Assembly (NCBI GenBank): GCA_009797885.1
Contig: WNKP01000001.1
Coordinates: 186,001 to 250,000, forward strand
Reading direction: 5' to 3'
Length of the DNA: 64,000 nt
DNA from: Flavobacteriaceae bacterium GF1
Lineage (GTDB): Bacteria > Bacteroidota > Bacteroidia > Flavobacteriales > Flavobacteriaceae
Position 1 is the stretch's first letter. Every line of letters begins with the position of its first letter. Position numbers and translations under genes: made by a program. The notes under the pieces are model-generated. The model had not been told where the DNA came from. It worked only from the letters and a program-made list of their open reading frames with translations, and searched no databases. Below are positions 1-64,000 of the stretch, in pieces.

Positions 1-658
1 GATCCTTTATTTCTATGCCATTAAAATCCAATGCTTCCAAATAGCCCTTGGTCCGCTCCCTACCTATGCCCAGGTAGTCCAAAGTAGTGAGGAGGAGTAT
101 GTGCCGTCTTCCAATATCCACCAACTTCTGTGTAGCTATCCTGGCCGATTCCCTATCATTGACGATTACCTTATCACAGTCCACCTCTTCGACCACCCTA
201 TCAAAAAGTACAATCGGCATTCCCTGGTTGATAATCTCCTTTAAATGGTGGTAATCCTTTTTGAGCAGGGTCTCCTTGGCGATGGACACCATAAAACCGT
301 CCACACTGCCATTGACCATCATTTCCATATTAATGACCTCTTTGGCAAAAGATTCGTTGGACACGCCTATGACCACGGTATAGCCCCTTTCATTGGCCGT
401 TTGCTCCACTCCCGTCATGACCTTGGCAAAGAAGTGGTGGGTAATTTCCGGTATGATGAGACCTATGGTCTTGGTCCGCTGATTCTTTAAACTAAGCGCA
501 ATACTGTTGGGACGGTAGTTGTAAAACTTCGCAAAGGCCTGCACGGTATCGCGGGTCTCCTGACTAACATCCTTGTTGTTCTTCAATGCCTTCGATACCG
601 TGGAAATGGAAACATCCAATTCCCTAGCAATCTTCTTTAAAGTCATTTTTGGTTTCAT
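1..658 (-). CDS. LacI-family transcriptional regulator, C-terminal part outside the window
   Basis: About 219 codons are open from an ATG at 658 to the window edge, so the C-terminus is missing. Residues about 5-50 form a LacI helix-turn-helix (TLKKIARELDVSISTVSKAL), followed by the hinge (YNYRPNSIALSLK) and the start of a periplasmic-binding-protein-like sensor domain (IGLIIPEITHHFFAKV). It closely resembles the complete regulator at 12430-13458, including the NMEM-NGS-DGF stretch, so the two are paralogues. A second in-frame ATG lies at 646, but the paralogue also carries a few residues before its HTH, which favours 658. The gene is divergent from the SusC gene at 918. It probably controls that operon in response to a sugar such as a maltodextrin; the ligand is inferred from context only. 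Confidence 0.92.
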   Translation of the reverse strand, partial: MKPKMTLKKIARELDVSISTVSKALKNNKDVSQETRDTVQAFAKFYNYRPNSIALSLKNQRTKTIGLIIPEITHHFFAKVMTGVEQTANERGYTVVIGVSNESFAKEVINMEMMVNGSVDGFMVSIAKETLLKKDYHHLKEIINQGMPIVLFDRVVEEVDCDKVIVNDRESARIATQKLVDIGRRHILLLTTLDYLGIGRERTKGYLEALDFNGIEIKD

Positions 659-776
659 TCGAAGGATTCTTTGAGAAATACGAAATTAACAAAAAACGGA
701 CTGAAAAACAGGCTGTTTTTATCAACTACATAATTAAGGAGTGTTACTATTGAAAAATCAAAAAGTTATGCACCTG

Positions 777-786
777 AAAACGTTGT
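777..786. promoter_or_regulatory. Possible LacI-family half-palindromic operator
   Basis: The ten bases AAAACGTTGT are centred on CG and four of five base pairs are symmetric, the usual look of LacI-family operators. It lies between the divergent LacI gene and SusC gene, about 50 bases upstream of the candidate -7 box. Binding is inferred. Confidence 0.3.
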
Positions 787-797
787 AAATGGCAAAA

Positions 798-811
798 CTG
801 ACATTTGTCAG
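798..811. promoter_or_regulatory. Short perfect inverted repeat upstream of SusC
   Basis: CTGACA and TGTCAG form perfect 6-base arms around a two-base spacer, 23 bases before the candidate -7 box at 835. The position suits a regulator-binding site, but the sequence lacks the central CG typical of LacI operators, so the binding protein is unknown. Confidence 0.35.
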
Positions 812-834
812 TAAATTTTAACCTTCTCTTAAGA

Positions 835-842
835 TAGTTTTG
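835..842 (+). promoter_or_regulatory. Candidate Bacteroidota -7 promoter element (TAGTTTTG)
   Basis: The octamer fits TAnnTTTG exactly. No TTG was found at the usual upstream spacing. Transcription from here would start near 848 and give a leader of about 70 bases before the SusC ATG at 918. This also argues against a TTG start at 840, which would sit inside the promoter. Confidence 0.45.
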
Positions 843-917
843 GATTTTAAGAAGAAAAATGGGTGGGTAATATCACGCAAGTTAACCAATTTAAATAAAC
901 TAACTCATATTGATTTT

Positions 918-3900
918 ATGAAAAAACTCAAAAAGTTTTTCGCATTGTCACTCCTGTTGGTTCCGCTATGGGGATTCTCCCAGATAACCGTTACGGGAAA
1001 TGTGACCGAGGCCGCTACAGCCTTTCCCATTCCAGGGGCAAATGTATTGATCAAGGGTACGTTAACAGGTACTACTACGGATTTTGACGGTAATTATACG
1101 ATTGAGGCCAACCAAGGGGACATCCTGGTGTTCTCTTACATTGGTTTTACCGCTCAGGAAATTGCCGTAACGGGCAGTACACTAAACGTAGCCCTACAAG
1201 AATCGACCGAACAATTGGATGAGGTAGTGGTTATCGGTTATGGTACCACTACGGTAAAAGATGCCACAGGCTCGGTGGATTTGGTGACCACGGAAGATTT
1301 TAACCAGGGTGTTATTGTCTCAGCCGACCAGTTGCTTGTGGGTAGGGCCCCGGGGATACGGATAACCAACAATGGTGGTGCCCCGGATTCAGCGCCAAAC
1401 ATCAGGATCAGGAGTGGAGCCTCATTAAGTGCCAATAGCTCCCCATTGATCGTAATTGATGGAATCCCCATCGATTCCCGAAATGCTGCGGGGGTCTCCA
1501 ACCCACTTAACCTTATTAACCCCAATGACATTGAAAGCTTTAGTGTCCTAAAAGATGCCTCTGCATCTGCCATTTATGGATCCAGGGCTTCCAATGGGGT
1601 TATCATCATTACCACAAAAAAGGGAACCAGTGGAGAAGCCAAATTCAATTTTTCATCCAATATGTCCTTTGCTACGGTAACCGATCGAATTGATTTGCTG
1701 GATGGGGATGAATATGTGGATTTTATAGACGTCTACAGGAATGAACTTTCCCGATTGGATCCCAATGCTGCAACCCGATTGGGTGTGCCAGTGGGCTCGG
1801 TAGCCACGAGTGAACCAAGCCGGATCATAACCGTTTTGGACGAAGAGGGAAACGAAGTCCAGCGGGAAGTGTTCAATTCGGACTGGCAAGACGCCATTTA
1901 CAGAACGGCAATTACAGCAAATACGGATTTTAGCGTACGTGCCAACCTGTTCAATAAAATTCCCTTTCGGGCATCCCTGGGGTATAGCGATGTTCAAGGT
2001 GTAGTACGCACCAACGATTTGGAGCGGGTAACCGGTTCCATTAAGTTGACCCCGGTGCTATTTGACGATCACCTAAAAATCGATATCAATGCCAAAGGCA
2101 TCTACACCGAAAAAAATGCCGTCGATGAGGAAGGAGCCCTAGGAAATATTGTGCGCTACGACCCAACAAAACCGGTTTTTGATGCTAACTCCGCTTTTGG
2201 TGGCTTTTACAATCTGGTATCCGACGGTTCTGCCGGGGTAGTGGGCACCTTGCTTGGAGGAAGCAACCCCCTTGCGCTCCTTAACCAAAGATCAAGACCG
2301 GAAATCAATCGAAGGTTATTGGCCAATATTGAATTTGACTATAAGATGCATTTTCTTCCAGAACTGAGGGCCGTGTTGAATTTGGGAACAGAGGCCTCAA
2401 GGGCGCGTATAGAAGAGCGTTTTACGGACAATGCCATTTCCACCTACAGACAGGATAATGAAAATGGCGGTTTTGTGTTCAATCCCGGGGTAAATTATGA
2501 AGAAAACCAACATATTACCAACATTACTTCAGATGCCTACCTCGTCTATACCAAAAGTTTGGACAATAGCTTTTTACGAAATTTTGACGTTCAAGGTGGC
2601 TATGCCTATCAAAACTTTAAAAACGATGGGAACAAAGTACAGTACCGCTACAATGTGGACACTGGCCTTAGGGAAGTGGAGCCCAATCCCGGGAATCCCA
2701 ACAGGCGTTTTTTCAATGAATGGAATCTACAGTCCTTCTTTGGACGGGCCAACTTCAACTTTTTTGACAAATACCTCCTCACCCTATCCTATAGGCGGGA
2801 TGGTTCCTCACTATTTTTAGAGGACAAACGCTGGGGCGACTTCCCCGCAGCCGCTTTGGCATGGAAACTGAACGAGGAAAGCTTTTTGCAAAATGTTTCA
2901 TTCGTCAAAGTGCTAAAGCTACGTTTAGGTTGGGGACAAACCGGACAATCCGACATTGTGGATATTGACGGAGTTGGGTTTTATCCAGCCTTACCACTCT
3001 TTGATATCGGGGGCGGTGCCAGCCAATATTTGGATGGGGTGAACATCTATTCCGCCAGGCCGTTCAATCCGGATCTAACCTGGGAAACCACAACCACTTA
3101 CAATGCCGGTTTGGACTTCACCCTTTTTGATCGCGGATTACTTACCGGGTCTTTTGATATCTTCATGAGGGAGACCGAAGATTTATTGGTACAGGCTCCT
3201 GTAGCACCCGGGCAAGGATTTACCAACCTATTTCCACAGAACATTGGTTCTACGGAAGGGGAAGGTTTTGAACTTTCCTTGGAAGTAGCCCCTTTCCAAA
3301 CCGAGGACTTTTACCTAAGCCTAAACGGAAACGTGGCCTATAGTAGGACCGAGGTAACCGATTTGGATGGCCTGGATAGCATTGAGGCTTCAGAATCCGG
3401 TATCCCTGTGGGGACCGGTGTTTTCCTGGCCAGGCATGCCGTAGGCGAACAGGTGTATTCCGCATGGGTTTTTCGTCAGGTCTATGATGATGATGGCAGA
3501 CCCATATTGGGTTCTTTTGTAGACATCAATGGAGATGGCGAGATTACCAATGACGACCGATACTTTAGGGCACTTCGCCCCAATTGGACCTTTGGTTTTG
3601 GACTGAATGTCAATTATAAAAATTTGGATTTGGCAGCAACCTTTAGGGGTCAATTTGATGGACAAATTTACAATTCCAGACGTTTGACTTCAGGCTTTAT
3701 TGAAGCAGCCATTCCTACCGATGCACAAAGTTTGACCAATGTGTTGGATTTCTTTTCTGGCGCTGCGGATGACAGGTTCATCAATAGACAAGGTAATGTG
3801 CCATTTTCCGATTATTTTTTGGAAAGTGCCGCATTTCTCCGTTGTGAAAATATCACATTAGGTTATACCTTTAGGGAAATCCTTCCGGATGCTAACCTAA

Positions 3901-4037
3901 AAATCTTTACGGCGGTCAACAACGCATTTCTGATTACGGATTATGAAGGTCAGGATCCAGAAAACTTTAATGCCATTGACAATAATTTTTACCCAAGGCC
4001 TAGGACCTTTTCCCTTGGTTTGAATTTTGATTTTTAA
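918..4037 (+). CDS. SusC-like TonB-dependent outer-membrane transporter
   Basis: The protein is 1039 residues when started at ATG 918, which gives a clean signal peptide (MKKLKKFFALSLLLVPLWGFSQ). A longer frame opens at a TTG at 840, but that codon lies in a promoter-like element and adds an unlikely N-terminal tail. A carboxypeptidase-regulatory-like domain spans about residues 24-95 (DFDGNYTIEA). It is followed by LDEVVVIGYGT, a plug domain (LIVIDGIPI, ASAIYGSRASNGVIIITTKKG) and a barrel ending in LGLNFDF. SusC proteins form the barrel of a SusCD pump and import oligosaccharides using TonB energy. SusD follows 11 bases later, then two SusE/SusF-like lipoproteins and an amylase, so alpha-glucan oligosaccharides are the likely substrate. 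Confidence 0.96.
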   Translation: MKKLKKFFALSLLLVPLWGFSQITVTGNVTEAATAFPIPGANVLIKGTLTGTTTDFDGNYTIEANQGDILVFSYIGFTAQEIAVTGSTLNVALQESTEQLDEVVVIGYGTTTVKDATGSVDLVTTEDFNQGVIVSADQLLVGRAPGIRITNNGGAPDSAPNIRIRSGASLSANSSPLIVIDGIPIDSRNAAGVSNPLNLINPNDIESFSVLKDASASAIYGSRASNGVIIITTKKGTSGEAKFNFSSNMSFATVTDRIDLLDGDEYVDFIDVYRNELSRLDPNAATRLGVPVGSVATSEPSRIITVLDEEGNEVQREVFNSDWQDAIYRTAITANTDFSVRANLFNKIPFRASLGYSDVQGVVRTNDLERVTGSIKLTPVLFDDHLKIDINAKGIYTEKNAVDEEGALGNIVRYDPTKPVFDANSAFGGFYNLVSDGSAGVVGTLLGGSNPLALLNQRSRPEINRRLLANIEFDYKMHFLPELRAVLNLGTEASRARIEERFTDNAISTYRQDNENGGFVFNPGVNYEENQHITNITSDAYLVYTKSLDNSFLRNFDVQGGYAYQNFKNDGNKVQYRYNVDTGLREVEPNPGNPNRRFFNEWNLQSFFGRANFNFFDKYLLTLSYRRDGSSLFLEDKRWGDFPAAALAWKLNEESFLQNVSFVKVLKLRLGWGQTGQSDIVDIDGVGFYPALPLFDIGGGASQYLDGVNIYSARPFNPDLTWETTTTYNAGLDFTLFDRGLLTGSFDIFMRETEDLLVQAPVAPGQGFTNLFPQNIGSTEGEGFELSLEVAPFQTEDFYLSLNGNVAYSRTEVTDLDGLDSIEASESGIPVGTGVFLARHAVGEQVYSAWVFRQVYDDDGRPILGSFVDINGDGEITNDDRYFRALRPNWTFGFGLNVNYKNLDLAATFRGQFDGQIYNSRRLTSGFIEAAIPTDAQSLTNVLDFFSGAADDRFINRQGNVPFSDYFLESAAFLRCENITLGYTFREILPDANLKIFTAVNNAFLITDYEGQDPENFNAIDNNFYPRPRTFSLGLNFDF

Positions 4038-4048
4038 AAAAGTTACCT

Positions 4049-5611
4049 ATGAAAGATAAAATAAAGTTTAACACAATTTTACTCGTTTTGCTTGGCATCG
4101 GATTGGTTTCCTGTACTGGTGACCTGGACACCGAGCCTATTGTAGAGCAATCATTAGATCAGATATTGGACTCAGATCCCAATGCCGTGGATGGTATTCT
4201 ATCCAGAATTTATGCCTCTTACGCACTTTCTGGAATCGATGGTTCCGGCAGCCGTGACATCCTGGGGGATGATGCCGGGGAGTCTCCTTTTTTAAGGGGG
4301 ATTGTAAACCTACAGGATTTTTCAGCAGACGCCATGAAAAACCGCTGGGGGGATGATGGCCTGGACCAATTGACCACCACTACTGCATGGGACGAAAACA
4401 ACAAGTTTTTCCGTTACCTGTTCAATAGAATCTATTTTACGATCCCACAGTGCAACAACCTCTTGATCATTCTGGGCAGTAATGATTTTGAGGATGAAGA
4501 AGTGGTTGAGGCCGAAGTACGTTTCTTACGCGCATTGGCCTATTATTACCTCATAGATGTTTTTGGAAAAGGGGTATTGTCCACAGAGGAGAATTTTGGT
4601 GGCACCGACCTTTTGCCCGAGGTTTCCCGTACCGAGTTGTTCGATTATGTGGAAAGCGAGCTTTTGGCCATAGAACCCCTATTGGCAGAGACTCCAGTGG
4701 CTTACGGAAGGGCCGATAGGGCAGTCGGGCAAATGCTTTTGGCCAAATTATACCTTAATGCGGAAGTCTATACCGGAACCCAGCGTTATGCTGATGCCCT
4801 TACGTATATCAATAGGGTCATTGATGAAAGTGGCCACACCTTGGATCCAGATTTTATAAGGCTCTTTTCCGCAGACAACAACACCTCTCCGGAAATTATA
4901 TTCCCCATACTGGCAGATGCCGTGATAAGCCAGAGTTTTGGCAATACCACCTACCTGGTCAACGGAAGTTTAAGTACGGAAACCATGGACCCGAATGATT
5001 TTGGAGCAACAGCTGGTTGGACCGGCCATCGTTCCTCTCCAAACTGGTACGGCCTTTTTGGTTCGAGTGCCAATGCTTTGGCCAACTCCAATGACGTTAG
5101 GGCATCCCTGTTCTGGACTGAGGGCCATAACTTTGAAATGAACGATTATAGGACCTGGACGGATGGTTACCCTGCCACCAAGTTTAGAAACACCAATGCT
5201 GATGGATCGGGAAGCTCTACCGAATTTTCCAATACGGATTTCCCGCTTTTCCGTTTGGCAGATGCCTATCTTATGTACGCAGAGTGCGTATTGAGAGGTG
5301 CCGGCGGGGATGTAAACACGGCTTTGGGATATGTAAACGACATACGTTCAAGGGCCGGAGCAGAAACCATATTGGCCTCCGAGCTTACCTTGGATTTTAT
5401 TCTTGATGAAAGGGCCCGGGAACTGAATTTTGAAGGCCACCGACGCTCCGACCTCATTCGTTACGATCGGTTTACCGGTGGCACCTATATCTGGCCTTGG
5501 AAAGGCGGTGTGGCAAATGGAACTTCCATACCTGAGCATTACAACCTCTATCCCTTGCCCATTTCAGCCATACAGGCCAATCCGAACTTATCCCAAAATC
5601 CTGGTTTTTAA
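4049..5611 (+). CDS. SusD/RagB-like glycan-binding surface lipoprotein
   Basis: This is a 520-residue lipoprotein with lipobox LVSC (Cys22) followed by acidic residues (TGDLDTEP), as in Bacteroidota surface lipoproteins. The N-terminal helical part (RFLRALAYYYLIDVFG) and the C-terminal DERARELNFEGHRRSDLIRY stretch with the ending NPNLSQNPGF are hallmarks of the SusD family. SusD forms the lid of the SusC channel and captures glycan. Spacing of 11 bases from SusC and 13 bases to the next gene indicates one operon. Specificity for alpha-glucans is inferred from the neighbours. Confidence 0.96.
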   Translation: MKDKIKFNTILLVLLGIGLVSCTGDLDTEPIVEQSLDQILDSDPNAVDGILSRIYASYALSGIDGSGSRDILGDDAGESPFLRGIVNLQDFSADAMKNRWGDDGLDQLTTTTAWDENNKFFRYLFNRIYFTIPQCNNLLIILGSNDFEDEEVVEAEVRFLRALAYYYLIDVFGKGVLSTEENFGGTDLLPEVSRTELFDYVESELLAIEPLLAETPVAYGRADRAVGQMLLAKLYLNAEVYTGTQRYADALTYINRVIDESGHTLDPDFIRLFSADNNTSPEIIFPILADAVISQSFGNTTYLVNGSLSTETMDPNDFGATAGWTGHRSSPNWYGLFGSSANALANSNDVRASLFWTEGHNFEMNDYRTWTDGYPATKFRNTNADGSGSSTEFSNTDFPLFRLADAYLMYAECVLRGAGGDVNTALGYVNDIRSRAGAETILASELTLDFILDERARELNFEGHRRSDLIRYDRFTGGTYIWPWKGGVANGTSIPEHYNLYPLPISAIQANPNLSQNPGF

Positions 5612-5624
5612 AAATTAAGTAAAG

Positions 5625-6734
5625 ATGAAACAATTAAAAATCGCAATAGTAACGTTTGCAGTCCTTATTGGACTGGGTGCTTGTGAAGACAATGCAGAAT
5701 TGGTGACGGTTACCCCAGAAGATGGTTCAACATTATTGGAGGTAGATATTAGCACCATAGAACTGGACAGGGTAAATGTCACAAATCCTGTAATTACGTT
5801 GGTTTGGGATAATGCAAGTTATTCCGTACAGACCCCTATAAGCTATAGATTGGAGTTTGCCAGTGATGACACCTTTACGGATCCCGCTAGAAGCGCCGTA
5901 ATTACATCCAATTCAATCACCTTATCGGTTGATGAAGTAAACTCCTTTGCGAGTTCCGCGGGCCTACCTCCCTTTGAATGGAACAATCTGTTTATAAGGG
6001 TAGCCTCATTTCTGGGAAGTGTTCCCGGATCGGCAGCTACTTTTTCCAACGCCGTTAGCATTAATATTTTAACCTATTACAATTACCCCTTTGTTGATCA
6101 TTTTTTGGTTGGGCCGGCCAGTGCCTCTGGTTGGAACAACAATAACAACAATGCCGTAATGTTTAGGGATGCCAATAATCCTGGTCGGTTTGAATACACG
6201 GGGTTGTTTAATAGTGGTCCGTTAAAATTCTTGGAATTACGGGGATCTTGGGTACCACAGTACGGTGAAGGAGAGGAGGGAAATCTCACTTACCGGGCAG
6301 GAGAAAATGATGACGATCCTCCTGCCATCAATAACTTGGAAAGTATGGACGCAGGATATTATACCTTCTCAGTAGATGTTGATAGGCTCACTTTTACACT
6401 TTTGCCCTATGAGGAGACTCTCCCAACACCCCTAAACAGTTTAACCGTGAGCGGTTCCGCCCTTGCTGGCGAGGCCACCCTGACACAATACGAGGTAGAA
6501 GGAGAAACATTTGATGAATATATCTGGTACATTCCCAGTGTTCGTTTAATCCCTGGCGAGTTTACGTTTACGGCAAACGGCACTGATGTATGGGGCGGAA
6601 CCACCTTGTTCTCTGGAGTGGCCACACCTAGCGGAGGTCGTATCCCGGTTGATATTGAAGATGACTATGAGATTTGGTTCAACTCCATAACTGGTGACTA
6701 TCATCTTATTCCGATAAATCTTTCCCAATCCTAA
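5625..6734 (+). CDS. SusE-like outer-membrane starch-binding lipoprotein
   Basis: The 369-residue lipoprotein has lipobox LGAC (Cys20) followed by EDN. Residues about 45-130 resemble the SusE N-terminal immunoglobulin-like domain (ITLVWDNA, YRLEFASDDTF). The remainder has tryptophan-containing beta repeats like the carbohydrate-binding modules of SusE/SusF (FLELRGSWVPQYG; EIWFNSITGDYHLIP). Such proteins hold starch at the cell surface and are not catalytic. It shares its design with the next gene, which is 9 bases downstream, suggesting duplication inside the operon. Confidence 0.85.
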   Translation: MKQLKIAIVTFAVLIGLGACEDNAELVTVTPEDGSTLLEVDISTIELDRVNVTNPVITLVWDNASYSVQTPISYRLEFASDDTFTDPARSAVITSNSITLSVDEVNSFASSAGLPPFEWNNLFIRVASFLGSVPGSAATFSNAVSINILTYYNYPFVDHFLVGPASASGWNNNNNNAVMFRDANNPGRFEYTGLFNSGPLKFLELRGSWVPQYGEGEEGNLTYRAGENDDDPPAINNLESMDAGYYTFSVDVDRLTFTLLPYEETLPTPLNSLTVSGSALAGEATLTQYEVEGETFDEYIWYIPSVRLIPGEFTFTANGTDVWGGTTLFSGVATPSGGRIPVDIEDDYEIWFNSITGDYHLIPINLSQS

Positions 6735-6743
6735 AAGACAACA

Positions 6744-8225
6744 ATGATGAAAAAAATAGTAAAGCTACTAAGTCCATTAACCCTATTGTTGCTCCTATTT
6801 GTAGGATGCGAGGATGATGATCCCGATTTACAGGTCGTCCCGCTGCAGGAGGATAGTTTTGAACTCATTGTCCCAACCATAACCAACATTAACCTTAATT
6901 TTGCGTTGCCGGACAATCCTGCGTTTACGCTTTCGTGGAATGACGTTGCCTCCAGTGGGGCAACATACACCGTGGAGGCATCCGTAGAAGAAACATTTGC
7001 CTCACCCATCTCTTTGGGAACTACCCAAAACAGGACTTTCACCATGACCGTGGCAGAATTCAACCCCGTGGTCATTGGGGCCGGAGCAGAAGCCTTTTCC
7101 CCTTTTGTCCTTCATATGCGGGTTTCCAATGGATCTGAAACCACGGCGACCGTAAGTTATAGTGTATCGGCTTATACCGAGACCCCTCCCGAAATCTCAG
7201 GTCCCGATACGGGTACCGAGTTTGTGCTGTCCAGTTTCGATCCTGCCGCCATTGCGTTGACCATGCAGTTCAATGATCCCGATTTTGGGGAAGGCGACGT
7301 TGTAAGTGTAGACTACACTTTGGAATTTACGCTCCCAGACACCAATTTTGAGACGGTTTTTACAAGTGCTACCACCAATGAACGAAGCCTGGCGCTTACC
7401 CATGGTGAAATCAATACCATTGCATTGAGCTTGGGATTGACACCGGAACAAGCAGCTAATGTGGAGGTTCGTTTACGGGCAGTAATAGAAAGTGAGTCCG
7501 GAATGTTGGAACGTTTTTCCGAAACGATAATGATTTCCCTTACCCCCTATGATGCAACATATCCTTTTAGGGATCTTTTCATAGTAGGTAATGCAATAGA
7601 TTTAAATGGTAATGGGGAAGTTGACAACGGTGACTGGAATAATGACCTAAACAATCCACCATTGGTTAGAGACCCCGCAAACGCGAACAGATACCTTTAC
7701 AAAGGTCCCTTCAGTGGTGGATCGGGTGAAGGATTCAAATTATTGGAAATTAAGGGAGCATGGCAACCCCAATGGGGTCTTTCAAACGAAATCCTGGCTT
7801 CCAGCGAAGATTTAGGTTTTGAACCAGGAACATTATCAGTTCCTGCCAACGACTATTACGAGATTGAACTCGATATTGTCAACGCCACATTTACAGCTAC
7901 TCCCTATGATGTTAGTGGTGCCACTACTTACGCTACAATAGGAATTATTGGTAGTGCCACCCCCGGTGGTTGGGATGCCGATACCGACATGACGCAAGCG
8001 GCATTTAATCCGCACCTTTGGTTCATCAATGATATTGCATTGATAGATGGTGAAGTAAAGTTCAGGGCCGATAATGACTGGGCCGTGAACTGGGGTGGTG
8101 GAGTGGAATTCTCCAGCCTTGGTGACACAGGAAATGACAATATCCCGGTATCTGCCGAAACCTATGATGTTTGGTTCAACGATTTGGATGGAAGTTACAT
8201 CCTCATTCCAAATTTAAACGACTAG
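6744..8225 (+). CDS. SusE/SusF-like outer-membrane starch-binding lipoprotein, longer paralogue
   Basis: The 493-residue lipoprotein has lipobox FVGC (Cys22) followed by EDDDPD, an acidic surface-export-like signal. It carries two SusE-type Ig-like domains (about 40-130 and 145-265; both have FTLSW- or YTLEF-type strands). Two binding-module-like segments follow (KLLEIKGAWQPQWG; VWFNDLDGSYILIPN). The second repeats the ending of the preceding protein. The extra domains suggest more glucan-binding sites than its neighbour. A terminator follows 20 bases after the stop, so this is the last gene of the binding-protein part of the transcript. Start ATG 6744 is followed directly by a second ATG at 6747. 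Confidence 0.85.
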   Translation: MMKKIVKLLSPLTLLLLLFVGCEDDDPDLQVVPLQEDSFELIVPTITNINLNFALPDNPAFTLSWNDVASSGATYTVEASVEETFASPISLGTTQNRTFTMTVAEFNPVVIGAGAEAFSPFVLHMRVSNGSETTATVSYSVSAYTETPPEISGPDTGTEFVLSSFDPAAIALTMQFNDPDFGEGDVVSVDYTLEFTLPDTNFETVFTSATTNERSLALTHGEINTIALSLGLTPEQAANVEVRLRAVIESESGMLERFSETIMISLTPYDATYPFRDLFIVGNAIDLNGNGEVDNGDWNNDLNNPPLVRDPANANRYLYKGPFSGGSGEGFKLLEIKGAWQPQWGLSNEILASSEDLGFEPGTLSVPANDYYEIELDIVNATFTATPYDVSGATTYATIGIIGSATPGGWDADTDMTQAAFNPHLWFINDIALIDGEVKFRADNDWAVNWGGGVEFSSLGDTGNDNIPVSAETYDVWFNDLDGSYILIPNLND

Positions 8226-8245
8226 ATATTTCTTTTTGTGAATTT

Positions 8246-8274
8246 AAAAGGGCTGCAAAACAGCCCTTTTTTTT
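8246..8274 (+). terminator. Intrinsic terminator between binding proteins and amylase
   Basis: GGGCTG (8250-8255) pairs with CAGCCC (8261-8266) around a five-base loop, with an A-run before and eight T after. It lies 20 bases after the SusF-like stop and only 15 bases before the amylase ATG. Confidence 0.85.
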
Positions 8275-8288
8275 CCTATAAACCCAAC

Positions 8289-11200
8289 ATGATGAAGCTA
8301 ATTCTACGCTATTTTTTCTTTGGGCTCGGAATGATGTTCGCCTCCGCACAAACCGTATCCCTATCACCCAATCCTTTTGACAAAGACCAGGAAATCACGA
8401 TCACCGTTTCCAATTTCAACCCACAAACGGAATGGGGCGTTTCGGAACTATATCTCTGGGCCTGGTACTTTGAAACAAATGGAACAAACGCAATAAATCC
8501 CACCGATACGGGAACAGACTTCAACAATTCCCCAGAAAGTGCCCGATTTACAAATAACGGGGATGGCACGTATTCCTACTCATTTGTTCCCTCCGTTTTT
8601 TATGACGCTACGGATATTGATCGAATCGGGTTTTTGATAAAATCCCAGGACGGAAGTCGTCAAACGCAGGACTTTTTATTCGATGTGGGAGCCTTTCAAT
8701 TGGTTTTGAATTCCCCCCCGGCAAGCACCACCGTATTAGATGCTGGACAGACGTTTTCAATTGAAGCCGTTATAGGCCAAACTGCAGATTTTACCCTTAC
8801 TGCCAACGGAGTCCCAGTAGATACCCAATCCGGGATTACTACTTACGGCAACACCTATGTGGTCAGTGAAAACACAACTTTTGTATTAGAAGCCACCAAT
8901 GGCACGGATACCGAAAGTGTGACTTTTGATGCCCTAATACGGCCTGCGATAACCGAGGAAGCATTACCCTTGGGACTCCTTGATGGCATTAACCTCGACC
9001 CTACTGATCCAACCAAGGCTACTTTGGTACTCTATGCTCCGGGTAAGGACTTTGTCTATGTTATTGGGGATTTTAACAATTGGGCAACCAATAACACCTA
9101 TCTGATGAAAAAAGACAGTGCTCAAGACCGGTTTTGGCTTGAACTAACAGGACTAAGCCCACAAACCAATCACCTGTTCCAATACCTGGTGGATTTGGAC
9201 ATCACTATTGCCGATCCATATTCCACCACCATTTTGGATGAGTTCAACGACGGTTTTATTGATGATGTTACCTATCCCAACCTTCCGGAATACCCTTCGG
9301 GAAGTACTACACAGGCCGTAACCTTATTACGAACGGGCGACCCGGATTTTGTGTGGTCCGATGCCACTCTGAATTTCGAAAAACCCAAAGTAACCGATTT
9401 GGTGGTCTACGAGCTCTTGATCCGTGATTTTGACGAGTTCCATAGTTTTGATGCCGTTCGCTCTAGACTGGACTACCTACAGGATTTGGGTATCAATGCC
9501 ATTGAATTGATGCCCGTTAGTGAATTTGATGGCAATGACAGTTGGGGCTACAATCCATCATTCCATATGGCTTTGGACAAGTACTACGGAACACCGACGG
9601 CCTTTAAACAGTTTATAGAAGAATGCCATAATCGGGGCATGGCCGTTATCCTGGATGTGGTCTATAACCATGGTACAGGCCAGCATCCTTATTTCCGTTT
9701 ATGGAATACCAGTGGTGGTGGTACTGGTGGGGTGGCCAGTTCGGAAAATCCTTTTTTTAATGCAGAAGCCAGGCATTCTTTCAACGTCTTCAACGATTTT
9801 AACCATCAATCCCAGGCTACCCAGGACTATGTGAACCGTACGATACGATATTGGATAGAGGAGTATAGGATAGATGGGTTCCGTTGGGACCTCACAAAGG
9901 GTTTTACCCAAAACTGTTCGGCCAACGATGACGGCTGTACCAATGCCACGCAGCCCGATCGAATTGAGGTTTTAAAGGGATACGCGGATACCCAGTGGGC
10001 CGTGGATGAGGATTTTTATGTGATTTTTGAACACCTGGGTGGAATACAGGAAGAAGAACAATGGGCCAATTACCGTCTGGACGAAGGTAAAGGCATTCTT
10101 TTTTGGAACAAGCAAACGGACCCCTATAATGAGGCTACCATGGGATATCATGAAAATGGAAAATCCAATTTTTCAGCGGCTTCCTATCAGGTCAAAGGAT
10201 TTGATATCCCCGCGGCCATTTCCTATATGGAAAGTCATGATGAGGAACGTTTAATGTTCAAAAACCTGGAATTTGGGAACTCGGAAGGGGCCTATTCGGT
10301 AACCGACCTGGACACTGCGTTGGAACGAATACAGACCGCTGGAGCCTTTTTCTTTACGATTCCAGGGCCCAAAATGATATGGCAATTTGGGGAACTTGGC
10401 TATGAGGTCTCCATTGATGAAAATGGAAGAACCGGCAGAAAACCGATTCGTTGGGAGTATTTGGAGAACACCAATCGAACGGCAATTTATGATACCTGGG
10501 CGGACCTCATTAAACTGAAATTGGGTGAGGCTATTTTTGAGACTACCGACTTCAGCATGGATTTGGGTGCTCCAACTGGATTGAAAACCATTCATTTAAC
10601 GGACAACTCCGCCTCTGGGGACGCTATCAAGCACATTGCTATTATCGGGAATTTCGGAATGGTCGAACAGGCCATCAATCCAAATTTTCAAGAGACGGGA
10701 ACATGGTACGATCTTTTGGAGAAGAACAGTCCTTTAGCGGTAAGCAACGCAACTGAACCCATAAGTCTTGCTCCGGGTGAATTTAGGGTTCTGGCAGACA
10801 ACCCAAGCGAGGTAATGATGGACCCAAACGATTTGGACGGTGATGGCGTTCCAAATGCCAATGATCTGTGTCCAGATACACCCCTGGGGGCAACTGTCAA
10901 TGTCTCGGGATGTGCCATCTTTACACTACCGGCCAATAACTTTACCTTAAGCACAACCAGCGAGAGCTGTCGTAACAGTAACAACGGTCAGATCACCTTG
11001 GTAGCCATAGAGCCCCTGGACTATACGGCCACCCTATCCGGGAATGCTACTGCGAGTCAATCCTTTAACGATACTACCCTTTTTGACAATCTTTCGGCCG
11101 GCAGTTATACCGTTTGTATCACTGTGGCCGGGGAAACCGATTATGAGCAATGCTTTGATGTGGTCATCACTGAGCCAGAAGATTTATCCGTAAGTTCAAA

Positions 11201-11639
11201 AATTGATTCCGAGGGTAAAAAAGCCACCCTATCACTTAAGGGAGGGTCGGTCTATGAGATTATTTTAAACGGACAAAGCTATCGTACTTCCGATAAAAGT
11301 ATTACGTTGAACCTTTCAAAATCGGTGAATACGCTACAGGTCAGGACCGATAGCAATTGTCAAGGTGTTTTTGAGGAAACCATTGTTTTGGAAGGCGCAT
11401 CCATAGCTTATCCCAACCCGCTAAATTCTGGGGAATTGACAATTGAAATGGGCAAGATGGCCAATGATTCCGTATCCTATGAGATTTTCGGAATCGATGG
11501 GCGGTTGATTACAAATAAAACCCAAAAGACCACTAACGGCAGGCTAACCATCGATATGGGGCAATTGCCCAAAGGACTTTACATAATCAATGCCAAGACT
11601 TCTAAAAAAACCCATCATTTTAAAATTACAAAACAATGA
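8289..11639 (+). CDS. Secreted multidomain GH13 alpha-amylase with T9SS sorting domain
   Basis: Started at ATG 8289 the protein has 1116 residues and a signal peptide (MMKLILRYFFFGLG). An upstream GTG at 8238 would place the start before the terminator and is rejected. A beta-sandwich region is followed by a CBM48-like module near 244-330 (YVIGDFNNW). The GH13 barrel has its four motifs: DVVYNHG (Asp456, His461), GFRWD with nucleophile Asp534, IFEHLG with acid/base Glu581, and SHD with His650/Asp651. A thrombospondin type 3 repeat near 844 (DLDGDGVPNANDLCPD) and a type A sorting domain from about 1038 (AYPNP to FKITKQ) follow. It should cut starch or maltodextrin outside the cell for the SusCD pump encoded upstream. 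Confidence 0.94.
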   Translation: MMKLILRYFFFGLGMMFASAQTVSLSPNPFDKDQEITITVSNFNPQTEWGVSELYLWAWYFETNGTNAINPTDTGTDFNNSPESARFTNNGDGTYSYSFVPSVFYDATDIDRIGFLIKSQDGSRQTQDFLFDVGAFQLVLNSPPASTTVLDAGQTFSIEAVIGQTADFTLTANGVPVDTQSGITTYGNTYVVSENTTFVLEATNGTDTESVTFDALIRPAITEEALPLGLLDGINLDPTDPTKATLVLYAPGKDFVYVIGDFNNWATNNTYLMKKDSAQDRFWLELTGLSPQTNHLFQYLVDLDITIADPYSTTILDEFNDGFIDDVTYPNLPEYPSGSTTQAVTLLRTGDPDFVWSDATLNFEKPKVTDLVVYELLIRDFDEFHSFDAVRSRLDYLQDLGINAIELMPVSEFDGNDSWGYNPSFHMALDKYYGTPTAFKQFIEECHNRGMAVILDVVYNHGTGQHPYFRLWNTSGGGTGGVASSENPFFNAEARHSFNVFNDFNHQSQATQDYVNRTIRYWIEEYRIDGFRWDLTKGFTQNCSANDDGCTNATQPDRIEVLKGYADTQWAVDEDFYVIFEHLGGIQEEEQWANYRLDEGKGILFWNKQTDPYNEATMGYHENGKSNFSAASYQVKGFDIPAAISYMESHDEERLMFKNLEFGNSEGAYSVTDLDTALERIQTAGAFFFTIPGPKMIWQFGELGYEVSIDENGRTGRKPIRWEYLENTNRTAIYDTWADLIKLKLGEAIFETTDFSMDLGAPTGLKTIHLTDNSASGDAIKHIAIIGNFGMVEQAINPNFQETGTWYDLLEKNSPLAVSNATEPISLAPGEFRVLADNPSEVMMDPNDLDGDGVPNANDLCPDTPLGATVNVSGCAIFTLPANNFTLSTTSESCRNSNNGQITLVAIEPLDYTATLSGNATASQSFNDTTLFDNLSAGSYTVCITVAGETDYEQCFDVVITEPEDLSVSSKIDSEGKKATLSLKGGSVYEIILNGQSYRTSDKSITLNLSKSVNTLQVRTDSNCQGVFEETIVLEGASIAYPNPLNSGELTIEMGKMANDSVSYEIFGIDGRLITNKTQKTTNGRLTIDMGQLPKGLYIINAKTSKKTHHFKITKQ

Positions 11640-12334
11640 AAGGCGCTAAATACCTATTCCTGATATTGATTTTCCCAGTATTATTGGCCTGTGGCGGAAG
11701 TGATGATGGACCCAGCGATCCAGAGCCTACTCCTGCCCCCTCCGCAACCACACTGGTTTTTCCTGAAAACAATTCAGAATGCACTGAGGGTACCCTGCTG
11801 TCCGATTCCGAAAGTGAGGTCATCTTTCGATGGAACATTGCTCAAAACACGGATTCATACACCGTAAACCTAAATGACTTAAGTACAGATGCCGGACGAC
11901 AGATCAATGCCAATACAAACGAATTGGCCATACGATTAAATCGGGGCACCCCATATTCGTGGTCTGTGGTTTCCAAAGCCAATGGAACTTCTGAAACTGC
12001 CGAAAGTGCTACCTGGAAATTTTACAACGCGGGGCCCGGCATTGAAAATTACTCCCCTTTCCCAGCGGACGATCCATCCCCCAAATCCGGGGCAACGGTC
12101 AACTCCGGCAGCCTTACCTTAGGGTGGGCCGGTAGTGACTTGGACAACGATATCGTTTCTTATGAAGTATATCTTGATGTAGCCAATCCACCTGAAACGC
12201 TGGTCGGTACGGTGACCCAAACTTCATTTGAAACTACGGTAACGGCTGATACCGTTTACTATTGGAGCGTGATTACCATTGATAGCGAAAACAACCGTTC
12301 AAACTCTCAAATATTTCAGTTTAGGACAAATTAA
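11636..12334 (+). CDS. Small surface lipoprotein with fibronectin-like repeats, unknown function
   Basis: The 232-residue lipoprotein has lipobox LLAC (Cys19) followed by GGSDDG. A low-complexity linker (DPEPTPAPS) leads to two fibronectin-III-like modules of about 90 residues (FRWNIAQNTDSYTVNL; LGWAGSDLDNDIVSYEVYLD, then YYWSVITIDSENNRSNS). Its start overlaps the amylase stop by four bases (ATGA), so the two are translationally coupled. The family is not one I can name; a surface-binding or display role beside the amylase is inferred. Confidence 0.75.
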   Translation: MKGAKYLFLILIFPVLLACGGSDDGPSDPEPTPAPSATTLVFPENNSECTEGTLLSDSESEVIFRWNIAQNTDSYTVNLNDLSTDAGRQINANTNELAIRLNRGTPYSWSVVSKANGTSETAESATWKFYNAGPGIENYSPFPADDPSPKSGATVNSGSLTLGWAGSDLDNDIVSYEVYLDVANPPETLVGTVTQTSFETTVTADTVYYWSVITIDSENNRSNSQIFQFRTN

Positions 12335-12429
12335 GGATCTTGAGGGTCCGGCCCATCATTTGAGTATGGAAAATGGATTATTCCCAATGTTTTCCAACCA
12401 AACGAAATGACCCCTATTTTGCGATCTGC

Positions 12430-13458
12430 TTATACTTGATTTAACGTGGATTCCCGTTCAATGAGTGTAGGCTGCAGGATTTCTGTCCTATAGGTTTCTT
12501 CTTCGTTTTCACTCTCAACCTTTTCAATCAGCATTTTCGCCGCTGTCTCGCCCATCAGTTCCCCATGTTGGGCAACAGAAGTAATGCTCGGATTGGCATG
12601 TTTTGCCAACAATCCATCGGTAAAACCGATTATGGAGATGTCCTTGGGAACGTTCAGCCCTTTTCGTTGGACTACACGCATACCATAGATACCAAAAATC
12701 TCATTAACACTTAAGATGGCATCCGGTTCAATTTGATTAAGAAAATCTTCAATTTTTGCTTCATCAATATCCATAAAGGGCAACTTTAGAACCAAATCCG
12801 GGTTAACTTCCAAACCAAAATCCTTTAGTGCTTTCTTATAGCCCTTATTCCTGTTCATACTTACACTAAAAAAGTCTTCCGTAGTGAGCAATGCTATTTT
12901 GCGACGTCCTTCATCCAATAGCTTTTTGGTCGCTACATAAGCGCCTTGAATATCGTCTATCAAGACTTTATCACAATTGATTTCACTGGTAACGCGGTCA
13001 AAAAGCACCATGGGAATACCTTGCTCCGTAACTTCCTTTAAATGGTTAAAGTCCTTTTTTTTCTCGGTTCCCGCGGAAAGTGACATTATAAACCCATCTA
13101 TACTCCCATTGGCCAACATTTCCATATTGATGACTTCCTTATCAAAGGACTCATCGGAGAGGCAGACAATGACATTGTACCCTTTGGCATTGGCATAATT
13201 CTCAATACCCCTAATGACCGTGGTAAAAAAGTGATGAACAATATCCGGAATGATGACCCCAATGTTTTTGGTTCTCTTGTTTTTTAAACTAATGGCAATA
13301 TTATTGGGTTTGTAATTGTAAAGCTTGGCAAAGGCCTGGATTTTTTCCTTGGTATCCCTACTGATCTCCTCACTATTTTTCAATGCCTTTGATACCGTGG
13401 AGATGGAAACATCCAATTCCTTTGCAATATGTTTTAAAGTGATTTTTTGCTTCAACAT
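12430..13458 (-). CDS. LacI-family transcriptional regulator
   Basis: A complete 342-residue regulator. HTH at about 5-26 (ITLKHIAKELDVSISTVSKA), hinge (YNYKPNNIAISLK), then a periplasmic-binding-protein-like ligand domain (IGVIIPDIVHHFFTTV; VLIDDIQGAYVATKKLLDEG; AILSVNEIFGIYGMRV). It is closely similar to the partial regulator at 1-658. Each of the two is divergent from a SusC gene, so each probably represses or activates the neighbouring SusCD unit until a sugar binds. A palindrome fitting a LacI operator lies at 13699-13714. The ligand cannot be read from the sequence. Confidence 0.95.
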   Translation of the reverse strand: MLKQKITLKHIAKELDVSISTVSKALKNSEEISRDTKEKIQAFAKLYNYKPNNIAISLKNKRTKNIGVIIPDIVHHFFTTVIRGIENYANAKGYNVIVCLSDESFDKEVINMEMLANGSIDGFIMSLSAGTEKKKDFNHLKEVTEQGIPMVLFDRVTSEINCDKVLIDDIQGAYVATKKLLDEGRRKIALLTTEDFFSVSMNRNKGYKKALKDFGLEVNPDLVLKLPFMDIDEAKIEDFLNQIEPDAILSVNEIFGIYGMRVVQRKGLNVPKDISIIGFTDGLLAKHANPSITSVAQHGELMGETAAKMLIEKVESENEEETYRTEILQPTLIERESTLNQV

Positions 13459-13809
13459 ATACCTAAATTCTTAAATTTTTGAAAATAGTTATATTCCATT
13501 AGTGTTAAAAATTTAGCGTAAATCCTTTCCGATAAGGTTCACGGATCTCCCTATTATACCATATCCATTTGGGAGGTAAAAGCATTTAATTTGTCCGGAT
13601 TTTTGTTAAAGTTCATATTTTTCGCTAGTTTGAATTGCGAATTACATAGTTTAGAGTGTGTTGAATTGAAATACCCCAACAATTGCAAAGTTATCAACAC
13701 GAAACCGTTTTCGTCTTTTTTGCGACCTTTGGTTAAAGTCAATTTAACACATTTTTTACATATGTTTAACTCTTGAATTTAAATTAACTAAACTTAAAAC
13801 AAATTATTT
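13459..13809. other. Divergent intergenic region between LacI regulator and SusC
   Basis: An AT-rich 351-base region with no credible gene; short frames here look random. It holds the palindrome at 13699-13714 and the promoters of both flanking genes. The nearest -7-like sequence upstream of SusC is TATGTTTA at 13761-13768, one mismatch from TAnnTTTG, which is too weak to list as a promoter. Confidence 0.6.
13699..13714. promoter_or_regulatory. Candidate LacI-family operator
   Basis: The 16-base sequence ACGAAACCGTTTTCGT is symmetric at seven of eight base pairs and has CG at its centre, as LacI-family operators usually do. It lies about 240 bases from the LacI start and 96 bases before the SusC start. 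Recognition by the adjacent regulator is inferred. Confidence 0.55.
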
Positions 13810-16800
13810 ATGAAGATTACGCTACTTAAAAGCCTGCTGCTTTTGGGCGCCTTTGTGTGCTTTGGTGCAGTCCAGGCCCAGACGGTAACGGGTACGGTTT
13901 CAGACGCGAGTGGCCCCCTGCCTGGGGCCAGTGTTGTCGTGAAAGGTACCACAAATGGTACCCAAACCGATTTTGATGGTAACTATACCCTGGATGGTGT
14001 GGACAGCAACGCCACTTTGGTATTCAGTTACATTGGCTATGCCACACAAGAAGTGGCAGTTAACGGCCAAACAACAATCTCCGTAACCTTACAGGAAGAT
14101 GCGCAAGCGTTGGATGAGGTAGTCATCATTGGTTATGGTCAAACTACTGTTAAGGATGCGACCGGTGCCGTGGCATCAGTAACTGCCGAAGATTTTAACG
14201 GAGGTGTGATTTCATCACCCGAACAGTTGATCCAAGGTAAAACCGCAGGGGTCCAGATTACACAAAGTAGTGGTGAACCCGGTGCAGGAATTGCCCTTAG
14301 AATCAGGGGTACGGGTTCGGTACGGGCCAATAACAGTCCGTTATTTGTGATTGACGGTGTACCGGTGACCAACGAAGAGGTATCTGCAAGTGGTTCCGAT
14401 GTTGGAGCGGGTACAAGTGGGTCCAGAAACCCATTGAATTTCTTAAACCCTAATGATATTGAGAGCATGAGTATCCTAAAGGATGCCTCTGCAACTGCGA
14501 TATATGGTTCCAGGGGAGCCAATGGGGTGGTCATTATCACCACAAAATCAGGTAAGGGAGCTGGTGCGAATGGTCAGTGGAGTTATACCAGCAACCTTAA
14601 TATTGCCGAGGTCCGAGAGACCTATGACCTTTTGAATACCGAAGAGTTCATTGATAGAGGTGGAGCAAACTTAGGAGGCGCCACGGACTGGCAAGATTTT
14701 ATCTATAGAACAACAGCTTCTACAGACAACAATCTTTCCTACGCCTTGAATTATGGTAAGGGTAATGTACGGGCCACTTTTGGATATGCCAAACAATTCG
14801 GTATCATAGAAGACACCGATTTGGAACGGATTACGGGTCGGATCAATGCGAATCACCGTTTCTTGGATGACAAGCTACGAGTGGGGTTACAGGCCACGAT
14901 TTCCAGAATTAACGATCAGGCGCCATTTGTCAGTAGGACTTCAGGAAGTACCGGAGACCTATTGGCCGCTGCTTTATACTCCAACCCAACTTTGGCTGCA
15001 AATCCAGATTTGAGCGCTGCACCCGATAGAAATCCGGCGAACCTTTTGGCCTACTACCAAGATCTTACCAACACCGATAGGTTTTTGGGGAATCTTTCTT
15101 TGGAGTACAGTTTTACGGATGAGTTATCCGCAAAGCTCAATTTGGGGTACGATGTTTCGGATTCGGAGCGTAGTCAAGTCGTGGGACCGGAAATAATAGC
15201 GCTCAATAATGGTTCGGAAAACAACGGCCGTGGTGCTTTGAACAATCTGGAAACGGAAAACCGATTGGTGGAATTGACGGTGAATTATACCAAGGAATTT
15301 GAGAATTCCAGTTTGGATGCTTTAGTAGGATATTCCTTTCAGGACTTCAACAGACAGGGCCAAAACATTCTAGGTCAAGGCTTTGGATCTTCCGATTTGA
15401 ATCAAATTGCTGCATTAAATAAAAGCGCTTTCGAGGCTACAAGAAATTTGGCAAGCGGATATCAGGCCTACGGTATAGGAACTTTTGAAGATGAACCAGA
15501 GCTTGGCGATCAATTCAGAATATTGAATTTATTCCCAGCTCCAAACATTACCACACAAGATTTACCCAGTATTCCCGTAGACGCGTTAACAGTGGATACA
15601 TTTGACTTTACCGATGAATTGCAGTCCTTTTTTGGCAGGGTCAATTACACGCTCTATGACAAATATCTGTTTACTGCTACCATCAGGGCAGACGGATCCT
15701 CAAGATTCGGGGGCAACAATCAGTATGGGTATTTCCCCTCAGCGGCATTTGCCTGGAAACTTAATGAAGAGGACTTTGTTAATGAAGATACTTTCTCAAC
15801 CCTCAAATTACGCTTGAGTTGGGGTATTACGGGTAATCAGGACGGTATTGGTTTTGGAAATTTTGCCAATAGGACAAGATGGGGAAGATTTAATGCCCCA
15901 ACCCTTGATATTTCGGCCAATTCACAAATTACAGCTCCTGCCACCCGTTCGGTTGCCTTTGAAAATCCTGATTTGAAATGGGAAGAGACCACGCAATATG
16001 CCTTGGGTATCGATTTTGGGTTCGCAAATGATCGTCTAAGCGGTTCCATTGACCTTTATAGAAGGGAAACCCGTGATATCCTATTAAACCTTCCTGCCGT
16101 ACAGCCTGCAAACGAACCCTTTTCATTTCAAAATGTTGATGGCACCATTATCAACCAGGGGATCGAATTTGGATTGGACTATGACATCGTTAATGGGGAA
16201 GATTTCTACTGGAATGCCAATTTCAATATTGCGTATAACGATAATGAGCTGACCGATTATGATGGTCCTAATATAGAAGCAGGACAAGTATATGGCCAAG
16301 GTTTATCCAATGCTTTTGTGCAGGTCCTGACCAACGGAAGGTCGCTCTTCACCTATAATTTACGGAACGTGGATGCCGACCTGAATGTGGATACCGATCC
16401 CAGCATACAGGACGAATCGGGCTTGCCTACCGTAAACGCCGGTTTCTCTACCAGTGCGTCTTACAAGAACTGGGACGCTTCCCTTTTCTTCTCGGGACAG
16501 TTTGGTTTCTATGTCTACAACAATACCGCCAATGCCCTTTTTGCCACTACTCAAATCGGTAGTAGGAACAATCTGCAAAGTGTTGTGGATGGTGGGGTCG
16601 TTCCTTCCAGCCAAAATCCAAGTACTTTCTTTTTGGAAAAGGGTGACTTTGTGAGGTTACAAACCGCTTCAATCGGTTATAATGTACCTTTAAGTGGTGA
16701 AGGAGCCCTTAAGAGCATGAGATTAAGCCTTACAGGTCAAAACTTACTGTTGATCACGGATTACAGCGGCCCTGATCCAGAGGTAAGCACCTCTGATATT

Positions 16801-16896
16801 CCTGCGGTTACGGGAGGCATTCCTTCCGCATCCATAGATTATTTAGCGTATCCCAGACCAAGAACAGTTAGTTTGGGTGTAAATGTTACCTTTTAA
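13810..16896 (+). CDS. SusC-like TonB-dependent outer-membrane transporter (second unit)
   Basis: 1028 residues with a signal peptide (MKITLLKSLLLLGAFVCFGAVQAQ). It has a carboxypeptidase-regulatory-like domain (DASGPLPGASVVVKGT, DFDGNYTLDG), LDEVVIIGYGQ, a plug (SPLFVIDGVPV, ASATAIYGSRGANGVVIITTK) and a barrel ending LGVNVTF. It is a clear paralogue of the SusC at 918-4037, and both sit beside related LacI regulators. SusD follows after 12 bases. No glycoside hydrolase accompanies the pair here. The substrate may therefore be a small oligosaccharide released by the first locus, or something unrelated handled by the FG-GAP/haloperoxidase genes that follow. Confidence 0.96.
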   Translation: MKITLLKSLLLLGAFVCFGAVQAQTVTGTVSDASGPLPGASVVVKGTTNGTQTDFDGNYTLDGVDSNATLVFSYIGYATQEVAVNGQTTISVTLQEDAQALDEVVIIGYGQTTVKDATGAVASVTAEDFNGGVISSPEQLIQGKTAGVQITQSSGEPGAGIALRIRGTGSVRANNSPLFVIDGVPVTNEEVSASGSDVGAGTSGSRNPLNFLNPNDIESMSILKDASATAIYGSRGANGVVIITTKSGKGAGANGQWSYTSNLNIAEVRETYDLLNTEEFIDRGGANLGGATDWQDFIYRTTASTDNNLSYALNYGKGNVRATFGYAKQFGIIEDTDLERITGRINANHRFLDDKLRVGLQATISRINDQAPFVSRTSGSTGDLLAAALYSNPTLAANPDLSAAPDRNPANLLAYYQDLTNTDRFLGNLSLEYSFTDELSAKLNLGYDVSDSERSQVVGPEIIALNNGSENNGRGALNNLETENRLVELTVNYTKEFENSSLDALVGYSFQDFNRQGQNILGQGFGSSDLNQIAALNKSAFEATRNLASGYQAYGIGTFEDEPELGDQFRILNLFPAPNITTQDLPSIPVDALTVDTFDFTDELQSFFGRVNYTLYDKYLFTATIRADGSSRFGGNNQYGYFPSAAFAWKLNEEDFVNEDTFSTLKLRLSWGITGNQDGIGFGNFANRTRWGRFNAPTLDISANSQITAPATRSVAFENPDLKWEETTQYALGIDFGFANDRLSGSIDLYRRETRDILLNLPAVQPANEPFSFQNVDGTIINQGIEFGLDYDIVNGEDFYWNANFNIAYNDNELTDYDGPNIEAGQVYGQGLSNAFVQVLTNGRSLFTYNLRNVDADLNVDTDPSIQDESGLPTVNAGFSTSASYKNWDASLFFSGQFGFYVYNNTANALFATTQIGSRNNLQSVVDGGVVPSSQNPSTFFLEKGDFVRLQTASIGYNVPLSGEGALKSMRLSLTGQNLLLITDYSGPDPEVSTSDIPAVTGGIPSASIDYLAYPRPRTVSLGVNVTF

Positions 16897-16908
16897 AAAA
16901 ATTGTATT

Positions 16909-18501
16909 ATGAAGAAAATAACAAATTATTTAGGCATGGCACTCTTGGTCTCTGGGGTGTTTTCATGTACGGATTTAGAGATCGAGGCTTCAGATTCGTT
17001 AATAACGGACGGATTTGCTGGAGTAGCGGATATACAAAGTGAAGTAGTAAACCTTACCAATAGTGTTGCTGGTGGGGCACTCGCCAATCAAGAGAGTTTA
17101 TTCGCCTTGAACGAAGTAACCACGGACGAATATATAGTACCCACACGGGGAACGGACTGGGGGGACAATGGTAGGTGGCTATCCATTCACAGACATACTT
17201 GGGCTCCAGAGCTTTTTGACATTATTCAGCCATGGCAGCAACTCAATGCGGTTAGCTTTAATGCCAGTAGGGTTATTAGTCCTAAAAGTGTCAACACTTC
17301 AGCTGGCGATATTACCGAGCTCAAAGCTCAGGCCAGGTTTTATAGGGCATGGGCCATGCATTGGATTTTGGATATGTGGCGGCAAATTCCTTACAGGGAT
17401 TTGGGCTTGCCCAATAGTGCCATACCTGAGGTTTTAACAGGCCAAGTGGCCCTTGATAGTATTGTAAGTGATTTAAATATTGCTATTGCCGACCTACCCA
17501 CGGTAACATCGGGCGATGCCATTAGTGCAAAGTCCACACCAACCAAAGCGGCAGCCCGTCTTTTAATGGCCAGGGTCCATTTGAACAAGCATGTATATCT
17601 TGGAACCGCGCCAGCCGCTGCGGATATGCAAGTGGTCATCGATAACGTTGATGCGATTGCGGGGGATGGTTATACGTTGGCAGCATCCGGTGATTTCTTT
17701 GATATTTTTAGACCAGGTAATGATGTGGAAACCATTTGGTGGTCACCAGCAGATGCCGGACCACGAACCTGGCTTACCCTACATTACAATCAAAACTTCC
17801 CTGGGTTCAATGATGGTGGTGGCTGGAATGGATTTACAACACTTGCCGAGTTTTATGATTTATTCGAAGGCGCGGCCGAAACCAACTATCCTGGTGATGG
17901 ACAAGAAGAGCGAAGAGGTGTGGTACATGACCCAACCAGTGCAAACGAGGATAACTTAGGTATTGGCTTAGGCTTCTTGATCAATCAACAATATGAGCAA
18001 GATGGAACACCTTTGGATGCCAGAGAGAATGTTGGTGGCGTGCCACTGGTGTTTACAAGGGAAACGGAGCAGGCCGAGTATGTAGCACCCCAGGATAATG
18101 CACTATTGGAAACCTCAGGAATACGGATGCTAAAATACCACCCCAATGAAGAAGGTGGTGATCGCAGAAGACATATTGTGAGGTACCGATATGCCGATGC
18201 ATTTTTAATGAAAGCGGAAGCCATGTGGAGAATGGGTGGCGACCCAACGGTGATGATCAATGATCTAAGGACCACTCGAGGTGCCTCAGTATTGGGTGCT
18301 GTTGGAGAAGCCGACTTATTGGCCGAAAGAGGTAGGGAATTGTACCAAGAAATGGTGAGAAGACAAGACCTCATTCGGTTTGGTCAATTTTCGAGAGCAT
18401 GGAACCTTAAAGAAGCCAGTGACGAAACCCGTTTTATATTTCCAATTCCAATTGCGGATGTTTTGGCCAATCCAAATTTGGTCCAAAATCCCGGATATTA
18501 A
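16909..18501 (+). CDS. SusD/RagB-like surface lipoprotein (second unit)
   Basis: A 530-residue lipoprotein with lipobox VFSC (Cys20) followed by TDLEIEAS. Family marks are QARFYRAWAMHWILDMW, the late ERGRELYQEMVRRQDLIRFGQF stretch and the C-terminus NPNLVQNPGY. It pairs with the SusC gene 12 bases upstream. Tryptophan-rich segments (TIWWSPADAGPRTWLT) could contribute to ligand binding. A strong terminator follows about 25 bases after the stop, so SusC-SusD form a two-gene transcript distinct from the genes at 19070 onward. Confidence 0.95.
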   Translation: MKKITNYLGMALLVSGVFSCTDLEIEASDSLITDGFAGVADIQSEVVNLTNSVAGGALANQESLFALNEVTTDEYIVPTRGTDWGDNGRWLSIHRHTWAPELFDIIQPWQQLNAVSFNASRVISPKSVNTSAGDITELKAQARFYRAWAMHWILDMWRQIPYRDLGLPNSAIPEVLTGQVALDSIVSDLNIAIADLPTVTSGDAISAKSTPTKAAARLLMARVHLNKHVYLGTAPAAADMQVVIDNVDAIAGDGYTLAASGDFFDIFRPGNDVETIWWSPADAGPRTWLTLHYNQNFPGFNDGGGWNGFTTLAEFYDLFEGAAETNYPGDGQEERRGVVHDPTSANEDNLGIGLGFLINQQYEQDGTPLDARENVGGVPLVFTRETEQAEYVAPQDNALLETSGIRMLKYHPNEEGGDRRRHIVRYRYADAFLMKAEAMWRMGGDPTVMINDLRTTRGASVLGAVGEADLLAERGRELYQEMVRRQDLIRFGQFSRAWNLKEASDETRFIFPIPIADVLANPNLVQNPGY

Positions 18502-18526
18502 ATGGAAACTTTTTCTTAACAAGAAT

Positions 18527-18554
18527 AAAAACCCGCTCAATGAGCGGGTTTTTT
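18527..18554 (+). terminator. Intrinsic terminator after SusCD of the second unit
   Basis: CCCGCTC (18532-18538) pairs with GAGCGGG (18542-18548) around a three-base loop, flanked by an A-run and a T-run. Confidence 0.9.
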
Positions 18555-19069
18555 CTTTTTGCCATTATTCATGTCCCCCTATTTGTAATCTGAAGGGCGA
18601 AGCTTGTCTTATCAATTGACCAACAGATCTTAACAATACCTACCCCGCTTTCGGTACTTTGAACTATTTCACCGTATCTACCTGCCTCAAAATATCCCTT
18701 ATTGGAATTTTTTTGGTAAGCTACATTAGTTTTTCATTATCAATTCCACTAGGGAAGTTTACTTATATTGCCGGTCGATACTTAGTATTCAAAAATGATG
18801 GTTTAAGAAATACATAGCCTATACAGCCTTTTCCCTGATTGGAAGAGTTGTAATGATCAAGGACAAATGTCAAATTGGAAAAGCAAAAAAATTGCTAACA
18901 TCTAAAGTCTTACTAAATCAACAAAAGTGTGCTATACAATATCTTTGAGGTTTTATATTTAGCATTACAATTATCCAAATTTACCAATACAGGTGAAATT
19001 TGAGGAAAGTATAAGACTTCCCTTTTTTGAATTCCAATACTATAATTACAATCAATTTTAAGTATAAAA
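18555..19069. other. Intergenic region before the FG-GAP operon
   Basis: About 515 bases, AT-rich in the second half, with no credible coding sequence and no tRNA fold that I could find. The only signal I can support is a -7-like element at 18940-18947. Confidence 0.6.
18940..18947 (+). promoter_or_regulatory. Candidate Bacteroidota -7 element (TATCTTTG)
   Basis: An exact TAnnTTTG match, 122 bases before the ATG at 19070, with no clear TTG upstream. If used, it would drive the five-gene operon beginning at 19070 and leave a leader of roughly 110 bases. One such octamer by chance in this much AT-rich DNA is quite possible. Confidence 0.35.
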
Positions 19070-22000
19070 ATGAAGTTTTCCTTTGTAACATTGCTCATTA
19101 TTGTTTTCACAATTTATTCATGCCAGGATAAAGAAAGTCCCAACGTTAACACAGCACAACAGAATACCCTGTTTACATTACTGCCAGCTGAGGAAACCGG
19201 AGTGGATTTTGTCAATGAAGTTGAAAACCAAAAGGATTTCAACATTTTCAAGTACCGAAATTTCTACAACGGTGGCGGGGTAGCCATTGGGGACATCAAT
19301 AATGATGGTCTTCCAGACATCTACTTAACGGGAAACATGGTATCCAATAAACTGTATTTGAACAAAGGCAATTTTAAATTTGAGGATATCTCCAAAAAAG
19401 CCGGGGTTGAGGGCAACAAACCATGGTCAACAGGGGTGACGATGGTGGATATAAACGCCGATGGCCTATTGGATATCTATGTCAGCAATGCCGGAAACTT
19501 AAAAGGTAACAATCATGACAATGACCTTTATATAAACAACGGAGACCTCACTTTTACGGAAAAAGCCCATGACTTTAATCTAGCCAAAACAGGATTTTCT
19601 ACCCATGCCACTTTTTTTGACTATGATAAGGATGGGGACCTGGATGCCTATATCTTAAATAACAGCAACATTCCCGTTAGTAGCCTGGGTTATGCGGAAC
19701 AACGTGAAGTTCGCGCCCAGGACTGGGAAGGCGTACCCCACATATTCAAGGGTGTGGGCGATATGCTGCTTCGCAATGACAATGGCAAATTTGTGGATGT
19801 CAGTGAAGATGCAGGCATTTATGGAAGTCTTATCGGTTTTGGACTGGGTGTGATGGTTACTGACATCAACAACGACCTTTGGCCGGACATCTACGTTTCC
19901 AATGACTTTTACGAACGCGACTATCTTTACATCAACCAGAAAGATGGCACTTTTACCGAAGAGATCAAAGAATACACCCAGCACCTGAGCCTATCGGCCA
20001 TGGGTATTGATATCGCCGATATCAATAATGACGGCCACAATGATATTTTTATTACCGACATGCTGCCGGAACCCGAGCAACGCGTAAAATCGGTAATGGA
20101 ATTTGAGGGATATAATATCTATGACCTAAAACGGAGCAAAGACTTTTACCAACAGTACATTCAAAACACATTACAACTCAACAATGGCAATGGTACATTT
20201 TCCGAAGTTGCCTATTATAGCGGTATTGATGCAACGGACTGGAGTTGGGCAGGTCTTATCTTTGATATGGACAATGATGGGCTAAAAGATATTTTTATTA
20301 CCAATGGCATCAACCATGACTTAACGGATCTGGATTTTGTTGATTTTTTTGCCAATGAGATCATTCAAAAAATGGCATTGACCGGTAAAAAGGAGTCCAT
20401 TGATTCCATCATCAACAAAATGCCCATTAAACCACAGCCCAATTATGCTTTCCGAAATAATGGTGATATTACCTTTGACAATGCCAACAAAAGCTGGGGA
20501 TTTGACCTCCCTACACGGTCCAATGGGGCTGCATACGGAGATTTGGACAATGATGGCGATTTGGACCTGGTCATCAATAATGTAAATACCAATTCCTTTA
20601 TTTATAGGAACAATAGCAATGAGCAACTTACACACAATTACCTGCAGCTCAAACTTAATGGGGATGAAAAAAACCCCTTTGCCATTGGTTCGTTGGTTAA
20701 GTTCTATTTTGAAAACAATACTGTGCATCAGGAGTTGATCCCTTCCCGCGGTTTTCAATCTTCAGTGGATTACGTAATGACACTGGGCCTGGGCAATGCA
20801 AAAAAATTGGATTCCATTCGTGTTATCTGGCCCAATAGTACAACCACCCTATTGAAGGAGGTGAGCGTAAACCAACGAATGGAATTGAACCAAAAGGATG
20901 CCCATAACGTCTATTCACCTAAAAAAGGTTCTCCCAAAAAACTCCTGATCCAGGAATTGGACAATGGTACATGGACCTCCCATAGGGAAAACAATTATAA
21001 TGATTTTGACTATGAAGGGCTTATCTATAAAAAGTTGTCCCAAGAAGGTCCTGCCATGGCTATTGCCGATGTAAATGGGGATGGGAATGAAGACGTTTTC
21101 ATTGGTGGCGCAAAAGGAAGTCCGGGAACATTGTATTTACACAGGGGCAACGGAAAGTTCCAATCAAAACCTTCCCAGGTCTTTGAAAAAGATCGCTCTT
21201 TTGAGGACACCGCTGCTGCGTTTTTGGATGCCGATGGTGATGGGGATTTGGACCTAATGGTAGGGAGCGGAGGCAATGAAGTAGGCCAGGAAAATTCCTA
21301 TAGGGCCCGTCTTTATCTAAATGATGGAAAGGGAAATTATAAGGCTTCTGGGCAAAATCTTCCCACCACGTATAAAAACATTGCCACTATAAACCCCCAT
21401 GACTATGATGGGGATGGGGACACCGATGTCTTTATAGGTTCCAGAAGTGTCGTTGGCGTTTATGGGGTAAATCCCAATCACCTTCTTCTGGAAAATAGGG
21501 AAGGAACTTTTGTTGATGCTACGGAACGAAGGGGGTATGACCTTAAGGATGAAGGAATGGTCACCGATGCTATTTGGGCAGATATGGATGGGGACGGAAA
21601 AAGTGATTTGATTACGGTCTCTGAATGGGATGTCCCCAAAATCCACAAAAACTCAGGGAGAAGGATACAACGTATTGAAACCTCCCTTGATAGTCTCCAC
21701 GGTTGGTGGAACACGGTAGAGGCGGCTGATTTGGACGGTGATGGGGACTTGGACCTTATTTTGGGCAATCAGGGCGAAAACCTGCATTATAGACCGGTAG
21801 ATGGTCAGCCCATGAAGCTTTGGATCAATGATTTTGACGCTAATGGTACTATAGAACAATTGGTCACCATTAGTGAAAACGGGGGTGACTATCCAATCCA
21901 TCAAAAGAAAGAAATCACGGCCCAGGTGGTATCCTTAAAAAAGGAGAACCTAAAAGCTTCGGACTATGCACAGCGAACTATTCAAGAGCTCTTTCCGCCA

Positions 22001-22408
22001 GAAATCATCGATCAATCCATTGTAAAACAAAGTATGATTTCCGCTTCCGTACTTGCGATTAACCAAGGGAACGGACAGTTCCAAATTAAAAAATTACCTC
22101 CAAGGGTACAGTTTTCCTGTGTTTGCGACATCAATTGTACTGATATCAATAACGATGGCAATCTTGACTTAATAATGGCGGGAAACAATTTTGAGTACAA
22201 ACCGCAATTCTCCCGGTTGGACGCAAACTACGGTAATGTCCTCTTAGGAGATGGGAATTTAAATTTTGAATGGCAAAACTATGGTACTACTGGTTTTTTT
22301 GTTCGGGATGAGGTAAAGCATCTAAAAATGGCAAGGGACAAGGACAATAATCGATTTTTAATAGCCGCCATCAATGATGGAAAACCAAAAATCTACGCCT
22401 TGCCATGA
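19070..22408 (+). CDS. FG-GAP/VCBS repeat lipoprotein with ASPIC-UnbV domain (CRTAC1-like)
   Basis: A 1112-residue lipoprotein with lipobox IYSC (Cys18) followed by QDKES. It holds many calcium-binding beta-propeller repeats of the form DINNDGLPDIYL and DYDKDGDLDAYIL. In the middle is an ASPIC/UnbV module (GSLVKFYFENN, LIPSRGFQSSVDYVMTLGLG, DSIRVIWPNS). A second repeat set follows (DVNGDGNEDVFIGG; DLDGDGDLDLILGNQGEN). These proteins are displayed on the outer membrane; their ligand is unknown. The stop overlaps the start of a paralogue by four bases. The gene heads a run of five exported-protein genes ending at 28758, downstream of the second SusCD pair. Confidence 0.93.
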   Translation: MKFSFVTLLIIVFTIYSCQDKESPNVNTAQQNTLFTLLPAEETGVDFVNEVENQKDFNIFKYRNFYNGGGVAIGDINNDGLPDIYLTGNMVSNKLYLNKGNFKFEDISKKAGVEGNKPWSTGVTMVDINADGLLDIYVSNAGNLKGNNHDNDLYINNGDLTFTEKAHDFNLAKTGFSTHATFFDYDKDGDLDAYILNNSNIPVSSLGYAEQREVRAQDWEGVPHIFKGVGDMLLRNDNGKFVDVSEDAGIYGSLIGFGLGVMVTDINNDLWPDIYVSNDFYERDYLYINQKDGTFTEEIKEYTQHLSLSAMGIDIADINNDGHNDIFITDMLPEPEQRVKSVMEFEGYNIYDLKRSKDFYQQYIQNTLQLNNGNGTFSEVAYYSGIDATDWSWAGLIFDMDNDGLKDIFITNGINHDLTDLDFVDFFANEIIQKMALTGKKESIDSIINKMPIKPQPNYAFRNNGDITFDNANKSWGFDLPTRSNGAAYGDLDNDGDLDLVINNVNTNSFIYRNNSNEQLTHNYLQLKLNGDEKNPFAIGSLVKFYFENNTVHQELIPSRGFQSSVDYVMTLGLGNAKKLDSIRVIWPNSTTTLLKEVSVNQRMELNQKDAHNVYSPKKGSPKKLLIQELDNGTWTSHRENNYNDFDYEGLIYKKLSQEGPAMAIADVNGDGNEDVFIGGAKGSPGTLYLHRGNGKFQSKPSQVFEKDRSFEDTAAAFLDADGDGDLDLMVGSGGNEVGQENSYRARLYLNDGKGNYKASGQNLPTTYKNIATINPHDYDGDGDTDVFIGSRSVVGVYGVNPNHLLLENREGTFVDATERRGYDLKDEGMVTDAIWADMDGDGKSDLITVSEWDVPKIHKNSGRRIQRIETSLDSLHGWWNTVEAADLDGDGDLDLILGNQGENLHYRPVDGQPMKLWINDFDANGTIEQLVTISENGGDYPIHQKKEITAQVVSLKKENLKASDYAQRTIQELFPPEIIDQSIVKQSMISASVLAINQGNGQFQIKKLPPRVQFSCVCDINCTDINNDGNLDLIMAGNNFEYKPQFSRLDANYGNVLLGDGNLNFEWQNYGTTGFFVRDEVKHLKMARDKDNNRFLIAAINDGKPKIYALP

Positions 22409-25400
22409 GAAATAGTTTGGTTTATGCGGTAATTTTGGTTCTAGTGGGATGCAAAAAAAGTGGGGATTTGTTCCATAATCCTTCCCCTCGGGAAACCGGA
22501 ATTGATTTTGCCAATAGCCTTACTGAAAATGATGGGCTCAATATTTTGGATTACCTATATTTCTATAACGGTGGTGGGGTCGCAATTGGGGATATCAATA
22601 ATGATGGACTTCCCGATATTTACCTGTCCGGGAACCAAGTAAAGAACAAGCTTTATCTGAATAAAGGGGACCTTAGTTTTGAGGACATCACCGAACAAGC
22701 AGGTGTTGGGGGACAGAGTTCCTGGAACACCGGAAGTGTCATGGCCGATGTTAATGGGGACGGGCTCCTGGACATTTATGTTTGTGCCGTAGTGGGCACC
22801 AACGGTTTTATAGGATACAATGAACTTTTTATAAACAACGGAGATCTTACTTTTTCCGAACAAGCCGGATCATACGGACTGGATTTTGAATCTTACAGTT
22901 CCTCCGCCGCTTTTCTGGACTATGATCTGGATGGGGATTTGGACATTTACCTCTTAAATCATGCCGTACACACCTCGGAATCTTATGGCAAGGTAGATTT
23001 ACGGTACCGGCGTAACTATGAGACTGGCGACAGATTGCTCAAAAATGACAATGGTAAATTCGTTGACGTTAGTAAAGAAGCTGGAATTTATGGAGGAGTA
23101 AACGGTTATGGCCTGGGAATTGCCGTATCCGATTTTAATATGGATGGATATCCCGATATTTATGTGGGAAACGATTTTCATGAGGATGATTACTACTACT
23201 TGAACAATGGTGACGGAACCTTTACGGAAAGCCTACGTCGTTATTTTGGTCATACCACTCGTTTTTCCATGGGTAATGATGTGGCGGACATCAACCATGA
23301 TGGCCTACCCGATTTGATTTCCTTGGATATGCTCCCAGAGGATGAAGTGGTTTTAAAATCCTCTGAAGGGGACGATAACCTTCAAGTGCAGAAATTACGT
23401 ATTGATGATTTTGGATACCATTATCAGTTCACTCGAAATATGCTTTATGTAAACCAACCGGACGGCAACTATATGGAAACTGCCCTAATGAGCGGCGTGG
23501 CTGCAACAGATTGGAGTTGGAGCGCCCTTTTTGGGGATTATGACCAGGATGGACATCAAGACTTATTTGTGGCCAATGGCATTCCCAAACGACCCAATAA
23601 TTTGGATTTTATCAAGTTTGTTTCCAATGAACAGATCCAACAAAAAATCAACAATACCAATCTGATGGACCAAGAGGCTTTGGAGCTCATGCCATCAGGA
23701 ACTACAAGGAATTTTATTTTCAAAGGGGACGGCAAACTGTCGTTTGATGACAAATCGGCGCATTGGATCTCCAATGATACCTTGGTTTCCGGAGCAACCG
23801 CTTATGGCGATCTGGACAATGACGGAGATTTGGATTTGGTGGTCAACAACCTTAATAGTCCTGCACTCATCTACGAAAATAAAACAAACGACAAAGCGAA
23901 TTATTTGAAAGTACGTTTGGACTATAAATCCAAGAACCGATACGGAATCGGCTCAAAAATATACGCCTATTACAACGGCACACTACAATTCAAGGAGTTG
24001 TTTCTTTCCAGGGGTTTTCAAGCCTCATCAGAGCCTTTGGTCCATTTCGGATTGGGGGAAATCACTATTTTGGATTCCCTTAAAATAATTTGGCCGGACA
24101 AAAGCTATCAAACCATACCAAAAGTTAAGGCCAACCAAACCTTAATGGTATCACCACAGGACACTAAACCCTTTGGCACCAGCGGACCAATCGCCAAATC
24201 AAACCCCATATTCATTAAGGATACATCCTGTTTGGGGATCAATTTTATGCACAAGGAGGACAATTATCTGGATTTCAACCGCGAGAAATTGATTCCTTAT
24301 CGAATTTCAGATAGAGGGCCTGCTTTTGCAAAGGGTGATCTGAATTCCGATGGAAAGACAGACTTGTTTTTTGGTGGTTCAAAATTCTTTCCCAGCACTT
24401 TTTACAAACAGTTGGATAGCTCCTTTGTGAAAATGGAACTTCCATGGATACAAAAGGACTCGATCACGGAAAATATAACTGCCGCTATTGCCGATTTCAA
24501 TGCTGATGGTGCAAACGATATCATTATTGGAAATGGAGGTGGGGACTTCTACAATGAGGCACAACCGTTACAAGATCGATACTACCTGTCCAAAGAAAAT
24601 GGTTTTCAAGCCAAGGATTTCCCCAAAATATTTCAAAATACATCCGTTATTGCACCTTTCGACTATGATCAAGATGGGGATTTGGATGTTTTTGTTGGCG
24701 GACATACCATTACGGCAAAATTTGGGGAGGGGGTAAACTCCTATGTGCTCACCAATACCAACGGAACGTTTGAAATCAATAAAGGGTTTCAATTCTCTGG
24801 AATGGTCACTGATGCGATTTGGGATGACTTTGACCAGGATGGGAATACCGACTTGATCATTGTTGGGGAATGGATGTCCCCAAGGTTTTTTCAAAATAAG
24901 AATGGAACTTTTGTTGAAACCAATGTCCTTAGCAATTCAGGGCTTTGGCAAAGTATCCATCCCTTCGATATTGACGGCGATGGGGATATGGACTATCTTT
25001 TGGGCAACTGGGGGCTTAACAGTAAATTCAAGGCTTCCAAAAAATATCCGCTTCGACTGTATTTTTCGGACTTTGATGGTAACGGACAAACCGAAACCAT
25101 CACTGCTTTTGAAAAAGATGGAAAGTATTATACCCTGGAAGGTCTGGATGGGCTGGCTTCACAAATGGTCAGTCTCCGCAAAAAATTTAATTCCTATCAA
25201 TCTTTTGCTGGAAAATCCATTGAGGAGTTGTTTGATCCCAAACAGCTTAAATCTGCCAAAATTCATGAAGTGACCACTCTGGCTTCCGGATACTTAAAGA
25301 ACAATGAGGGGGCTTTTGAGTTTGTTTCCTTTCCAAATACCATGCAAGTTGCCCCACTTTTGGATTTTGTTTCTGCAGATTTTGATGGTGACGGTCAAGA

Positions 25401-25638
25401 AGAGGTTCTTGCCGGAGGAAACTATTTTGGGGTCAAACCCTACCACGGAAGGTTTGATTCTTTCCCTGGGGCACTGATACAAAATGAAAATGAAATAGTT
25501 TTGGGAAATCTTCTGGGATTGGATTTCACCCAAAAATCCATAAGGCATATGGAAACCATAACGGTAAATGGGCAGGACTATTTATTGGCGGTATTCAATA
25601 ACGGCGAGGCAGAGGTCTACAAAATAAATTCAAAATAA
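22405..25638 (+). CDS. FG-GAP/VCBS repeat lipoprotein with ASPIC-UnbV domain, second paralogue
   Basis: A 1077-residue lipoprotein with lipobox LVGC (Cys16) followed by KKSGD. Same plan as the preceding gene: FG-GAP repeats (DINNDGLPDIYLSG; DVNGDGLLDIYVC), an ASPIC/UnbV module (GSKIYAYYNGT, LFLSRGFQASSEPLVHFGLG, DSLKIIWPDKS) and a second repeat set (DYDQDGDLDVFVGG; DIDGDGDMDYLLGNWG). Both have the matching opening RETGIDFAN / EETGVDFVN and YFYNGGGVAIGD / NFYNGGGVAIGD. They are a tandem duplication and may act as a heteromeric pair. Translation is coupled through ATGA at 22405. Two bases separate it from the haloperoxidase-type gene. Confidence 0.93.
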   Translation: MRNSLVYAVILVLVGCKKSGDLFHNPSPRETGIDFANSLTENDGLNILDYLYFYNGGGVAIGDINNDGLPDIYLSGNQVKNKLYLNKGDLSFEDITEQAGVGGQSSWNTGSVMADVNGDGLLDIYVCAVVGTNGFIGYNELFINNGDLTFSEQAGSYGLDFESYSSSAAFLDYDLDGDLDIYLLNHAVHTSESYGKVDLRYRRNYETGDRLLKNDNGKFVDVSKEAGIYGGVNGYGLGIAVSDFNMDGYPDIYVGNDFHEDDYYYLNNGDGTFTESLRRYFGHTTRFSMGNDVADINHDGLPDLISLDMLPEDEVVLKSSEGDDNLQVQKLRIDDFGYHYQFTRNMLYVNQPDGNYMETALMSGVAATDWSWSALFGDYDQDGHQDLFVANGIPKRPNNLDFIKFVSNEQIQQKINNTNLMDQEALELMPSGTTRNFIFKGDGKLSFDDKSAHWISNDTLVSGATAYGDLDNDGDLDLVVNNLNSPALIYENKTNDKANYLKVRLDYKSKNRYGIGSKIYAYYNGTLQFKELFLSRGFQASSEPLVHFGLGEITILDSLKIIWPDKSYQTIPKVKANQTLMVSPQDTKPFGTSGPIAKSNPIFIKDTSCLGINFMHKEDNYLDFNREKLIPYRISDRGPAFAKGDLNSDGKTDLFFGGSKFFPSTFYKQLDSSFVKMELPWIQKDSITENITAAIADFNADGANDIIIGNGGGDFYNEAQPLQDRYYLSKENGFQAKDFPKIFQNTSVIAPFDYDQDGDLDVFVGGHTITAKFGEGVNSYVLTNTNGTFEINKGFQFSGMVTDAIWDDFDQDGNTDLIIVGEWMSPRFFQNKNGTFVETNVLSNSGLWQSIHPFDIDGDGDMDYLLGNWGLNSKFKASKKYPLRLYFSDFDGNGQTETITAFEKDGKYYTLEGLDGLASQMVSLRKKFNSYQSFAGKSIEELFDPKQLKSAKIHEVTTLASGYLKNNEGAFEFVSFPNTMQVAPLLDFVSADFDGDGQEEVLAGGNYFGVKPYHGRFDSFPGALIQNENEIVLGNLLGLDFTQKSIRHMETITVNGQDYLLAVFNNGEAEVYKINSK

Positions 25639-25640
25639 AA

Positions 25641-26993
25641 ATGGAACAAATGAAAAGGATAGCAAGTTTACTTTTTTCGGTTTTTATGCTTTTCTCTTGT
25701 ACTAAGGAGCAAAAACCAATACCAATAACCCAAGAAGATTTTCACGCATCCGTGGATAAGGTGACCGAAGTAATGGTCCATGATATTTTTTCCCCTCCCG
25801 TAGCCAGTCGCATCTATGTTTATCCAAATATTGGTGCCTACGAAATTCTGGCCAATAACCATCCTGGGTACAGTCCTCTGGCCGGTCAATTGGAAGGACT
25901 GCAGCCCATTCCAAAACCTGATTCGAAAAATGTCAACTTTGAATTGGCCGCACTTATTGCCCATATGGATCTGAGTCGTATGCTCATTTTCTCCGAGGAT
26001 ATGATTATTTCCCATAGGGACAGTCTATATGGCGTTTGGGAAGAAAGGAACAGGGAAGAATTTGTAGCCTCCAAAACTTACGGACTTCAAGTTTCGGATC
26101 ACATCGCCAAATGGATGGACAATGACAATTACAAACAGACCCGGACCATGCCCAAGTTTTCCGTAGATACGGAGGACGCTTCACGTTGGCAGCCGACCCC
26201 ACCGTCCTACATGGATGGCATTGAGCCACATTGGAACAAAATACGTCCCTTTGTCATTGATTCTGCAAACCAATTTAAACCTACCCCTCCCCCTCCTTTT
26301 TCCATGGAGGAAGACTCGGATTTTTATAAAGAGGTAAAGGAAGTTTATGACATCAGTAATGAGATTACCGCAAAGGGCGATACATCGGAAGAAGTGGCCA
26401 TTGCCCAATTTTGGGATTGCAATCCCTATGTTTCCGTAACACGGGGGCATTTAATGTTTGCCACCAAGAAGATTACCCCCGGCGCCCATTGGATAGGTAT
26501 TGCCAAAATTGCGGCCAGAAAAACCGAGGCAGATGTGGCAAAGACCGTTTATACCTATACCAAAACTTCCATAGCCATAGCCGATGCCTTTATCAGTTGT
26601 TGGGATGAAAAGTACAGGAGCAGCCTAATTCGTCCAGAAACATTGATCAATACGCATATAGATGAAAATTGGGAGCCCGTTCTGCAGACCCCTCCCTTTC
26701 CCGAGTATACCAGCGGTCACAGTGTAGTTTCCGGGGCTGCAGCAGTCGCCCTCACCAGCATTTATGGGGATAGTTTTGCTTTTGATGATGATACCGAAGT
26801 ACAATATGGTCTTCCTGTTCGCTCCTTCGCTTCCTTTAGGAAAGCAGCAGATGAGGCGGCCATCAGTAGGATGTATGGTGGTATCCATTACCGTGCCGCA
26901 GTGGAAATAGGCGTAAAGCAGGGAAGGGATTTGGGTACTTTTGTAGTTGAAAAACTTAACATGGATACCTCTGACCAAACCGTGACAAAATAA
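25641..26993 (+). CDS. Vanadium-dependent haloperoxidase / PAP2-type lipoprotein
   Basis: A 450-residue protein with lipobox LFSC (Cys20). The C-terminal half carries the full vanadate/phosphate pocket: K324 and R331 in K-x6-RP (KYRSSLIRP), S358-G359-H360 in EYTSGHS, and R410 with H416 in SRMYGGIHY. Members either oxidise halides with peroxide or act as acid phosphatases; sequence alone does not separate the two. As an outer-envelope lipoprotein it would act on extracellular or periplasmic material. It sits between two FG-GAP lipoproteins and two further exported proteins, with gaps of 2 and 6 bases. ATG 25650 is an alternative start that keeps the lipobox. Confidence 0.9.
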   Translation: MEQMKRIASLLFSVFMLFSCTKEQKPIPITQEDFHASVDKVTEVMVHDIFSPPVASRIYVYPNIGAYEILANNHPGYSPLAGQLEGLQPIPKPDSKNVNFELAALIAHMDLSRMLIFSEDMIISHRDSLYGVWEERNREEFVASKTYGLQVSDHIAKWMDNDNYKQTRTMPKFSVDTEDASRWQPTPPSYMDGIEPHWNKIRPFVIDSANQFKPTPPPPFSMEEDSDFYKEVKEVYDISNEITAKGDTSEEVAIAQFWDCNPYVSVTRGHLMFATKKITPGAHWIGIAKIAARKTEADVAKTVYTYTKTSIAIADAFISCWDEKYRSSLIRPETLINTHIDENWEPVLQTPPFPEYTSGHSVVSGAAAVALTSIYGDSFAFDDDTEVQYGLPVRSFASFRKAADEAAISRMYGGIHYRAAVEIGVKQGRDLGTFVVEKLNMDTSDQTVTK

Positions 26994-26999
26994 ATCCTC

Positions 27000-27899
27000 A
27001 TGAGAAAAGTGACTTCCATACTCTTGTTTTTGTTGGTAGCGGCATTATGTTGGTACTTGTTTTTAAAACCTTCGGATTATACCATTCGCTTTGAAGCCAA
27101 AACGTTTCCCGGTGCCATCAATCAATATCTAAAAGTCTGGGACCAAACACTGGATACCCTTCATAAAATAAAACAAGGAGAAGACCTCTATCATCTAACA
27201 CAAAAAGTAAGGTTTGGGGATTCCATCCATCAATATCAATGGCGAATTGAACCTATAACGGATTCCACTTCCAAGGTTTTTGTGAACATTAAGGATAAGG
27301 ACCATAGCCTAATGAACAAAATCCAAGTACCTTTTAAAGAAACCGATTTTGTGAAACGAAGCAAGAAAACCGTTTTGGACTTTATGGAAAATCTGGATGA
27401 ACACACCAAGGAATTCAAGATAACGATTGTTGGGGAGGAAGATGTTCCCAGTAAATACGTTGCCTACGTTCCCTTAAAGGTGGAGCAGTCCAAAAAAGCC
27501 AATGGCATGATGAAGAATTTTTCCTATCTCACCGGAGAACTGTACATCAATGGTGTGGAACTGGATGGCCCACCAATGATTGAAGTGACAAAATGGGATA
27601 TGAAGAATGACAGTTTGCACTATAACTTTGGACAACCCATTATCCGTTCAGAACGCCTGCCCATTGGCACTGATATTAAGTACAAACGGATCTTTAAAAA
27701 GCGGGCATTAAAAGCAGAATACAATGGCAACTATATCACTTCGGACCGCGCCTGGTATGCACTGATGGACTATGCAAGGAAAAACAATATCGAAGTGGAT
27801 GAAAAACCTGTTGAAGTATTCTTCAATAAACCCATGGGCGGCAATAGCATACATTGGAAAGCCGAGGTTTATATGCCCATAAAGGAGGGCAATGAATAG
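27000..27899 (+). CDS. Membrane-anchored protein with SRPBCC-like and GyrI-like halves
   Basis: 299 residues: one N-terminal transmembrane helix at about 6-22 (ILLFLLVAALCWYLFL), then a polyketide-cyclase/SRPBCC-like part (IRFEAKTFPGAINQYLKVW). The C-terminal half resembles GyrI-like/AraC effector-binding domains (KYVAYVPLKVE, LTGELYINGVELDGPPMIEV, WYALMDYARKNNIEVD). Such domains bind small hydrophobic molecules but no DNA-binding part is present. It lies 6 bases after the haloperoxidase-type gene and overlaps the next by 8 bases. A ligand-binding or chaperone-like role is only inferred. The domain calls are by eye. Confidence 0.7.
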   Translation: MRKVTSILLFLLVAALCWYLFLKPSDYTIRFEAKTFPGAINQYLKVWDQTLDTLHKIKQGEDLYHLTQKVRFGDSIHQYQWRIEPITDSTSKVFVNIKDKDHSLMNKIQVPFKETDFVKRSKKTVLDFMENLDEHTKEFKITIVGEEDVPSKYVAYVPLKVEQSKKANGMMKNFSYLTGELYINGVELDGPPMIEVTKWDMKNDSLHYNFGQPIIRSERLPIGTDIKYKRIFKKRALKAEYNGNYITSDRAWYALMDYARKNNIEVDEKPVEVFFNKPMGGNSIHWKAEVYMPIKEGNE

Positions 27900-28758
27900 A
27901 TTCAGTCTTTTTTTTCTAATGGTCATGGCCATGCAGGGATGTGCCCAATCCCCTTGGTATGGGGATTTGGAATTTCTGGGACGTTTTCCTTCCAACTTAA
28001 GCGAAGTCTCCGGTATTGATAGGGACAACAGTGGTAATCTCTGGGTGATCGAGGACAACGGCAATAAGGACAAGTTATACCAAATTGATAAAGATGCACG
28101 CCTTGTTAAGGGATTGCGTATTGATAATGCAAAGAACGAAGATTGGGAGGACTTGAGCATTGCAAACGATGGAACGGTCTATATTGGCGACTTTGGAAAC
28201 AACGCCAATACAAGGAAAGATTTGGTCATCTATAAAATTGCAAAAGCAGAGTTACGTAAGAAAGCCCCAAAGGCCGAGAAAATCAAGTTTTCCTATCCAC
28301 AACAAAAGAAGTTTCCACCCAAGAAGAAAAACTTATTGTTTGATTCCGAAGGCTTTTTCCATTGGAACGGATATCTGTATGTTTTTACCAAAAACAAATC
28401 AAGGCCGTATTCTGGAAAAACATTGGCCTATAGAATTCCGGATAAAAAAGGGGAATATGAAGCTGAGTTCATAGGGGAATTTATTCTTTGCAAAGATCAG
28501 GACCATTGTTCCATTACCGCTGCGGATATTTCCGAGGATGGCAAAACCATTGCTTTTATAGGATATGGTTTTATTTATATGCTGACGGAATTTGACCTAA
28601 GTGATTTTTCCAAATTCAAAATGAAAACCATTGATCTCAACTATGAAACACAAATAGAGTCCGTATGTTTTTGGGACGATACTACGCTCCTGATTGCTGA
28701 TGAGCAGTCCAAAACCAGGGGAAGAAACCTATATCGATATCAAATCGAAAAGGATTAA
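27892..28758 (+). CDS. Propeller-like lipoprotein of unknown function
   Basis: 288 residues with lipobox MQGC (Cys17). It has repeated beta-sheet phrases such as SEVSGIDRDNSGNLWVIEDN, GTVYIGDFGNN and SITAADISEDGKTIAFIGYG, typical of six-bladed propeller or SdiA-regulated-like proteins. Conserved polar residues in DNGNKDKLYQID and DFGNNANTRKD could bind metal or substrate. It overlaps the preceding gene by 8 bases and closes the five-gene run. Its stop overlaps that of the convergent phosphoesterase gene by four bases. I do not recognise a specific function. Confidence 0.7.
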   Translation: MNRFSLFFLMVMAMQGCAQSPWYGDLEFLGRFPSNLSEVSGIDRDNSGNLWVIEDNGNKDKLYQIDKDARLVKGLRIDNAKNEDWEDLSIANDGTVYIGDFGNNANTRKDLVIYKIAKAELRKKAPKAEKIKFSYPQQKKFPPKKKNLLFDSEGFFHWNGYLYVFTKNKSRPYSGKTLAYRIPDKKGEYEAEFIGEFILCKDQDHCSITAADISEDGKTIAFIGYGFIYMLTEFDLSDFSKFKMKTIDLNYETQIESVCFWDDTTLLIADEQSKTRGRNLYRYQIEKD

Positions 28759-31700
28759 AATCCAAAACCAAGGCCAAAAGCAAAACGCAGACCATCCGAA
28801 CTATTGAACAGGCCGGCATTAAAGGATAGAATGTCCGCTCCATTGACAAAAAAACCACCCCCGTAGGAATTGTGCCAAGTATCGGAGTTTTCATTGGGAA
28901 TCCACACCCTTCCGTAGTCAAATCCTCCATAAATCCCAGGGGTGACCGGTAAAAGCCCGGTTCTACGCTCGCGAAAGCTCCACCGTACATCCGTATTCTG
29001 AAAGTATGCCGTTTTTCCGGTAAACCTCTGGAATCGGAATCCCCGTAACCCGTTGTTGGCCCCAATACTTGCCGCTTGGTAAAACTCAAAATCATCACCA
29101 ATATTAAAATGGCCCTTAAATTTTGTGGCCAGGACCAATTGTCCACTGGGAACCAGTCTGTAGTCAAATGACAATGAAGGTATAATATACCCAAAGGTCC
29201 TATCGGAATCGTTCAAATTAGCGGTATACCCTCCTTCCAATGAAAACGCCATCCCCATGGTCGGAAAGGCCTCATTGTCAAAATTGGAATAACTGTAGGA
29301 CGCATTTACCCCAAAAAACTCTTGCTGTGTATCCCTCCCCAAATTGGTAAAAAATCCTTCAATGAACCGACCTTCGGTTTCTTCCACATCAAAGTTTTCA
29401 TAGGAAACGCCCAATTTGACTTTGGATCCCAGAAATCCCCTCCACACCAAAGAAGGTGAAAAATGAAGTTGCCGTATTTTCACTCGATTGAAGTCAAAAT
29501 CCACATCATCATCAAAGTTTGGGGTGTCATTTCCAAAACCAAAGAAGTTAATGGCAAAATTGGGGCTTGTAAATTTTGCCTCCAGTTCCAGGTTCACCTT
29601 TTCAAAAACGTTGGCAAACTCACCACTATACCCAAAATCAAACCCATTTGTGGCAAAATAATACGCTGCATTTAGGGTGTGTTGTTGGGTAAAGGGATTT
29701 TGACGAAACCCATTGAACGTATAGGTGTTGGTGACACCCACTCGCAATCCATCGTCAGGATTAAAGCCAATGGATGGCAGGAACTGATTGTTACTGGACT
29801 TGATTTTTATAAACTGATACGTATTGGTGTCATAATCATTTATCTTGTGGATCCTGCCGGCAAATGCTTCTTCATAGCTGTTCTTTTTTGCTTTAAAATC
29901 ATAGACATGGACATTTTTGGCCTTTTCATTGATTTTGTAAACATCATTATTCTGCCCCCCTATCAATCGTACCTTTATTTGACCCGCGCTCCCATTCACT
30001 TCAAAAATATCGTCATCATCCAATCCATAAATCCAAATCTCCTTGTTTTGATCGGGATCAAATACTTTATCAAAGAAAAGATCGGTTTTTTTCCCACCCT
30101 TGATTCGATAGGCTTTCACATCCACCCTTCCATTATCCAATGGATTGATGACAAAGTGGTCATCCTTATCCGTTCCTGTAATGACACTGTATTTATTGAG
30201 TACTCGGTAATATTCCTCAGCGGTCTTGACCAGATTTTCCTTCCTTTTTAATAGTATGGTCTTCATGCCCTCCACGGTTTCATCCCGGACCTCTTCCGGA
30301 AACTGCTGAAAAGCCTTGTCCACCGTTTTGGCATCCATATGTTGTTGGATGTATTTCGCCTGTTCCATCCAGTCTTCCAAGGTTGTTTCGGACAACAGGG
30401 CCATATCCAAGGCAAAGGTCATTGGAGATGAATTGAACCCCTTTACACTGCGTATCTCCTCTTGAAACCCTTCAAATAATCTCAGGGACGGGACGGCCCT
30501 ACTCGCAAATGCCATTAAGGCACCATCGCCCATTATGGAAAATGCCTGATCACGATCTCTGGGAATGGGTTTAAAGATTTTGGTGCCATCTTCCTTTTTA
30601 AAACGTGCCCAACGCCATTGGTCCACATGCCGATCCCAATCCCCAATGAGCATATCAAAGAGCCGCGCCCTTACATAAGCATTGGCGTCCACTTGGTATT
30701 CTTCATCCTTACGCAATTTCTCTATGAAATCGTCCGTACTTTCAATTTTTTCGGTCTTTCCAAAACTATCCAGATCATGCCCATCCGAAACGTGCTCTTC
30801 AATCATATACAATTCATCACCAAAATCCACATTAAAACCTTTCAAGGCCTCTTGTTTTGGAATATAAAAGAGTTTTGGGTTGGTATGGAAAACGCCCACC
30901 GCATCGGACAAGGTACCAATCGTAAAAGGGGCATAGGGATGGGAACCCGTGTAAAAATCCAAGAGTATGGACTCTGTAAACGTATCTTCAAATTCCCCAA
31001 CAACATATTTTTCCTGAAAAGCCAGTGCCTGTAAATAGAGTTCCGCACTCTTTCGCAATGCCCGCATCACAAATTGTCTTCCATCCTTATGCTGCAACCT
31101 CAAGGACTTGGATTGATGCCCCCCTCCTTTTCGTATGGGAACCAATCCGCCGTACAAGGTGTCCAAATCCACAGTTGGGGCTTTCACTTTTGTGGCATAG
31201 TATTTTCGATACCGTTCCCCCCAGACCATCTTGTAAAATCCAGTTTTATCCACTTCTTCATCTGTATAGATCGAGGCTTCCACATAAGCGGGAAAACTAC
31301 TTTGCCCTTTGAATTCGGCAGGTCGTAGATTTGGGGGAAGTACCTGGGTTTCAAAAAGTGTAGATTTGACCTCGTCTTCAACGCCTTTAAACGTAACTGT
31401 TGATGCCCCATCGGCATACACTTTTAAAACGGCATATCCCATTTGACCTGTGGAAAATTGGCTGCCGTTCAATAAGCGTGTTGCCCCTTTTTTGGCGCCC
31501 GAACCACTTACAATCTGAGGTGTGTTCTCCTCAACGATATATTGAAGGGTATGTTCATGACCAGAAACAAAAATTACCTTTTCCGAGTATTGGGCAAGTG
31601 TAACAATACGTTTCTTCAACTCATTGTATTTCTTATTGGACAAATCGGTATTGGAAGCACCCGTAGTCCTGCGCAGCACGTTCGCCAAAGTACCTATAAT

Positions 31701-32456
31701 TGGTAAAGGGAAGCTTCCTTCGGTTGGAAAAATATGTTGTTTGAATGAGAATTGACCCCCATGGGATCCATAGGTGAACATGGGATGGTGCATCGCTAAA
31801 ATGGTGGTTTTTCCCCTATTCTTTTTGATAAGGTCCTCCAATTCTTCCAAGAACTTTTCCCTGTCCTTAATTTCACAACCATCATTGATGTTAGGGTGTT
31901 TGTCCCAATCCACTAAATACCATTGGGTATCTATGGTGATTAAAACGATGTCGTCGCTTATTTCCACTTTATCCAAGGGACATCCATTTTCAGGTAGGAA
32001 CACATCTTTTCCTTTAAGCCTGTCCTCTATATATTTTTCCTGTCTTTTTAACCCTTTCAGCCCTTTGGCATACCAATCGTGATTGCCGGGAATAAAAATG
32101 GTTTGCCCGCTAAAATCGTTGACGGACCTCAATTGGGCATCCAAATGATTTTTTGCGATTTCATGGGCTTCACCACTTTGCTTATCTGGGAGCCCAGCAG
32201 GGTAAATATTGTCCCCCAGGAAAATGGCCGTACTGTTTTTTGGTGCCGAGGAAACTTCGGACTGAAAAGCTTTTAAAGCAGGGTTCAGACTTCCCATGGG
32301 CGACTTTCCGGCATCACCTATTAAATAGAAGGTGTGGATAGGATTGTCTTGATCCAAGGTTAAATTTTCTACCTTGATGTCCGCATATTTTGGTTTATAG
32401 GTGGCGCAACTGGAGACAATAAGGAGGAATGCGAGGGTTAGGTAAAGATGTTTCAT
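28755..32456 (-). CDS. Calcineurin-like phosphoesterase fused to BamA-type outer-membrane barrel
   Basis: 1233 residues, lipobox VSSC (Cys17). Residues 40-310 are a calcineurin-type phosphoesterase: YLIGDAG (Asp48), FLGDN (Asp82), PGNHDW (Asn125, His126), MHHP and SGHEH. The last 350 residues are a beta-barrel of the BamA/surface-antigen family, with LRGFRFQRFTG resembling the conserved L6 motif and a C-terminal phenylalanine. Between them, about 440-650, lies IGDWDRHVDQW (Asp608, His610) followed by PIPRDRDQAF (Asp634, Asp636). This spacing recalls the catalytic loop and metal-binding aspartates of CotH/Fam20-type atypical kinases; that reading is my inference. The phosphoesterase is probably surface- or periplasm-facing. 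The gene is convergent with the lipoprotein at 27892. Confidence 0.87.
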   Translation of the reverse strand: MKHLYLTLAFLLIVSSCATYKPKYADIKVENLTLDQDNPIHTFYLIGDAGKSPMGSLNPALKAFQSEVSSAPKNSTAIFLGDNIYPAGLPDKQSGEAHEIAKNHLDAQLRSVNDFSGQTIFIPGNHDWYAKGLKGLKRQEKYIEDRLKGKDVFLPENGCPLDKVEISDDIVLITIDTQWYLVDWDKHPNINDGCEIKDREKFLEELEDLIKKNRGKTTILAMHHPMFTYGSHGGQFSFKQHIFPTEGSFPLPIIGTLANVLRRTTGASNTDLSNKKYNELKKRIVTLAQYSEKVIFVSGHEHTLQYIVEENTPQIVSGSGAKKGATRLLNGSQFSTGQMGYAVLKVYADGASTVTFKGVEDEVKSTLFETQVLPPNLRPAEFKGQSSFPAYVEASIYTDEEVDKTGFYKMVWGERYRKYYATKVKAPTVDLDTLYGGLVPIRKGGGHQSKSLRLQHKDGRQFVMRALRKSAELYLQALAFQEKYVVGEFEDTFTESILLDFYTGSHPYAPFTIGTLSDAVGVFHTNPKLFYIPKQEALKGFNVDFGDELYMIEEHVSDGHDLDSFGKTEKIESTDDFIEKLRKDEEYQVDANAYVRARLFDMLIGDWDRHVDQWRWARFKKEDGTKIFKPIPRDRDQAFSIMGDGALMAFASRAVPSLRLFEGFQEEIRSVKGFNSSPMTFALDMALLSETTLEDWMEQAKYIQQHMDAKTVDKAFQQFPEEVRDETVEGMKTILLKRKENLVKTAEEYYRVLNKYSVITGTDKDDHFVINPLDNGRVDVKAYRIKGGKKTDLFFDKVFDPDQNKEIWIYGLDDDDIFEVNGSAGQIKVRLIGGQNNDVYKINEKAKNVHVYDFKAKKNSYEEAFAGRIHKINDYDTNTYQFIKIKSSNNQFLPSIGFNPDDGLRVGVTNTYTFNGFRQNPFTQQHTLNAAYYFATNGFDFGYSGEFANVFEKVNLELEAKFTSPNFAINFFGFGNDTPNFDDDVDFDFNRVKIRQLHFSPSLVWRGFLGSKVKLGVSYENFDVEETEGRFIEGFFTNLGRDTQQEFFGVNASYSYSNFDNEAFPTMGMAFSLEGGYTANLNDSDRTFGYIIPSLSFDYRLVPSGQLVLATKFKGHFNIGDDFEFYQAASIGANNGLRGFRFQRFTGKTAYFQNTDVRWSFRERRTGLLPVTPGIYGGFDYGRVWIPNENSDTWHNSYGGGFFVNGADILSFNAGLFNSSDGLRFAFGLGFGF

Positions 32457-32508
32457 ATCACGTGCTTCGTTCCAAAAATTCGTATTTTGGATTATTCAAT
32501 ATACAACT

Positions 32509-33702
32509 ATGTCGGAAATCGTTCAAAAAGCTGAAGATTTTGTCACAAGACTTTTGGAAACGGAATTGGATTCCAGGTTTTTATACCACAATCTTAAACA
32601 CACGCAACGGGTGGTAAAAAGTACAAAGGAGCTATTGGAGCATTATGGACTGGGTCCCACCGAAACCGAGCAATTGGTATTGGCCGCATGGTTTCATGAC
32701 ACCGGATATACCAAAGGAGTGGATAATCACGAGGAAAAAAGCAGTGAATTGGCCGCGGACTTTTTAAGTGGGGAAGGGTATGATAAAAAGGCATTGGAAC
32801 ACGTACAGTCTTTAATTCTGGCTACAGAACGGTACCATAGCCCTACCAATTTACACGAAGAAATCATTCGGGATGCCGATGCTTCACATTTTGCACAAAG
32901 GAGTTATTGGGAGACCACGGACTATCTCAAGGAGGAACTGGAACTTTTGGAAATTGCCACCCATACTCCCAAACAGTGGCGGGATATTAACATAAAAATG
33001 TTTCGCAGCGAGCATCAATTCCATACCGAGTATGCCCAAGAGCACTGGGAGCCGGGAAAGGAAAAGAACCTAAAACAACTGGTCAAGGAAAAGAAAACCG
33101 AAAAAGAGATTGCCAAAAAAGAGTCCCTAAAAGCGAAGTATAAGAGTGAAAGCCCCGATCGAGGTATACAGACCTTATTTAGGGTTACCTTAAAAAACCA
33201 TCTCACCTTAAGTGATATTGCAGATACCAAGGCCAATATCCTTCTTTCGGTAAATGCGATTATTATCTCGGTTGCCCTTTCCAATCTCATTCCCAAACTG
33301 GACAACCCGTCCAATACCTATTTGATCTATCCGACCACTATTTTTATTGTGTTCAGTGTTATTTCAATGATACTGGCGGTTTTGGCCACCAGGCCCAATG
33401 TTACCAGCGGCAAATTTACCAAGGCCGATGTTGAACAAAAGCGGGTGAACCTACTCTTTTTTGGAAACTTTCATAAAATGGAACTTAACGAATATGAATG
33501 GGCCATTCAGGAACTGGTAAAGGATAAGGACTATATCTATAGCTCCTTGACCAAAGATCTTTACTTTCTGGGATTGGTATTGAACAGAAAATACAAAATC
33601 CTTAGGTGGACCTATAGTATTTTTATCTTTGGAATTGTTGTTTCCGTACTTGCCTTTGGAATTGCCTTTCGTTTCTTTGGTCCGGAACGTATGGTGTTCT
33701 AA
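32509..33702 (+). CDS. HD-domain phosphohydrolase fused to a Pycsar-type transmembrane (PycTM) effector domain
   Basis: 397 residues. The HD domain (about 1-180) has metal ligands His31 (HNLKHTQRV), His63-Asp64 (FHDTGY) and Asp122/124 (RDADASHF). After a charged linker at 185-215 comes a domain with two helices at about 244-261 and 274-293 and a third at 368-390. It carries the phrases SDIADTKANILLSVNAI and NLLFFGNFHKMELNEYEW, which are marks of the PycTM/DUF5706 family. In Pycsar anti-phage systems such domains respond to cCMP or cUMP and damage the membrane. No nucleotide cyclase is encoded nearby, so this is an orphan; the HD part may instead degrade a nucleotide signal. It has its own leader, divergent from the phosphoesterase. 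Confidence 0.85.
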   Translation: MSEIVQKAEDFVTRLLETELDSRFLYHNLKHTQRVVKSTKELLEHYGLGPTETEQLVLAAWFHDTGYTKGVDNHEEKSSELAADFLSGEGYDKKALEHVQSLILATERYHSPTNLHEEIIRDADASHFAQRSYWETTDYLKEELELLEIATHTPKQWRDINIKMFRSEHQFHTEYAQEHWEPGKEKNLKQLVKEKKTEKEIAKKESLKAKYKSESPDRGIQTLFRVTLKNHLTLSDIADTKANILLSVNAIIISVALSNLIPKLDNPSNTYLIYPTTIFIVFSVISMILAVLATRPNVTSGKFTKADVEQKRVNLLFFGNFHKMELNEYEWAIQELVKDKDYIYSSLTKDLYFLGLVLNRKYKILRWTYSIFIFGIVVSVLAFGIAFRFFGPERMVF

Positions 33703-33706
33703 GACT

Positions 33707-36079
33707 TTAGTGCTTTAACTCTTCCATTAGGTCATCATAGGTATAGGTCTTCTCGGAAGTAGCATCGGTCTTGTAAAGAATTTCAGCCCTAATGGCCTTT
33801 AATCCGGTAACCCCTTGCAATCCTTCCAACTCTACAATTTCAATGGAATTGGTAAAGTATCCCTTGGCTTTAAGGAAATGGACATAACGCAGATACTCAC
33901 GCTCGTCTTTTTTCTGTGAATACACTATGGCCAGTTTTCCTTTTTGTGTAAGGCGCTGATTGGTTCCTTTGATGATGGATTTATCAATTCGCTTTTTAAT
34001 GATTTCATAACGGGCGTTATAAGTACCATCCACATCAAATCGCTTTTCGTCCATACGGAAACGAATGGCCAAAGGCGTGCTGTACACCAATAGCAAGGAG
34101 GTAACATCCAACGGTACCGGCAAATTGGGTTTTAAAGAGTAGTGCTTGTTCTCCATTTCAACCATGGTCTGTAATTGCCATAGCCTTAAATTGTTTAAAT
34201 AGAGCTCGTCAAAGGTCCTATCGTTGGCAATGGAGGTGCCTATATACATATTATGTTCAACACCGTCCGTTTTATACCGTTCAAAATAATGGGGAAACAT
34301 CCTTTGGGCATCTTGTTGTTTTTTATCCAATAAGGCCGCCAGCTTCATGTTTGTTTCCATTACGCTCTCGTCGTAGTTACGCCTATGGTCATAGTACGAT
34401 TCGGTAGTGGCGTCTATTTGTCCCTCATAGTTTTCAATCAATACTTTGATCTCCTTATCTTCCCTTTTAAGATGATGGAACGCAGGATTGACCTCTTCCT
34501 GGACAAAATCAAATACGGCCTGTTCACTATGGGTGTAAAGGGTATCTTTTACCTCTTCCAAATGATTATTGACCCTAAATGTCAATTCTTCATAAATGGG
34601 TAGCTTCAACTTTTTATAGGCCATTTCCAAAATGGTCTGAATCTCGGAAAGTTGAATCATTAAATCGCGCTGTATGGCCAAATTCCGTTCCTTGGAAGAG
34701 TCTTTGATGTCTATTTGTCCATACAGTGGATAGACTTCTTTAAAAACAATTTCGTTGAAGAACGGTTCTTCGCCAATCAGCTCATAATTCATAAAACGTT
34801 TGGCTTCCTCCTGGAACTTCCAATATACCGAGGAGTGGACCGTGGTACATTCATGTTGGATAATGGCATCGATAAGGTTCTGCTCCTCCTCAATAGATCG
34901 AATAACGGCAGAAACGATGAACGGCATTACATCGGCCAATTTATTGGCATTGATACTGTTCAGTTCGTTTACCTTATCGGAAACCAACTCCAAAACGCCC
35001 AGAAGATTGCCCTCATCCGCTATGGGTGCCAGAATGGCACTCTTTATGCCCTGGTCATACAGGTTTTTATAAGGTTGTTCCCCACCGGAATTTTTGTAGT
35101 ACTTATCTACATTGGGAATGGCAAAGAAAGCGTTTTCATCCAAAAGTTTGCTGTATGAGCTACCGCAAAGCATTGCGTCGCAGGATTCCATTTCCTTTCC
35201 CTTTAGGATAAAGCTTTCAATTCCTTTTCCATATATTTTTAAAAACCGGTTGGTGGTAAGATCATATCCCGCAAAACCTACGTTGATGTTCTTTAAATTG
35301 AAAAGTGACCGAAACGTATCCTGAAAATTATCCATGAAGTTGTCGGTAGTACGCTTATTGTTCCCTATCAGTGTGGATTTAATTTCAGATATGGAGTGTT
35401 CTGCAGTCACATCGAACATGTTTGAAATCACGAATCCTTTGGAAATAAAACTATTGGGAGGGATCTTTTCTTTCCACAAATCTAGATCGTCAAAGTTATC
35501 CAATAGTTCATCCAAATCTTCCTGCCCGAGATCTTTGGCCTTTTCGGTTGGTTCTATTTCCATGAAATCGGCATTGTACAGAATGCGATAATGGCGCATT
35601 AAGCCCTTGGCATCCGGGATATCATAAAACAGAGGACGTTTGAAGTCCAGTTGGAAGCCATAGTAAAAACTGAGGACGACCGTACACTGCATGATATAGT
35701 GCAGGTTGTCGGGAAGGTTTCGTATTTCAAGTTCAAAATCATCCCCTGCTTCCTTTAGTATTTTTTTGAATCGCTCGGAGGAGTTAAAAACCATATTGAC
35801 AAAAGGGATGGATGCGGCTTTTATCTCGTTATGGGTCAAAACTGGGGAAAAAGTATCTGCCAGAATGGTTTTAATGACATCGTTATGTTTCTCAATGAGG
35901 GACAAATCATCAAAACCCTCCCGCAATTCAGGATATGGTGCCACTGCATCCAATACATATTTTGCCCTCTCAGCCAAGAATTCATCCTTGCTCTTGAGCT
36001 GCTCATCATAATGTTCCAACAACTTATTGAAACTAACAAGTTGGATCAACGGTACCTCTCCTGTATACTGTCCGTTCAT
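33707..36079 (-). CDS. GAF-domain protein, probable cytoplasmic sensor
   Basis: 790 residues with no signal peptide or membrane segment. A GAF-like domain is visible at about 280-400 (NVGFAGYDLTTNRFLKIYG, DAMLCGSSYS, AILAPIADEGNLLGVLELVS). The flanks are mostly helical with charged stretches (EYLRYVHFLKAKGYF near the end). No kinase, cyclase or DNA-binding output domain is visible. It is convergent with the HD-PycTM gene, four bases apart. GAF domains bind cyclic nucleotides or other small ligands, so a link to the neighbouring phosphohydrolases is possible but unproven. Confidence 0.75.
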   Translation of the reverse strand: MNGQYTGEVPLIQLVSFNKLLEHYDEQLKSKDEFLAERAKYVLDAVAPYPELREGFDDLSLIEKHNDVIKTILADTFSPVLTHNEIKAASIPFVNMVFNSSERFKKILKEAGDDFELEIRNLPDNLHYIMQCTVVLSFYYGFQLDFKRPLFYDIPDAKGLMRHYRILYNADFMEIEPTEKAKDLGQEDLDELLDNFDDLDLWKEKIPPNSFISKGFVISNMFDVTAEHSISEIKSTLIGNNKRTTDNFMDNFQDTFRSLFNLKNINVGFAGYDLTTNRFLKIYGKGIESFILKGKEMESCDAMLCGSSYSKLLDENAFFAIPNVDKYYKNSGGEQPYKNLYDQGIKSAILAPIADEGNLLGVLELVSDKVNELNSINANKLADVMPFIVSAVIRSIEEEQNLIDAIIQHECTTVHSSVYWKFQEEAKRFMNYELIGEEPFFNEIVFKEVYPLYGQIDIKDSSKERNLAIQRDLMIQLSEIQTILEMAYKKLKLPIYEELTFRVNNHLEEVKDTLYTHSEQAVFDFVQEEVNPAFHHLKREDKEIKVLIENYEGQIDATTESYYDHRRNYDESVMETNMKLAALLDKKQQDAQRMFPHYFERYKTDGVEHNMYIGTSIANDRTFDELYLNNLRLWQLQTMVEMENKHYSLKPNLPVPLDVTSLLLVYSTPLAIRFRMDEKRFDVDGTYNARYEIIKKRIDKSIIKGTNQRLTQKGKLAIVYSQKKDEREYLRYVHFLKAKGYFTNSIEIVELEGLQGVTGLKAIRAEILYKTDATSEKTYTYDDLMEELKH

Positions 36080-36104
36080 ATTGACTTAGTCGGAATTTAG
36101 TCTC

Positions 36105-36112
36105 CAAAGTTA
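36105..36112 (-). promoter_or_regulatory. Candidate -7 element for the GAF gene
   Basis: Read on the minus strand the octamer is TAACTTTG, an exact TAnnTTTG match, 25 bases upstream of the ATG at 36079. It would give a leader of roughly 20 bases. No upstream TTG is seen at the expected spacing. Confidence 0.4.
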
Positions 36113-36193
36113 CAAAAAGTGTTTCTTCCACATTGTTAACGAGTTGTTTATGGTTTATTGGACATTTTTTGGATATTTAATGAAAAATAAACC

Positions 36194-37087
36194 ATGTCTT
36201 CCCGCAACAGATTGGACAGATGCTATGCCAGGGCAAAAACCATCCCATTCAATAACGATTCCAAATTTATTTTCTTTAGTGATTGCCATAGGGGGGACAA
36301 TAGTTTTGCCGATGATTTTGCCAATAATCGGAACATTTATTTCCATGCCTTGAACCATTATTATCGGGAAGGTTTTGAATATTGTGAACTTGGGGATGGG
36401 GACGAGCTTTGGGAAAACCTAAACTTTGAGGCCATTTTTGAGGCCCATAAAAACGTATTTCAACTTTTAAAGCAATTCCACTTGGAAAACCGATTGCACA
36501 TGGTTTGGGGGAACCATGATATGGTATACCAAGACCCCAACTATGTGGAAAAACACCTGTTCAGTTATTTTGAACCTATTGATGGCAGGGATATTGAGCT
36601 TTTTGAAAATATTACCTACCATGAGGGAATTGTTCTAAAGCATGAGCAAACCGGTCAAGAACTTTTCTGCTGCCATGGCCATCAAGCCGATTGGTGGAAT
36701 TATAACTTTTGGCGGATCGGACGTTTTTTGGTCCGTATCCTATGGAAGCCATTACAGGTGTTGGGCATTGCGGATCCCACCAGCCCTGCCAAAAATTACA
36801 AGGAATTGATACGTATTGAGAAACGGATCAAAAAGTGGATTTTACAGAACAACCTTCGTATCACCATTGCCGGTCATACCCATAGACCCCGGTTTCCCGA
36901 ACCCGGGCAGATACCTTTCTTTAATGATGGAAGTTGCGTACATCCAAGGAGCATAACGGGAATAGAACTGGAAAATGGGGAAATATCATTGATCAAATGG
37001 CATATTGATACCAAACCGGACGGTACGCTCCAAATTGTTCGAGTGTTGTTGGAGGGTCCGGAAAAACTAGTGGATTATATGGGTTAA
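36194..37087 (+). CDS. Calcineurin-like metallophosphoesterase, LpxH-like
   Basis: 297 residues, cytoplasmic. Metal ligands are Asp30 and His32 (FFSDCHRGD), Asp68 (LGDGDELW), Asn107-His108 (WGNHD), CHGHQAD and AGHTHRP. The SDxHxG opening resembles UDP-2,3-diacylglucosamine pyrophosphatase (LpxH), but the middle region is longer, so I do not assign that reaction. The gene is divergent from the GAF gene and its stop overlaps that of the convergent PLP enzyme by four bases. Confidence 0.85.
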   Translation: MSSRNRLDRCYARAKTIPFNNDSKFIFFSDCHRGDNSFADDFANNRNIYFHALNHYYREGFEYCELGDGDELWENLNFEAIFEAHKNVFQLLKQFHLENRLHMVWGNHDMVYQDPNYVEKHLFSYFEPIDGRDIELFENITYHEGIVLKHEQTGQELFCCHGHQADWWNYNFWRIGRFLVRILWKPLQVLGIADPTSPAKNYKELIRIEKRIKKWILQNNLRITIAGHTHRPRFPEPGQIPFFNDGSCVHPRSITGIELENGEISLIKWHIDTKPDGTLQIVRVLLEGPEKLVDYMG

Positions 37088-38346
37088 ATTCTTTTTGCCA
37101 AGGTTTTCATGGCATGTACAAAATGGTCCAATTCCTCTGTAGTGGTATAGATATTGGGTGTTATTCGACACCCTTTCACATTGGCATAATCAATGGCCAC
37201 AGTCCAGATATTGAATTCATCCAATAGGATTTTCGCCAATTCATGTGGTTTTATATGGCGTATTCCCACATTGGCAATCCCACAGCTCCGTGCTTCTTCA
37301 ACAGGGGTGTTGACCACTATGTTTTCCACCTCACGAAGTTGGTCGCTCCAATAGCGCTGTATAAAACGCAAGCGATTTTCTTTGCGCTCCAGTCCTATGA
37401 TCTCCAAATAATCCATAGCATCATTAATGGTCAAATCCGTGTGTACCGGATGGGTCCCCGTATGGTTTAACCTTCTAATTTTCGTCTCATCTTTTTCATG
37501 TTCTGCAAAAAGTGGCCAAATTTTGGGAATGTGTTTCTCCGAAACATATAATAGCCCCGCCCCCAGTGGTGTACTTAACCATTTGTGCAGGCTGGAACCA
37601 TAGTAATCACAGTTCAATGCCGGAATATCCACTTTAATGTGGCCCACGCAATGGGCACCATCCACCATGACCTCCACACCGTGCGAATGCGCCATGTCGC
37701 AAATTTTACGGATAGGTAAAATCTGCCCGGTGATATTGACCATATGGCATACCATCAAAAGTTTTGTTTTGGGAGTGATCTTGGACTCATATAAGGTCAC
37801 AATTTCTTCGTCCGATACAGGATGGTTGGGCAGGGAAACTTCTTTACAGATTATCCCATAACGTTTTTCCTGTTGATGGAAATGTATTCGCATGGCCCCA
37901 TAGTCCTGTTTGGCAAAGACGGCTTCATCACGCTTTTTCCATGGAAACCCTCCGATGACCATATCCAGGGATTCTGTGGTATTTCGGGTTACAATGAGCT
38001 CTTTTTCCGAGCAGTTCACCAATTTGGCCAAACGTGCGGCAACCTTATTTTTATTGTCCCATTGCACCGTTCGCATATAGTGGGAAGCCTCATAATTGAC
38101 CATACGGATATGTTCCATGTATTTGTTGAGAATGGGCGTAGGGACAAAATTGTAATACCCATTCTCCAAATTGATATAATCCGGTTTTAAGGCATAATCC
38201 ATGCGGATGCGTTCCCAGAATGCCTCATCGTCTTTTGAAGGATAGGGCAGGTTTGCAGGTTGCGAATTCCCATCCATAGGTATGGTCAGGAAAGGTGTGG
38301 CAAGTGTGGCTTGACCCAACCGTTTTAAAAATTGTCTTTTTTCCAT
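37084..38346 (-). CDS. Class V aminotransferase-fold PLP enzyme, exported by a Tat-like signal
   Basis: 420 residues. The N-terminus MEKRQFLKRLGQATLATPFL resembles a twin-arginine signal with one arginine replaced by lysine. The PLP-binding lysine is Lys255 in SSLHKWLSTPLGAG, and MVDGAHCVGH supplies the aspartate that pairs with the cofactor ring. The closest family is isopenicillin N epimerase-like / cysteine-desulfurase-like proteins. The substrate is unknown. It is transcribed alone. Confidence 0.87.
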   Translation of the reverse strand: MEKRQFLKRLGQATLATPFLTIPMDGNSQPANLPYPSKDDEAFWERIRMDYALKPDYINLENGYYNFVPTPILNKYMEHIRMVNYEASHYMRTVQWDNKNKVAARLAKLVNCSEKELIVTRNTTESLDMVIGGFPWKKRDEAVFAKQDYGAMRIHFHQQEKRYGIICKEVSLPNHPVSDEEIVTLYESKITPKTKLLMVCHMVNITGQILPIRKICDMAHSHGVEVMVDGAHCVGHIKVDIPALNCDYYGSSLHKWLSTPLGAGLLYVSEKHIPKIWPLFAEHEKDETKIRRLNHTGTHPVHTDLTINDAMDYLEIIGLERKENRLRFIQRYWSDQLREVENIVVNTPVEEARSCGIANVGIRHIKPHELAKILLDEFNIWTVAIDYANVKGCRITPNIYTTTEELDHFVHAMKTLAKRI

Positions 38347-38751
38347 CGCGGGGTATTGTTCTACATTGGCATCCAGACCCTATGCACAAAAGTGTACTAT
38401 GATGTTTAAGCGCATCAACAATTTACAACTAAAAAGGAAAAAACCGATGGGTTGGTGCATTTCCCTTTATCACATTGGTTCGTAGATGGCTTTTACGAAA
38501 TGGGATAATTTGCCCATTCACGTAATGGATTTGCCGTATTTTTTTAGGCAAAGGCAGCTATTTTGGTATTCCACACGTTTGACATTTCTTGAATTATACA
38601 TCACTTTATCATTCTTAAAATTCCCCACTATGCTCTCATTTTGGATTAAAAAAGGCCCTTATATCGAAATATCATCACATTTAACAGCACTTTATCAAGT
38701 CCTTGGTAAGGTATTTGTTAACTTTAATTAGCTTATGCGACAAAAATTGTG
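38347..38751. other. Intergenic region between PLP enzyme and small secreted protein
   Basis: About 405 bases, AT-rich, holding the promoters of both divergent neighbours. A short frame at 38486-38731 has no signal, motif or family resemblance and is not called. No convincing TAnnTTTG element was found. Confidence 0.5.
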
Positions 38752-39411
38752 ATGAAAAGACTTACTTTCCTACTGCTCATAGCAATGCTTCCGTTTTCCA
38801 TGACGGGGCAAGGTGATTTGCCTACAACCAAGCCTTTGGAAATTGGTCGGCAGAACAATTTGGATGCCCTACCGAGCAATAGGGGAACAGTACTCAAGTT
38901 TCCATCGGTTTTGGATAATGACCTCATTTCCAAGGAAAATCCTATTAAAATGCTGCCGGACAGGCAGTTACTTCAGGCAGGCCATGATTTGAAAATTGAC
39001 CCCAAAGTTGGGGAACGCGAAAAAAAGGGTTCCAACAAATTCTATGGCGACCAATATTTGGGGGACTTTAAGACCAATGCAAAGTTTGTTGGAATCGTAG
39101 CACGGGACCATGAATATGTGGATGGAGATCGGGTAAAGATCTATGTCAATGGTGAAGTGGTCGAATACAACCTACTCCTTTCCGGCGCTTTTAAAGGCAT
39201 TAATATTGACTTGATCGAAGGATTTAACCGACTGGATTTTGAAGCCTTGAACCAAGGCTCATCCGGTCCCAATACGGCACAGGTTGTGGTTACTGACGAA
39301 GCTGGAAAAGTATTGCACAATAATCGCTGGAACCTATCCACAGGGTCAAAAGCCAGCTTAATAGTGGTCAAAGAACCCAATCTTGAAGAAGGAGAAGAAG
39401 AACAGGAGTAG
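38752..39411 (+). CDS. Small secreted protein of unknown function
   Basis: 219 residues from ATG 38752, with signal peptide MKRLTFLLLIAMLPFSMTGQ. A GTG one codon earlier could also start it. The mature part is mostly beta (FVGIVARDHEYVDGDRVKIYVNGEVVEYNLLLSG; LIEGFNRLDFEALNQGSSGPN) and ends in an acidic tail (LEEGEEEQE). It resembles secreted proteins seen across Flavobacteriaceae but I know no function. A repeat region lies downstream. Confidence 0.7.
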   Translation: MKRLTFLLLIAMLPFSMTGQGDLPTTKPLEIGRQNNLDALPSNRGTVLKFPSVLDNDLISKENPIKMLPDRQLLQAGHDLKIDPKVGEREKKGSNKFYGDQYLGDFKTNAKFVGIVARDHEYVDGDRVKIYVNGEVVEYNLLLSGAFKGINIDLIEGFNRLDFEALNQGSSGPNTAQVVVTDEAGKVLHNNRWNLSTGSKASLIVVKEPNLEEGEEEQE

Positions 39412-39499
39412 ATTTAAAATCATGTGCACGTAGGGTTCCAAAGGTTTTACAATTCCCAACTCCCGATATCCAACCTCATACCTTGTAATTCCAATTTCC

Positions 39500-39554
39500 A
39501 ACCTTGTACTTCGTACTACCTCATACTTCCAACTTCCAACCTCGTACTTCGTAC
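39500..39554. repeat. Degenerate direct repeats
   Basis: Two 17-base copies, 39500-39516 and 39538-39554, differ at one position (core CTTGTACTTCGTAC versus CTCGTACTTCGTAC), 38 bases apart. Looser copies of TTCCAAC and CCTCATAC surround them from about 39460. The region is non-coding; a minus-strand frame through it reads as a KYEVGS-type repeat and is an artefact. Confidence 0.8.
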
Positions 39555-39564
39555 ATCCCAACTT

Positions 39565-39620
39565 CCTAACACCTAACACCTAACACCTAACACCTAACAC
39601 CTAACACCTAACACCTAACA
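39565..39620. repeat. Perfect tandem array of CCTAACA, eight copies
   Basis: 56 bases consist of exactly eight perfect units of the heptamer CCTAACA (TGTTAGG on the other strand). The array ends only three bases before the stop of the acylase gene. A 7-base period is unlike CRISPR repeats. The unit shares GTTAGG with the inverted repeats at 44021-44402. Confidence 0.97.
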
Positions 39621-39623
39621 AAA

Positions 39624-41801
39624 CTATTCCCTTTTACCCGGTGTATAGGTCTCCTTGGCCCGCTTGAGTACATCTTCCTTATAATAGGCCACATCTTTCC
39701 ATTGCACATCCGCATACATTTGAATCTGGTCATCGAAATGGGGCGAATTCGGATCACCACTTTGACCACCTGCCAAAATGGTTTTCGCTTTTACGGTATC
39801 CCCAAATTCTACCACAGCCACAAAGCTATTTCCACGGGTGCCGTACAATTTCTTTGCTCCTTCCGCAGTGTATCGGGCACCATAAGCGGCCAATGCACCC
39901 CATCGCCCACTCGCAAAACCAATGGGGATACTGGGTTTGGCATCGTCAAAGGCTTGACGGATATCACCATTTAGGCGCTGGTAGCGGTTGACCTCTCCCC
40001 AAGGAATTCTCCAAGTGCCAAAATCTTCATTCAATTGTGCCAACACCCTTTCAAAGACCTTTAACTGCTCTCCTTTTTCACTTCCCCAAAAAATAACCCG
40101 TTCCATTGGGCTCATGCCCTCGGGATACGCCCCTGTTCGATAATAGTTCGTACCATAAAAGTGGGCCAAGGTCATGGCAATCGATTCCTTGGATGTTTTA
40201 TAATCCCAATTATGAAGAATTTCAATAGCTTCTTTCATTTTAGGGTTTTTGTCATCATTGGAATGGTAGGCATTGACCAGTCCTGGAATCAATGCTTTAA
40301 AGGCGGGCAAATAAGGATCGTGGGCCAGATGGATTAAACTATCCAAGGTATAGCCACTTCTACCCTTCAACAATTGAATGGCATGTACTCCCCTGAAGTT
40401 CTCTTGGTCCCGCGACATGTATTTGGGATAATCGCCGCGTTTGGGACTGTACTCCAATGCAGCCGTGTAAGGTGTGGAATTGCAATTCTGAATCCATCCA
40501 TTGGGTGGATTCTTTATCAATATGTTTTCATCTACGGTATGCAATCCCTGCCAATCCGTTTTGGGATCATGTCCCTCTACCGGTACCGTATAATCAAAAT
40601 TGGTATCGCGTTTCGGAATAAAGTTGCCATGAAAGTACGCTATATTACCTCCAGCATCTGCATACACGGTGTTGTTGGAGGAATTGGTGCGGATATCCAT
40701 CATCTTTCGAAACCCTTCATAACCTTCTTGTTTGGTTCTTATATAGGATTGTTCCAATGCTTTGACCGGTTCCCACATCATGGCAGAGGCCGTCCACTGA
40801 CCATCTACGGCATGAGTTATTGGGCCATGGTGAGTACGGTACATGGGAAAGGTTTTTTCCTTAAGCCCATTATTCCCATCCTTATATTTTAGGGTTACCA
40901 TGGTAGAGTCCACAGGACGCAATTCCTCTCCGTATTGATAAAAGAGTTTCCCATCGTTTTTTACCATGGTTTCCTTAAACTCATCCATAACATCCGTATA
41001 GGTAGAAGTATGCATCCATCCTGTTTTTTCGTTAAATCCCTGGTAAACAAAAAACTGCCCCCAAGTCACTGCACCGTAAGCATTTAAACCTTCCTCACTG
41101 ACCATATGGACCTCTCCCCGAAAATAAAAGGAGGTATGTGGATTGATCAATAACATGGTGTTGCCGGACTGTGTTAAATCCCCTGCAATGGCAATACCGT
41201 TGGACCCTTGCGGTTCTACCATACCTTTTTCCTTTTTTAGTTCCAACAACTCCATTTCCGGAAGTTCCATACCAGATTCATAAAATTGTTCGATCTTTCT
41301 TGTAGAAATCCGTTCAATATCCCCACCAATACTTCCCTCACTAAAATACATGGGCATCCAGGGCTCAAAACGGGTCAATAATTTGGGTTTTACCTCGGGA
41401 TGGGTGTGCAGGTAATAGTTTATACCATCCGCAAAGGCATTACATAATTTTTTGAGCCATTCGGGACTTTTATCATAATTGGCCTTGGCTTCCTGTTCGG
41501 TCATAAAAAGTTTGGCGCGCAGATCACTGTAGAGGGCATCCTCACCTTCAACCTCTGCCAACCGCCCTGTGGCCCAAATGTAATTTTGCTCCACCCTGTT
41601 AAAATCATCCTCGCATTGGGCATACAATAATCCAAAAACTGCATCAGCATCGGTTTTTCCATAAATGTGGGGCACCCCAAAATCATCCCGAATAATGGTA
41701 ATGTTTTCTGCCTGGGCTTTCCATCGGTCCACTTCGGTTTGGGGTTCATTTCCCTTACAAGCCATTAAAAGCATTGTGCAAATAAGGAATACCGTTCTCA
41801 T
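39624..41801 (-). CDS. Penicillin-acylase-family lipoprotein (N-terminal nucleophile amidase)
   Basis: 725 residues with lipobox LMAC (Cys15). Region 31-80 is the family's opening (ITIIRDDFGVPHIYG, GLLYAQCEDDFNRVEQ). The nucleophile is Ser200 in EPQGSNGIAIAG, where the precursor would be cut to expose the serine. NPHTSFYF and the later NNTVYADAGGNIAYFHG stretches also fit. Such enzymes cleave amide bonds, including penicillins, N-acyl homoserine lactones and acyl peptides; the substrate here is unknown. A lipobox suggests action in the periplasm or on the surface. Confidence 0.92.
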   Translation of the reverse strand: MRTVFLICTMLLMACKGNEPQTEVDRWKAQAENITIIRDDFGVPHIYGKTDADAVFGLLYAQCEDDFNRVEQNYIWATGRLAEVEGEDALYSDLRAKLFMTEQEAKANYDKSPEWLKKLCNAFADGINYYLHTHPEVKPKLLTRFEPWMPMYFSEGSIGGDIERISTRKIEQFYESGMELPEMELLELKKEKGMVEPQGSNGIAIAGDLTQSGNTMLLINPHTSFYFRGEVHMVSEEGLNAYGAVTWGQFFVYQGFNEKTGWMHTSTYTDVMDEFKETMVKNDGKLFYQYGEELRPVDSTMVTLKYKDGNNGLKEKTFPMYRTHHGPITHAVDGQWTASAMMWEPVKALEQSYIRTKQEGYEGFRKMMDIRTNSSNNTVYADAGGNIAYFHGNFIPKRDTNFDYTVPVEGHDPKTDWQGLHTVDENILIKNPPNGWIQNCNSTPYTAALEYSPKRGDYPKYMSRDQENFRGVHAIQLLKGRSGYTLDSLIHLAHDPYLPAFKALIPGLVNAYHSNDDKNPKMKEAIEILHNWDYKTSKESIAMTLAHFYGTNYYRTGAYPEGMSPMERVIFWGSEKGEQLKVFERVLAQLNEDFGTWRIPWGEVNRYQRLNGDIRQAFDDAKPSIPIGFASGRWGALAAYGARYTAEGAKKLYGTRGNSFVAVVEFGDTVKAKTILAGGQSGDPNSPHFDDQIQMYADVQWKDVAYYKEDVLKRAKETYTPGKRE

Positions 41802-41925
41802 AGTTAAGATTTATACGTTTCACTGCTTTAAAGATAACACTCCCATCCCGTCTTAAAAACCCCAAGCCACACCTCCTGTCCATTTGGTCTATTTTTAAAC
41901 TAACTTGCAGCTCTTTTAGAATGGC

Positions 41926-43665
41926 ATGGCAGAGAAAAAAGTAAGCGTCTTAAAGGCGTTTAAAACCATTATTTGGCCCAGGAGGAATTTAGTGTTCCTA
42001 GGTCTTTTATTGATTGTAATAAACAAGGGTGTAAGTTTTATTCCTCCGGTATCCCTTCGGTATTTTTTGGATGATGTTGTTCCAAATAAAGACTACGGGT
42101 TTCTGAAAATCTTGGTGGCCGTAGTGATTCTTTCCTTCTTAATCCAGGCCATTATGTCCTTTTTATTGACCAAAGTCCTGAGCATACAGGCTCAGTACAT
42201 GATTTCTGAGCTTAGGGCACAGGTACAAAAACAGGTGCTTTCTTTGCCCATCCGCTTTTTTGACAACACCAAATCCGGTGCTTTGGTCTCCCGAATCATG
42301 AGCGATGTGGAAGGCATACGAAATTTAATCGGTACTGGATTGGTACAATTGGTAGGAGGTGCCATAACAGCGGTGGTTTCCTTGATATTACTACTTCGGA
42401 TCAGTCCGGAAATGACCTTGTTGACCTTTATCCCCCTAGTGATTTTTTCAATCATTGCCCTAAAGGCCTTTAAAGTTATTCGACCTGTTTTTCGGGAAAG
42501 GGGAAAAATCAATGCGGAAGTAAAAGGCAGGCTGACAGAGACCTTGGGAGGTATACGGGTCATCAAAGGGTTTAATGCGGAAGAACAAGAAGCAAGGGTC
42601 TTTGAAAGTGGGGTGGAACGACTGTATCAAAATGTAAGGAAGAGCCTAACGGCTACGGCCGTAATGACCAGTTCCTCAACTTTTCTCCTCGGACTTGCCA
42701 CAACAGGTATTATGATGGGCTATGGTGGCTATGAGATGATACAGGGCGAACTCACCACTGGTGAATATTTTGAATTTACCTTCTTATTGGCCCTTATGGT
42801 GGCCCCAATCGTACAAATGAGCAATATTGGCAGTCAACTGACCGAGGCCCTGGCCGGTCTTGACCGTACTGAGGAATTGATGAACAAAACTGCGGAAGCC
42901 AAAGAAAAAGACCGAACCATAACTTTGGATGGCATCCATGGCGATATGGTATTTAAAAACGTTTCCTTTGCCTACGAAGAAGACAAGGAAGTACTGCACA
43001 ATATCAGTTTTAACGTTAGGGCGGGCCAGGTAATCGCCCTGGTGGGAAGTTCCGGTTCTGGAAAAAGTACCATTGCGGGATTGGCGGCCAGTTTTTTGAA
43101 TCCGGATTCGGGTACGATCACCATAGATGGAAAGGACTTATCCCAAGTAGACCTAACCAGTTTCCGGAGGTTTTTGGGCGTGGTCCTACAGGATGATTTT
43201 CTATTTGAAGGACCCATTCGAGAGAATATTCTGTTTCCAAGGCCCAACGCCACAAAAGAAGAATTGGACGCTGCGGTAAAAGCAGCCTATGTTGATGAGT
43301 TTACCGATCGGTTTGACGATGGCCTGGATACGTTGATCGGTGAGCGGGGGGTGAAGCTTTCCGGGGGGCAGAGACAGCGAATTGCCATAGCCCGTGCCGT
43401 TTTGGCAAATCCGAGAATTTTGATTTTGGACGAAGCTACATCGAGCTTGGACACGGAAAGTGAAGCGTTGATCCAAAAAAGTCTGGCGGAACTGACCAAA
43501 GGGCGGACTACTTTTGTTATTGCGCACCGATTGAGTACCATCCGTAAAGCGGACCAAATTCTAGTAATCGAAGATGGACGTATTGCCGAAAAGGGAACCC
43601 ACGATGAACTCATTGCGTCCAAGGGAAGGTATTACAATCTATTTACCTATCAAGCTAGGATTTAA
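41926..43665 (+). CDS. ABC transporter with fused membrane and ATPase domains (MsbA-like)
   Basis: 579 residues. Six membrane helices fall in about 20-310, and the ATPase domain covers about 340-579. Walker A is GSSGSGKST (374-382), the signature is LSGGQRQR (from 478), Walker B is ILILDEATSSLD (Asp502, Glu503), and the switch histidine is in VIAHRLS. Layout and sequence fit lipid or drug exporters of the MsbA type, which act as homodimers. The ATG at 41926 is used; an ATG at 41921 is out of frame. Its stop overlaps that of the convergent ferredoxin gene by four bases. Confidence 0.93.
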   Translation: MAEKKVSVLKAFKTIIWPRRNLVFLGLLLIVINKGVSFIPPVSLRYFLDDVVPNKDYGFLKILVAVVILSFLIQAIMSFLLTKVLSIQAQYMISELRAQVQKQVLSLPIRFFDNTKSGALVSRIMSDVEGIRNLIGTGLVQLVGGAITAVVSLILLLRISPEMTLLTFIPLVIFSIIALKAFKVIRPVFRERGKINAEVKGRLTETLGGIRVIKGFNAEEQEARVFESGVERLYQNVRKSLTATAVMTSSSTFLLGLATTGIMMGYGGYEMIQGELTTGEYFEFTFLLALMVAPIVQMSNIGSQLTEALAGLDRTEELMNKTAEAKEKDRTITLDGIHGDMVFKNVSFAYEEDKEVLHNISFNVRAGQVIALVGSSGSGKSTIAGLAASFLNPDSGTITIDGKDLSQVDLTSFRRFLGVVLQDDFLFEGPIRENILFPRPNATKEELDAAVKAAYVDEFTDRFDDGLDTLIGERGVKLSGGQRQRIAIARAVLANPRILILDEATSSLDTESEALIQKSLAELTKGRTTFVIAHRLSTIRKADQILVIEDGRIAEKGTHDELIASKGRYYNLFTYQARI

Positions 43666-43991
43666 AGTTCCTCAGGTGCCAACTCCACCTCCAGTCCCTC
43701 AAGTTCTGGTGATATGGGGATTTGACATCCCAACCTTGAACTCTCCTCAACATTGAATGCTTCGGCCAGCATGGCCTCCTCATCATCCGATTTTTCTGGA
43801 AGTTCATGTCCCGATCTAATATAGCATTGACAGGATGCACACATGGCCATACCGCCACAAATCCCAATAGTACCTTCCGGAGCCAGTTCATACGACCGAA
43901 CCACTTCCATTAGGTTCATATTCATATCGGTCGGGGCTTCAACCTCGTGAAGTATACCTTCCCTGTCGGTTATTTTTATTTTGATGTCCAT
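43662..43991 (-). CDS. Adrenodoxin-type 2Fe-2S ferredoxin
   Basis: 109 residues. Cluster ligands Cys45, Cys51, Cys54 and Cys89 fit C-x5-C-x2-C-xn-C (ICGGMAMCASCQCY; LGCQIPI). It is a soluble electron carrier. The ferredoxin reductase gene at 44419-45480 lies upstream on the same strand and is the obvious partner, but a four-helix-bundle gene sits between them. Confidence 0.95.
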   Translation of the reverse strand: MDIKIKITDREGILHEVEAPTDMNMNLMEVVRSYELAPEGTIGICGGMAMCASCQCYIRSGHELPEKSDDEEAMLAEAFNVEESSRLGCQIPISPELEGLEVELAPEEL

Positions 43992-44020
43992 TTCTATTAT
44001 AAAGGAATTAGGAAAAAGGG

Positions 44021-44402
44021 GTTAGGAATTGGTTTCTTTCATGGATTGTATGAGTCCAAAAATCATTCTTGCAATTTCATTTGACTTATCCAGAAATTCT
44101 CCCATTAATTCAGGAGTTAAATAACCTAGTCTTTCTGATAGGTACAACATAGACCTTACTTCACTGTTGGAACTAACCGCGATATATAAAAATCTTGTGG
44201 AATCAACATTGGTTTTCCTATCAAATCCTTCCGCAATATTATTGGAAATAGATAAAGATGCTCTGGTTATTTGATCTTTAAAAGCATAATCTTTTATCAT
44301 GGAAAAATTCGAGTAAATAAGAACGGCTAAATCTTGGGCTTTTTGCCAAACAATCAAGTCTTCAAACCTTTTTACAGCCATTTCTTCTTTCTAATTCCTA
44401 AC
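44021..44402. repeat. Cassette bounded by 10-base inverted repeats
   Basis: GTTAGGAATT at 44021-44030 and its exact complement AATTCCTAAC at 44393-44402 bound a 382-base unit that contains just one gene, the four-helix-bundle protein. The left repeat overlaps that gene's stop codon. An extra GGAATTAGG lies just outside on the left (44004-44012). Confidence 0.65.
44022..44381 (-). CDS. Four-helix-bundle protein (S23/Avd-like)
   Basis: 119 residues, all-helical. It begins with the family phrase FEDLIVWQKAQDLAVLIY and has DQITRASLSISNNIAEGF and RFLYIAVSSNSEVRSMLY. The family includes proteins encoded in intervening sequences of 23S rRNA and the accessory proteins of diversity-generating retroelements. 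Many Bacteroidota genomes carry stray copies. No reverse transcriptase or rRNA is present here. It separates ferredoxin from its reductase and is bounded by inverted repeats, which suggests insertion. Confidence 0.9.
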   Translation of the reverse strand: MAVKRFEDLIVWQKAQDLAVLIYSNFSMIKDYAFKDQITRASLSISNNIAEGFDRKTNVDSTRFLYIAVSSNSEVRSMLYLSERLGYLTPELMGEFLDKSNEIARMIFGLIQSMKETNS

Positions 44403-44418
44403 TCCTGCCAACTGGAAC

Positions 44419-45480
44419 CTATTCAATTGCTTTCACCACAGCCTTTGGTGCTTCTTTCTTACTACCATCAAATCCTTCCACGCCACCAACTGTGGTATAT
44501 TTCATCACATACTTTTTATCCGGAAAAATGCGTTGATAGGCACTTTGGCACATCAAAGTTGCCTCATGAAAACCGCAAAGGATCAACTTTAGCTTCCCCG
44601 GATAGGTGTTTACGTCGCCAATGGCGTAAATGCCGGGAATATTGGTTTGATAATCGAGGGCGTTATCAACTTTTATGGCATTCTTTTCAATTTCCAGGCC
44701 CCAATCGGCTATAGGGCCCAGTTTTGGGGAAAGTCCAAAAAGTGGAACAAAATTATCCACCTCAATTCTCATATCTTCCCTTGGGTTATTGTTCTTTCGC
44801 ACATAAACAGCTTCCAATACCCCATTGCCTTCCAACGAAACAACTTCGGCCGGGGTAATTAAGTTAATTATCCCCTTGTTTTTTAATTCCTGCACCTTTT
44901 CAACCGAATCGAGTGCCCCCCGGAATTCGTTCCGCCTGTGTACCAGGGTAATTTCCTTTGCCACATCGGCCAGGAAAATTGACCAATCCAAAGCAGAGTC
45001 GCCACCTCCCGCGATAAGAACCTTTTTATCCCGATAAACCTCCGGATCCCGAATGATATAGGTTACCCCGTTATCTTCATATTTTGATAAGTACTGTAAT
45101 TGTGGCTTCCTAGGCTCAAAGCTTCCCAGCCCACCGGCAATGGCAACGATAGGGGCATGGTGTTTGGTTCCTTTGTTCGTGGTAACCACAAAGCTGCCGT
45201 CTTCCCGTTTTTCAATGGTATCTGCCCGTTCTCCCAAAGTAAATCCCGGTTGAAATGGTTTTATCTGTTCCATTAGATTATCGACCAAATCCCCTGCCAA
45301 TATCTCGGGAAAACCAGGAATATCATAAATCGGTTTTTTGGGATAAATCTCTGCACATTGCCCACCGGGCTGGGGTAAGGCATCAATCAAATGGCATTTT
45401 AACTTTAGGAGTCCTGCTTCAAAAACGGCAAAAAGCCCCACAGGGCCTGCACCAATAATCAAAATATCGGTTTTAATCAT
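44419..45480 (-). CDS. Thioredoxin-reductase-like ferredoxin-NADP reductase
   Basis: 353 residues with FAD motif IIGAGPVGL (9-17), PQPGGQCAEIYPKKPIYDIPG, NAD(P) motif AGGGDSALDW and FAD-closing GDVNTYPGKLKL. The CxxC pair of true thioredoxin reductases is absent, which fits the YumC-type ferredoxin-NADP reductases. It should pass electrons between NADPH and the ferredoxin encoded downstream. The NifU-like and Mrp genes lie upstream on the same strand. Confidence 0.9.
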   Translation of the reverse strand: MIKTDILIIGAGPVGLFAVFEAGLLKLKCHLIDALPQPGGQCAEIYPKKPIYDIPGFPEILAGDLVDNLMEQIKPFQPGFTLGERADTIEKREDGSFVVTTNKGTKHHAPIVAIAGGLGSFEPRKPQLQYLSKYEDNGVTYIIRDPEVYRDKKVLIAGGGDSALDWSIFLADVAKEITLVHRRNEFRGALDSVEKVQELKNKGIINLITPAEVVSLEGNGVLEAVYVRKNNNPREDMRIEVDNFVPLFGLSPKLGPIADWGLEIEKNAIKVDNALDYQTNIPGIYAIGDVNTYPGKLKLILCGFHEATLMCQSAYQRIFPDKKYVMKYTTVGGVEGFDGSKKEAPKAVVKAIE

Positions 45481-45544
45481 ACGTTAAATAAATTAGGGCA
45501 AATCCAAGGTTTTGAACATCTTGGTCCAATGGGAAATACTCGAC

Positions 45545-45784
45545 TTAGCTCAGATTAATTACTTCCTCAATTTGAGGGGCATACTTTTTTATGGTCATTT
45601 CCACCCCGCTTTTCAAGGTCATTTGATTAACCGAGCATCCAATACAGTTTCCTTCCAGCTTCACTTTTACCGAAGTACCGTTATCAATGGAAACCAATGA
45701 GATATCACCACCGTCACTTTGTAGGAAGGGACGAATCTCATCCAAGGCTTTCTCTACGTTAGTATGTATTTCTTCCGCTGTCAT
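45545..45784 (-). CDS. NifU C-terminal-domain Fe-S scaffold protein
   Basis: 79 residues consisting of the NifU C-terminal domain only. Cys47 and Cys50 (GNCIGCSVNQMTLKSGVE) bind a bridging Fe-S cluster. The opening IRPFLQSDGGDISLV is also typical. It hands clusters to target proteins. Its start overlaps the Mrp stop by four bases, so the two are co-translated. Confidence 0.95.
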   Translation of the reverse strand: MTAEEIHTNVEKALDEIRPFLQSDGGDISLVSIDNGTSVKVKLEGNCIGCSVNQMTLKSGVEMTIKKYAPQIEEVINLS

Positions 45785-46926
45785 ATTCGTTTCTTTTTAA
45801 TGGCGGAACATCCCGCCATTGTTGTAATTTTTATCGCTTCCGTAGGGGGCAGTTCCTTGTTTCTGTTGACCAGTTCCTGCACCACACTTTTCGTGAGTTC
45901 CTCAAAAGCTTCTTCTGTTGGTGTTGCCGTTTGCAGGGCTGCGGGCCTTCCCACGTCCCCGGCTTCCCTAATACTCTGTACCAATGGGATTTCCCCCAAG
46001 AAAGGTACGTTCAAATCCTGGGCCAAATTCTTGGCTCCATCCTTACCAAAGATATGATATTTGTTTTCAGGAAGTTCCTCAGGGGTAAAATAGGCCATAT
46101 TTTCCACAATCCCCAATACGGGAACACTTATGGATTCTTGTTGGAACATGGCTACCCCTTTTCGGGCATCTGCCAGGGCAATTTCCTGCGGCGTACTGAC
46201 AACAACGGCCCCAGTTACGGGCAGAGATTGCATAATACTCAGGTGAATATCCCCAGTCCCGGGAGGCAAATCCAACAATAAGAAGTCCAATTGCCCCCAA
46301 TGGGCATCAAAAATCATCTGGTTTAAGGCTTTACTGGCCATAGGACCCCTCCAAATCACGGCTTGATTGGGCTGGGTGAAAAATCCAATGGACAACATTT
46401 TTACCCCATAATTTTCTACGGGCCTCATTTTATTTTTACCGTCAACGTTCACCGAAAGTGGGCGTTCTTGGGCAACATCGAACATAATGGGCATGGAGGG
46501 ACCATAAATATCCGTGTCCAATAAGCCCACTTTAAAGCCCATTTTGGCAAGGGTAACCGCCAGGTTTGCCGTTACGGTTGATTTTCCCACACCTCCTTTA
46601 CCGGACGCCACTGCAATGATATTGTTGATTCCGGGAATGGGCTTCCCTTTTATTTGATTCACCTTGGGCTTAGCAGGTGCATCCACTTTTAAGTTGATCT
46701 TGATCTTTGCTTTCGCATAGACCTTTTCGTGGATGATCTTTAAGATTTCCACTTCGGTTTTCTTTCTCGCCTGTAGACTCGGATTTTTAATGGTGATATC
46801 CACTTCCACCTCATCCCCAAAAACCTGTACATTGGTCACCGCACCACTCTCTACCATATTCCGCCCTTCACCAGGCACGGTAATATGTTCCAAAGCTGCA
46901 AAAACTTCCTTTTTTGTAAACTTCAT
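45781..46926 (-). CDS. mrp: Mrp/NBP35-family Fe-S cluster carrier ATPase
   Basis: 381 residues. A MIP18/DUF59-like domain (1-75) precedes a P-loop ATPase with the deviant Walker A SGKGGVGKST (108-117), DTDIYGPSMP and LLLDLPPGTGD. These ATPases assemble or carry Fe-S clusters. Together with the NifU-like protein, ferredoxin and reductase it forms an Fe-S/redox group on one strand. Confidence 0.95.
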   Translation of the reverse strand: MKFTKKEVFAALEHITVPGEGRNMVESGAVTNVQVFGDEVEVDITIKNPSLQARKKTEVEILKIIHEKVYAKAKIKINLKVDAPAKPKVNQIKGKPIPGINNIIAVASGKGGVGKSTVTANLAVTLAKMGFKVGLLDTDIYGPSMPIMFDVAQERPLSVNVDGKNKMRPVENYGVKMLSIGFFTQPNQAVIWRGPMASKALNQMIFDAHWGQLDFLLLDLPPGTGDIHLSIMQSLPVTGAVVVSTPQEIALADARKGVAMFQQESISVPVLGIVENMAYFTPEELPENKYHIFGKDGAKNLAQDLNVPFLGEIPLVQSIREAGDVGRPAALQTATPTEEAFEELTKSVVQELVNRNKELPPTEAIKITTMAGCSAIKKKRI

Positions 46927-47112
46927 ATTGTATTTGAACTGTTGTCAACAAATCACTTTTGACCTGTTTTTTTAAACATATTTCAAGCGGTAAAGATACG
47001 GCGAAGCTGTTAGATAGGGAAGCTTGAAGATTGAAAATCAACGCAGAGCAAAAGCTAAATGTTTGCTAAAATAGGAATGGCCAGCTGTTTTGAAACAACT
47101 CGTGATTGACAG

Positions 47113-47143
47113 AATATCCTAATTTTTCAAAAATTAGGATATT
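47113..47143. promoter_or_regulatory. 31-base palindrome upstream of Fic gene (site 1)
   Basis: Perfect 15-base arms (AATATCCTAATTTTT and complement) flank one central C at 47128. The right arm is not followed by a T-run, so it is unlike a simple terminator. It is a strong candidate operator for the Fic gene 67 bases downstream. Confidence 0.7.
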
Positions 47144-47172
47144 TTAGTGTATTTTTGAAACATAATGATTTG

Positions 47173-47195
47173 TCCTAGTTTTCAAAAAATTAGGA
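47173..47195. promoter_or_regulatory. Related palindrome upstream of Fic gene (site 2)
   Basis: TCCTAGTTTT and AAAATTAGGA pair with one mismatch plus an imperfect centre at 47184. The half-site TCCTA(A/G)TTTT is shared with site 1, and the centres are 56 bases apart, about five helical turns. It ends 15 bases before the Fic ATG. Confidence 0.6.
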
Positions 47196-47209
47196 AATAA
47201 TTGCAAACA

Positions 47210-48520
47210 ATGATTATAAAAGCCCCGGTATTTGATTTTGAAACAGATTTTGTTTTCCCAGAGAGCATAGAGTTAGCTGAATTTGACGACCCGACTTTTA
47301 AAAAAGTCGAGGTCGAATATCTTTATTGGGATAAAATCAAGTATTTGAAGTTTAGGGATATAGATTCAGAAGCTGCTTGGCAAATAATAAAAAGTAAAAG
47401 AGCAATGGCCAAGAAAGCTCTTGAGCTTAGAGGTCATAGCACAAACATCAATTTTTATCATACCAGTAATAACTCATTAAATCAACCACTGCATTATTTA
47501 GACTTCAACTTTGGTGCAGGAATTCAAAAAGAACAGCTGCTTTCGGATTTAGATAAGCAACAATATCTTAAGAATGCTTTAATGGAAGAATCTATTTTTT
47601 CTTCCATGATAGAAGGTGCAACTACTACCAGAATTAAGGCAAAAGAAATGTTACGCAAAAAAAAGAAGCCTAGAAACAAATCAGAACAGATGATTCTGAA
47701 CAACTATGAGGCTATTCAATATATCAGTAAGCATCAAAACGAAACCATTTCTTTGGAAAGACTTTTTGAAATCCACGCTATTGTCACAAAAAACACCCTA
47801 GAAAAAGAACATGTAGGCATTTTAAGAACCTCCAATGACGTCCATGTAAAAAATGAAATCACAGGAGAGATTGTACATACGCCCCCAAAACCTGAAGAAC
47901 TAAACAGCTTAATGTCCTCATTTTGCATTTTCTTTAATCAAAACCCAAAAGAAAACTTTATTCATCCTATTGTTAAAGCTTCTATTCTTCATTTTTTAAT
48001 TGGTTACATCCATCCATTTTATGATGGAAATGGAAGAACGGCAAGAGCCATATTTTATTGGCATTTACTTCAAAACGGCTACTGGCTCACGGAATATCTT
48101 TCTATATCTCGCGTTATCATGGAGACCAAAACGCAATATGAAAAAGCTTACCTCTACACCGAAAACGATGATATGGATGTCACCTATTTTATCCATTATC
48201 AAGTAAGGGTCCTAACAAAGGCCTTCGAGGACCTAAAAAAATATATGGCCAAAAAGAAGAAACAACAGCAAGATTTAACCAAGTTCTTAAAAATACCCGG
48301 CATAAATGACCGTCAGGCCCAAATTTTGCAATGGGCGGAAAAGGATTCGACCCGAAATTTCACAGTGAAAGAAATAGAAAACATTTTTTCCATCACCAAT
48401 CAAACTGCTAGAACAGATTTAGATGAATTAGCAAGAAAAGGATATCTTAAAAAGATTGCTATCAACAAAAAATCTTCAAACTACTGGAAAGGCGAAGATT
48501 TTGACACGTTGCTGGCATAA
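47210..48520 (+). CDS. Fic-family AMP-transferase with inhibitory motif and C-terminal winged helix
   Basis: 436 residues from ATG 47210; a TTG nine bases earlier is less likely. The Fic motif HPFYDGNGRTAR (268-279) is complete, with catalytic His268. The N-terminal helix carries the inhibitory motif S-x3-E-G (Ser131 to Gly136), so the enzyme should be self-restrained. The C-terminal 80 residues form a winged-helix-like part (VKEIENIFSITNQTARTDLDELARKGYL). Fic proteins transfer AMP, or sometimes phosphate, onto target proteins; the target is unknown. Codon use is more AT-rich than the neighbours, a sign of transfer. No antitoxin gene is adjacent. Confidence 0.93.
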   Translation: MIIKAPVFDFETDFVFPESIELAEFDDPTFKKVEVEYLYWDKIKYLKFRDIDSEAAWQIIKSKRAMAKKALELRGHSTNINFYHTSNNSLNQPLHYLDFNFGAGIQKEQLLSDLDKQQYLKNALMEESIFSSMIEGATTTRIKAKEMLRKKKKPRNKSEQMILNNYEAIQYISKHQNETISLERLFEIHAIVTKNTLEKEHVGILRTSNDVHVKNEITGEIVHTPPKPEELNSLMSSFCIFFNQNPKENFIHPIVKASILHFLIGYIHPFYDGNGRTARAIFYWHLLQNGYWLTEYLSISRVIMETKTQYEKAYLYTENDDMDVTYFIHYQVRVLTKAFEDLKKYMAKKKKQQQDLTKFLKIPGINDRQAQILQWAEKDSTRNFTVKEIENIFSITNQTARTDLDELARKGYLKKIAINKKSSNYWKGEDFDTLLA

Positions 48521-48551
48521 AAAAAATTATACCTTACTCAAGGCGACATTT

Positions 48552-48887
48552 TTACACCAACTCTTTTGCCGGATCCCAAAAGTGTTTTTGAAAATCCACA
48601 ATTTGGTTGTCCACCACTTTTATGCCTTCATTTTCCAATAGTTGCTGCATTAAATTGGTCCCATCAAAATGATGCTTTCCCGTTAAAACACCTACCCTAT
48701 TCACTACGCGATGTGCCGGGACATCCCTTCCCACGGAATTGTTCATGGCCCAACCTACCATTCTGGCACTGCGTGCTGCGCCCAAATACTTGGCAATGGC
48801 CCCATAGGATGTCACCCTTCCGTAAGGAATTTGCTGGGCCACATCATAAACCTTGTCAAAGAAATTGGGGGTTTCAGCGTTACTCAT
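48552..48887 (-). CDS. Alkyltransferase-like protein (MGMT fold, active cysteine absent)
   Basis: 111 residues. The fold matches the C-terminal domain of O6-methylguanine methyltransferase (VYDVAQQIPYGRVTSYGAIAKYLG; RMVGWAMNN), but the reactive PCHR motif reads PAHRVV, so the cysteine is alanine. Alkyltransferase-like proteins bind O6-alkylguanine and flag it for nucleotide excision repair without removing the alkyl group. It overlaps the LysE gene upstream by 8 bases. Confidence 0.93.
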   Translation of the reverse strand: MSNAETPNFFDKVYDVAQQIPYGRVTSYGAIAKYLGAARSARMVGWAMNNSVGRDVPAHRVVNRVGVLTGKHHFDGTNLMQQLLENEGIKVVDNQIVDFQKHFWDPAKELV

Positions 48888-49509
48888 AAGAAATTCGTAT
48901 TAGGGTAATGATCAATAACAAGATCATTAAACCACTTAGGATATAGTTGGAATTTTTTGAAAACGTATTGGTGTTGTTTTCCAATTTATTGAAATACAGG
49001 ACATAGGAATACATCACTAAAAAAGTACCCAATCCAGCACCCAAAATAAACAGGACTTCATCCAGAATCTCATAGTTCATAATGCCCTGGGTATGGAAAA
49101 ATGTATTCAGTCCACTGTAAAAAGGAATTTGAAGCAAATTCAATGCCGCCAAAAACATTCCCTTGGTAAAACTGTTCCGCATATCACCTTTTTCCAAGGT
49201 CACGGGCTTTTTTGCACTTTTTGAAGCCTTGATAAAGAAAAAAACTGCCAATACGGCAAAAATCAGTACAGCAGCCTTCATCAGCCACGCTATGATTTCC
49301 GGGTTCCTGGACAGAAACTTGGCAATCCGAACGGCCAGATAGGCCTGAAACATCACCATTACAGCAATTCCCAAGCTAAACATGATTCCATTTTTCCTTC
49401 CTTTCTCAACACTAATTTTTGCGGCATTGACATTCAAAAGCCCGGGAGGGGCAGAGGCCATCACTGCGGCAATTAGTGTCGCCATGAAAAGAATCAACAA
49501 TTGGGTCAT
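48880..49509 (-). CDS. LysE/RhtB-family exporter
   Basis: 209 residues with about five to six membrane helices. The opening (LIAAVMASAPPGLLNVNAAKISVEKG) and NLLQIPFYSG fit the amino-acid exporter superfamily. The substrate is unknown. It lies three bases after trmB and overlaps the alkyltransferase-like gene, so the three are probably one operon. Confidence 0.85.
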   Translation of the reverse strand: MTQLLILFMATLIAAVMASAPPGLLNVNAAKISVEKGRKNGIMFSLGIAVMVMFQAYLAVRIAKFLSRNPEIIAWLMKAAVLIFAVLAVFFFIKASKSAKKPVTLEKGDMRNSFTKGMFLAALNLLQIPFYSGLNTFFHTQGIMNYEILDEVLFILGAGLGTFLVMYSYVLYFNKLENNTNTFSKNSNYILSGLMILLLIITLIRISYE

Positions 49510-49512
49510 TAT

Positions 49513-50184
49513 TTAGTTGGTCAGTCTAAATTGAATATAGGTTATGGGTTTCCCTTCATCAAGATACTGATTTTCATAAAAAGTCTGGATTTCCAAAACT
49601 TCTTCCGGGCACCCTTCATTTCGATACACATCATGATTGGCATGGATAACCGTGCAGCCCAAACCCTGTAACAGGCCCAAGGTATAGCCATGCATGAACT
49701 CGCTGTCCGTTTTTAAATGGACCGTTCCCGTTGGCTTTAAAATGGTTCGGTACTTATTTAGGAAAATCTTGTTGGTCAACCGGTGTTTTGTCCGTTTGTA
49801 CTTGATTTGGGGATCCGGGAAAGTTATCCAGATTTCGGATACTTCGTTTTCTTCAAATACGAAATCTATAAGTTCAATCTGGGTTCTTAAAAAAGCGACA
49901 TTGGTCATATTATCTTCAAGGGCGGTCTTGGCTCCCCGCCAGAATCGGGCACCTTTGATATCGATGCCGATAAAGTTTTTGTTGGGGTTCCGTTTGGCCA
50001 ATCCCACGGTATATTCCCCTTTTCCACAACCCAGTTCCAGCACAATAGGGTTGTTGTTACCAAAATGTCCTGCCCACTTTCCCTTTAAATGAAATCCTTC
50101 CATAACCTCATGCCTTTTGGGTTGGATCACATTGGGAAATGTCTCATTCTCCGCAAAACGCTTTAACTTATTCTTACTGCCCAA
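49513..50184 (-). CDS. trmB: tRNA (guanine-46-N7)-methyltransferase
   Basis: 223 residues, the usual length. The SAM site is VLELGCGKGEYT (48-59) and the family signature is WITFPDPQIKYKRTKHRL. It adds N7-methyl to G46 of tRNA. It is the first gene of the trmB-lysE-alkyltransferase-like operon. Confidence 0.97.
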   Translation of the reverse strand: MGSKNKLKRFAENETFPNVIQPKRHEVMEGFHLKGKWAGHFGNNNPIVLELGCGKGEYTVGLAKRNPNKNFIGIDIKGARFWRGAKTALEDNMTNVAFLRTQIELIDFVFEENEVSEIWITFPDPQIKYKRTKHRLTNKIFLNKYRTILKPTGTVHLKTDSEFMHGYTLGLLQGLGCTVIHANHDVYRNEGCPEEVLEIQTFYENQYLDEGKPITYIQFRLTN

Positions 50185-50255
50185 AACAAAAACTTAAAGT
50201 TTTGGCAAAACTAAGGAAATCTACATCCAGGGAAGACATCGTTTCTTTGTAAATT

Positions 50256-51368
50256 ATGCCTGACCAAAAACGAATACTGGTAGCCCCATTGAATTGGGGA
50301 TTGGGACATGCCACCCGCTGTATTCCCATAATCGAAGCATTGAAGAAAAACGGATTTGAACCCATTATCGCTTCAGATGGTGTTGCACTTTCCTTATTGC
50401 AAAAAGAATTTCCTTCACTGAAATCCTTGGAGCTGCCCTCCTACAAAATTGAGTATGCCCAAAAAGGGAAAAATTTCAAATTAAAAATGATTTGGGATTC
50501 CCCAAAGGTGCTCAAGGCCATGGCCAAAGAGAAAAAGGAAATCAAACGGATTGTAAAGAAATATAGCATTGATGGTATTATTTCCGATAATCGATTGGGT
50601 GTATACTCCAAAAAGGTACCCTGCGTTTTTATTACCCATCAGTTAAATGTCCTTTCCGGAAACACCACATGGCTCAGTTCAAAAATGCATCAGGGCATCG
50701 TCAAAAAATTCAATGCCTGTTGGGTTCCCGACACGGCAGGAAAGCCCAACCTTACCGGTAGATTGGGACATCTGAAAAAATCCAAGCTCGATATCAAATA
50801 TTTGGGGCCATTGAGCAGATTCCAAAAAAAGGAACTCCCCAAAAAGTACGACTTAATGGTGCTCCTTTCCGGACCTGAGCCGCAAAGGGGCCTACTGGCC
50901 AAAAAACTCCTTAAGGAGTTAAAGGCATTTTCCGGAAATGTCCTCTTTGTAAAAGGCAAAATTGAGGAACGGCAAAGCTCGGAAACCATGGCCATAAAAA
51001 ACGGCCAGATCACCATTTGTAATTTCATGCAGTCCGAACAATTGGAAGAGGCCCTAAATTCCAGTGAACTTGTCCTATCCCGCTCCGGCTATACCACCAT
51101 TATGGATTTGGCCAAATTGGAAAAGAAAGCTTTCTTTATTCCCACTCCCGGGCAATACGAGCAAGAATATCTGGCCAAGCGATTGGACAAAAAAGGCATT
51201 TTCCCTTATGCAAAGCAAGAAGAGTTCCAGGTTGGGGATTTAAAAAGGATAAGGGACTATTCCGGATTGAACACTATGGAAAAGCGTGTGGATTATACTT
51301 CGCTTTTTGAAGCTTTTTCCAAAGTGAAGGAAAATTCAGAGCCTACATCAACTTCGCTCTCCACATAG
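50256..51368 (+). CDS. MurG-like (GT28-type) glycosyltransferase
   Basis: 370 residues. The N-terminal glycine loop is VAPLNWGLGHATRCIPIIEAL. The C-terminal half has LLSGPEPQRG and SRSGYTTIMDLAKLEKKAFFIPTPGQYEQEYLA, the sugar-nucleotide-binding part seen in MurG-type enzymes. It may transfer a sugar to a lipid or glycan; the acceptor is unknown. Its last 76 bases overlap the convergent histidine kinase gene. Confidence 0.87.
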   Translation: MPDQKRILVAPLNWGLGHATRCIPIIEALKKNGFEPIIASDGVALSLLQKEFPSLKSLELPSYKIEYAQKGKNFKLKMIWDSPKVLKAMAKEKKEIKRIVKKYSIDGIISDNRLGVYSKKVPCVFITHQLNVLSGNTTWLSSKMHQGIVKKFNACWVPDTAGKPNLTGRLGHLKKSKLDIKYLGPLSRFQKKELPKKYDLMVLLSGPEPQRGLLAKKLLKELKAFSGNVLFVKGKIEERQSSETMAIKNGQITICNFMQSEQLEEALNSSELVLSRSGYTTIMDLAKLEKKAFFIPTPGQYEQEYLAKRLDKKGIFPYAKQEEFQVGDLKRIRDYSGLNTMEKRVDYTSLFEAFSKVKENSEPTSTSLST

Positions 51369-52348
51369 ATTTTTTCACCGTGGGCCTCAATAATATGCTT
51401 TACGATTGCCAATCCCAGTCCGGAGCCACCTTCTTTTCGGCTGCCACTTTGATCCACTCTATAAAAACGTTCAAACAACCTGGGAATATGCTGTTTGGGA
51501 ATTCCTTCCCCATTATCGGTTACCCGCACGATAACCCTGTTTTTAATCAAATTTTCAACACTTACTTCCGTAGTGCCGTTCGTATGTCCATATTTAATGG
51601 AATTTACCAGAAGATTGGACAATACCTGTTGTATTTTTTCAGAATCCCCAATGACCATTATTGGATCATCATATTCCATATCGAACGTTAAAACGATTTC
51701 CTTTTTTGCAGCTCGCATCTCCAACAGTTCAAATACGTTACGTATAAGTTCAATGATGTCAAATTCTTCTTTTTTCAGATTCATATCACCGGACTCCAGT
51801 TTGGTGATCATATCCAAATCCTTGACAATGTATATGAGGCGTTCAACACCTTTACTTGCCCTTTTTAGATATTTTTCGCTGACCCTTTTGTCTTTGATCG
51901 CGCCATCCAGGAGTGTCAAAATATAACCTTGTACGGTAAAAAGCGGGGTCTTGAGTTCATGGGATACGTTGCCCAGAAAGTCCCTTCGGTATTCCTCCCG
52001 GATCTTTAGCGTATCTATCTCGACCTTTTTATCCTTGGCAAATTTTTCTATTTCCTCCGTAAGGGTTTTCATATCCGTAGTAATGGGCTTGGAGGAGAAC
52101 GATGACGACTCCAAGAGCGAAACATCATCATAAATCTTTTTGACACGCTTATAGATAAAGCGTTCCACTCTGGATTGAATAATAAAAAAGGAACACAAAA
52201 AGGAAATGACCAAAAAGGTTACCGGAACGTGCCAGACCAAAGTATTGGAGAGATATAGTAGCAGAACGACTACTACCGTAAGTGAAATGGAAATAAAAAG
52301 GGAAGAACGTATCGCAAAACGATAGGATTTTTTAATAGCAACCGCCAT
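51293..52348 (-). CDS. PhoR-type sensor histidine kinase
   Basis: 351 residues. Two membrane helices (about 13-33 and 39-57) are followed by the H-box FLGNVSHELKTPLF (His130), N-box NLLVNSIKYG, DNGEGIP and GGSGLGLAIVKHI. No periplasmic sensor domain is present, as in PhoR-type kinases that sense through partner proteins. Start and stop share one base with the response regulator gene (TAATG). Confidence 0.92.
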   Translation of the reverse strand: MAVAIKKSYRFAIRSSLFISISLTVVVVLLLYLSNTLVWHVPVTFLVISFLCSFFIIQSRVERFIYKRVKKIYDDVSLLESSSFSSKPITTDMKTLTEEIEKFAKDKKVEIDTLKIREEYRRDFLGNVSHELKTPLFTVQGYILTLLDGAIKDKRVSEKYLKRASKGVERLIYIVKDLDMITKLESGDMNLKKEEFDIIELIRNVFELLEMRAAKKEIVLTFDMEYDDPIMVIGDSEKIQQVLSNLLVNSIKYGHTNGTTEVSVENLIKNRVIVRVTDNGEGIPKQHIPRLFERFYRVDQSGSRKEGGSGLGLAIVKHIIEAHGEKIYVESEVDVGSEFSFTLEKASKSEV

Positions 52349-53043
52349 TACAGCACAAACTTATAGCCAACGCCTTTGACGGTTTTAAAGTGATGGTCCC
52401 CAATTTTCTCCCGTAATTTTCTAATATGGACATCAATGGTACGTCCCCCTACAACCACTTCATTGCCCCAAACTTTGTCCAAGATCACCTCTCGCTTAAA
52501 TACTTTGCTGGGCTTTGAGGTCAATAGTGCCAAAAGCTCAAATTCCTTTCTGGGCAGTACAATCTCCTTACCATCATTGACAACCTTATACTCTTCCCTA
52601 TTAATGACAATATTGCCCACTTTTACAATATCCTCAACTTCATTTTTGTCCTCCTTCAACCTTCGCAATAAGGCCTTTACCTTACTCACCAAAACTTTTG
52701 GCTTAATGGGTTTGGTAATGTAATCATCGGCACCGGCATCAAAACCGGCCACTTGGGAATAATCCTCTCCCCTTGCCGTTAAAAAGGAAATAATGGTGTT
52801 TTCAAGACCGGGCGTACTTCGCATGATCTCACATGCCTCTATCCCGTCCATTTCTGGCATCATCACATCCAAGATAATCAAATGGGGCTGTTTCTTTTTT
52901 GCTTTGGCCACGGCTTCAACCCCGTTTTTTGCGGTAAAGACCTCATATCCCTCCGAGGCAAGATTGTAGTTTACAATCTCAAGGATATCGGGTTCATCAT
53001 CGACCAAAAGTATCTTTATATCCTTTGTTTTCATCGTTGGCAA
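52348..53043 (-). CDS. PhoB/OmpR-type response regulator
   Basis: 231 residues. Receiver domain with Asp15-Asp16, phosphorylated Asp59 (LIILDVMMPEMDG) and ITKPIKPK. The C-terminal winged helix has VVGGRTIDVHIRKLREKIG. ATG 53034 (MKTKDIKILLVDDE) may be the true start. Pairing and type suggest phosphate control, but this is not proven by the sequence. It is divergent from a TonB receptor. Confidence 0.93.
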   Translation of the reverse strand: MPTMKTKDIKILLVDDEPDILEIVNYNLASEGYEVFTAKNGVEAVAKAKKKQPHLIILDVMMPEMDGIEACEIMRSTPGLENTIISFLTARGEDYSQVAGFDAGADDYITKPIKPKVLVSKVKALLRRLKEDKNEVEDIVKVGNIVINREEYKVVNDGKEIVLPRKEFELLALLTSKPSKVFKREVILDKVWGNEVVVGGRTIDVHIRKLREKIGDHHFKTVKGVGYKFVL

Positions 53044-53094
53044 AAATAGTTATTCGCCCAAATGTAAAGATAATACAATAACCCCTTAAAGGCT

Positions 53095-53120
53095 TAACAT
53101 TGATTTAAAGTCATAACATT
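53095..53120. promoter_or_regulatory. Direct repeat TAACATT between response regulator and TonB receptor
   Basis: TAACATT occurs at 53095-53101 and 53114-53120, 19 bases apart, with a related TAACATC at 53158. Repeated half-sites are usual for PhoB/OmpR regulators. Binding is inferred and the motif is short. Confidence 0.3.
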
Positions 53121-53210
53121 ATGGTAATGCTTCTGAAATAAACTATTAACGTACGCGTAACATCGCTTTTACAGCAGCAGACGTTCTTTGCGCCAAACAC
53201 TTGACGGACA

Positions 53211-55985
53211 ATGAGATTTTATTTGATGATTTTTGCCATGCTTTTTTTAAGTGTGGCCAATGCTCAAGAAACTACTGGAAGCATCGTCGGAAAACTTACT
53301 GATAAAGAGGCAAACAATGACCCACTTCCATTCGCCAACGTACTGATAAAAGGCACAACCACAGGGACCACTTCTGATTTTGACGGATTGTATGAGATTT
53401 CTGGTTTGGAACCAGGCACCTATACTGTGGCCTACAGCTTTTTGGGCTATGAAACCGTTGAAATTCCCAATGTAGTCGTGGAGGCGGGAAAAGTGACCAA
53501 TGTTGATGTTCCCATGAGTGCAGGTGGGGAGTTTCAACTGGACGAAGTGGTCGTAACCACCGTTGCGCGGAAAGATTCTGAAGTGGCACTTCTTTTAGAC
53601 CAGAAAAAGGCAGTTGAAATTAAAACTTCCATTGGTGCTCAGGAGTTAGCAAGAAAAGGCGTCGGTGATGCCGAAGGAGCTGTAACGAAAGTGGCCGGGG
53701 TCACCAAACAGGAGGGAGAAAAAAATGTGTTTGTCCGAGGATTGGGCGACCGCTATAATGCTACCACATTCAACTCCATGCCCTTACCATCGGAAGACCC
53801 TGAATATAAAAATATTTCCCTGGACTTTTTCAGCTCGGATATCATTAACAGTGTTGGTATTGATAAAACATTCAATGCCTCTTTTTATGGTGATGTTGGA
53901 GGCGCCGTAATTGATATCGCTTCAAAGGAATTGGTAGGCAAAAGTGTTTTGCAAGTAAGTGTTGGTACCGGGGTAAATACTGCAGCAACAGGAAGTGGTT
54001 TTCTAAGATTGGACGAGGGTAATTTTTTGGGTACCATCTCAAACACTGACATCCCTATCAATAACTTAAATAGTTACGCTTTTGACAATAGCTTTGCCCC
54101 ACGCTCTCAAAGTACACAACTCAATAATAGCTTCGGGATACAAGCGGGAAAAAGGTTTGAAATAGGGGAAAACAGTTCACTGAGCGCCTATTTCATTGCC
54201 TCTGTGGACAGTGATTTCTATTTTCAAGAAGGTAATGAAAAAGTGATAACGGCACAAGGTGGAAATCGAAGAAATCTCGATTTCGAAAAATACATTTTTG
54301 AAACTTCCCAAATAGCCATGGGCAAGCTAAAATACAGTTTTGGGAATGGAAACTTTATCTCTTACAATGGACTCTTTGTAAATAGTAATACGCAGAGTAC
54401 AGGAGACTATACTGGATTTGCTGAAAATATTTCTGAAGAAGCTGTTGCTGCTTTTATTCGTAGACAACAACAAAATCAAAATGTCCTTTTTGTCAATCAA
54501 TTGGCCTCAAAGCTAAATCTATCACAAAAGTTGGAGCTGGAAACGGGCCTATCTTATAATACTACACGTAGTTTTGAGCCGGATCGTAGGACAAACACCT
54601 ATGTTTTTGATGGGGAAGTATACAGGCCTTCCCTAGGGTCACCCGGTAGGACACATCGCTTTTTTTCCGATTTGGAAGAAGATGAAATTGCAGCATCTTT
54701 GGCTTTACGCCACAGTTTTGGCTCTGAAGAAACCCTGAATGGATTTATTTCAGTGGGCGGGAATTATCGAAATACCGAACGACAGTTCAACTTCAACCAA
54801 ATCAACCATAATTTTACTAGTTTGGTGCCACCCCCCACCCCAGAACAACTGATAGTGGATATCAATGATCCCGATAGCTTCTTCAATCAATCGAGTATTG
54901 ATAATGGTATCTTCCAACTTGAGACCAACCGGGGAATCAATTCAACGGATTTAGATCCATTGACTCCTTTCTTCTATACAGGTGATCGTGAGATTTATGC
55001 GGGATTTGCTTCTGCCAGTATCGCATTCAACACAAAACTCTCAATAACCTTAGGTGCACGATTGGAAAAAATCAATCAATTTGTGGAGTGGGATACCAAC
55101 CTATCCAGCAGTTTTAGAAATCCCAATGTAGACCCAGCAGAACGCGATGACACTTTTTTGTTGCCTAGCTTTAGTTTACGTTACGCTTTCAATGAAAACA
55201 GTATTTTACGTTTGGCGGGCAGCCAGTCCTATACTTATCCACAATTCAAAGAGGTAGCCCCTTTTCTGTATGAAGATGTCAACTTTTCCAGTTTTGGTTT
55301 TCCAGATTTACAAAATTCCGAGAACTACAATCTAGATATCAAGTACGAGTACTATTTCTCCCCAGGAGAGATTATTTCTTTTACTGGTTTTTACAAACTC
55401 ATAGAAAACCCTATTAATAGGGTTAACGTGAATTCCGCCGCTGCAAGTCAGCTATCGTATAGAAATAGTGGGGAAACTGCAAATATTGCTGGCGTAGAAA
55501 TGGAACTAAGAAAGGATATTTACCGCAGTTCCGCTGATTCAGATGTCGAGAATATCCTATCATCAGGACTCAATGTTTCTTATCTCTATTCAGTACAGGA
55601 TCTTTCTGACCCGGCAACAAATTTTACAAATGAAGAGGACGAACTACAAGGTGCTTCCCCCATTCTATTGAATGCCGATCTTACTTACACTTATACTAAA
55701 AATAAAACCAATTTGGTTTCCTCTTTTGTACTCAATTATTTCAGTGACCGTATCTTTTCTTTGGGTACTATAGGCCAAGCCAATATTGTTGAGAAAGGAA
55801 TCCCTACACTGGATTTCATAACAAGGACCAACCTTGGCAGACATTATGGCATTAACCTGGGCATAAGAAACGTTCTAAACCCCGAATATCAACTCTCGCA
55901 AGAAATTGATACCGGTGAGGATATCTCAATTCGAAACTACCGCAAGGGGATTATTTTTTCCTTAGGGTTCAATTATACATTTTAA
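53211..55985 (+). CDS. TonB-dependent outer-membrane receptor
   Basis: 924 residues with signal peptide MRFYLMIFAMLFLSVANAQ. A carboxypeptidase-regulatory-like domain (about 24-105, TTSDFDGLYEISG) precedes a plug with VFVRGLGDRYNATTFNSMPLP and a barrel ending SLGFNYTF. It is not of the SusC type and has no SusD partner. It is divergent from the PhoB-type regulator and 56 bases before a lipoprotein gene. A role in phosphate or phosphorylated-compound uptake is plausible only by context. Confidence 0.92.
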   Translation: MRFYLMIFAMLFLSVANAQETTGSIVGKLTDKEANNDPLPFANVLIKGTTTGTTSDFDGLYEISGLEPGTYTVAYSFLGYETVEIPNVVVEAGKVTNVDVPMSAGGEFQLDEVVVTTVARKDSEVALLLDQKKAVEIKTSIGAQELARKGVGDAEGAVTKVAGVTKQEGEKNVFVRGLGDRYNATTFNSMPLPSEDPEYKNISLDFFSSDIINSVGIDKTFNASFYGDVGGAVIDIASKELVGKSVLQVSVGTGVNTAATGSGFLRLDEGNFLGTISNTDIPINNLNSYAFDNSFAPRSQSTQLNNSFGIQAGKRFEIGENSSLSAYFIASVDSDFYFQEGNEKVITAQGGNRRNLDFEKYIFETSQIAMGKLKYSFGNGNFISYNGLFVNSNTQSTGDYTGFAENISEEAVAAFIRRQQQNQNVLFVNQLASKLNLSQKLELETGLSYNTTRSFEPDRRTNTYVFDGEVYRPSLGSPGRTHRFFSDLEEDEIAASLALRHSFGSEETLNGFISVGGNYRNTERQFNFNQINHNFTSLVPPPTPEQLIVDINDPDSFFNQSSIDNGIFQLETNRGINSTDLDPLTPFFYTGDREIYAGFASASIAFNTKLSITLGARLEKINQFVEWDTNLSSSFRNPNVDPAERDDTFLLPSFSLRYAFNENSILRLAGSQSYTYPQFKEVAPFLYEDVNFSSFGFPDLQNSENYNLDIKYEYYFSPGEIISFTGFYKLIENPINRVNVNSAAASQLSYRNSGETANIAGVEMELRKDIYRSSADSDVENILSSGLNVSYLYSVQDLSDPATNFTNEEDELQGASPILLNADLTYTYTKNKTNLVSSFVLNYFSDRIFSLGTIGQANIVEKGIPTLDFITRTNLGRHYGINLGIRNVLNPEYQLSQEIDTGEDISIRNYRKGIIFSLGFNYTF

Positions 55986-56041
55986 AAACGCACTTTAAAA
56001 CTTTAATATTTATAACAATCACTAATTTTTAATTCTTGTAA

Positions 56042-57319
56042 ATGATGAGAAATCTTAAGTATTTATTGGTCGGAATAGCCTTAACGGGTTTTGTTTTGAG
56101 TTGTTCCGACGACGACGACGGGGGTGATGATAATCCTCCTGCTGCTGAAACTTGTTCAGATAACATCCAGAATCAAAACGAAACCGGTGTAGATTGTGGT
56201 GGGGTCTGTGCAGCATGTCCTGATACCACTCCGCAGAAGGATGGAAGTATTGATTCCCAAGACGATCCAGATGTAGATCCAGATGCCTTGGAAGGCGAAG
56301 TAAATGCCGATATCACTTTGGATGCTGCTACCCAATGGGTGCTTTCCGGAGAATTGGTAGTTACAGAAGGTAATACCTTGACTATAGAAGCCGGGACAAC
56401 TATCCAAGCTGTTGCGGGGGGTACTGACGTTTTTATTGCTATTGAACAAGGAGCCACCATCAATGCCGCGGGTACTATGGCTGCTCCAATTGTTATCACT
56501 TCTACAGCTGACAATCCGCGTCCAGGTGATTGGGGCGGCTTGATTTTGGCCGGTAGAGCTCCTATCAACTCTGGAGAAACTGCCGAAGCCGAAGTAGTAG
56601 GCCTCACATATGGTGGTAATGTTTCCGACGATAACTCCGGTACATTAACTTATGTACAAGTAGAATATACTGGGGCCAGGATCAATGGCGAGCAAGAATT
56701 TAACGGTATCACCTTCTATGGCGTTGGTAGTGGAACCACTGTAAATCATATCGCCGTATTTGATGGTGCCGATGATGGTATTGAATGGTTTGGTGGAACT
56801 GTCAATGTAGACAACGCATTGGTAGTAAATGCCACAGACGATATGTTTGATTGGGCTGAAGGTTGGACCGGCACCGGAACCAATTTCTATGGTGTAAGAG
56901 CCGATGGATTCTTAAACGTAACCGATGACCCAAGGGGAATTGAAGCTGATAGCAATTCGTCCGATAATACTGCGGAGCCAATTTCCAATCCTACAATTAA
57001 TGGATTAACCCTTGTAAATGCCGCCAATGTAGTAATGGCGGATATGATTAAAATCCGAAGGGGAAGTGGTGCCACAATCACCAATGCCCTTGTTGCTTAT
57101 GTAGGCGAGGATGCGGACGCCAGCGATTTCATTGATCTAACAGATGGTGGAGGGCCAGCGGCCAGTTCCACATCAATAGCAGTAAGTGTTGCCGGTGGTG
57201 TAGATGAGACCGATATTAAAAATGAGGTCGGTGCAACAATTACCATTGAAGCAAGCAATACAGGTGCCGATGCTACTGCTTTTGCTTGGACTGCATTTAC
57301 CTTTCCCACAATCAACTAA
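56042..57319 (+). CDS. Surface lipoprotein with Cys-rich module and predicted beta-helix
   Basis: 425 residues, lipobox VLSC (Cys21) followed by SDDDDGG, a strong surface-export-like signal. Residues about 37-59 form a cysteine-rich module (ETGVDCGGVCAAC). The rest reads as a right-handed beta-helix (LTIEAGTTIQAVAGG; GDWGGLILAGRAPIN; DDGIEWFGGTVNVDNALVVN). Proteins of this type are often found after TonB receptors in Bacteroidota and are sometimes misnamed multidrug transporters. It is probably the receptor's partner. A terminator follows. Confidence 0.82.
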   Translation: MMRNLKYLLVGIALTGFVLSCSDDDDGGDDNPPAAETCSDNIQNQNETGVDCGGVCAACPDTTPQKDGSIDSQDDPDVDPDALEGEVNADITLDAATQWVLSGELVVTEGNTLTIEAGTTIQAVAGGTDVFIAIEQGATINAAGTMAAPIVITSTADNPRPGDWGGLILAGRAPINSGETAEAEVVGLTYGGNVSDDNSGTLTYVQVEYTGARINGEQEFNGITFYGVGSGTTVNHIAVFDGADDGIEWFGGTVNVDNALVVNATDDMFDWAEGWTGTGTNFYGVRADGFLNVTDDPRGIEADSNSSDNTAEPISNPTINGLTLVNAANVVMADMIKIRRGSGATITNALVAYVGEDADASDFIDLTDGGGPAASSTSIAVSVAGGVDETDIKNEVGATITIEASNTGADATAFAWTAFTFPTIN

Positions 57320-57338
57320 GATTTAAGATTATATCTTT

Positions 57339-57364
57339 AAAAGCCCCGCAAATGCGGGGCTTTT
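57339..57364 (+). terminator. Intrinsic terminator after beta-helix lipoprotein
   Basis: AAAAGCCCCGCA pairs with TGCGGGGCTTTT around a two-base loop. It closes the TonB receptor-lipoprotein transcript. Confidence 0.9.
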
Positions 57365-57457
57365 CACTTTATCGAAATTTACATTAGCTTAATGTAAAAC
57401 AATAAATAAAGTAGTCTTTTTCTGATAATTTTAAGAAAACTTTTAAATCCCAATATC

Positions 57458-59011
57458 ATGAAAAAAACTACTTTTTTATTTCTATTTTTTACTACAACAT
57501 TATTAATTGCCCAATCTAATCCTTATAGAAATCATACGTTCTTTAGGACAATAAAAAATGTTGGCGATATTACTGAAACTATTGCATTAGCGAACTGCAA
57601 TACAACTTTTTCTTTCACGGATTTCCGAGCAAGGGATCGGGTGAGTATAGCCATAGCCGAAAGATTGGAGTCGAAGCAGTTTTACTTATTGGATTTTGGC
57701 GAAGGTTTAAACTATTATTATTTATGGTTATCAGGTGACGATGAACATAGCGATTGGGATCATCGGGTAGATGGTGAAACAATGACCATACAGCGTGTTT
57801 GCCCAGTTCCAAGTGATCAAGATGGGGACGGTGTTCCGGACGATATGGACGATTGCCCTAATGAAGCAGGCCTCATTGCTTTAAATGGCTGTCCTAGGGG
57901 GCCATTACAAACCATTGACATTATTGATTTTAAAGTAAATGAACCGACAAACCAGTCTTTTACTTCGGGCAATCGATTTGACTTTGAGTTCAAGATTAGA
58001 GGCGACTATTCCTACGCCGCCAATGGATATCATCAAATTGACTTGTTTTTATACAAGGGAAATACAACAAGTTCTTCAAACGAAATTGGTAGAATATTCT
58101 GGAACAGGGAAAATGACGTTGATATCATATACACTAACTATTTCACAAAAACTTCATGGCTAACATCGCTTATAAATTACTCAACCAATCCTGGTCAAGT
58201 ATTTACCCTTAAAGTGAACTACGCAAATTCAACAAAAACTTTTACCTATATATACCCTGATCCAGATAGTGATGGAGATGGTATCCCTGACAGTCAAGAC
58301 GGTTGCCCTGATGAAATAGGGCCAGAATCAAACAATGGATGTCCCCTACCTAGCGGACCTGCGGAGTTTATAATAGATCAGGTTGTCATAAAAGGAAAGA
58401 ACGAATTCAACGACAAACGTACACTTTTTGATTCGAAAGATCGACTTAGCTACCCCAGCGTGAAATTTTTTCGAAACGAGAATATAGAAATAGAGGTAAA
58501 AATCAAAAATACAGGCGGATCGCCAGGTGGAACCGAAGGTATCTTTGGTTATAATAATAATCCGAACAATTTTCTTGGTGGATTGGATGATTGTATCCTT
58601 AGAGAGCTATCAGACAGTAATTTAGCTCCTGACGAGGTCAAGTCATTTAAATTCGACCAACATATCAGTGAAGTTTTCCCTGGTGTAGGATGCCCCAATG
58701 TTGCATTCTCTGGCCATTTTTGGTTTTTTGCGGACGATACATGGACATTCGGTGAAGTAGTGAGCTTTATTGTCAACGATAGGACAAAAAAGATTCCTGT
58801 ATTGGCATCAGGCCCTAAACTTCAAATAAATCTTAACAATTTTGTTGGCACTCAAAGCTATGTAGTAGATATTTACGACCTTACCGGTCGTAAGATAGCC
58901 TCGAAAAATGTTTCCAACACCATGGAAGAGACAGAAACTGCTTTAAGCCTACCCTCCGGTCTCTATATCATTAAAAGCGTAAAAGGGGATAGAAAGATTT
59001 TTGTTAACTAA
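57458..59011 (+). CDS. Secreted T9SS protein with thrombospondin type 3 repeats
   Basis: 517 residues with signal peptide MKKTTFLFLFFTTTLLIAQ. Calcium-binding repeats lie near 121-150 (DQDGDGVPDDMDDCPN) and 267-295 (DSDGDGIPDSQDGCPD), each before a beta-sandwich-like domain. The C-terminus (YVVDIYDLTGRKIAS to RKIFVN) is a type A sorting domain, so it is exported by T9SS. No catalytic motif is visible; adhesion or binding is a guess. It lies between two terminators and is a single-gene unit. Confidence 0.85.
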   Translation: MKKTTFLFLFFTTTLLIAQSNPYRNHTFFRTIKNVGDITETIALANCNTTFSFTDFRARDRVSIAIAERLESKQFYLLDFGEGLNYYYLWLSGDDEHSDWDHRVDGETMTIQRVCPVPSDQDGDGVPDDMDDCPNEAGLIALNGCPRGPLQTIDIIDFKVNEPTNQSFTSGNRFDFEFKIRGDYSYAANGYHQIDLFLYKGNTTSSSNEIGRIFWNRENDVDIIYTNYFTKTSWLTSLINYSTNPGQVFTLKVNYANSTKTFTYIYPDPDSDGDGIPDSQDGCPDEIGPESNNGCPLPSGPAEFIIDQVVIKGKNEFNDKRTLFDSKDRLSYPSVKFFRNENIEIEVKIKNTGGSPGGTEGIFGYNNNPNNFLGGLDDCILRELSDSNLAPDEVKSFKFDQHISEVFPGVGCPNVAFSGHFWFFADDTWTFGEVVSFIVNDRTKKIPVLASGPKLQINLNNFVGTQSYVVDIYDLTGRKIASKNVSNTMEETETALSLPSGLYIIKSVKGDRKIFVN

Positions 59012-59028
59012 ATGGAGTCATTTCAGTG

Positions 59029-59056
59029 AAAAAGCCCAGCAAATGCTGGGCTTTTT
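59029..59056 (+). terminator. Intrinsic terminator after T9SS protein
   Basis: AAAGCCCAGCA pairs with TGCTGGGCTTT around two bases, followed by a T-run. Confidence 0.9.
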
Positions 59057-59122
59057 TATGCAGTTTGTCGAAAACTGTAGGGATTTTCCCCATCATCCTT
59101 TAGGACGGCCCATCAAAATAAC

Positions 59123-59130
59123 TATATTTG
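59123..59130 (+). promoter_or_regulatory. Candidate -7 element (TATATTTG) of first small sorting-domain gene
   Basis: An exact TAnnTTTG match, 27 bases before the ATG at 59158, just after a terminator. It implies a short leader and supports the ATG over the upstream TTG at 59128. Confidence 0.5.
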
Positions 59131-59157
59131 TGGCACAGCCTTTGTTACCAATACTTT

Positions 59158-59466
59158 ATGAAGCAGATTTACCTTGTATTTTTCTTCTTCACTTGCTTCT
59201 TTGTATGTGCTCAGCAGAACAATGGCAGTGTCGATATCGATGGCTTTAAGTTATATCCAAACCCTACGATCAATGGAAAAGTGTACATTGATACATACTT
59301 GGATGCCCCAAAAGAAATCCACATCTTTGATGTATTGGGAACCTTGGTATTGCAAACAACAATTCTGGGGAAAGAGCTCAACATTTCCGCACTTGAAAAA
59401 GGGGTGTATATTCTTCGTGTGATAGAAAAGGATAAGACGGCCACTAGAAAATTGGTCATCAAGTAA
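59158..59466 (+). CDS. Tiny secreted protein consisting mainly of a T9SS sorting domain (copy 1)
   Basis: 102 residues from ATG 59158: signal peptide MKQIYLVFFFFTCFFVCAQ, then about ten residues, then a type A sorting domain (GFKLYPNPTINGKVYI; EIHIFDVLG; LEKGVYILRV; TRKLVIK). There is no cargo domain. A longer frame opens at TTG 59128, inside a promoter-like element. A paralogue follows 134 bases downstream. It could be a small surface peptide or a modulator of the secretion machinery; both are guesses. Confidence 0.85.
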   Translation: MKQIYLVFFFFTCFFVCAQQNNGSVDIDGFKLYPNPTINGKVYIDTYLDAPKEIHIFDVLGTLVLQTTILGKELNISALEKGVYILRVIEKDKTATRKLVIK

Positions 59467-59600
59467 TTAGCCTTCTTTACCTACATCTTGGTTACCGTTC
59501 ATCGAACACACCTACAAACTTTTGGGTTTCACAACATATTTTACCTTTTCATTCCTGATTATCATACTTTTATAGTGCTAACATCCCAAATCGGCAATGC

Positions 59601-59921
59601 ATGAAGAAACTCTACCTCATCCTATTTATGGCACCACTATTCACATTTGGACAAGAACTTGTGAGCATAAACGATACAAAAACAGTTGAAGTAACGGGAT
59701 TTAAAATGTATCCAAACCCCGCTTATGGCGAGGAAATCTATATTACAACGGCGAATAATGGAACAAAGGAAATTCAAGTATTCGATGTCTTTGGAGAAGT
59801 GGTACTAACGGACAAAATAACGACCAATACTTTAAACATCTCCAGATTGGTCCCTGGTGTATACGTGCTCCAGGTAACTGAGCAAAAAAGAACAATGACC
59901 CGAAAATTGGTGGTAAAATAA
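59601..59921 (+). CDS. Tiny secreted protein consisting mainly of a T9SS sorting domain (copy 2)
   Basis: 106 residues: signal peptide MKKLYLILFMAPLFTFGQ, about 15 residues, then the sorting domain (GFKMYPNPAYGEEIYI; EIQVFDVFGEVVL; LVPGVYVLQV; TRKLVVK). It matches the preceding gene in layout and key residues, so the pair arose by duplication. It has its own terminator. No TAnnTTTG match is exact; TACTTTTA at about 59567 is one base off. Confidence 0.87.
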   Translation: MKKLYLILFMAPLFTFGQELVSINDTKTVEVTGFKMYPNPAYGEEIYITTANNGTKEIQVFDVFGEVVLTDKITTNTLNISRLVPGVYVLQVTEQKRTMTRKLVVK

Positions 59922-59943
59922 CTATCCAAGCTAACATTTCCAT

Positions 59944-59976
59944 AGCCCCGATGAGTTTACTTATCGGGGCTTTTTG
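59944..59976 (+). terminator. Intrinsic terminator after second small sorting-domain gene
   Basis: AGCCCCGAT (59944-59952) pairs with ATCGGGGCT (59963-59971) around a ten-base loop, followed by a T-run. Confidence 0.88.
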
Positions 59977-59979
59977 TTT

Positions 59980-59987
59980 TAGTTTTG
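59980..59987 (+). promoter_or_regulatory. Candidate -7 element (TAGTTTTG) abutting the LuxE-like gene
   Basis: An exact TAnnTTTG match ending only seven bases before the ATG at 59995, and running straight out of the preceding terminator's T-tract. If active, transcription would begin at or next to the start codon. Confidence 0.4.
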
Positions 59988-59994
59988 CAATGTG

Positions 59995-60978
59995 ATGTTT
60001 CCAGACCAAGACCGTATATTTTCCATAAGGAACGATGACCAATTTACCGAGAACGCACTGCACGTATTTCAATACCAATACCATAAAAATAAGGTGTACA
60101 ATGAATTTTGCCACCATCTTAAAGTTCAGCCGGAGAGGATACGATCCATTGAACAAATTCCATTTCTGCCCATACAATTCTTTAAATCCAAAAACGTTCT
60201 AACGGGCAATGGGGAACCCCAAACCATTTTTACCAGTAGCGGGACTTCAGGAACGGTTACCAGTAAACACCTGGTCATTGATTTAAAAATCTATAAAAGA
60301 AGTTTTATACGGACTTTTGAACTTTTTTACGGTCCCATATCCAACTATTGTATCCTGGCCCTTCTCCCCAGCTATCTTGAACGCCAAGGTTCCTCACTAA
60401 TTTGTATGGTGGATACCCTGATTAAAAAATCCGGACATTTGGAAAGTGGATTTTACCTCAATAACCTGGAAGACCTATCCAGAAAACTGCTATCACTCAC
60501 GGAGAAAGGGGAAAAGACCTTACTGATAGGGGTAAGTTTCGCCTTATTGGATTTGGCCAAGAAGGTCAGGCCCCCCTTAAGGGATACCATTGTTATGGAA
60601 ACCGGAGGCATGAAAGGCAGACGAAAGGAAATGATACGAAATGAACTGCATGCTATTTTAAAGCGGGCATTTGGGGTAAATAAAATTCACTCCGAGTATG
60701 GGATGACCGAGCTTTTATCACAGGGTTATTCAACAGGGAACGGAATTTTCAATTGCCCACCATGGATGAAAGTCCTGACCAGGGACACCGAAGATCCCTT
60801 AAGTGCCCAAACACACGGAAAAACAGGTGGTATCAATGTCATTGATCTGGCCAATATAAATTCCTGTGCATTTATTGCCACCCAGGACTTGGGAAAAACA
60901 TATAATGATGGTTCTTTTGAGATCCTGGGACGATTTGACCATTCAGAGGTCAGGGGCTGTAATTTAATGGTACTTTAA
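59995..60978 (+). CDS. LuxE-like acyl-protein synthetase / adenylating enzyme
   Basis: 327 residues from ATG 59995 (a GTG one codon earlier is possible). It has the adenylation-type loop FTSSGTSGTVTSKH, ALLPSYLERQGSSLICM, METGGMKGRRKEMIR and SEYGMTELLSQGYS, all typical of LuxE-like acyl-protein synthetases. LuxE activates fatty acids and transfers them to its own cysteine in bioluminescence; no luciferase or reductase genes are nearby. In Bacteroidota such genes probably act in other acyl transfer, for example surface-polymer or lipid synthesis. Confidence 0.88.
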   Translation: MFPDQDRIFSIRNDDQFTENALHVFQYQYHKNKVYNEFCHHLKVQPERIRSIEQIPFLPIQFFKSKNVLTGNGEPQTIFTSSGTSGTVTSKHLVIDLKIYKRSFIRTFELFYGPISNYCILALLPSYLERQGSSLICMVDTLIKKSGHLESGFYLNNLEDLSRKLLSLTEKGEKTLLIGVSFALLDLAKKVRPPLRDTIVMETGGMKGRRKEMIRNELHAILKRAFGVNKIHSEYGMTELLSQGYSTGNGIFNCPPWMKVLTRDTEDPLSAQTHGKTGGINVIDLANINSCAFIATQDLGKTYNDGSFEILGRFDHSEVRGCNLMVL

Positions 60979-61038
60979 TTCTTGTATTTTGGGATACGGA
61001 TTTCAAGGAAATAGCGTTTGCACTACAAACCAACCTCT

Positions 61039-63552
61039 ATGAGAAACTTTTTACTTCTCCTTTTTTTGTCTTCCAACTTTTATTCCCCTGCACAAAAAGT
61101 AAACAAGGGCCCTATCCCCAACTGGGTAAACATTTTAAGCATAGATGGGAACCAACAGCATAAGGATGGTGCTTTTAATTACTTACTTATTGATTTTCAA
61201 GATAATATACAAACAGAGGAGTACTATGTGCATTATGCCACCCAGGTCTATAACAGCGAAGGAATCCAAGATTTTTCGGACATCAATGTTTCTTTTGACC
61301 CCACGTACCAAACACTTACCATGCATAATATCACCATTCATAGGGATGGCAGAAAATTGGATAAACTGGCTGGCGCGGAGATAAATACCTATCAGCGTGA
61401 AACCAGTCTTGAAAGGTCACTTTACGATGGTTCCGTGACCGCCGTAGTAAATCTGACCGATGTAAGAAAAAATGATATCATAGAATATTCCTTGACCATT
61501 AAAGGTTTCAACCCGATAAAGCGAGGCCATTATGCAGCTAGGTTCTATCAACAGTATACTTCCCCTGTGGAAAGGATTTATTCCAGGGTACTCTGCCCTT
61601 ATAAAAAAAAGATGGCCCACAAGGTATTGAATGGAGCGGTGGAACCAAAAATCAAAGAAAATCGGGACCATATCGAATATTTGTGGGATCTGGATGGGAC
61701 CGACTCCTTTACTTATGACGGGAACGTACCATACTGGATGGATTTTCAGAAGCATGTATCCATGAGCACCTTCGGCAACTGGTCGGCCGTAAACGAACTA
61801 TTCATCCCACACTATCGATTCCCACTACAAAAATTGGTGTTGCCACATGATGTCTTAGGGGAGAAAGATACCAAGGAAGACCAAATACTGCATCTTATTC
61901 GATTTGTTCAAGATGAGATCAGGTATCTTGGTTTTGAGTCGGGGATAGGAGCCTATAAACCCAATCCTCCCCAAAAAGTATTGAACCAACGCTATGGGGA
62001 CTGTAAGGACAAATCCTTGCTATTGGCTACGTTACTTCAACAGCATGGAATTAATGCCCATCCCACTTTGGTCAATAGCAGTAACTTGGAAGAGATCGAG
62101 AAGTACGTTCCCAGTCACAACCTATTTGATCATTGCATTGTTCATTTTAATTTTGAGGGAACATCATATGTCATTGATCCCACCATTTCCAATCAAGGAG
62201 GGGATTTACGGCATATGTATACTCCGGATTATAAGGTTGGCCTTCTTTTAAAAGAAGGCTCCAATAAATTGATGGCACTTCCAAAGACTGGAAAAAGGCC
62301 TGAAGTAACCATTACCGAGACCATTACCACGGACAGTATTGGTGGAAAGGCCATCTTCTTGATAGAATCTGTTTACAAGGGTTCAAAAGCAGATGAAATG
62401 AGGGATTACTTTTTTTCCAACCCCAAGGATAAGATCACCAATGATTTCTTAAACTTCTATAGCGGTCTATATCCTACAATACAATCAACGGACAAGGTTT
62501 ATTTCACGGATGACTCAAGATATTCCTCCAATGAGATCAAGATAGAGGAATATTATAACATTGAGGATTTCTGGAACAGTGATTTTAATCCTGATTTTTT
62601 TGTTGCCGAATCACAACCTATGGTATTGCAATCCATGATTGAATATGTCAACTCACCCTCAAGGAAAATGCCCTATTACTTAGGCGAACCTGTTTCGTTT
62701 GCGCAGGAAACGAATATAACATTGCCAGAACACTGGAACACCAATGATATTGGTCTCGATATTGACAATGAAGCATTCAACTATCAAAGAAGTTCCAAGA
62801 CCATAGGAAGAACAGTGCAAGTAAAACATGAGTACGAACGAAAGAAGAATCTTTTGCAGGCTTCCGATGTGGCGGGTTTTATTAAAGAACAAGAAAAAAT
62901 CAACAAAGAACTCAATTACCAATTGACCTACCCTAAAACCGGTACCCAAAATTCCGGAGGACTGTCTTGGATTTCCTATGTCATCAGTTTTTTGTTCCTG
63001 ACCCTGGGAATACTCCTTGGAAGAATGCTATACCGTAGATTTAATCCACAATCCAAGGGAGATGGTTATGAGGAACCTATCGGAGGGTGGATGATCTTAC
63101 CTGCAATTGGATTGGTTCTGACACCGGTAATCCTGATATACCAAGTGGTAACCAATGGTTATTTTAATTCGGAGTTATGGACGGCGTACCACGGCTATGA
63201 AAATGCGGGCCTATTGACTTTTGCGGCAGGATTGGAGCTTGGCTACAACGTTTTGTTGTTGGTATTTACCATTCTCCTTATTATCCTTTTCTCCAAAAAA
63301 CGGACCAGCGTTCCCGTCCTAATGGTTGTCTTCTATGTGATAAATCTCGTTGTACCCATTTTGGACACCCTCTTTATCAATGCCATTCTTCCGGAAGAAT
63401 TACTTGACCCCGCCGAAGACCGAAGGTTGTATGCAGACATTGCCAAAAAAGCCGTAAGTGCCGGTATTTGGATTCCGTACTTTTTAATATCCACAAGGGT
63501 GAAAAACACCTTTGTTAGGTTATACTCGGGAGGGAAACCACACAAAGCTTAA
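61039..63552 (+). CDS. DUF3857 / transglutaminase-like / DUF2569 membrane protein
   Basis: 837 residues from ATG 61039, with signal peptide MRNFLLLLFLSSNFYSPAQ; a TTG at 61018 is rejected because it only adds a non-signal tail. DUF3857 covers about 50-220. The transglutaminase-like domain has the Cys-His-Asp set in YGDCKDKSLLLATLL, HNLFDHCIVHF and YVIDPTI. Four to five membrane helices at the C-terminus (EPIGGWMILPAIGLVL onward) match DUF2569. It probably acts as an envelope protease or crosslinking enzyme. Its stop overlaps that of the convergent tyrS by four bases. Confidence 0.9.
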   Translation: MRNFLLLLFLSSNFYSPAQKVNKGPIPNWVNILSIDGNQQHKDGAFNYLLIDFQDNIQTEEYYVHYATQVYNSEGIQDFSDINVSFDPTYQTLTMHNITIHRDGRKLDKLAGAEINTYQRETSLERSLYDGSVTAVVNLTDVRKNDIIEYSLTIKGFNPIKRGHYAARFYQQYTSPVERIYSRVLCPYKKKMAHKVLNGAVEPKIKENRDHIEYLWDLDGTDSFTYDGNVPYWMDFQKHVSMSTFGNWSAVNELFIPHYRFPLQKLVLPHDVLGEKDTKEDQILHLIRFVQDEIRYLGFESGIGAYKPNPPQKVLNQRYGDCKDKSLLLATLLQQHGINAHPTLVNSSNLEEIEKYVPSHNLFDHCIVHFNFEGTSYVIDPTISNQGGDLRHMYTPDYKVGLLLKEGSNKLMALPKTGKRPEVTITETITTDSIGGKAIFLIESVYKGSKADEMRDYFFSNPKDKITNDFLNFYSGLYPTIQSTDKVYFTDDSRYSSNEIKIEEYYNIEDFWNSDFNPDFFVAESQPMVLQSMIEYVNSPSRKMPYYLGEPVSFAQETNITLPEHWNTNDIGLDIDNEAFNYQRSSKTIGRTVQVKHEYERKKNLLQASDVAGFIKEQEKINKELNYQLTYPKTGTQNSGGLSWISYVISFLFLTLGILLGRMLYRRFNPQSKGDGYEEPIGGWMILPAIGLVLTPVILIYQVVTNGYFNSELWTAYHGYENAGLLTFAAGLELGYNVLLLVFTILLIILFSKKRTSVPVLMVVFYVINLVVPILDTLFINAILPEELLDPAEDRRLYADIAKKAVSAGIWIPYFLISTRVKNTFVRLYSGGKPHKA

Positions 63553-64000
63553 TTCATTCCGTCTTTAAACTCCAAAACAAAGTAGTTTTTCCTGCCCCTT
63601 TGCAGCAGTACAAATTGATTGTTGATCAAATCCTTACTGGTAATCAAATAATCCTCTTTGACCTTTTCCTTATTTACTGAAATGGAATTCTGCTTTAACT
63701 CCCTCCGTGCTTCACCATTTGAGGCCAAAAAATGTGTTTTTGCCGCCAAGGCAGCTATCATATCCATCCCTTTTTCAAGCTCATGGACGGAAAGCTGTTT
63801 TTGTGGAACTCCATCGAATACGTCCAGAAATGTTTTTGCATCAAGCTGTTTTAAGTCTTCCGAGGTCGATTTTCCAAATAGTATGGAACTTGCTTTAATA
63901 GCATTATCCAGGTCTTCCCTGGAATGGACCATAACAGTGATTTCCTCCGCCAACTTTTTTTGTAACGCCCTAAGATGTGGTGCCTCTTTATGTGAACGGA
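63549..64000 (-). CDS. tyrS: Tyrosyl-tRNA synthetase, C-terminal part (N-terminus outside the window)
   Basis: About 149 codons are visible, reading through to the window edge. The visible part starts in the linker (EAPHLRALQKKLAEEIT) and ends with the S4-like RNA-binding domain (NSISVNKEKVKEDYLI, FVLLQRGRKNYFVLEF). The catalytic HIGH and KMSKS motifs lie beyond the edge. It charges tRNA-Tyr. A TTG at 63953 inside the frame is not the start. Confidence 0.93.
   Translation of the reverse strand, partial: RSHKEAPHLRALQKKLAEEITVMVHSREDLDNAIKASSILFGKSTSEDLKQLDAKTFLDVFDGVPQKQLSVHELEKGMDMIAALAAKTHFLASNGEARRELKQNSISVNKEKVKEDYLITSKDLINNQFVLLQRGRKNYFVLEFKDGMN

Follow-up and report, generated by a model that had tools for sequence, protein, structure and literature searches.

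A vanadium haloperoxidase gene packed with FG-GAP/ASPIC lipoprotein genes beside SusCD in Flavobacteriaceae: a putative surface module for halide oxidation

The window analysed here, a stretch of 64,000 nucleotides from the marine Flavobacteriaceae bacterium GF1, contains a SusC-SusD pair followed by five packed genes (F1, F2, V, G and P). With moderate confidence we regard these five genes as a conserved module for halide oxidation at the cell surface that is linked to SusCD loci of the sugar type. The core of this arrangement is formed by the FG-GAP proteins and the enzyme V; SusCD often accompanies this core but can be exchanged.

Gene layout of the window

All seven open reading frames lie on the plus strand. 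SusC (13810..16896) is a TonB-dependent outer-membrane transporter (TIGR04056, 681.9 bits) and is followed by the SusD lipoprotein (16909..18501; PF07980, PF14322). F1 (19070..22408; PF13517, PF01839, PF07593) and F2 (22405..25638; FG-GAP_3 and UnbV_ASPIC) are FG-GAP/ASPIC lipoproteins of the CRTAC1-like type, each with 12 DxDxDG-type motifs. V (25641..26993; PF01569) is a vanadium-dependent haloperoxidase of the Zobellia iodoperoxidase type with a lipoprotein signal recognised by eye, G (27000..27899; PF06445) combines an N-terminal helix, a putative anchor, with a C-terminal GyrI-like small-molecule-binding domain, and P (27892..28758) is a small propeller-like lipoprotein. From F1 to P the genes are spaced by an overlap of 4, gaps of 2 and 6 and an overlap of 8 bases. 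A first-pass annotation had proposed this order, spacings of at most 8 bases and a SusCD pair devoid of glycoside hydrolases, all of which agree with our data: profile searches detected no glycoside hydrolase or other CAZyme family among the seven proteins SusC to P. However, an alpha-glucan-type locus (840-12334) with SusC, SusD, two SusE/F-like genes and an alpha-amylase-domain protein with a T9SS tail lies directly upstream. No H2O2 source was recognised within the module.

A LacI-family regulator gene (12430..13458, minus strand; PF00356/PF00532), divergent from SusC, is located between the alpha-glucan-type locus and SusC; both had been omitted by the first-pass annotation. The LacI gene probably belongs to the SusCD/F1-P locus. 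Minus-strand LacI genes are present upstream in 20 of the 60 loci fetched from the family and occur with both cassette types (A and B).

SusD and F1 are separated by 568 bases. An intrinsic terminator (18527..18553, plus strand) of 12 pairs plus a T tail is located 516 bases before F1, close to the separation of about 515 bases given earlier. It has the longest stem of 20 terminator-like matches (16.7 expected in shuffles), and the region around it also matches in three further loci (L112, L114, L116; blastn). A pattern scan yielded one weak candidate for a TAnnTTTG-like -7 element at 18940..18947 (plus strand). The sigma-70-type promoter scan equals shuffles (36 found, 35.1 expected), and Rfam gave no match in the window at gathering scores. 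The idea that the SusD-F1 gap retains a remnant of a third FG-GAP gene, F0, was rejected, as the best FG-GAP match there (E=0.003 among 326 queries, matches to F1's own start region set aside) is taken as chance.

The enzyme and its partner proteins

V aligns end to end (residues 4-446, E=3e-225) with 4CIT/4USZ, the crystallised vanadium haloperoxidase from Zobellia galactanivorans, called iodoperoxidase in print, and is 71.9% identical to 4CIT over 441 residues. Because of this end-to-end alignment V is assigned to the Zobellia type and, judged by sequence, is an orthologue of that iodoperoxidase, not a generic PAP2 protein. All six vanadate ligands listed earlier (K324, R331, S358, H360, R410, H416; the K-R-S-H-R-H set) are found in V and are invariant across 22 aligned members. 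The halide preference of such enzymes is not readable from sequence according to PMC13198595, and the active site of ZgVHPO is described as hard to reach in PMC11871015. Locus L172, with a V that shares 98% identity with 4CIT, possesses F0-F1-F2-V-G-P; the available portions of the literature on the Zobellia enzyme do not mention an FG-GAP/ASPIC or SusCD neighbourhood.

Both F1 and F2 contain FG-GAP repeats and a UnbV_ASPIC domain (62.9 and 70.7 bits, cut-off 23.4), in line with the CRTAC1-like pair proposed earlier. The F1 profile matches the CRTAC1 structure 9ETN (E=3.1e-16, positions 65-144); its structure model is poor (pLDDT 59). In contrast to known CRTAC1/ASPIC FG-GAP proteins, the F1/F2 type comprises bacterial lipoproteins of about 1100 aa that frequently adjoin SusCD. 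G exceeds the PF06445 cut-off (27.1 against 26 bits), and its model (pLDDT 90) has CtaZ as top Foldseek match (2.5e-9), followed by CTR107 and EcmrR, which bears out the GyrI-like designation. The propeller likeness claimed for P is upheld weakly, as its Phytase-like match (19.3 bits) stays below the cut-off of 27.6. Of the 74 named loci with sufficient sequence beyond V, 73 have P downstream of it.

The genome of the window encodes, in addition, one FG-GAP/ASPIC-VHPO-T9SS-tail fusion protein, the halves of which are neighbouring genes in genome G414. Fusion as a common form was rejected: the query matches (E<=1e-60) in 7 of 148 phylum-level genomes, among which the window genome is the only one where one match spans the full length.

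Recurrence and the tie to SusCD

Orthologues of V (E<=1e-100) are present in 60 of 149 Flavobacteriaceae genomes, and the 60 family loci represent 59 genera. In 49 of these loci an FG-GAP/ASPIC gene immediately precedes V, and among 40 loci fetched from outside the family 24 have one within 6 kb of the enzyme gene; none occurs within that distance in 6/60 family and 16/40 class loci. Of the 55 family loci whose upstream sequence is long enough, 39 have both SusC and SusD upstream, and the neighbourhood is therefore conserved in relatives. ASPIC genes occur in all 60 genomes with V at the above threshold vs 54 of 89 others (p=8e-10, uncorrected for kinship). On the V tree, the label linked or unlinked to FG-GAP needs 15 changes, 12 of them forced by starred branches; the link has therefore often been gained or lost. 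On a quick V tree, 8 changes are required to account for the distribution of cassette types A and B, with loosely labelled loci counted in. V paralogues of 28-29% identity appear again in the order SusC-SusD-F-V-F (L124, L125), and four further V relatives of the genus (L126-L129) have no FG-GAP gene. Among 17 hand-picked long FG-GAP/ASPIC genes of V-lacking genomes, ten directly follow SusC-SusD (9) or a contig-edge SusD (1), and no VHPO was found beside these ten. This distribution suggests an accessory role to SusCD for the widespread FG-GAP/ASPIC lipoproteins.

The SusC-SusD tandem, the LacI regulator and the lipoproteins downstream resemble a Sus-like polysaccharide utilisation locus; the set of the window differs in possessing FG-GAP/ASPIC lipoproteins and a haloperoxidase instead of a glycoside hydrolase. 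SusCD is separable from the module because of the terminator, because SusCD of G006, one of the two nearest relatives, is 56-78% identical vs 90-96% for F1-V, and because the roughly 16 kb upstream of V in L172 showed none. Of the uptake system with a haloperoxidase or phosphatase put forward in the first-pass annotation, the recurrence thus stands, but an obligatory SusCD does not.

Catabolic genes linked to the loci vary between lineages. Among the 60 family loci, 10 carry XylA/XylB genes (the proteins of L175 were identified with NCBIfam), a share on which a xylose context as a rule was rejected; in the window genome xylA lies away from the module (C10, C22). GH65 proteins with signal-like N-termini are encoded between FG-GAP and VHPO in L224, L225, L235 and L243, GH5-GH30-GH35 between SusCD and FG-GAP in L242, an AhpC/TSA-like gene in L227 and L228, and a weak Cu-monooxygenase-like gene in L228. 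A kojibiose link via GH65 was discarded, as none of the terms gene cluster, PUL, locus, SusC or FG-GAP occurs in the main text of PMC8626586.

Proposed role and rival explanations

With vanadate and H2O2, enzymes of the vanadium haloperoxidase family oxidise iodide, forming HOI/I2. The proposed mechanism starts from the genes, their orthology and recurrence and the fusion, and predicts localisation, complex, activity and benefit. Lipid-anchored V would perform this iodide oxidation, as suggested by its identity of 72% to the Zobellia enzyme. F1 and F2, predicted Ca-binding proteins of a type often following SusCD, would hold V and tether it to a SusCD-type site in the outer membrane, a role to which gene order and the natural fusion point. 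G, as an anchored GyrI-like binder of hydrophobic ligands, may by its fold bind aromatic or halogenated products. Joined to sugar-type SusCD loci (LacI regulator; in relatives also XylAB, GH65 or other GH genes), the module would let iodide be oxidised at the site where algal sugar is consumed and where algal H2O2 and iodide are encountered. The cell would probably benefit by removing H2O2 and capturing iodine, and possibly by modifying a phenolic or glycan matrix. Hosts outside Flavobacteriaceae may live away from iodide-rich water, which counts against the iodide reading, as do the absence of a recognised H2O2 source from the module, the separability of SusCD and the V loci without a nearby FG-GAP gene.

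The XylA/XylB, GH65, GH5-GH30-GH35, AhpC/TSA-like and weak Cu-monooxygenase-like neighbours favour V as an auxiliary oxidative PUL enzyme, whose hypohalous acid attacks a phenolic or glycan polymer; F1/F2 would serve to bind the substrate, and the sugars set free would enter through SusCD. This explanation appears unlikely, as V is retained where SusCD is exchanged or not seen, the catabolic genes differ among lineages and the active site described for ZgVHPO is hard to reach; we know of no oxidised product. Equally doubtful is a SusCD surface machine of a new class, with hypohalous-acid chemistry in place of hydrolysis or in support of it: the haloperoxidase would be docked on the SusCD importer by Ca-binding ASPIC propellers, and an oxidised or iodinated product or oxidation-freed sugar would be imported.

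Two unrelated adjacent operons, a sugar SusCD and an independent iodine/peroxide stress operon that are neighbours by descent only, would agree with the terminator and the long gap, with the divergence of SusCD alone between the window and G006, with L172 and with 8 of 55 loci in which FG-GAP lies upstream without either SusC or SusD. We consider this improbable too, since SusC-SusD-F0-F1-F2-V is contiguous in many relatives, the SusD-FG-GAP gap is below 250 bases in 28 of 41 loci, 4 of the 5 ASPIC places of the window genome (the window's own included) have ASPIC genes located behind SusC-SusD in the same orientation, and V is repeatedly paired with different cassettes. The first-pass annotation had left open whether V is a haloperoxidase or a phosphatase. 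V belongs to the PAP2 superfamily and apo-haloperoxidases are able to act as phosphatases, but its end-to-end orthology to a crystallised haloperoxidase with all ligands present upholds the former, and makes it very unlikely that V acts in vivo as an acid phosphatase freeing phosphate or sugar from phosphorylated glycans.

In the literature searched, from which subscription papers were mostly absent, no paper was found joining haloperoxidase with FG-GAP, ASPIC/UnbV with SusD, or vanadium haloperoxidase with SusD in Bacteroidetes; haloperoxidase, SusC and polysaccharide utilization loci co-occur only in PMC9296495, and listings for haloperoxidase with TonB-dependent in Flavobacteria and for CRTAC1 in Bacteroidetes looked off-topic. 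The conserved pairing of enzyme and Ca-binding proteins points to a surface machine for which these searches found no description, and provides the Zobellia-type iodoperoxidases with named partners and with a genetic context that is conserved.

The preferred reading, a surface halide-oxidation module, has a parallel in Arenibacter sp. C-21, likewise of the Flavobacteriaceae, whose iodine uptake needs glucose, O2 and Ca2+, with an H2O2 source substituting for glucose; a haloperoxidase acting with glucose oxidase was proposed (PMC5064120). That paper assigns no genes of C-21; F1-F2-V-G-P is present in two other Arenibacter species (L093, L109). Ca-binding FG-GAP proteins could explain the Ca2+ need of C-21, and gene deletion now offers a way to test how marine Flavobacteriaceae take up iodine in dependence on Ca2+ and H2O2.

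Layout of the locus

The SusC (13810-16896) and SusD (16909-18501) genes are followed by a terminator with a 12-pair stem (18527-18553), the end of which lies 516 bases before F1. This gene opens the set F1-F2-V-G-P (19070-28758), encoding two FG-GAP/ASPIC lipoproteins (F1, F2), a vanadium-dependent haloperoxidase (VHPO; V, 25641-26993), a protein with a GyrI-like domain (G) and a propeller-like lipoprotein (P), with intergenic spacings of -4, +2, +6 and -8 bases. The coordinates of all features in the first-pass annotation are confirmed, and its tight packing of the five genes and their separation from SusCD by a terminator and about 515 bases are borne out. Two neighbours were absent from it, a divergent LacI gene (12430-13458) and an alpha-glucan-type locus (840-12334) with SusC, SusD, SusE/F-like genes and an alpha-amylase-domain protein. 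A 1233-aa calcineurin-like phosphoesterase protein (28755-32456) is encoded convergently with P, with a 4-base overlap; this downstream neighbour is kept in many relatives.

Recurrence of FG-GAP genes beside the haloperoxidase

A V orthologue with 74-100% identity is present in 11 of 11 genomes of the genus, the own genome included. Genus paralogues at 28-29% identity (L124, L125) again show the order SusC-SusD-F-V-F; no FG-GAP gene was found for the genus V relatives L126-L129. Among the best 80 of 445 V relatives in named genomes, P lies downstream of V in 73 and G in 71 of the 74 loci where V was called as an ORF and the downstream sequence extends for 2.5 kb or more (L065 and five short loci left out), and F2 is immediately upstream of V in 64 of the 67 among them that have enough upstream sequence.

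Within Flavobacteriaceae, sampled with one genome per genus, V was detected at E<=1e-100 in 60 of 149 genomes. Outside the window this amounted to 61 places, 60 of which, representing 59 genera, were fetched. A same-strand FG-GAP gene is located upstream of V in 54 of these 60 loci (300 bases away or less in 49), and a minus-strand LacI gene occurs in 20. The recurrence of FG-GAP and haloperoxidase genes beside SusCD, which the first-pass annotation had put forward as a check, was found: the 55 loci with at least 12 kb upstream possess SusC in 39, SusD in 41 and both in 39 cases, and eight show an upstream FG-GAP gene but neither SusC nor SusD. Under a stricter linkage rule (FG-GAP within 6 kb, either strand) six of the 60 are unlinked, among them L182, which has an upstream FG-GAP gene by the same-strand count.

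In the class sample, 34 of 198 genomes carry V relatives at E<=1e-30, and two of the 34 belong to the own family; outside the family, 40 of 50 places were fetched. FG-GAP lies within 6 kb in 24 of these 40 loci, namely 18 of 23 at V identities of at least 40% and 6 of 17 below; the 16 loci without it include L248, which ends at a contig edge.

The own genome contains eight ASPIC genes in five places. In four (C11, which holds the window, C60, C22 and C4) the ASPIC genes come after a same-strand SusC-SusD pair. The fifth (L130:8497-12579, minus strand, contig C33) is a fusion ORF of 1361 aa combining FG-GAP and ASPIC with a VHPO domain and a T9SS sorting tail, opposite in strand to, and convergent with, nearby SusC/SusD-like genes; its halves are neighbouring same-strand genes in G414. 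ASPIC genes are present in 60/60 V genomes vs 54/89 others (Fisher p=8e-10, kinship ignored). Twenty ASPIC places in V-lacking genomes, one per genome, were hand-picked among the matches listed: of 17 long genes, nine directly follow SusC-SusD, one follows SusD at a contig edge and seven do neither; none of three short genes (~580 aa) directly follows SusC-SusD, and no VHPO was found in the stretches around the 20 places.

Cassette types and probable exchange of SusCD

Two distinct cassettes share one architecture upstream of V. Type A is SusC-SusD-F0-F1-F2, F0 being a third FG-GAP gene that the window lacks; type B has a SusC ~32% identical to that of the window and an extra protein of ~200 aa. 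The latter (e.g. L120:8409-9002) recurs in type B cassettes and has no Pfam or NCBIfam match. Type B is found inside the Croceivirga group of the V tree (L120, L121), and a symporter gene or XylB-XylA-symporter genes separate it from V in L120, L121, L173 and L185. This quick tree leaves 41 of its 113 inner branches unresolved. On it the cassette type requires eight changes, loose labels (e.g. L189, L197, L219, L220) counted in, and the linked/unlinked label (116 rows) requires 15, 12 of them forced by starred branches, against a shuffle mean of 24. Thus, V tends to retain an FG-GAP/SusCD neighbour while the identity of that neighbour switches, and the FG-GAP-V link is clustered yet often gained or lost.

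In 500-base bins, DNA identity between the window and G006 (L114) is 90-98% across LacI and the SusC start, drops to 56-78% from ~14100 to 18600, reaches 84% in the gap-spanning bin and is 90-96% from F1 to V; G004 (L112) remains at 87-98% throughout. Protein identities to the window are 96% (V), 75% (SusC) and 73% (SusD) in G006, and 80%, 90% and 85% in G008 (L116). Comparing G006 with the window's species, SusC-SusD (13810-18501) therefore looks swapped as one block between conserved LacI and F1 flanks; such a replacement would mean that F1-V is not tied to one SusCD specificity.

Enzyme and putative function

V matches the vanadium haloperoxidase of Zobellia galactanivorans (4CIT/4USZ) end to end (E=3e-225), with 71.9% identity to 4CIT over 441 residues, and all six vanadate ligands reported in the first pass are present and unchanged across 22 aligned members. 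Vanadium haloperoxidase itself is already known. 4USZ is termed a vanadium iodoperoxidase (PMC5064120); PMC13198595 places the Zobellia enzyme in an iodoperoxidase group and states that halide preference is not deducible from the groups, and PMC9296495 describes one Zobellia vanadium iodoperoxidase, vIPO3, as upregulated on Ascophyllum vs alginate. Our literature search found no paper tying haloperoxidases to FG-GAP or SusCD. The V of L172 (genome G011) is 98.4% identical to the 4CIT chain, in the order F0-F1-F2-V-G-P; SusCD was not found in ~16 kb upstream of V, where an opposite-strand symporter gene comes first, with genes for error-prone polymerase and DNA polymerase III alpha beyond it. 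Two named Zobellia species (L065, L099) likewise possess F0-F1-F2, G and P, the V of L065 being found as a tblastn alignment though no single ORF was read there.

Most likely, V would form HOI/I2 from iodide and H2O2, presumably at the cell surface. FG-GAP family proteins bind Ca, and F1 and F2, with 12 DxDxDG-type motifs each, would probably be the Ca-binding scaffold for V. G carries a GyrI-like domain, and the fold neighbours of its structure model bind hydrophobic aromatics, e.g. closthioamide and rhodamine. We infer the complex, the surface position and a benefit of the module. Iodine uptake by Arenibacter C-21 requires glucose, O2 and Ca2+, and an H2O2 source can stand in for glucose (PMC5064120); this dependence on Ca2+ and H2O2 fits the proposed surface iodide oxidation. 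F1-F2-V-G-P is present in Arenibacter aquaticus and A. palladensis (L093, L109).

The linked pathway varies, as sugar and oxidative genes differ across relatives' loci. xylA/xylB occur in 10 of the 60 family loci and a GH65 gene adjoining LacI in five; in L224, L225, L235 and L243, GH65 proteins are encoded between the FG-GAP and VHPO genes, and L242 carries GH5-GH30-GH35. L175 contains XylB (TIGR01312, below its cut-off), XylA (TIGR02630) and a symporter (PRK10484). These xylulokinase, xylose isomerase and sodium/solute symporter genes (L175:5142-9648) are situated between SusD and F1, as in similar loci. In L228, genes for an AhpC/TSA-like and a weakly Cu-monooxygenase-like protein (8510-10446) separate SusCD from FG-GAP-VHPO.
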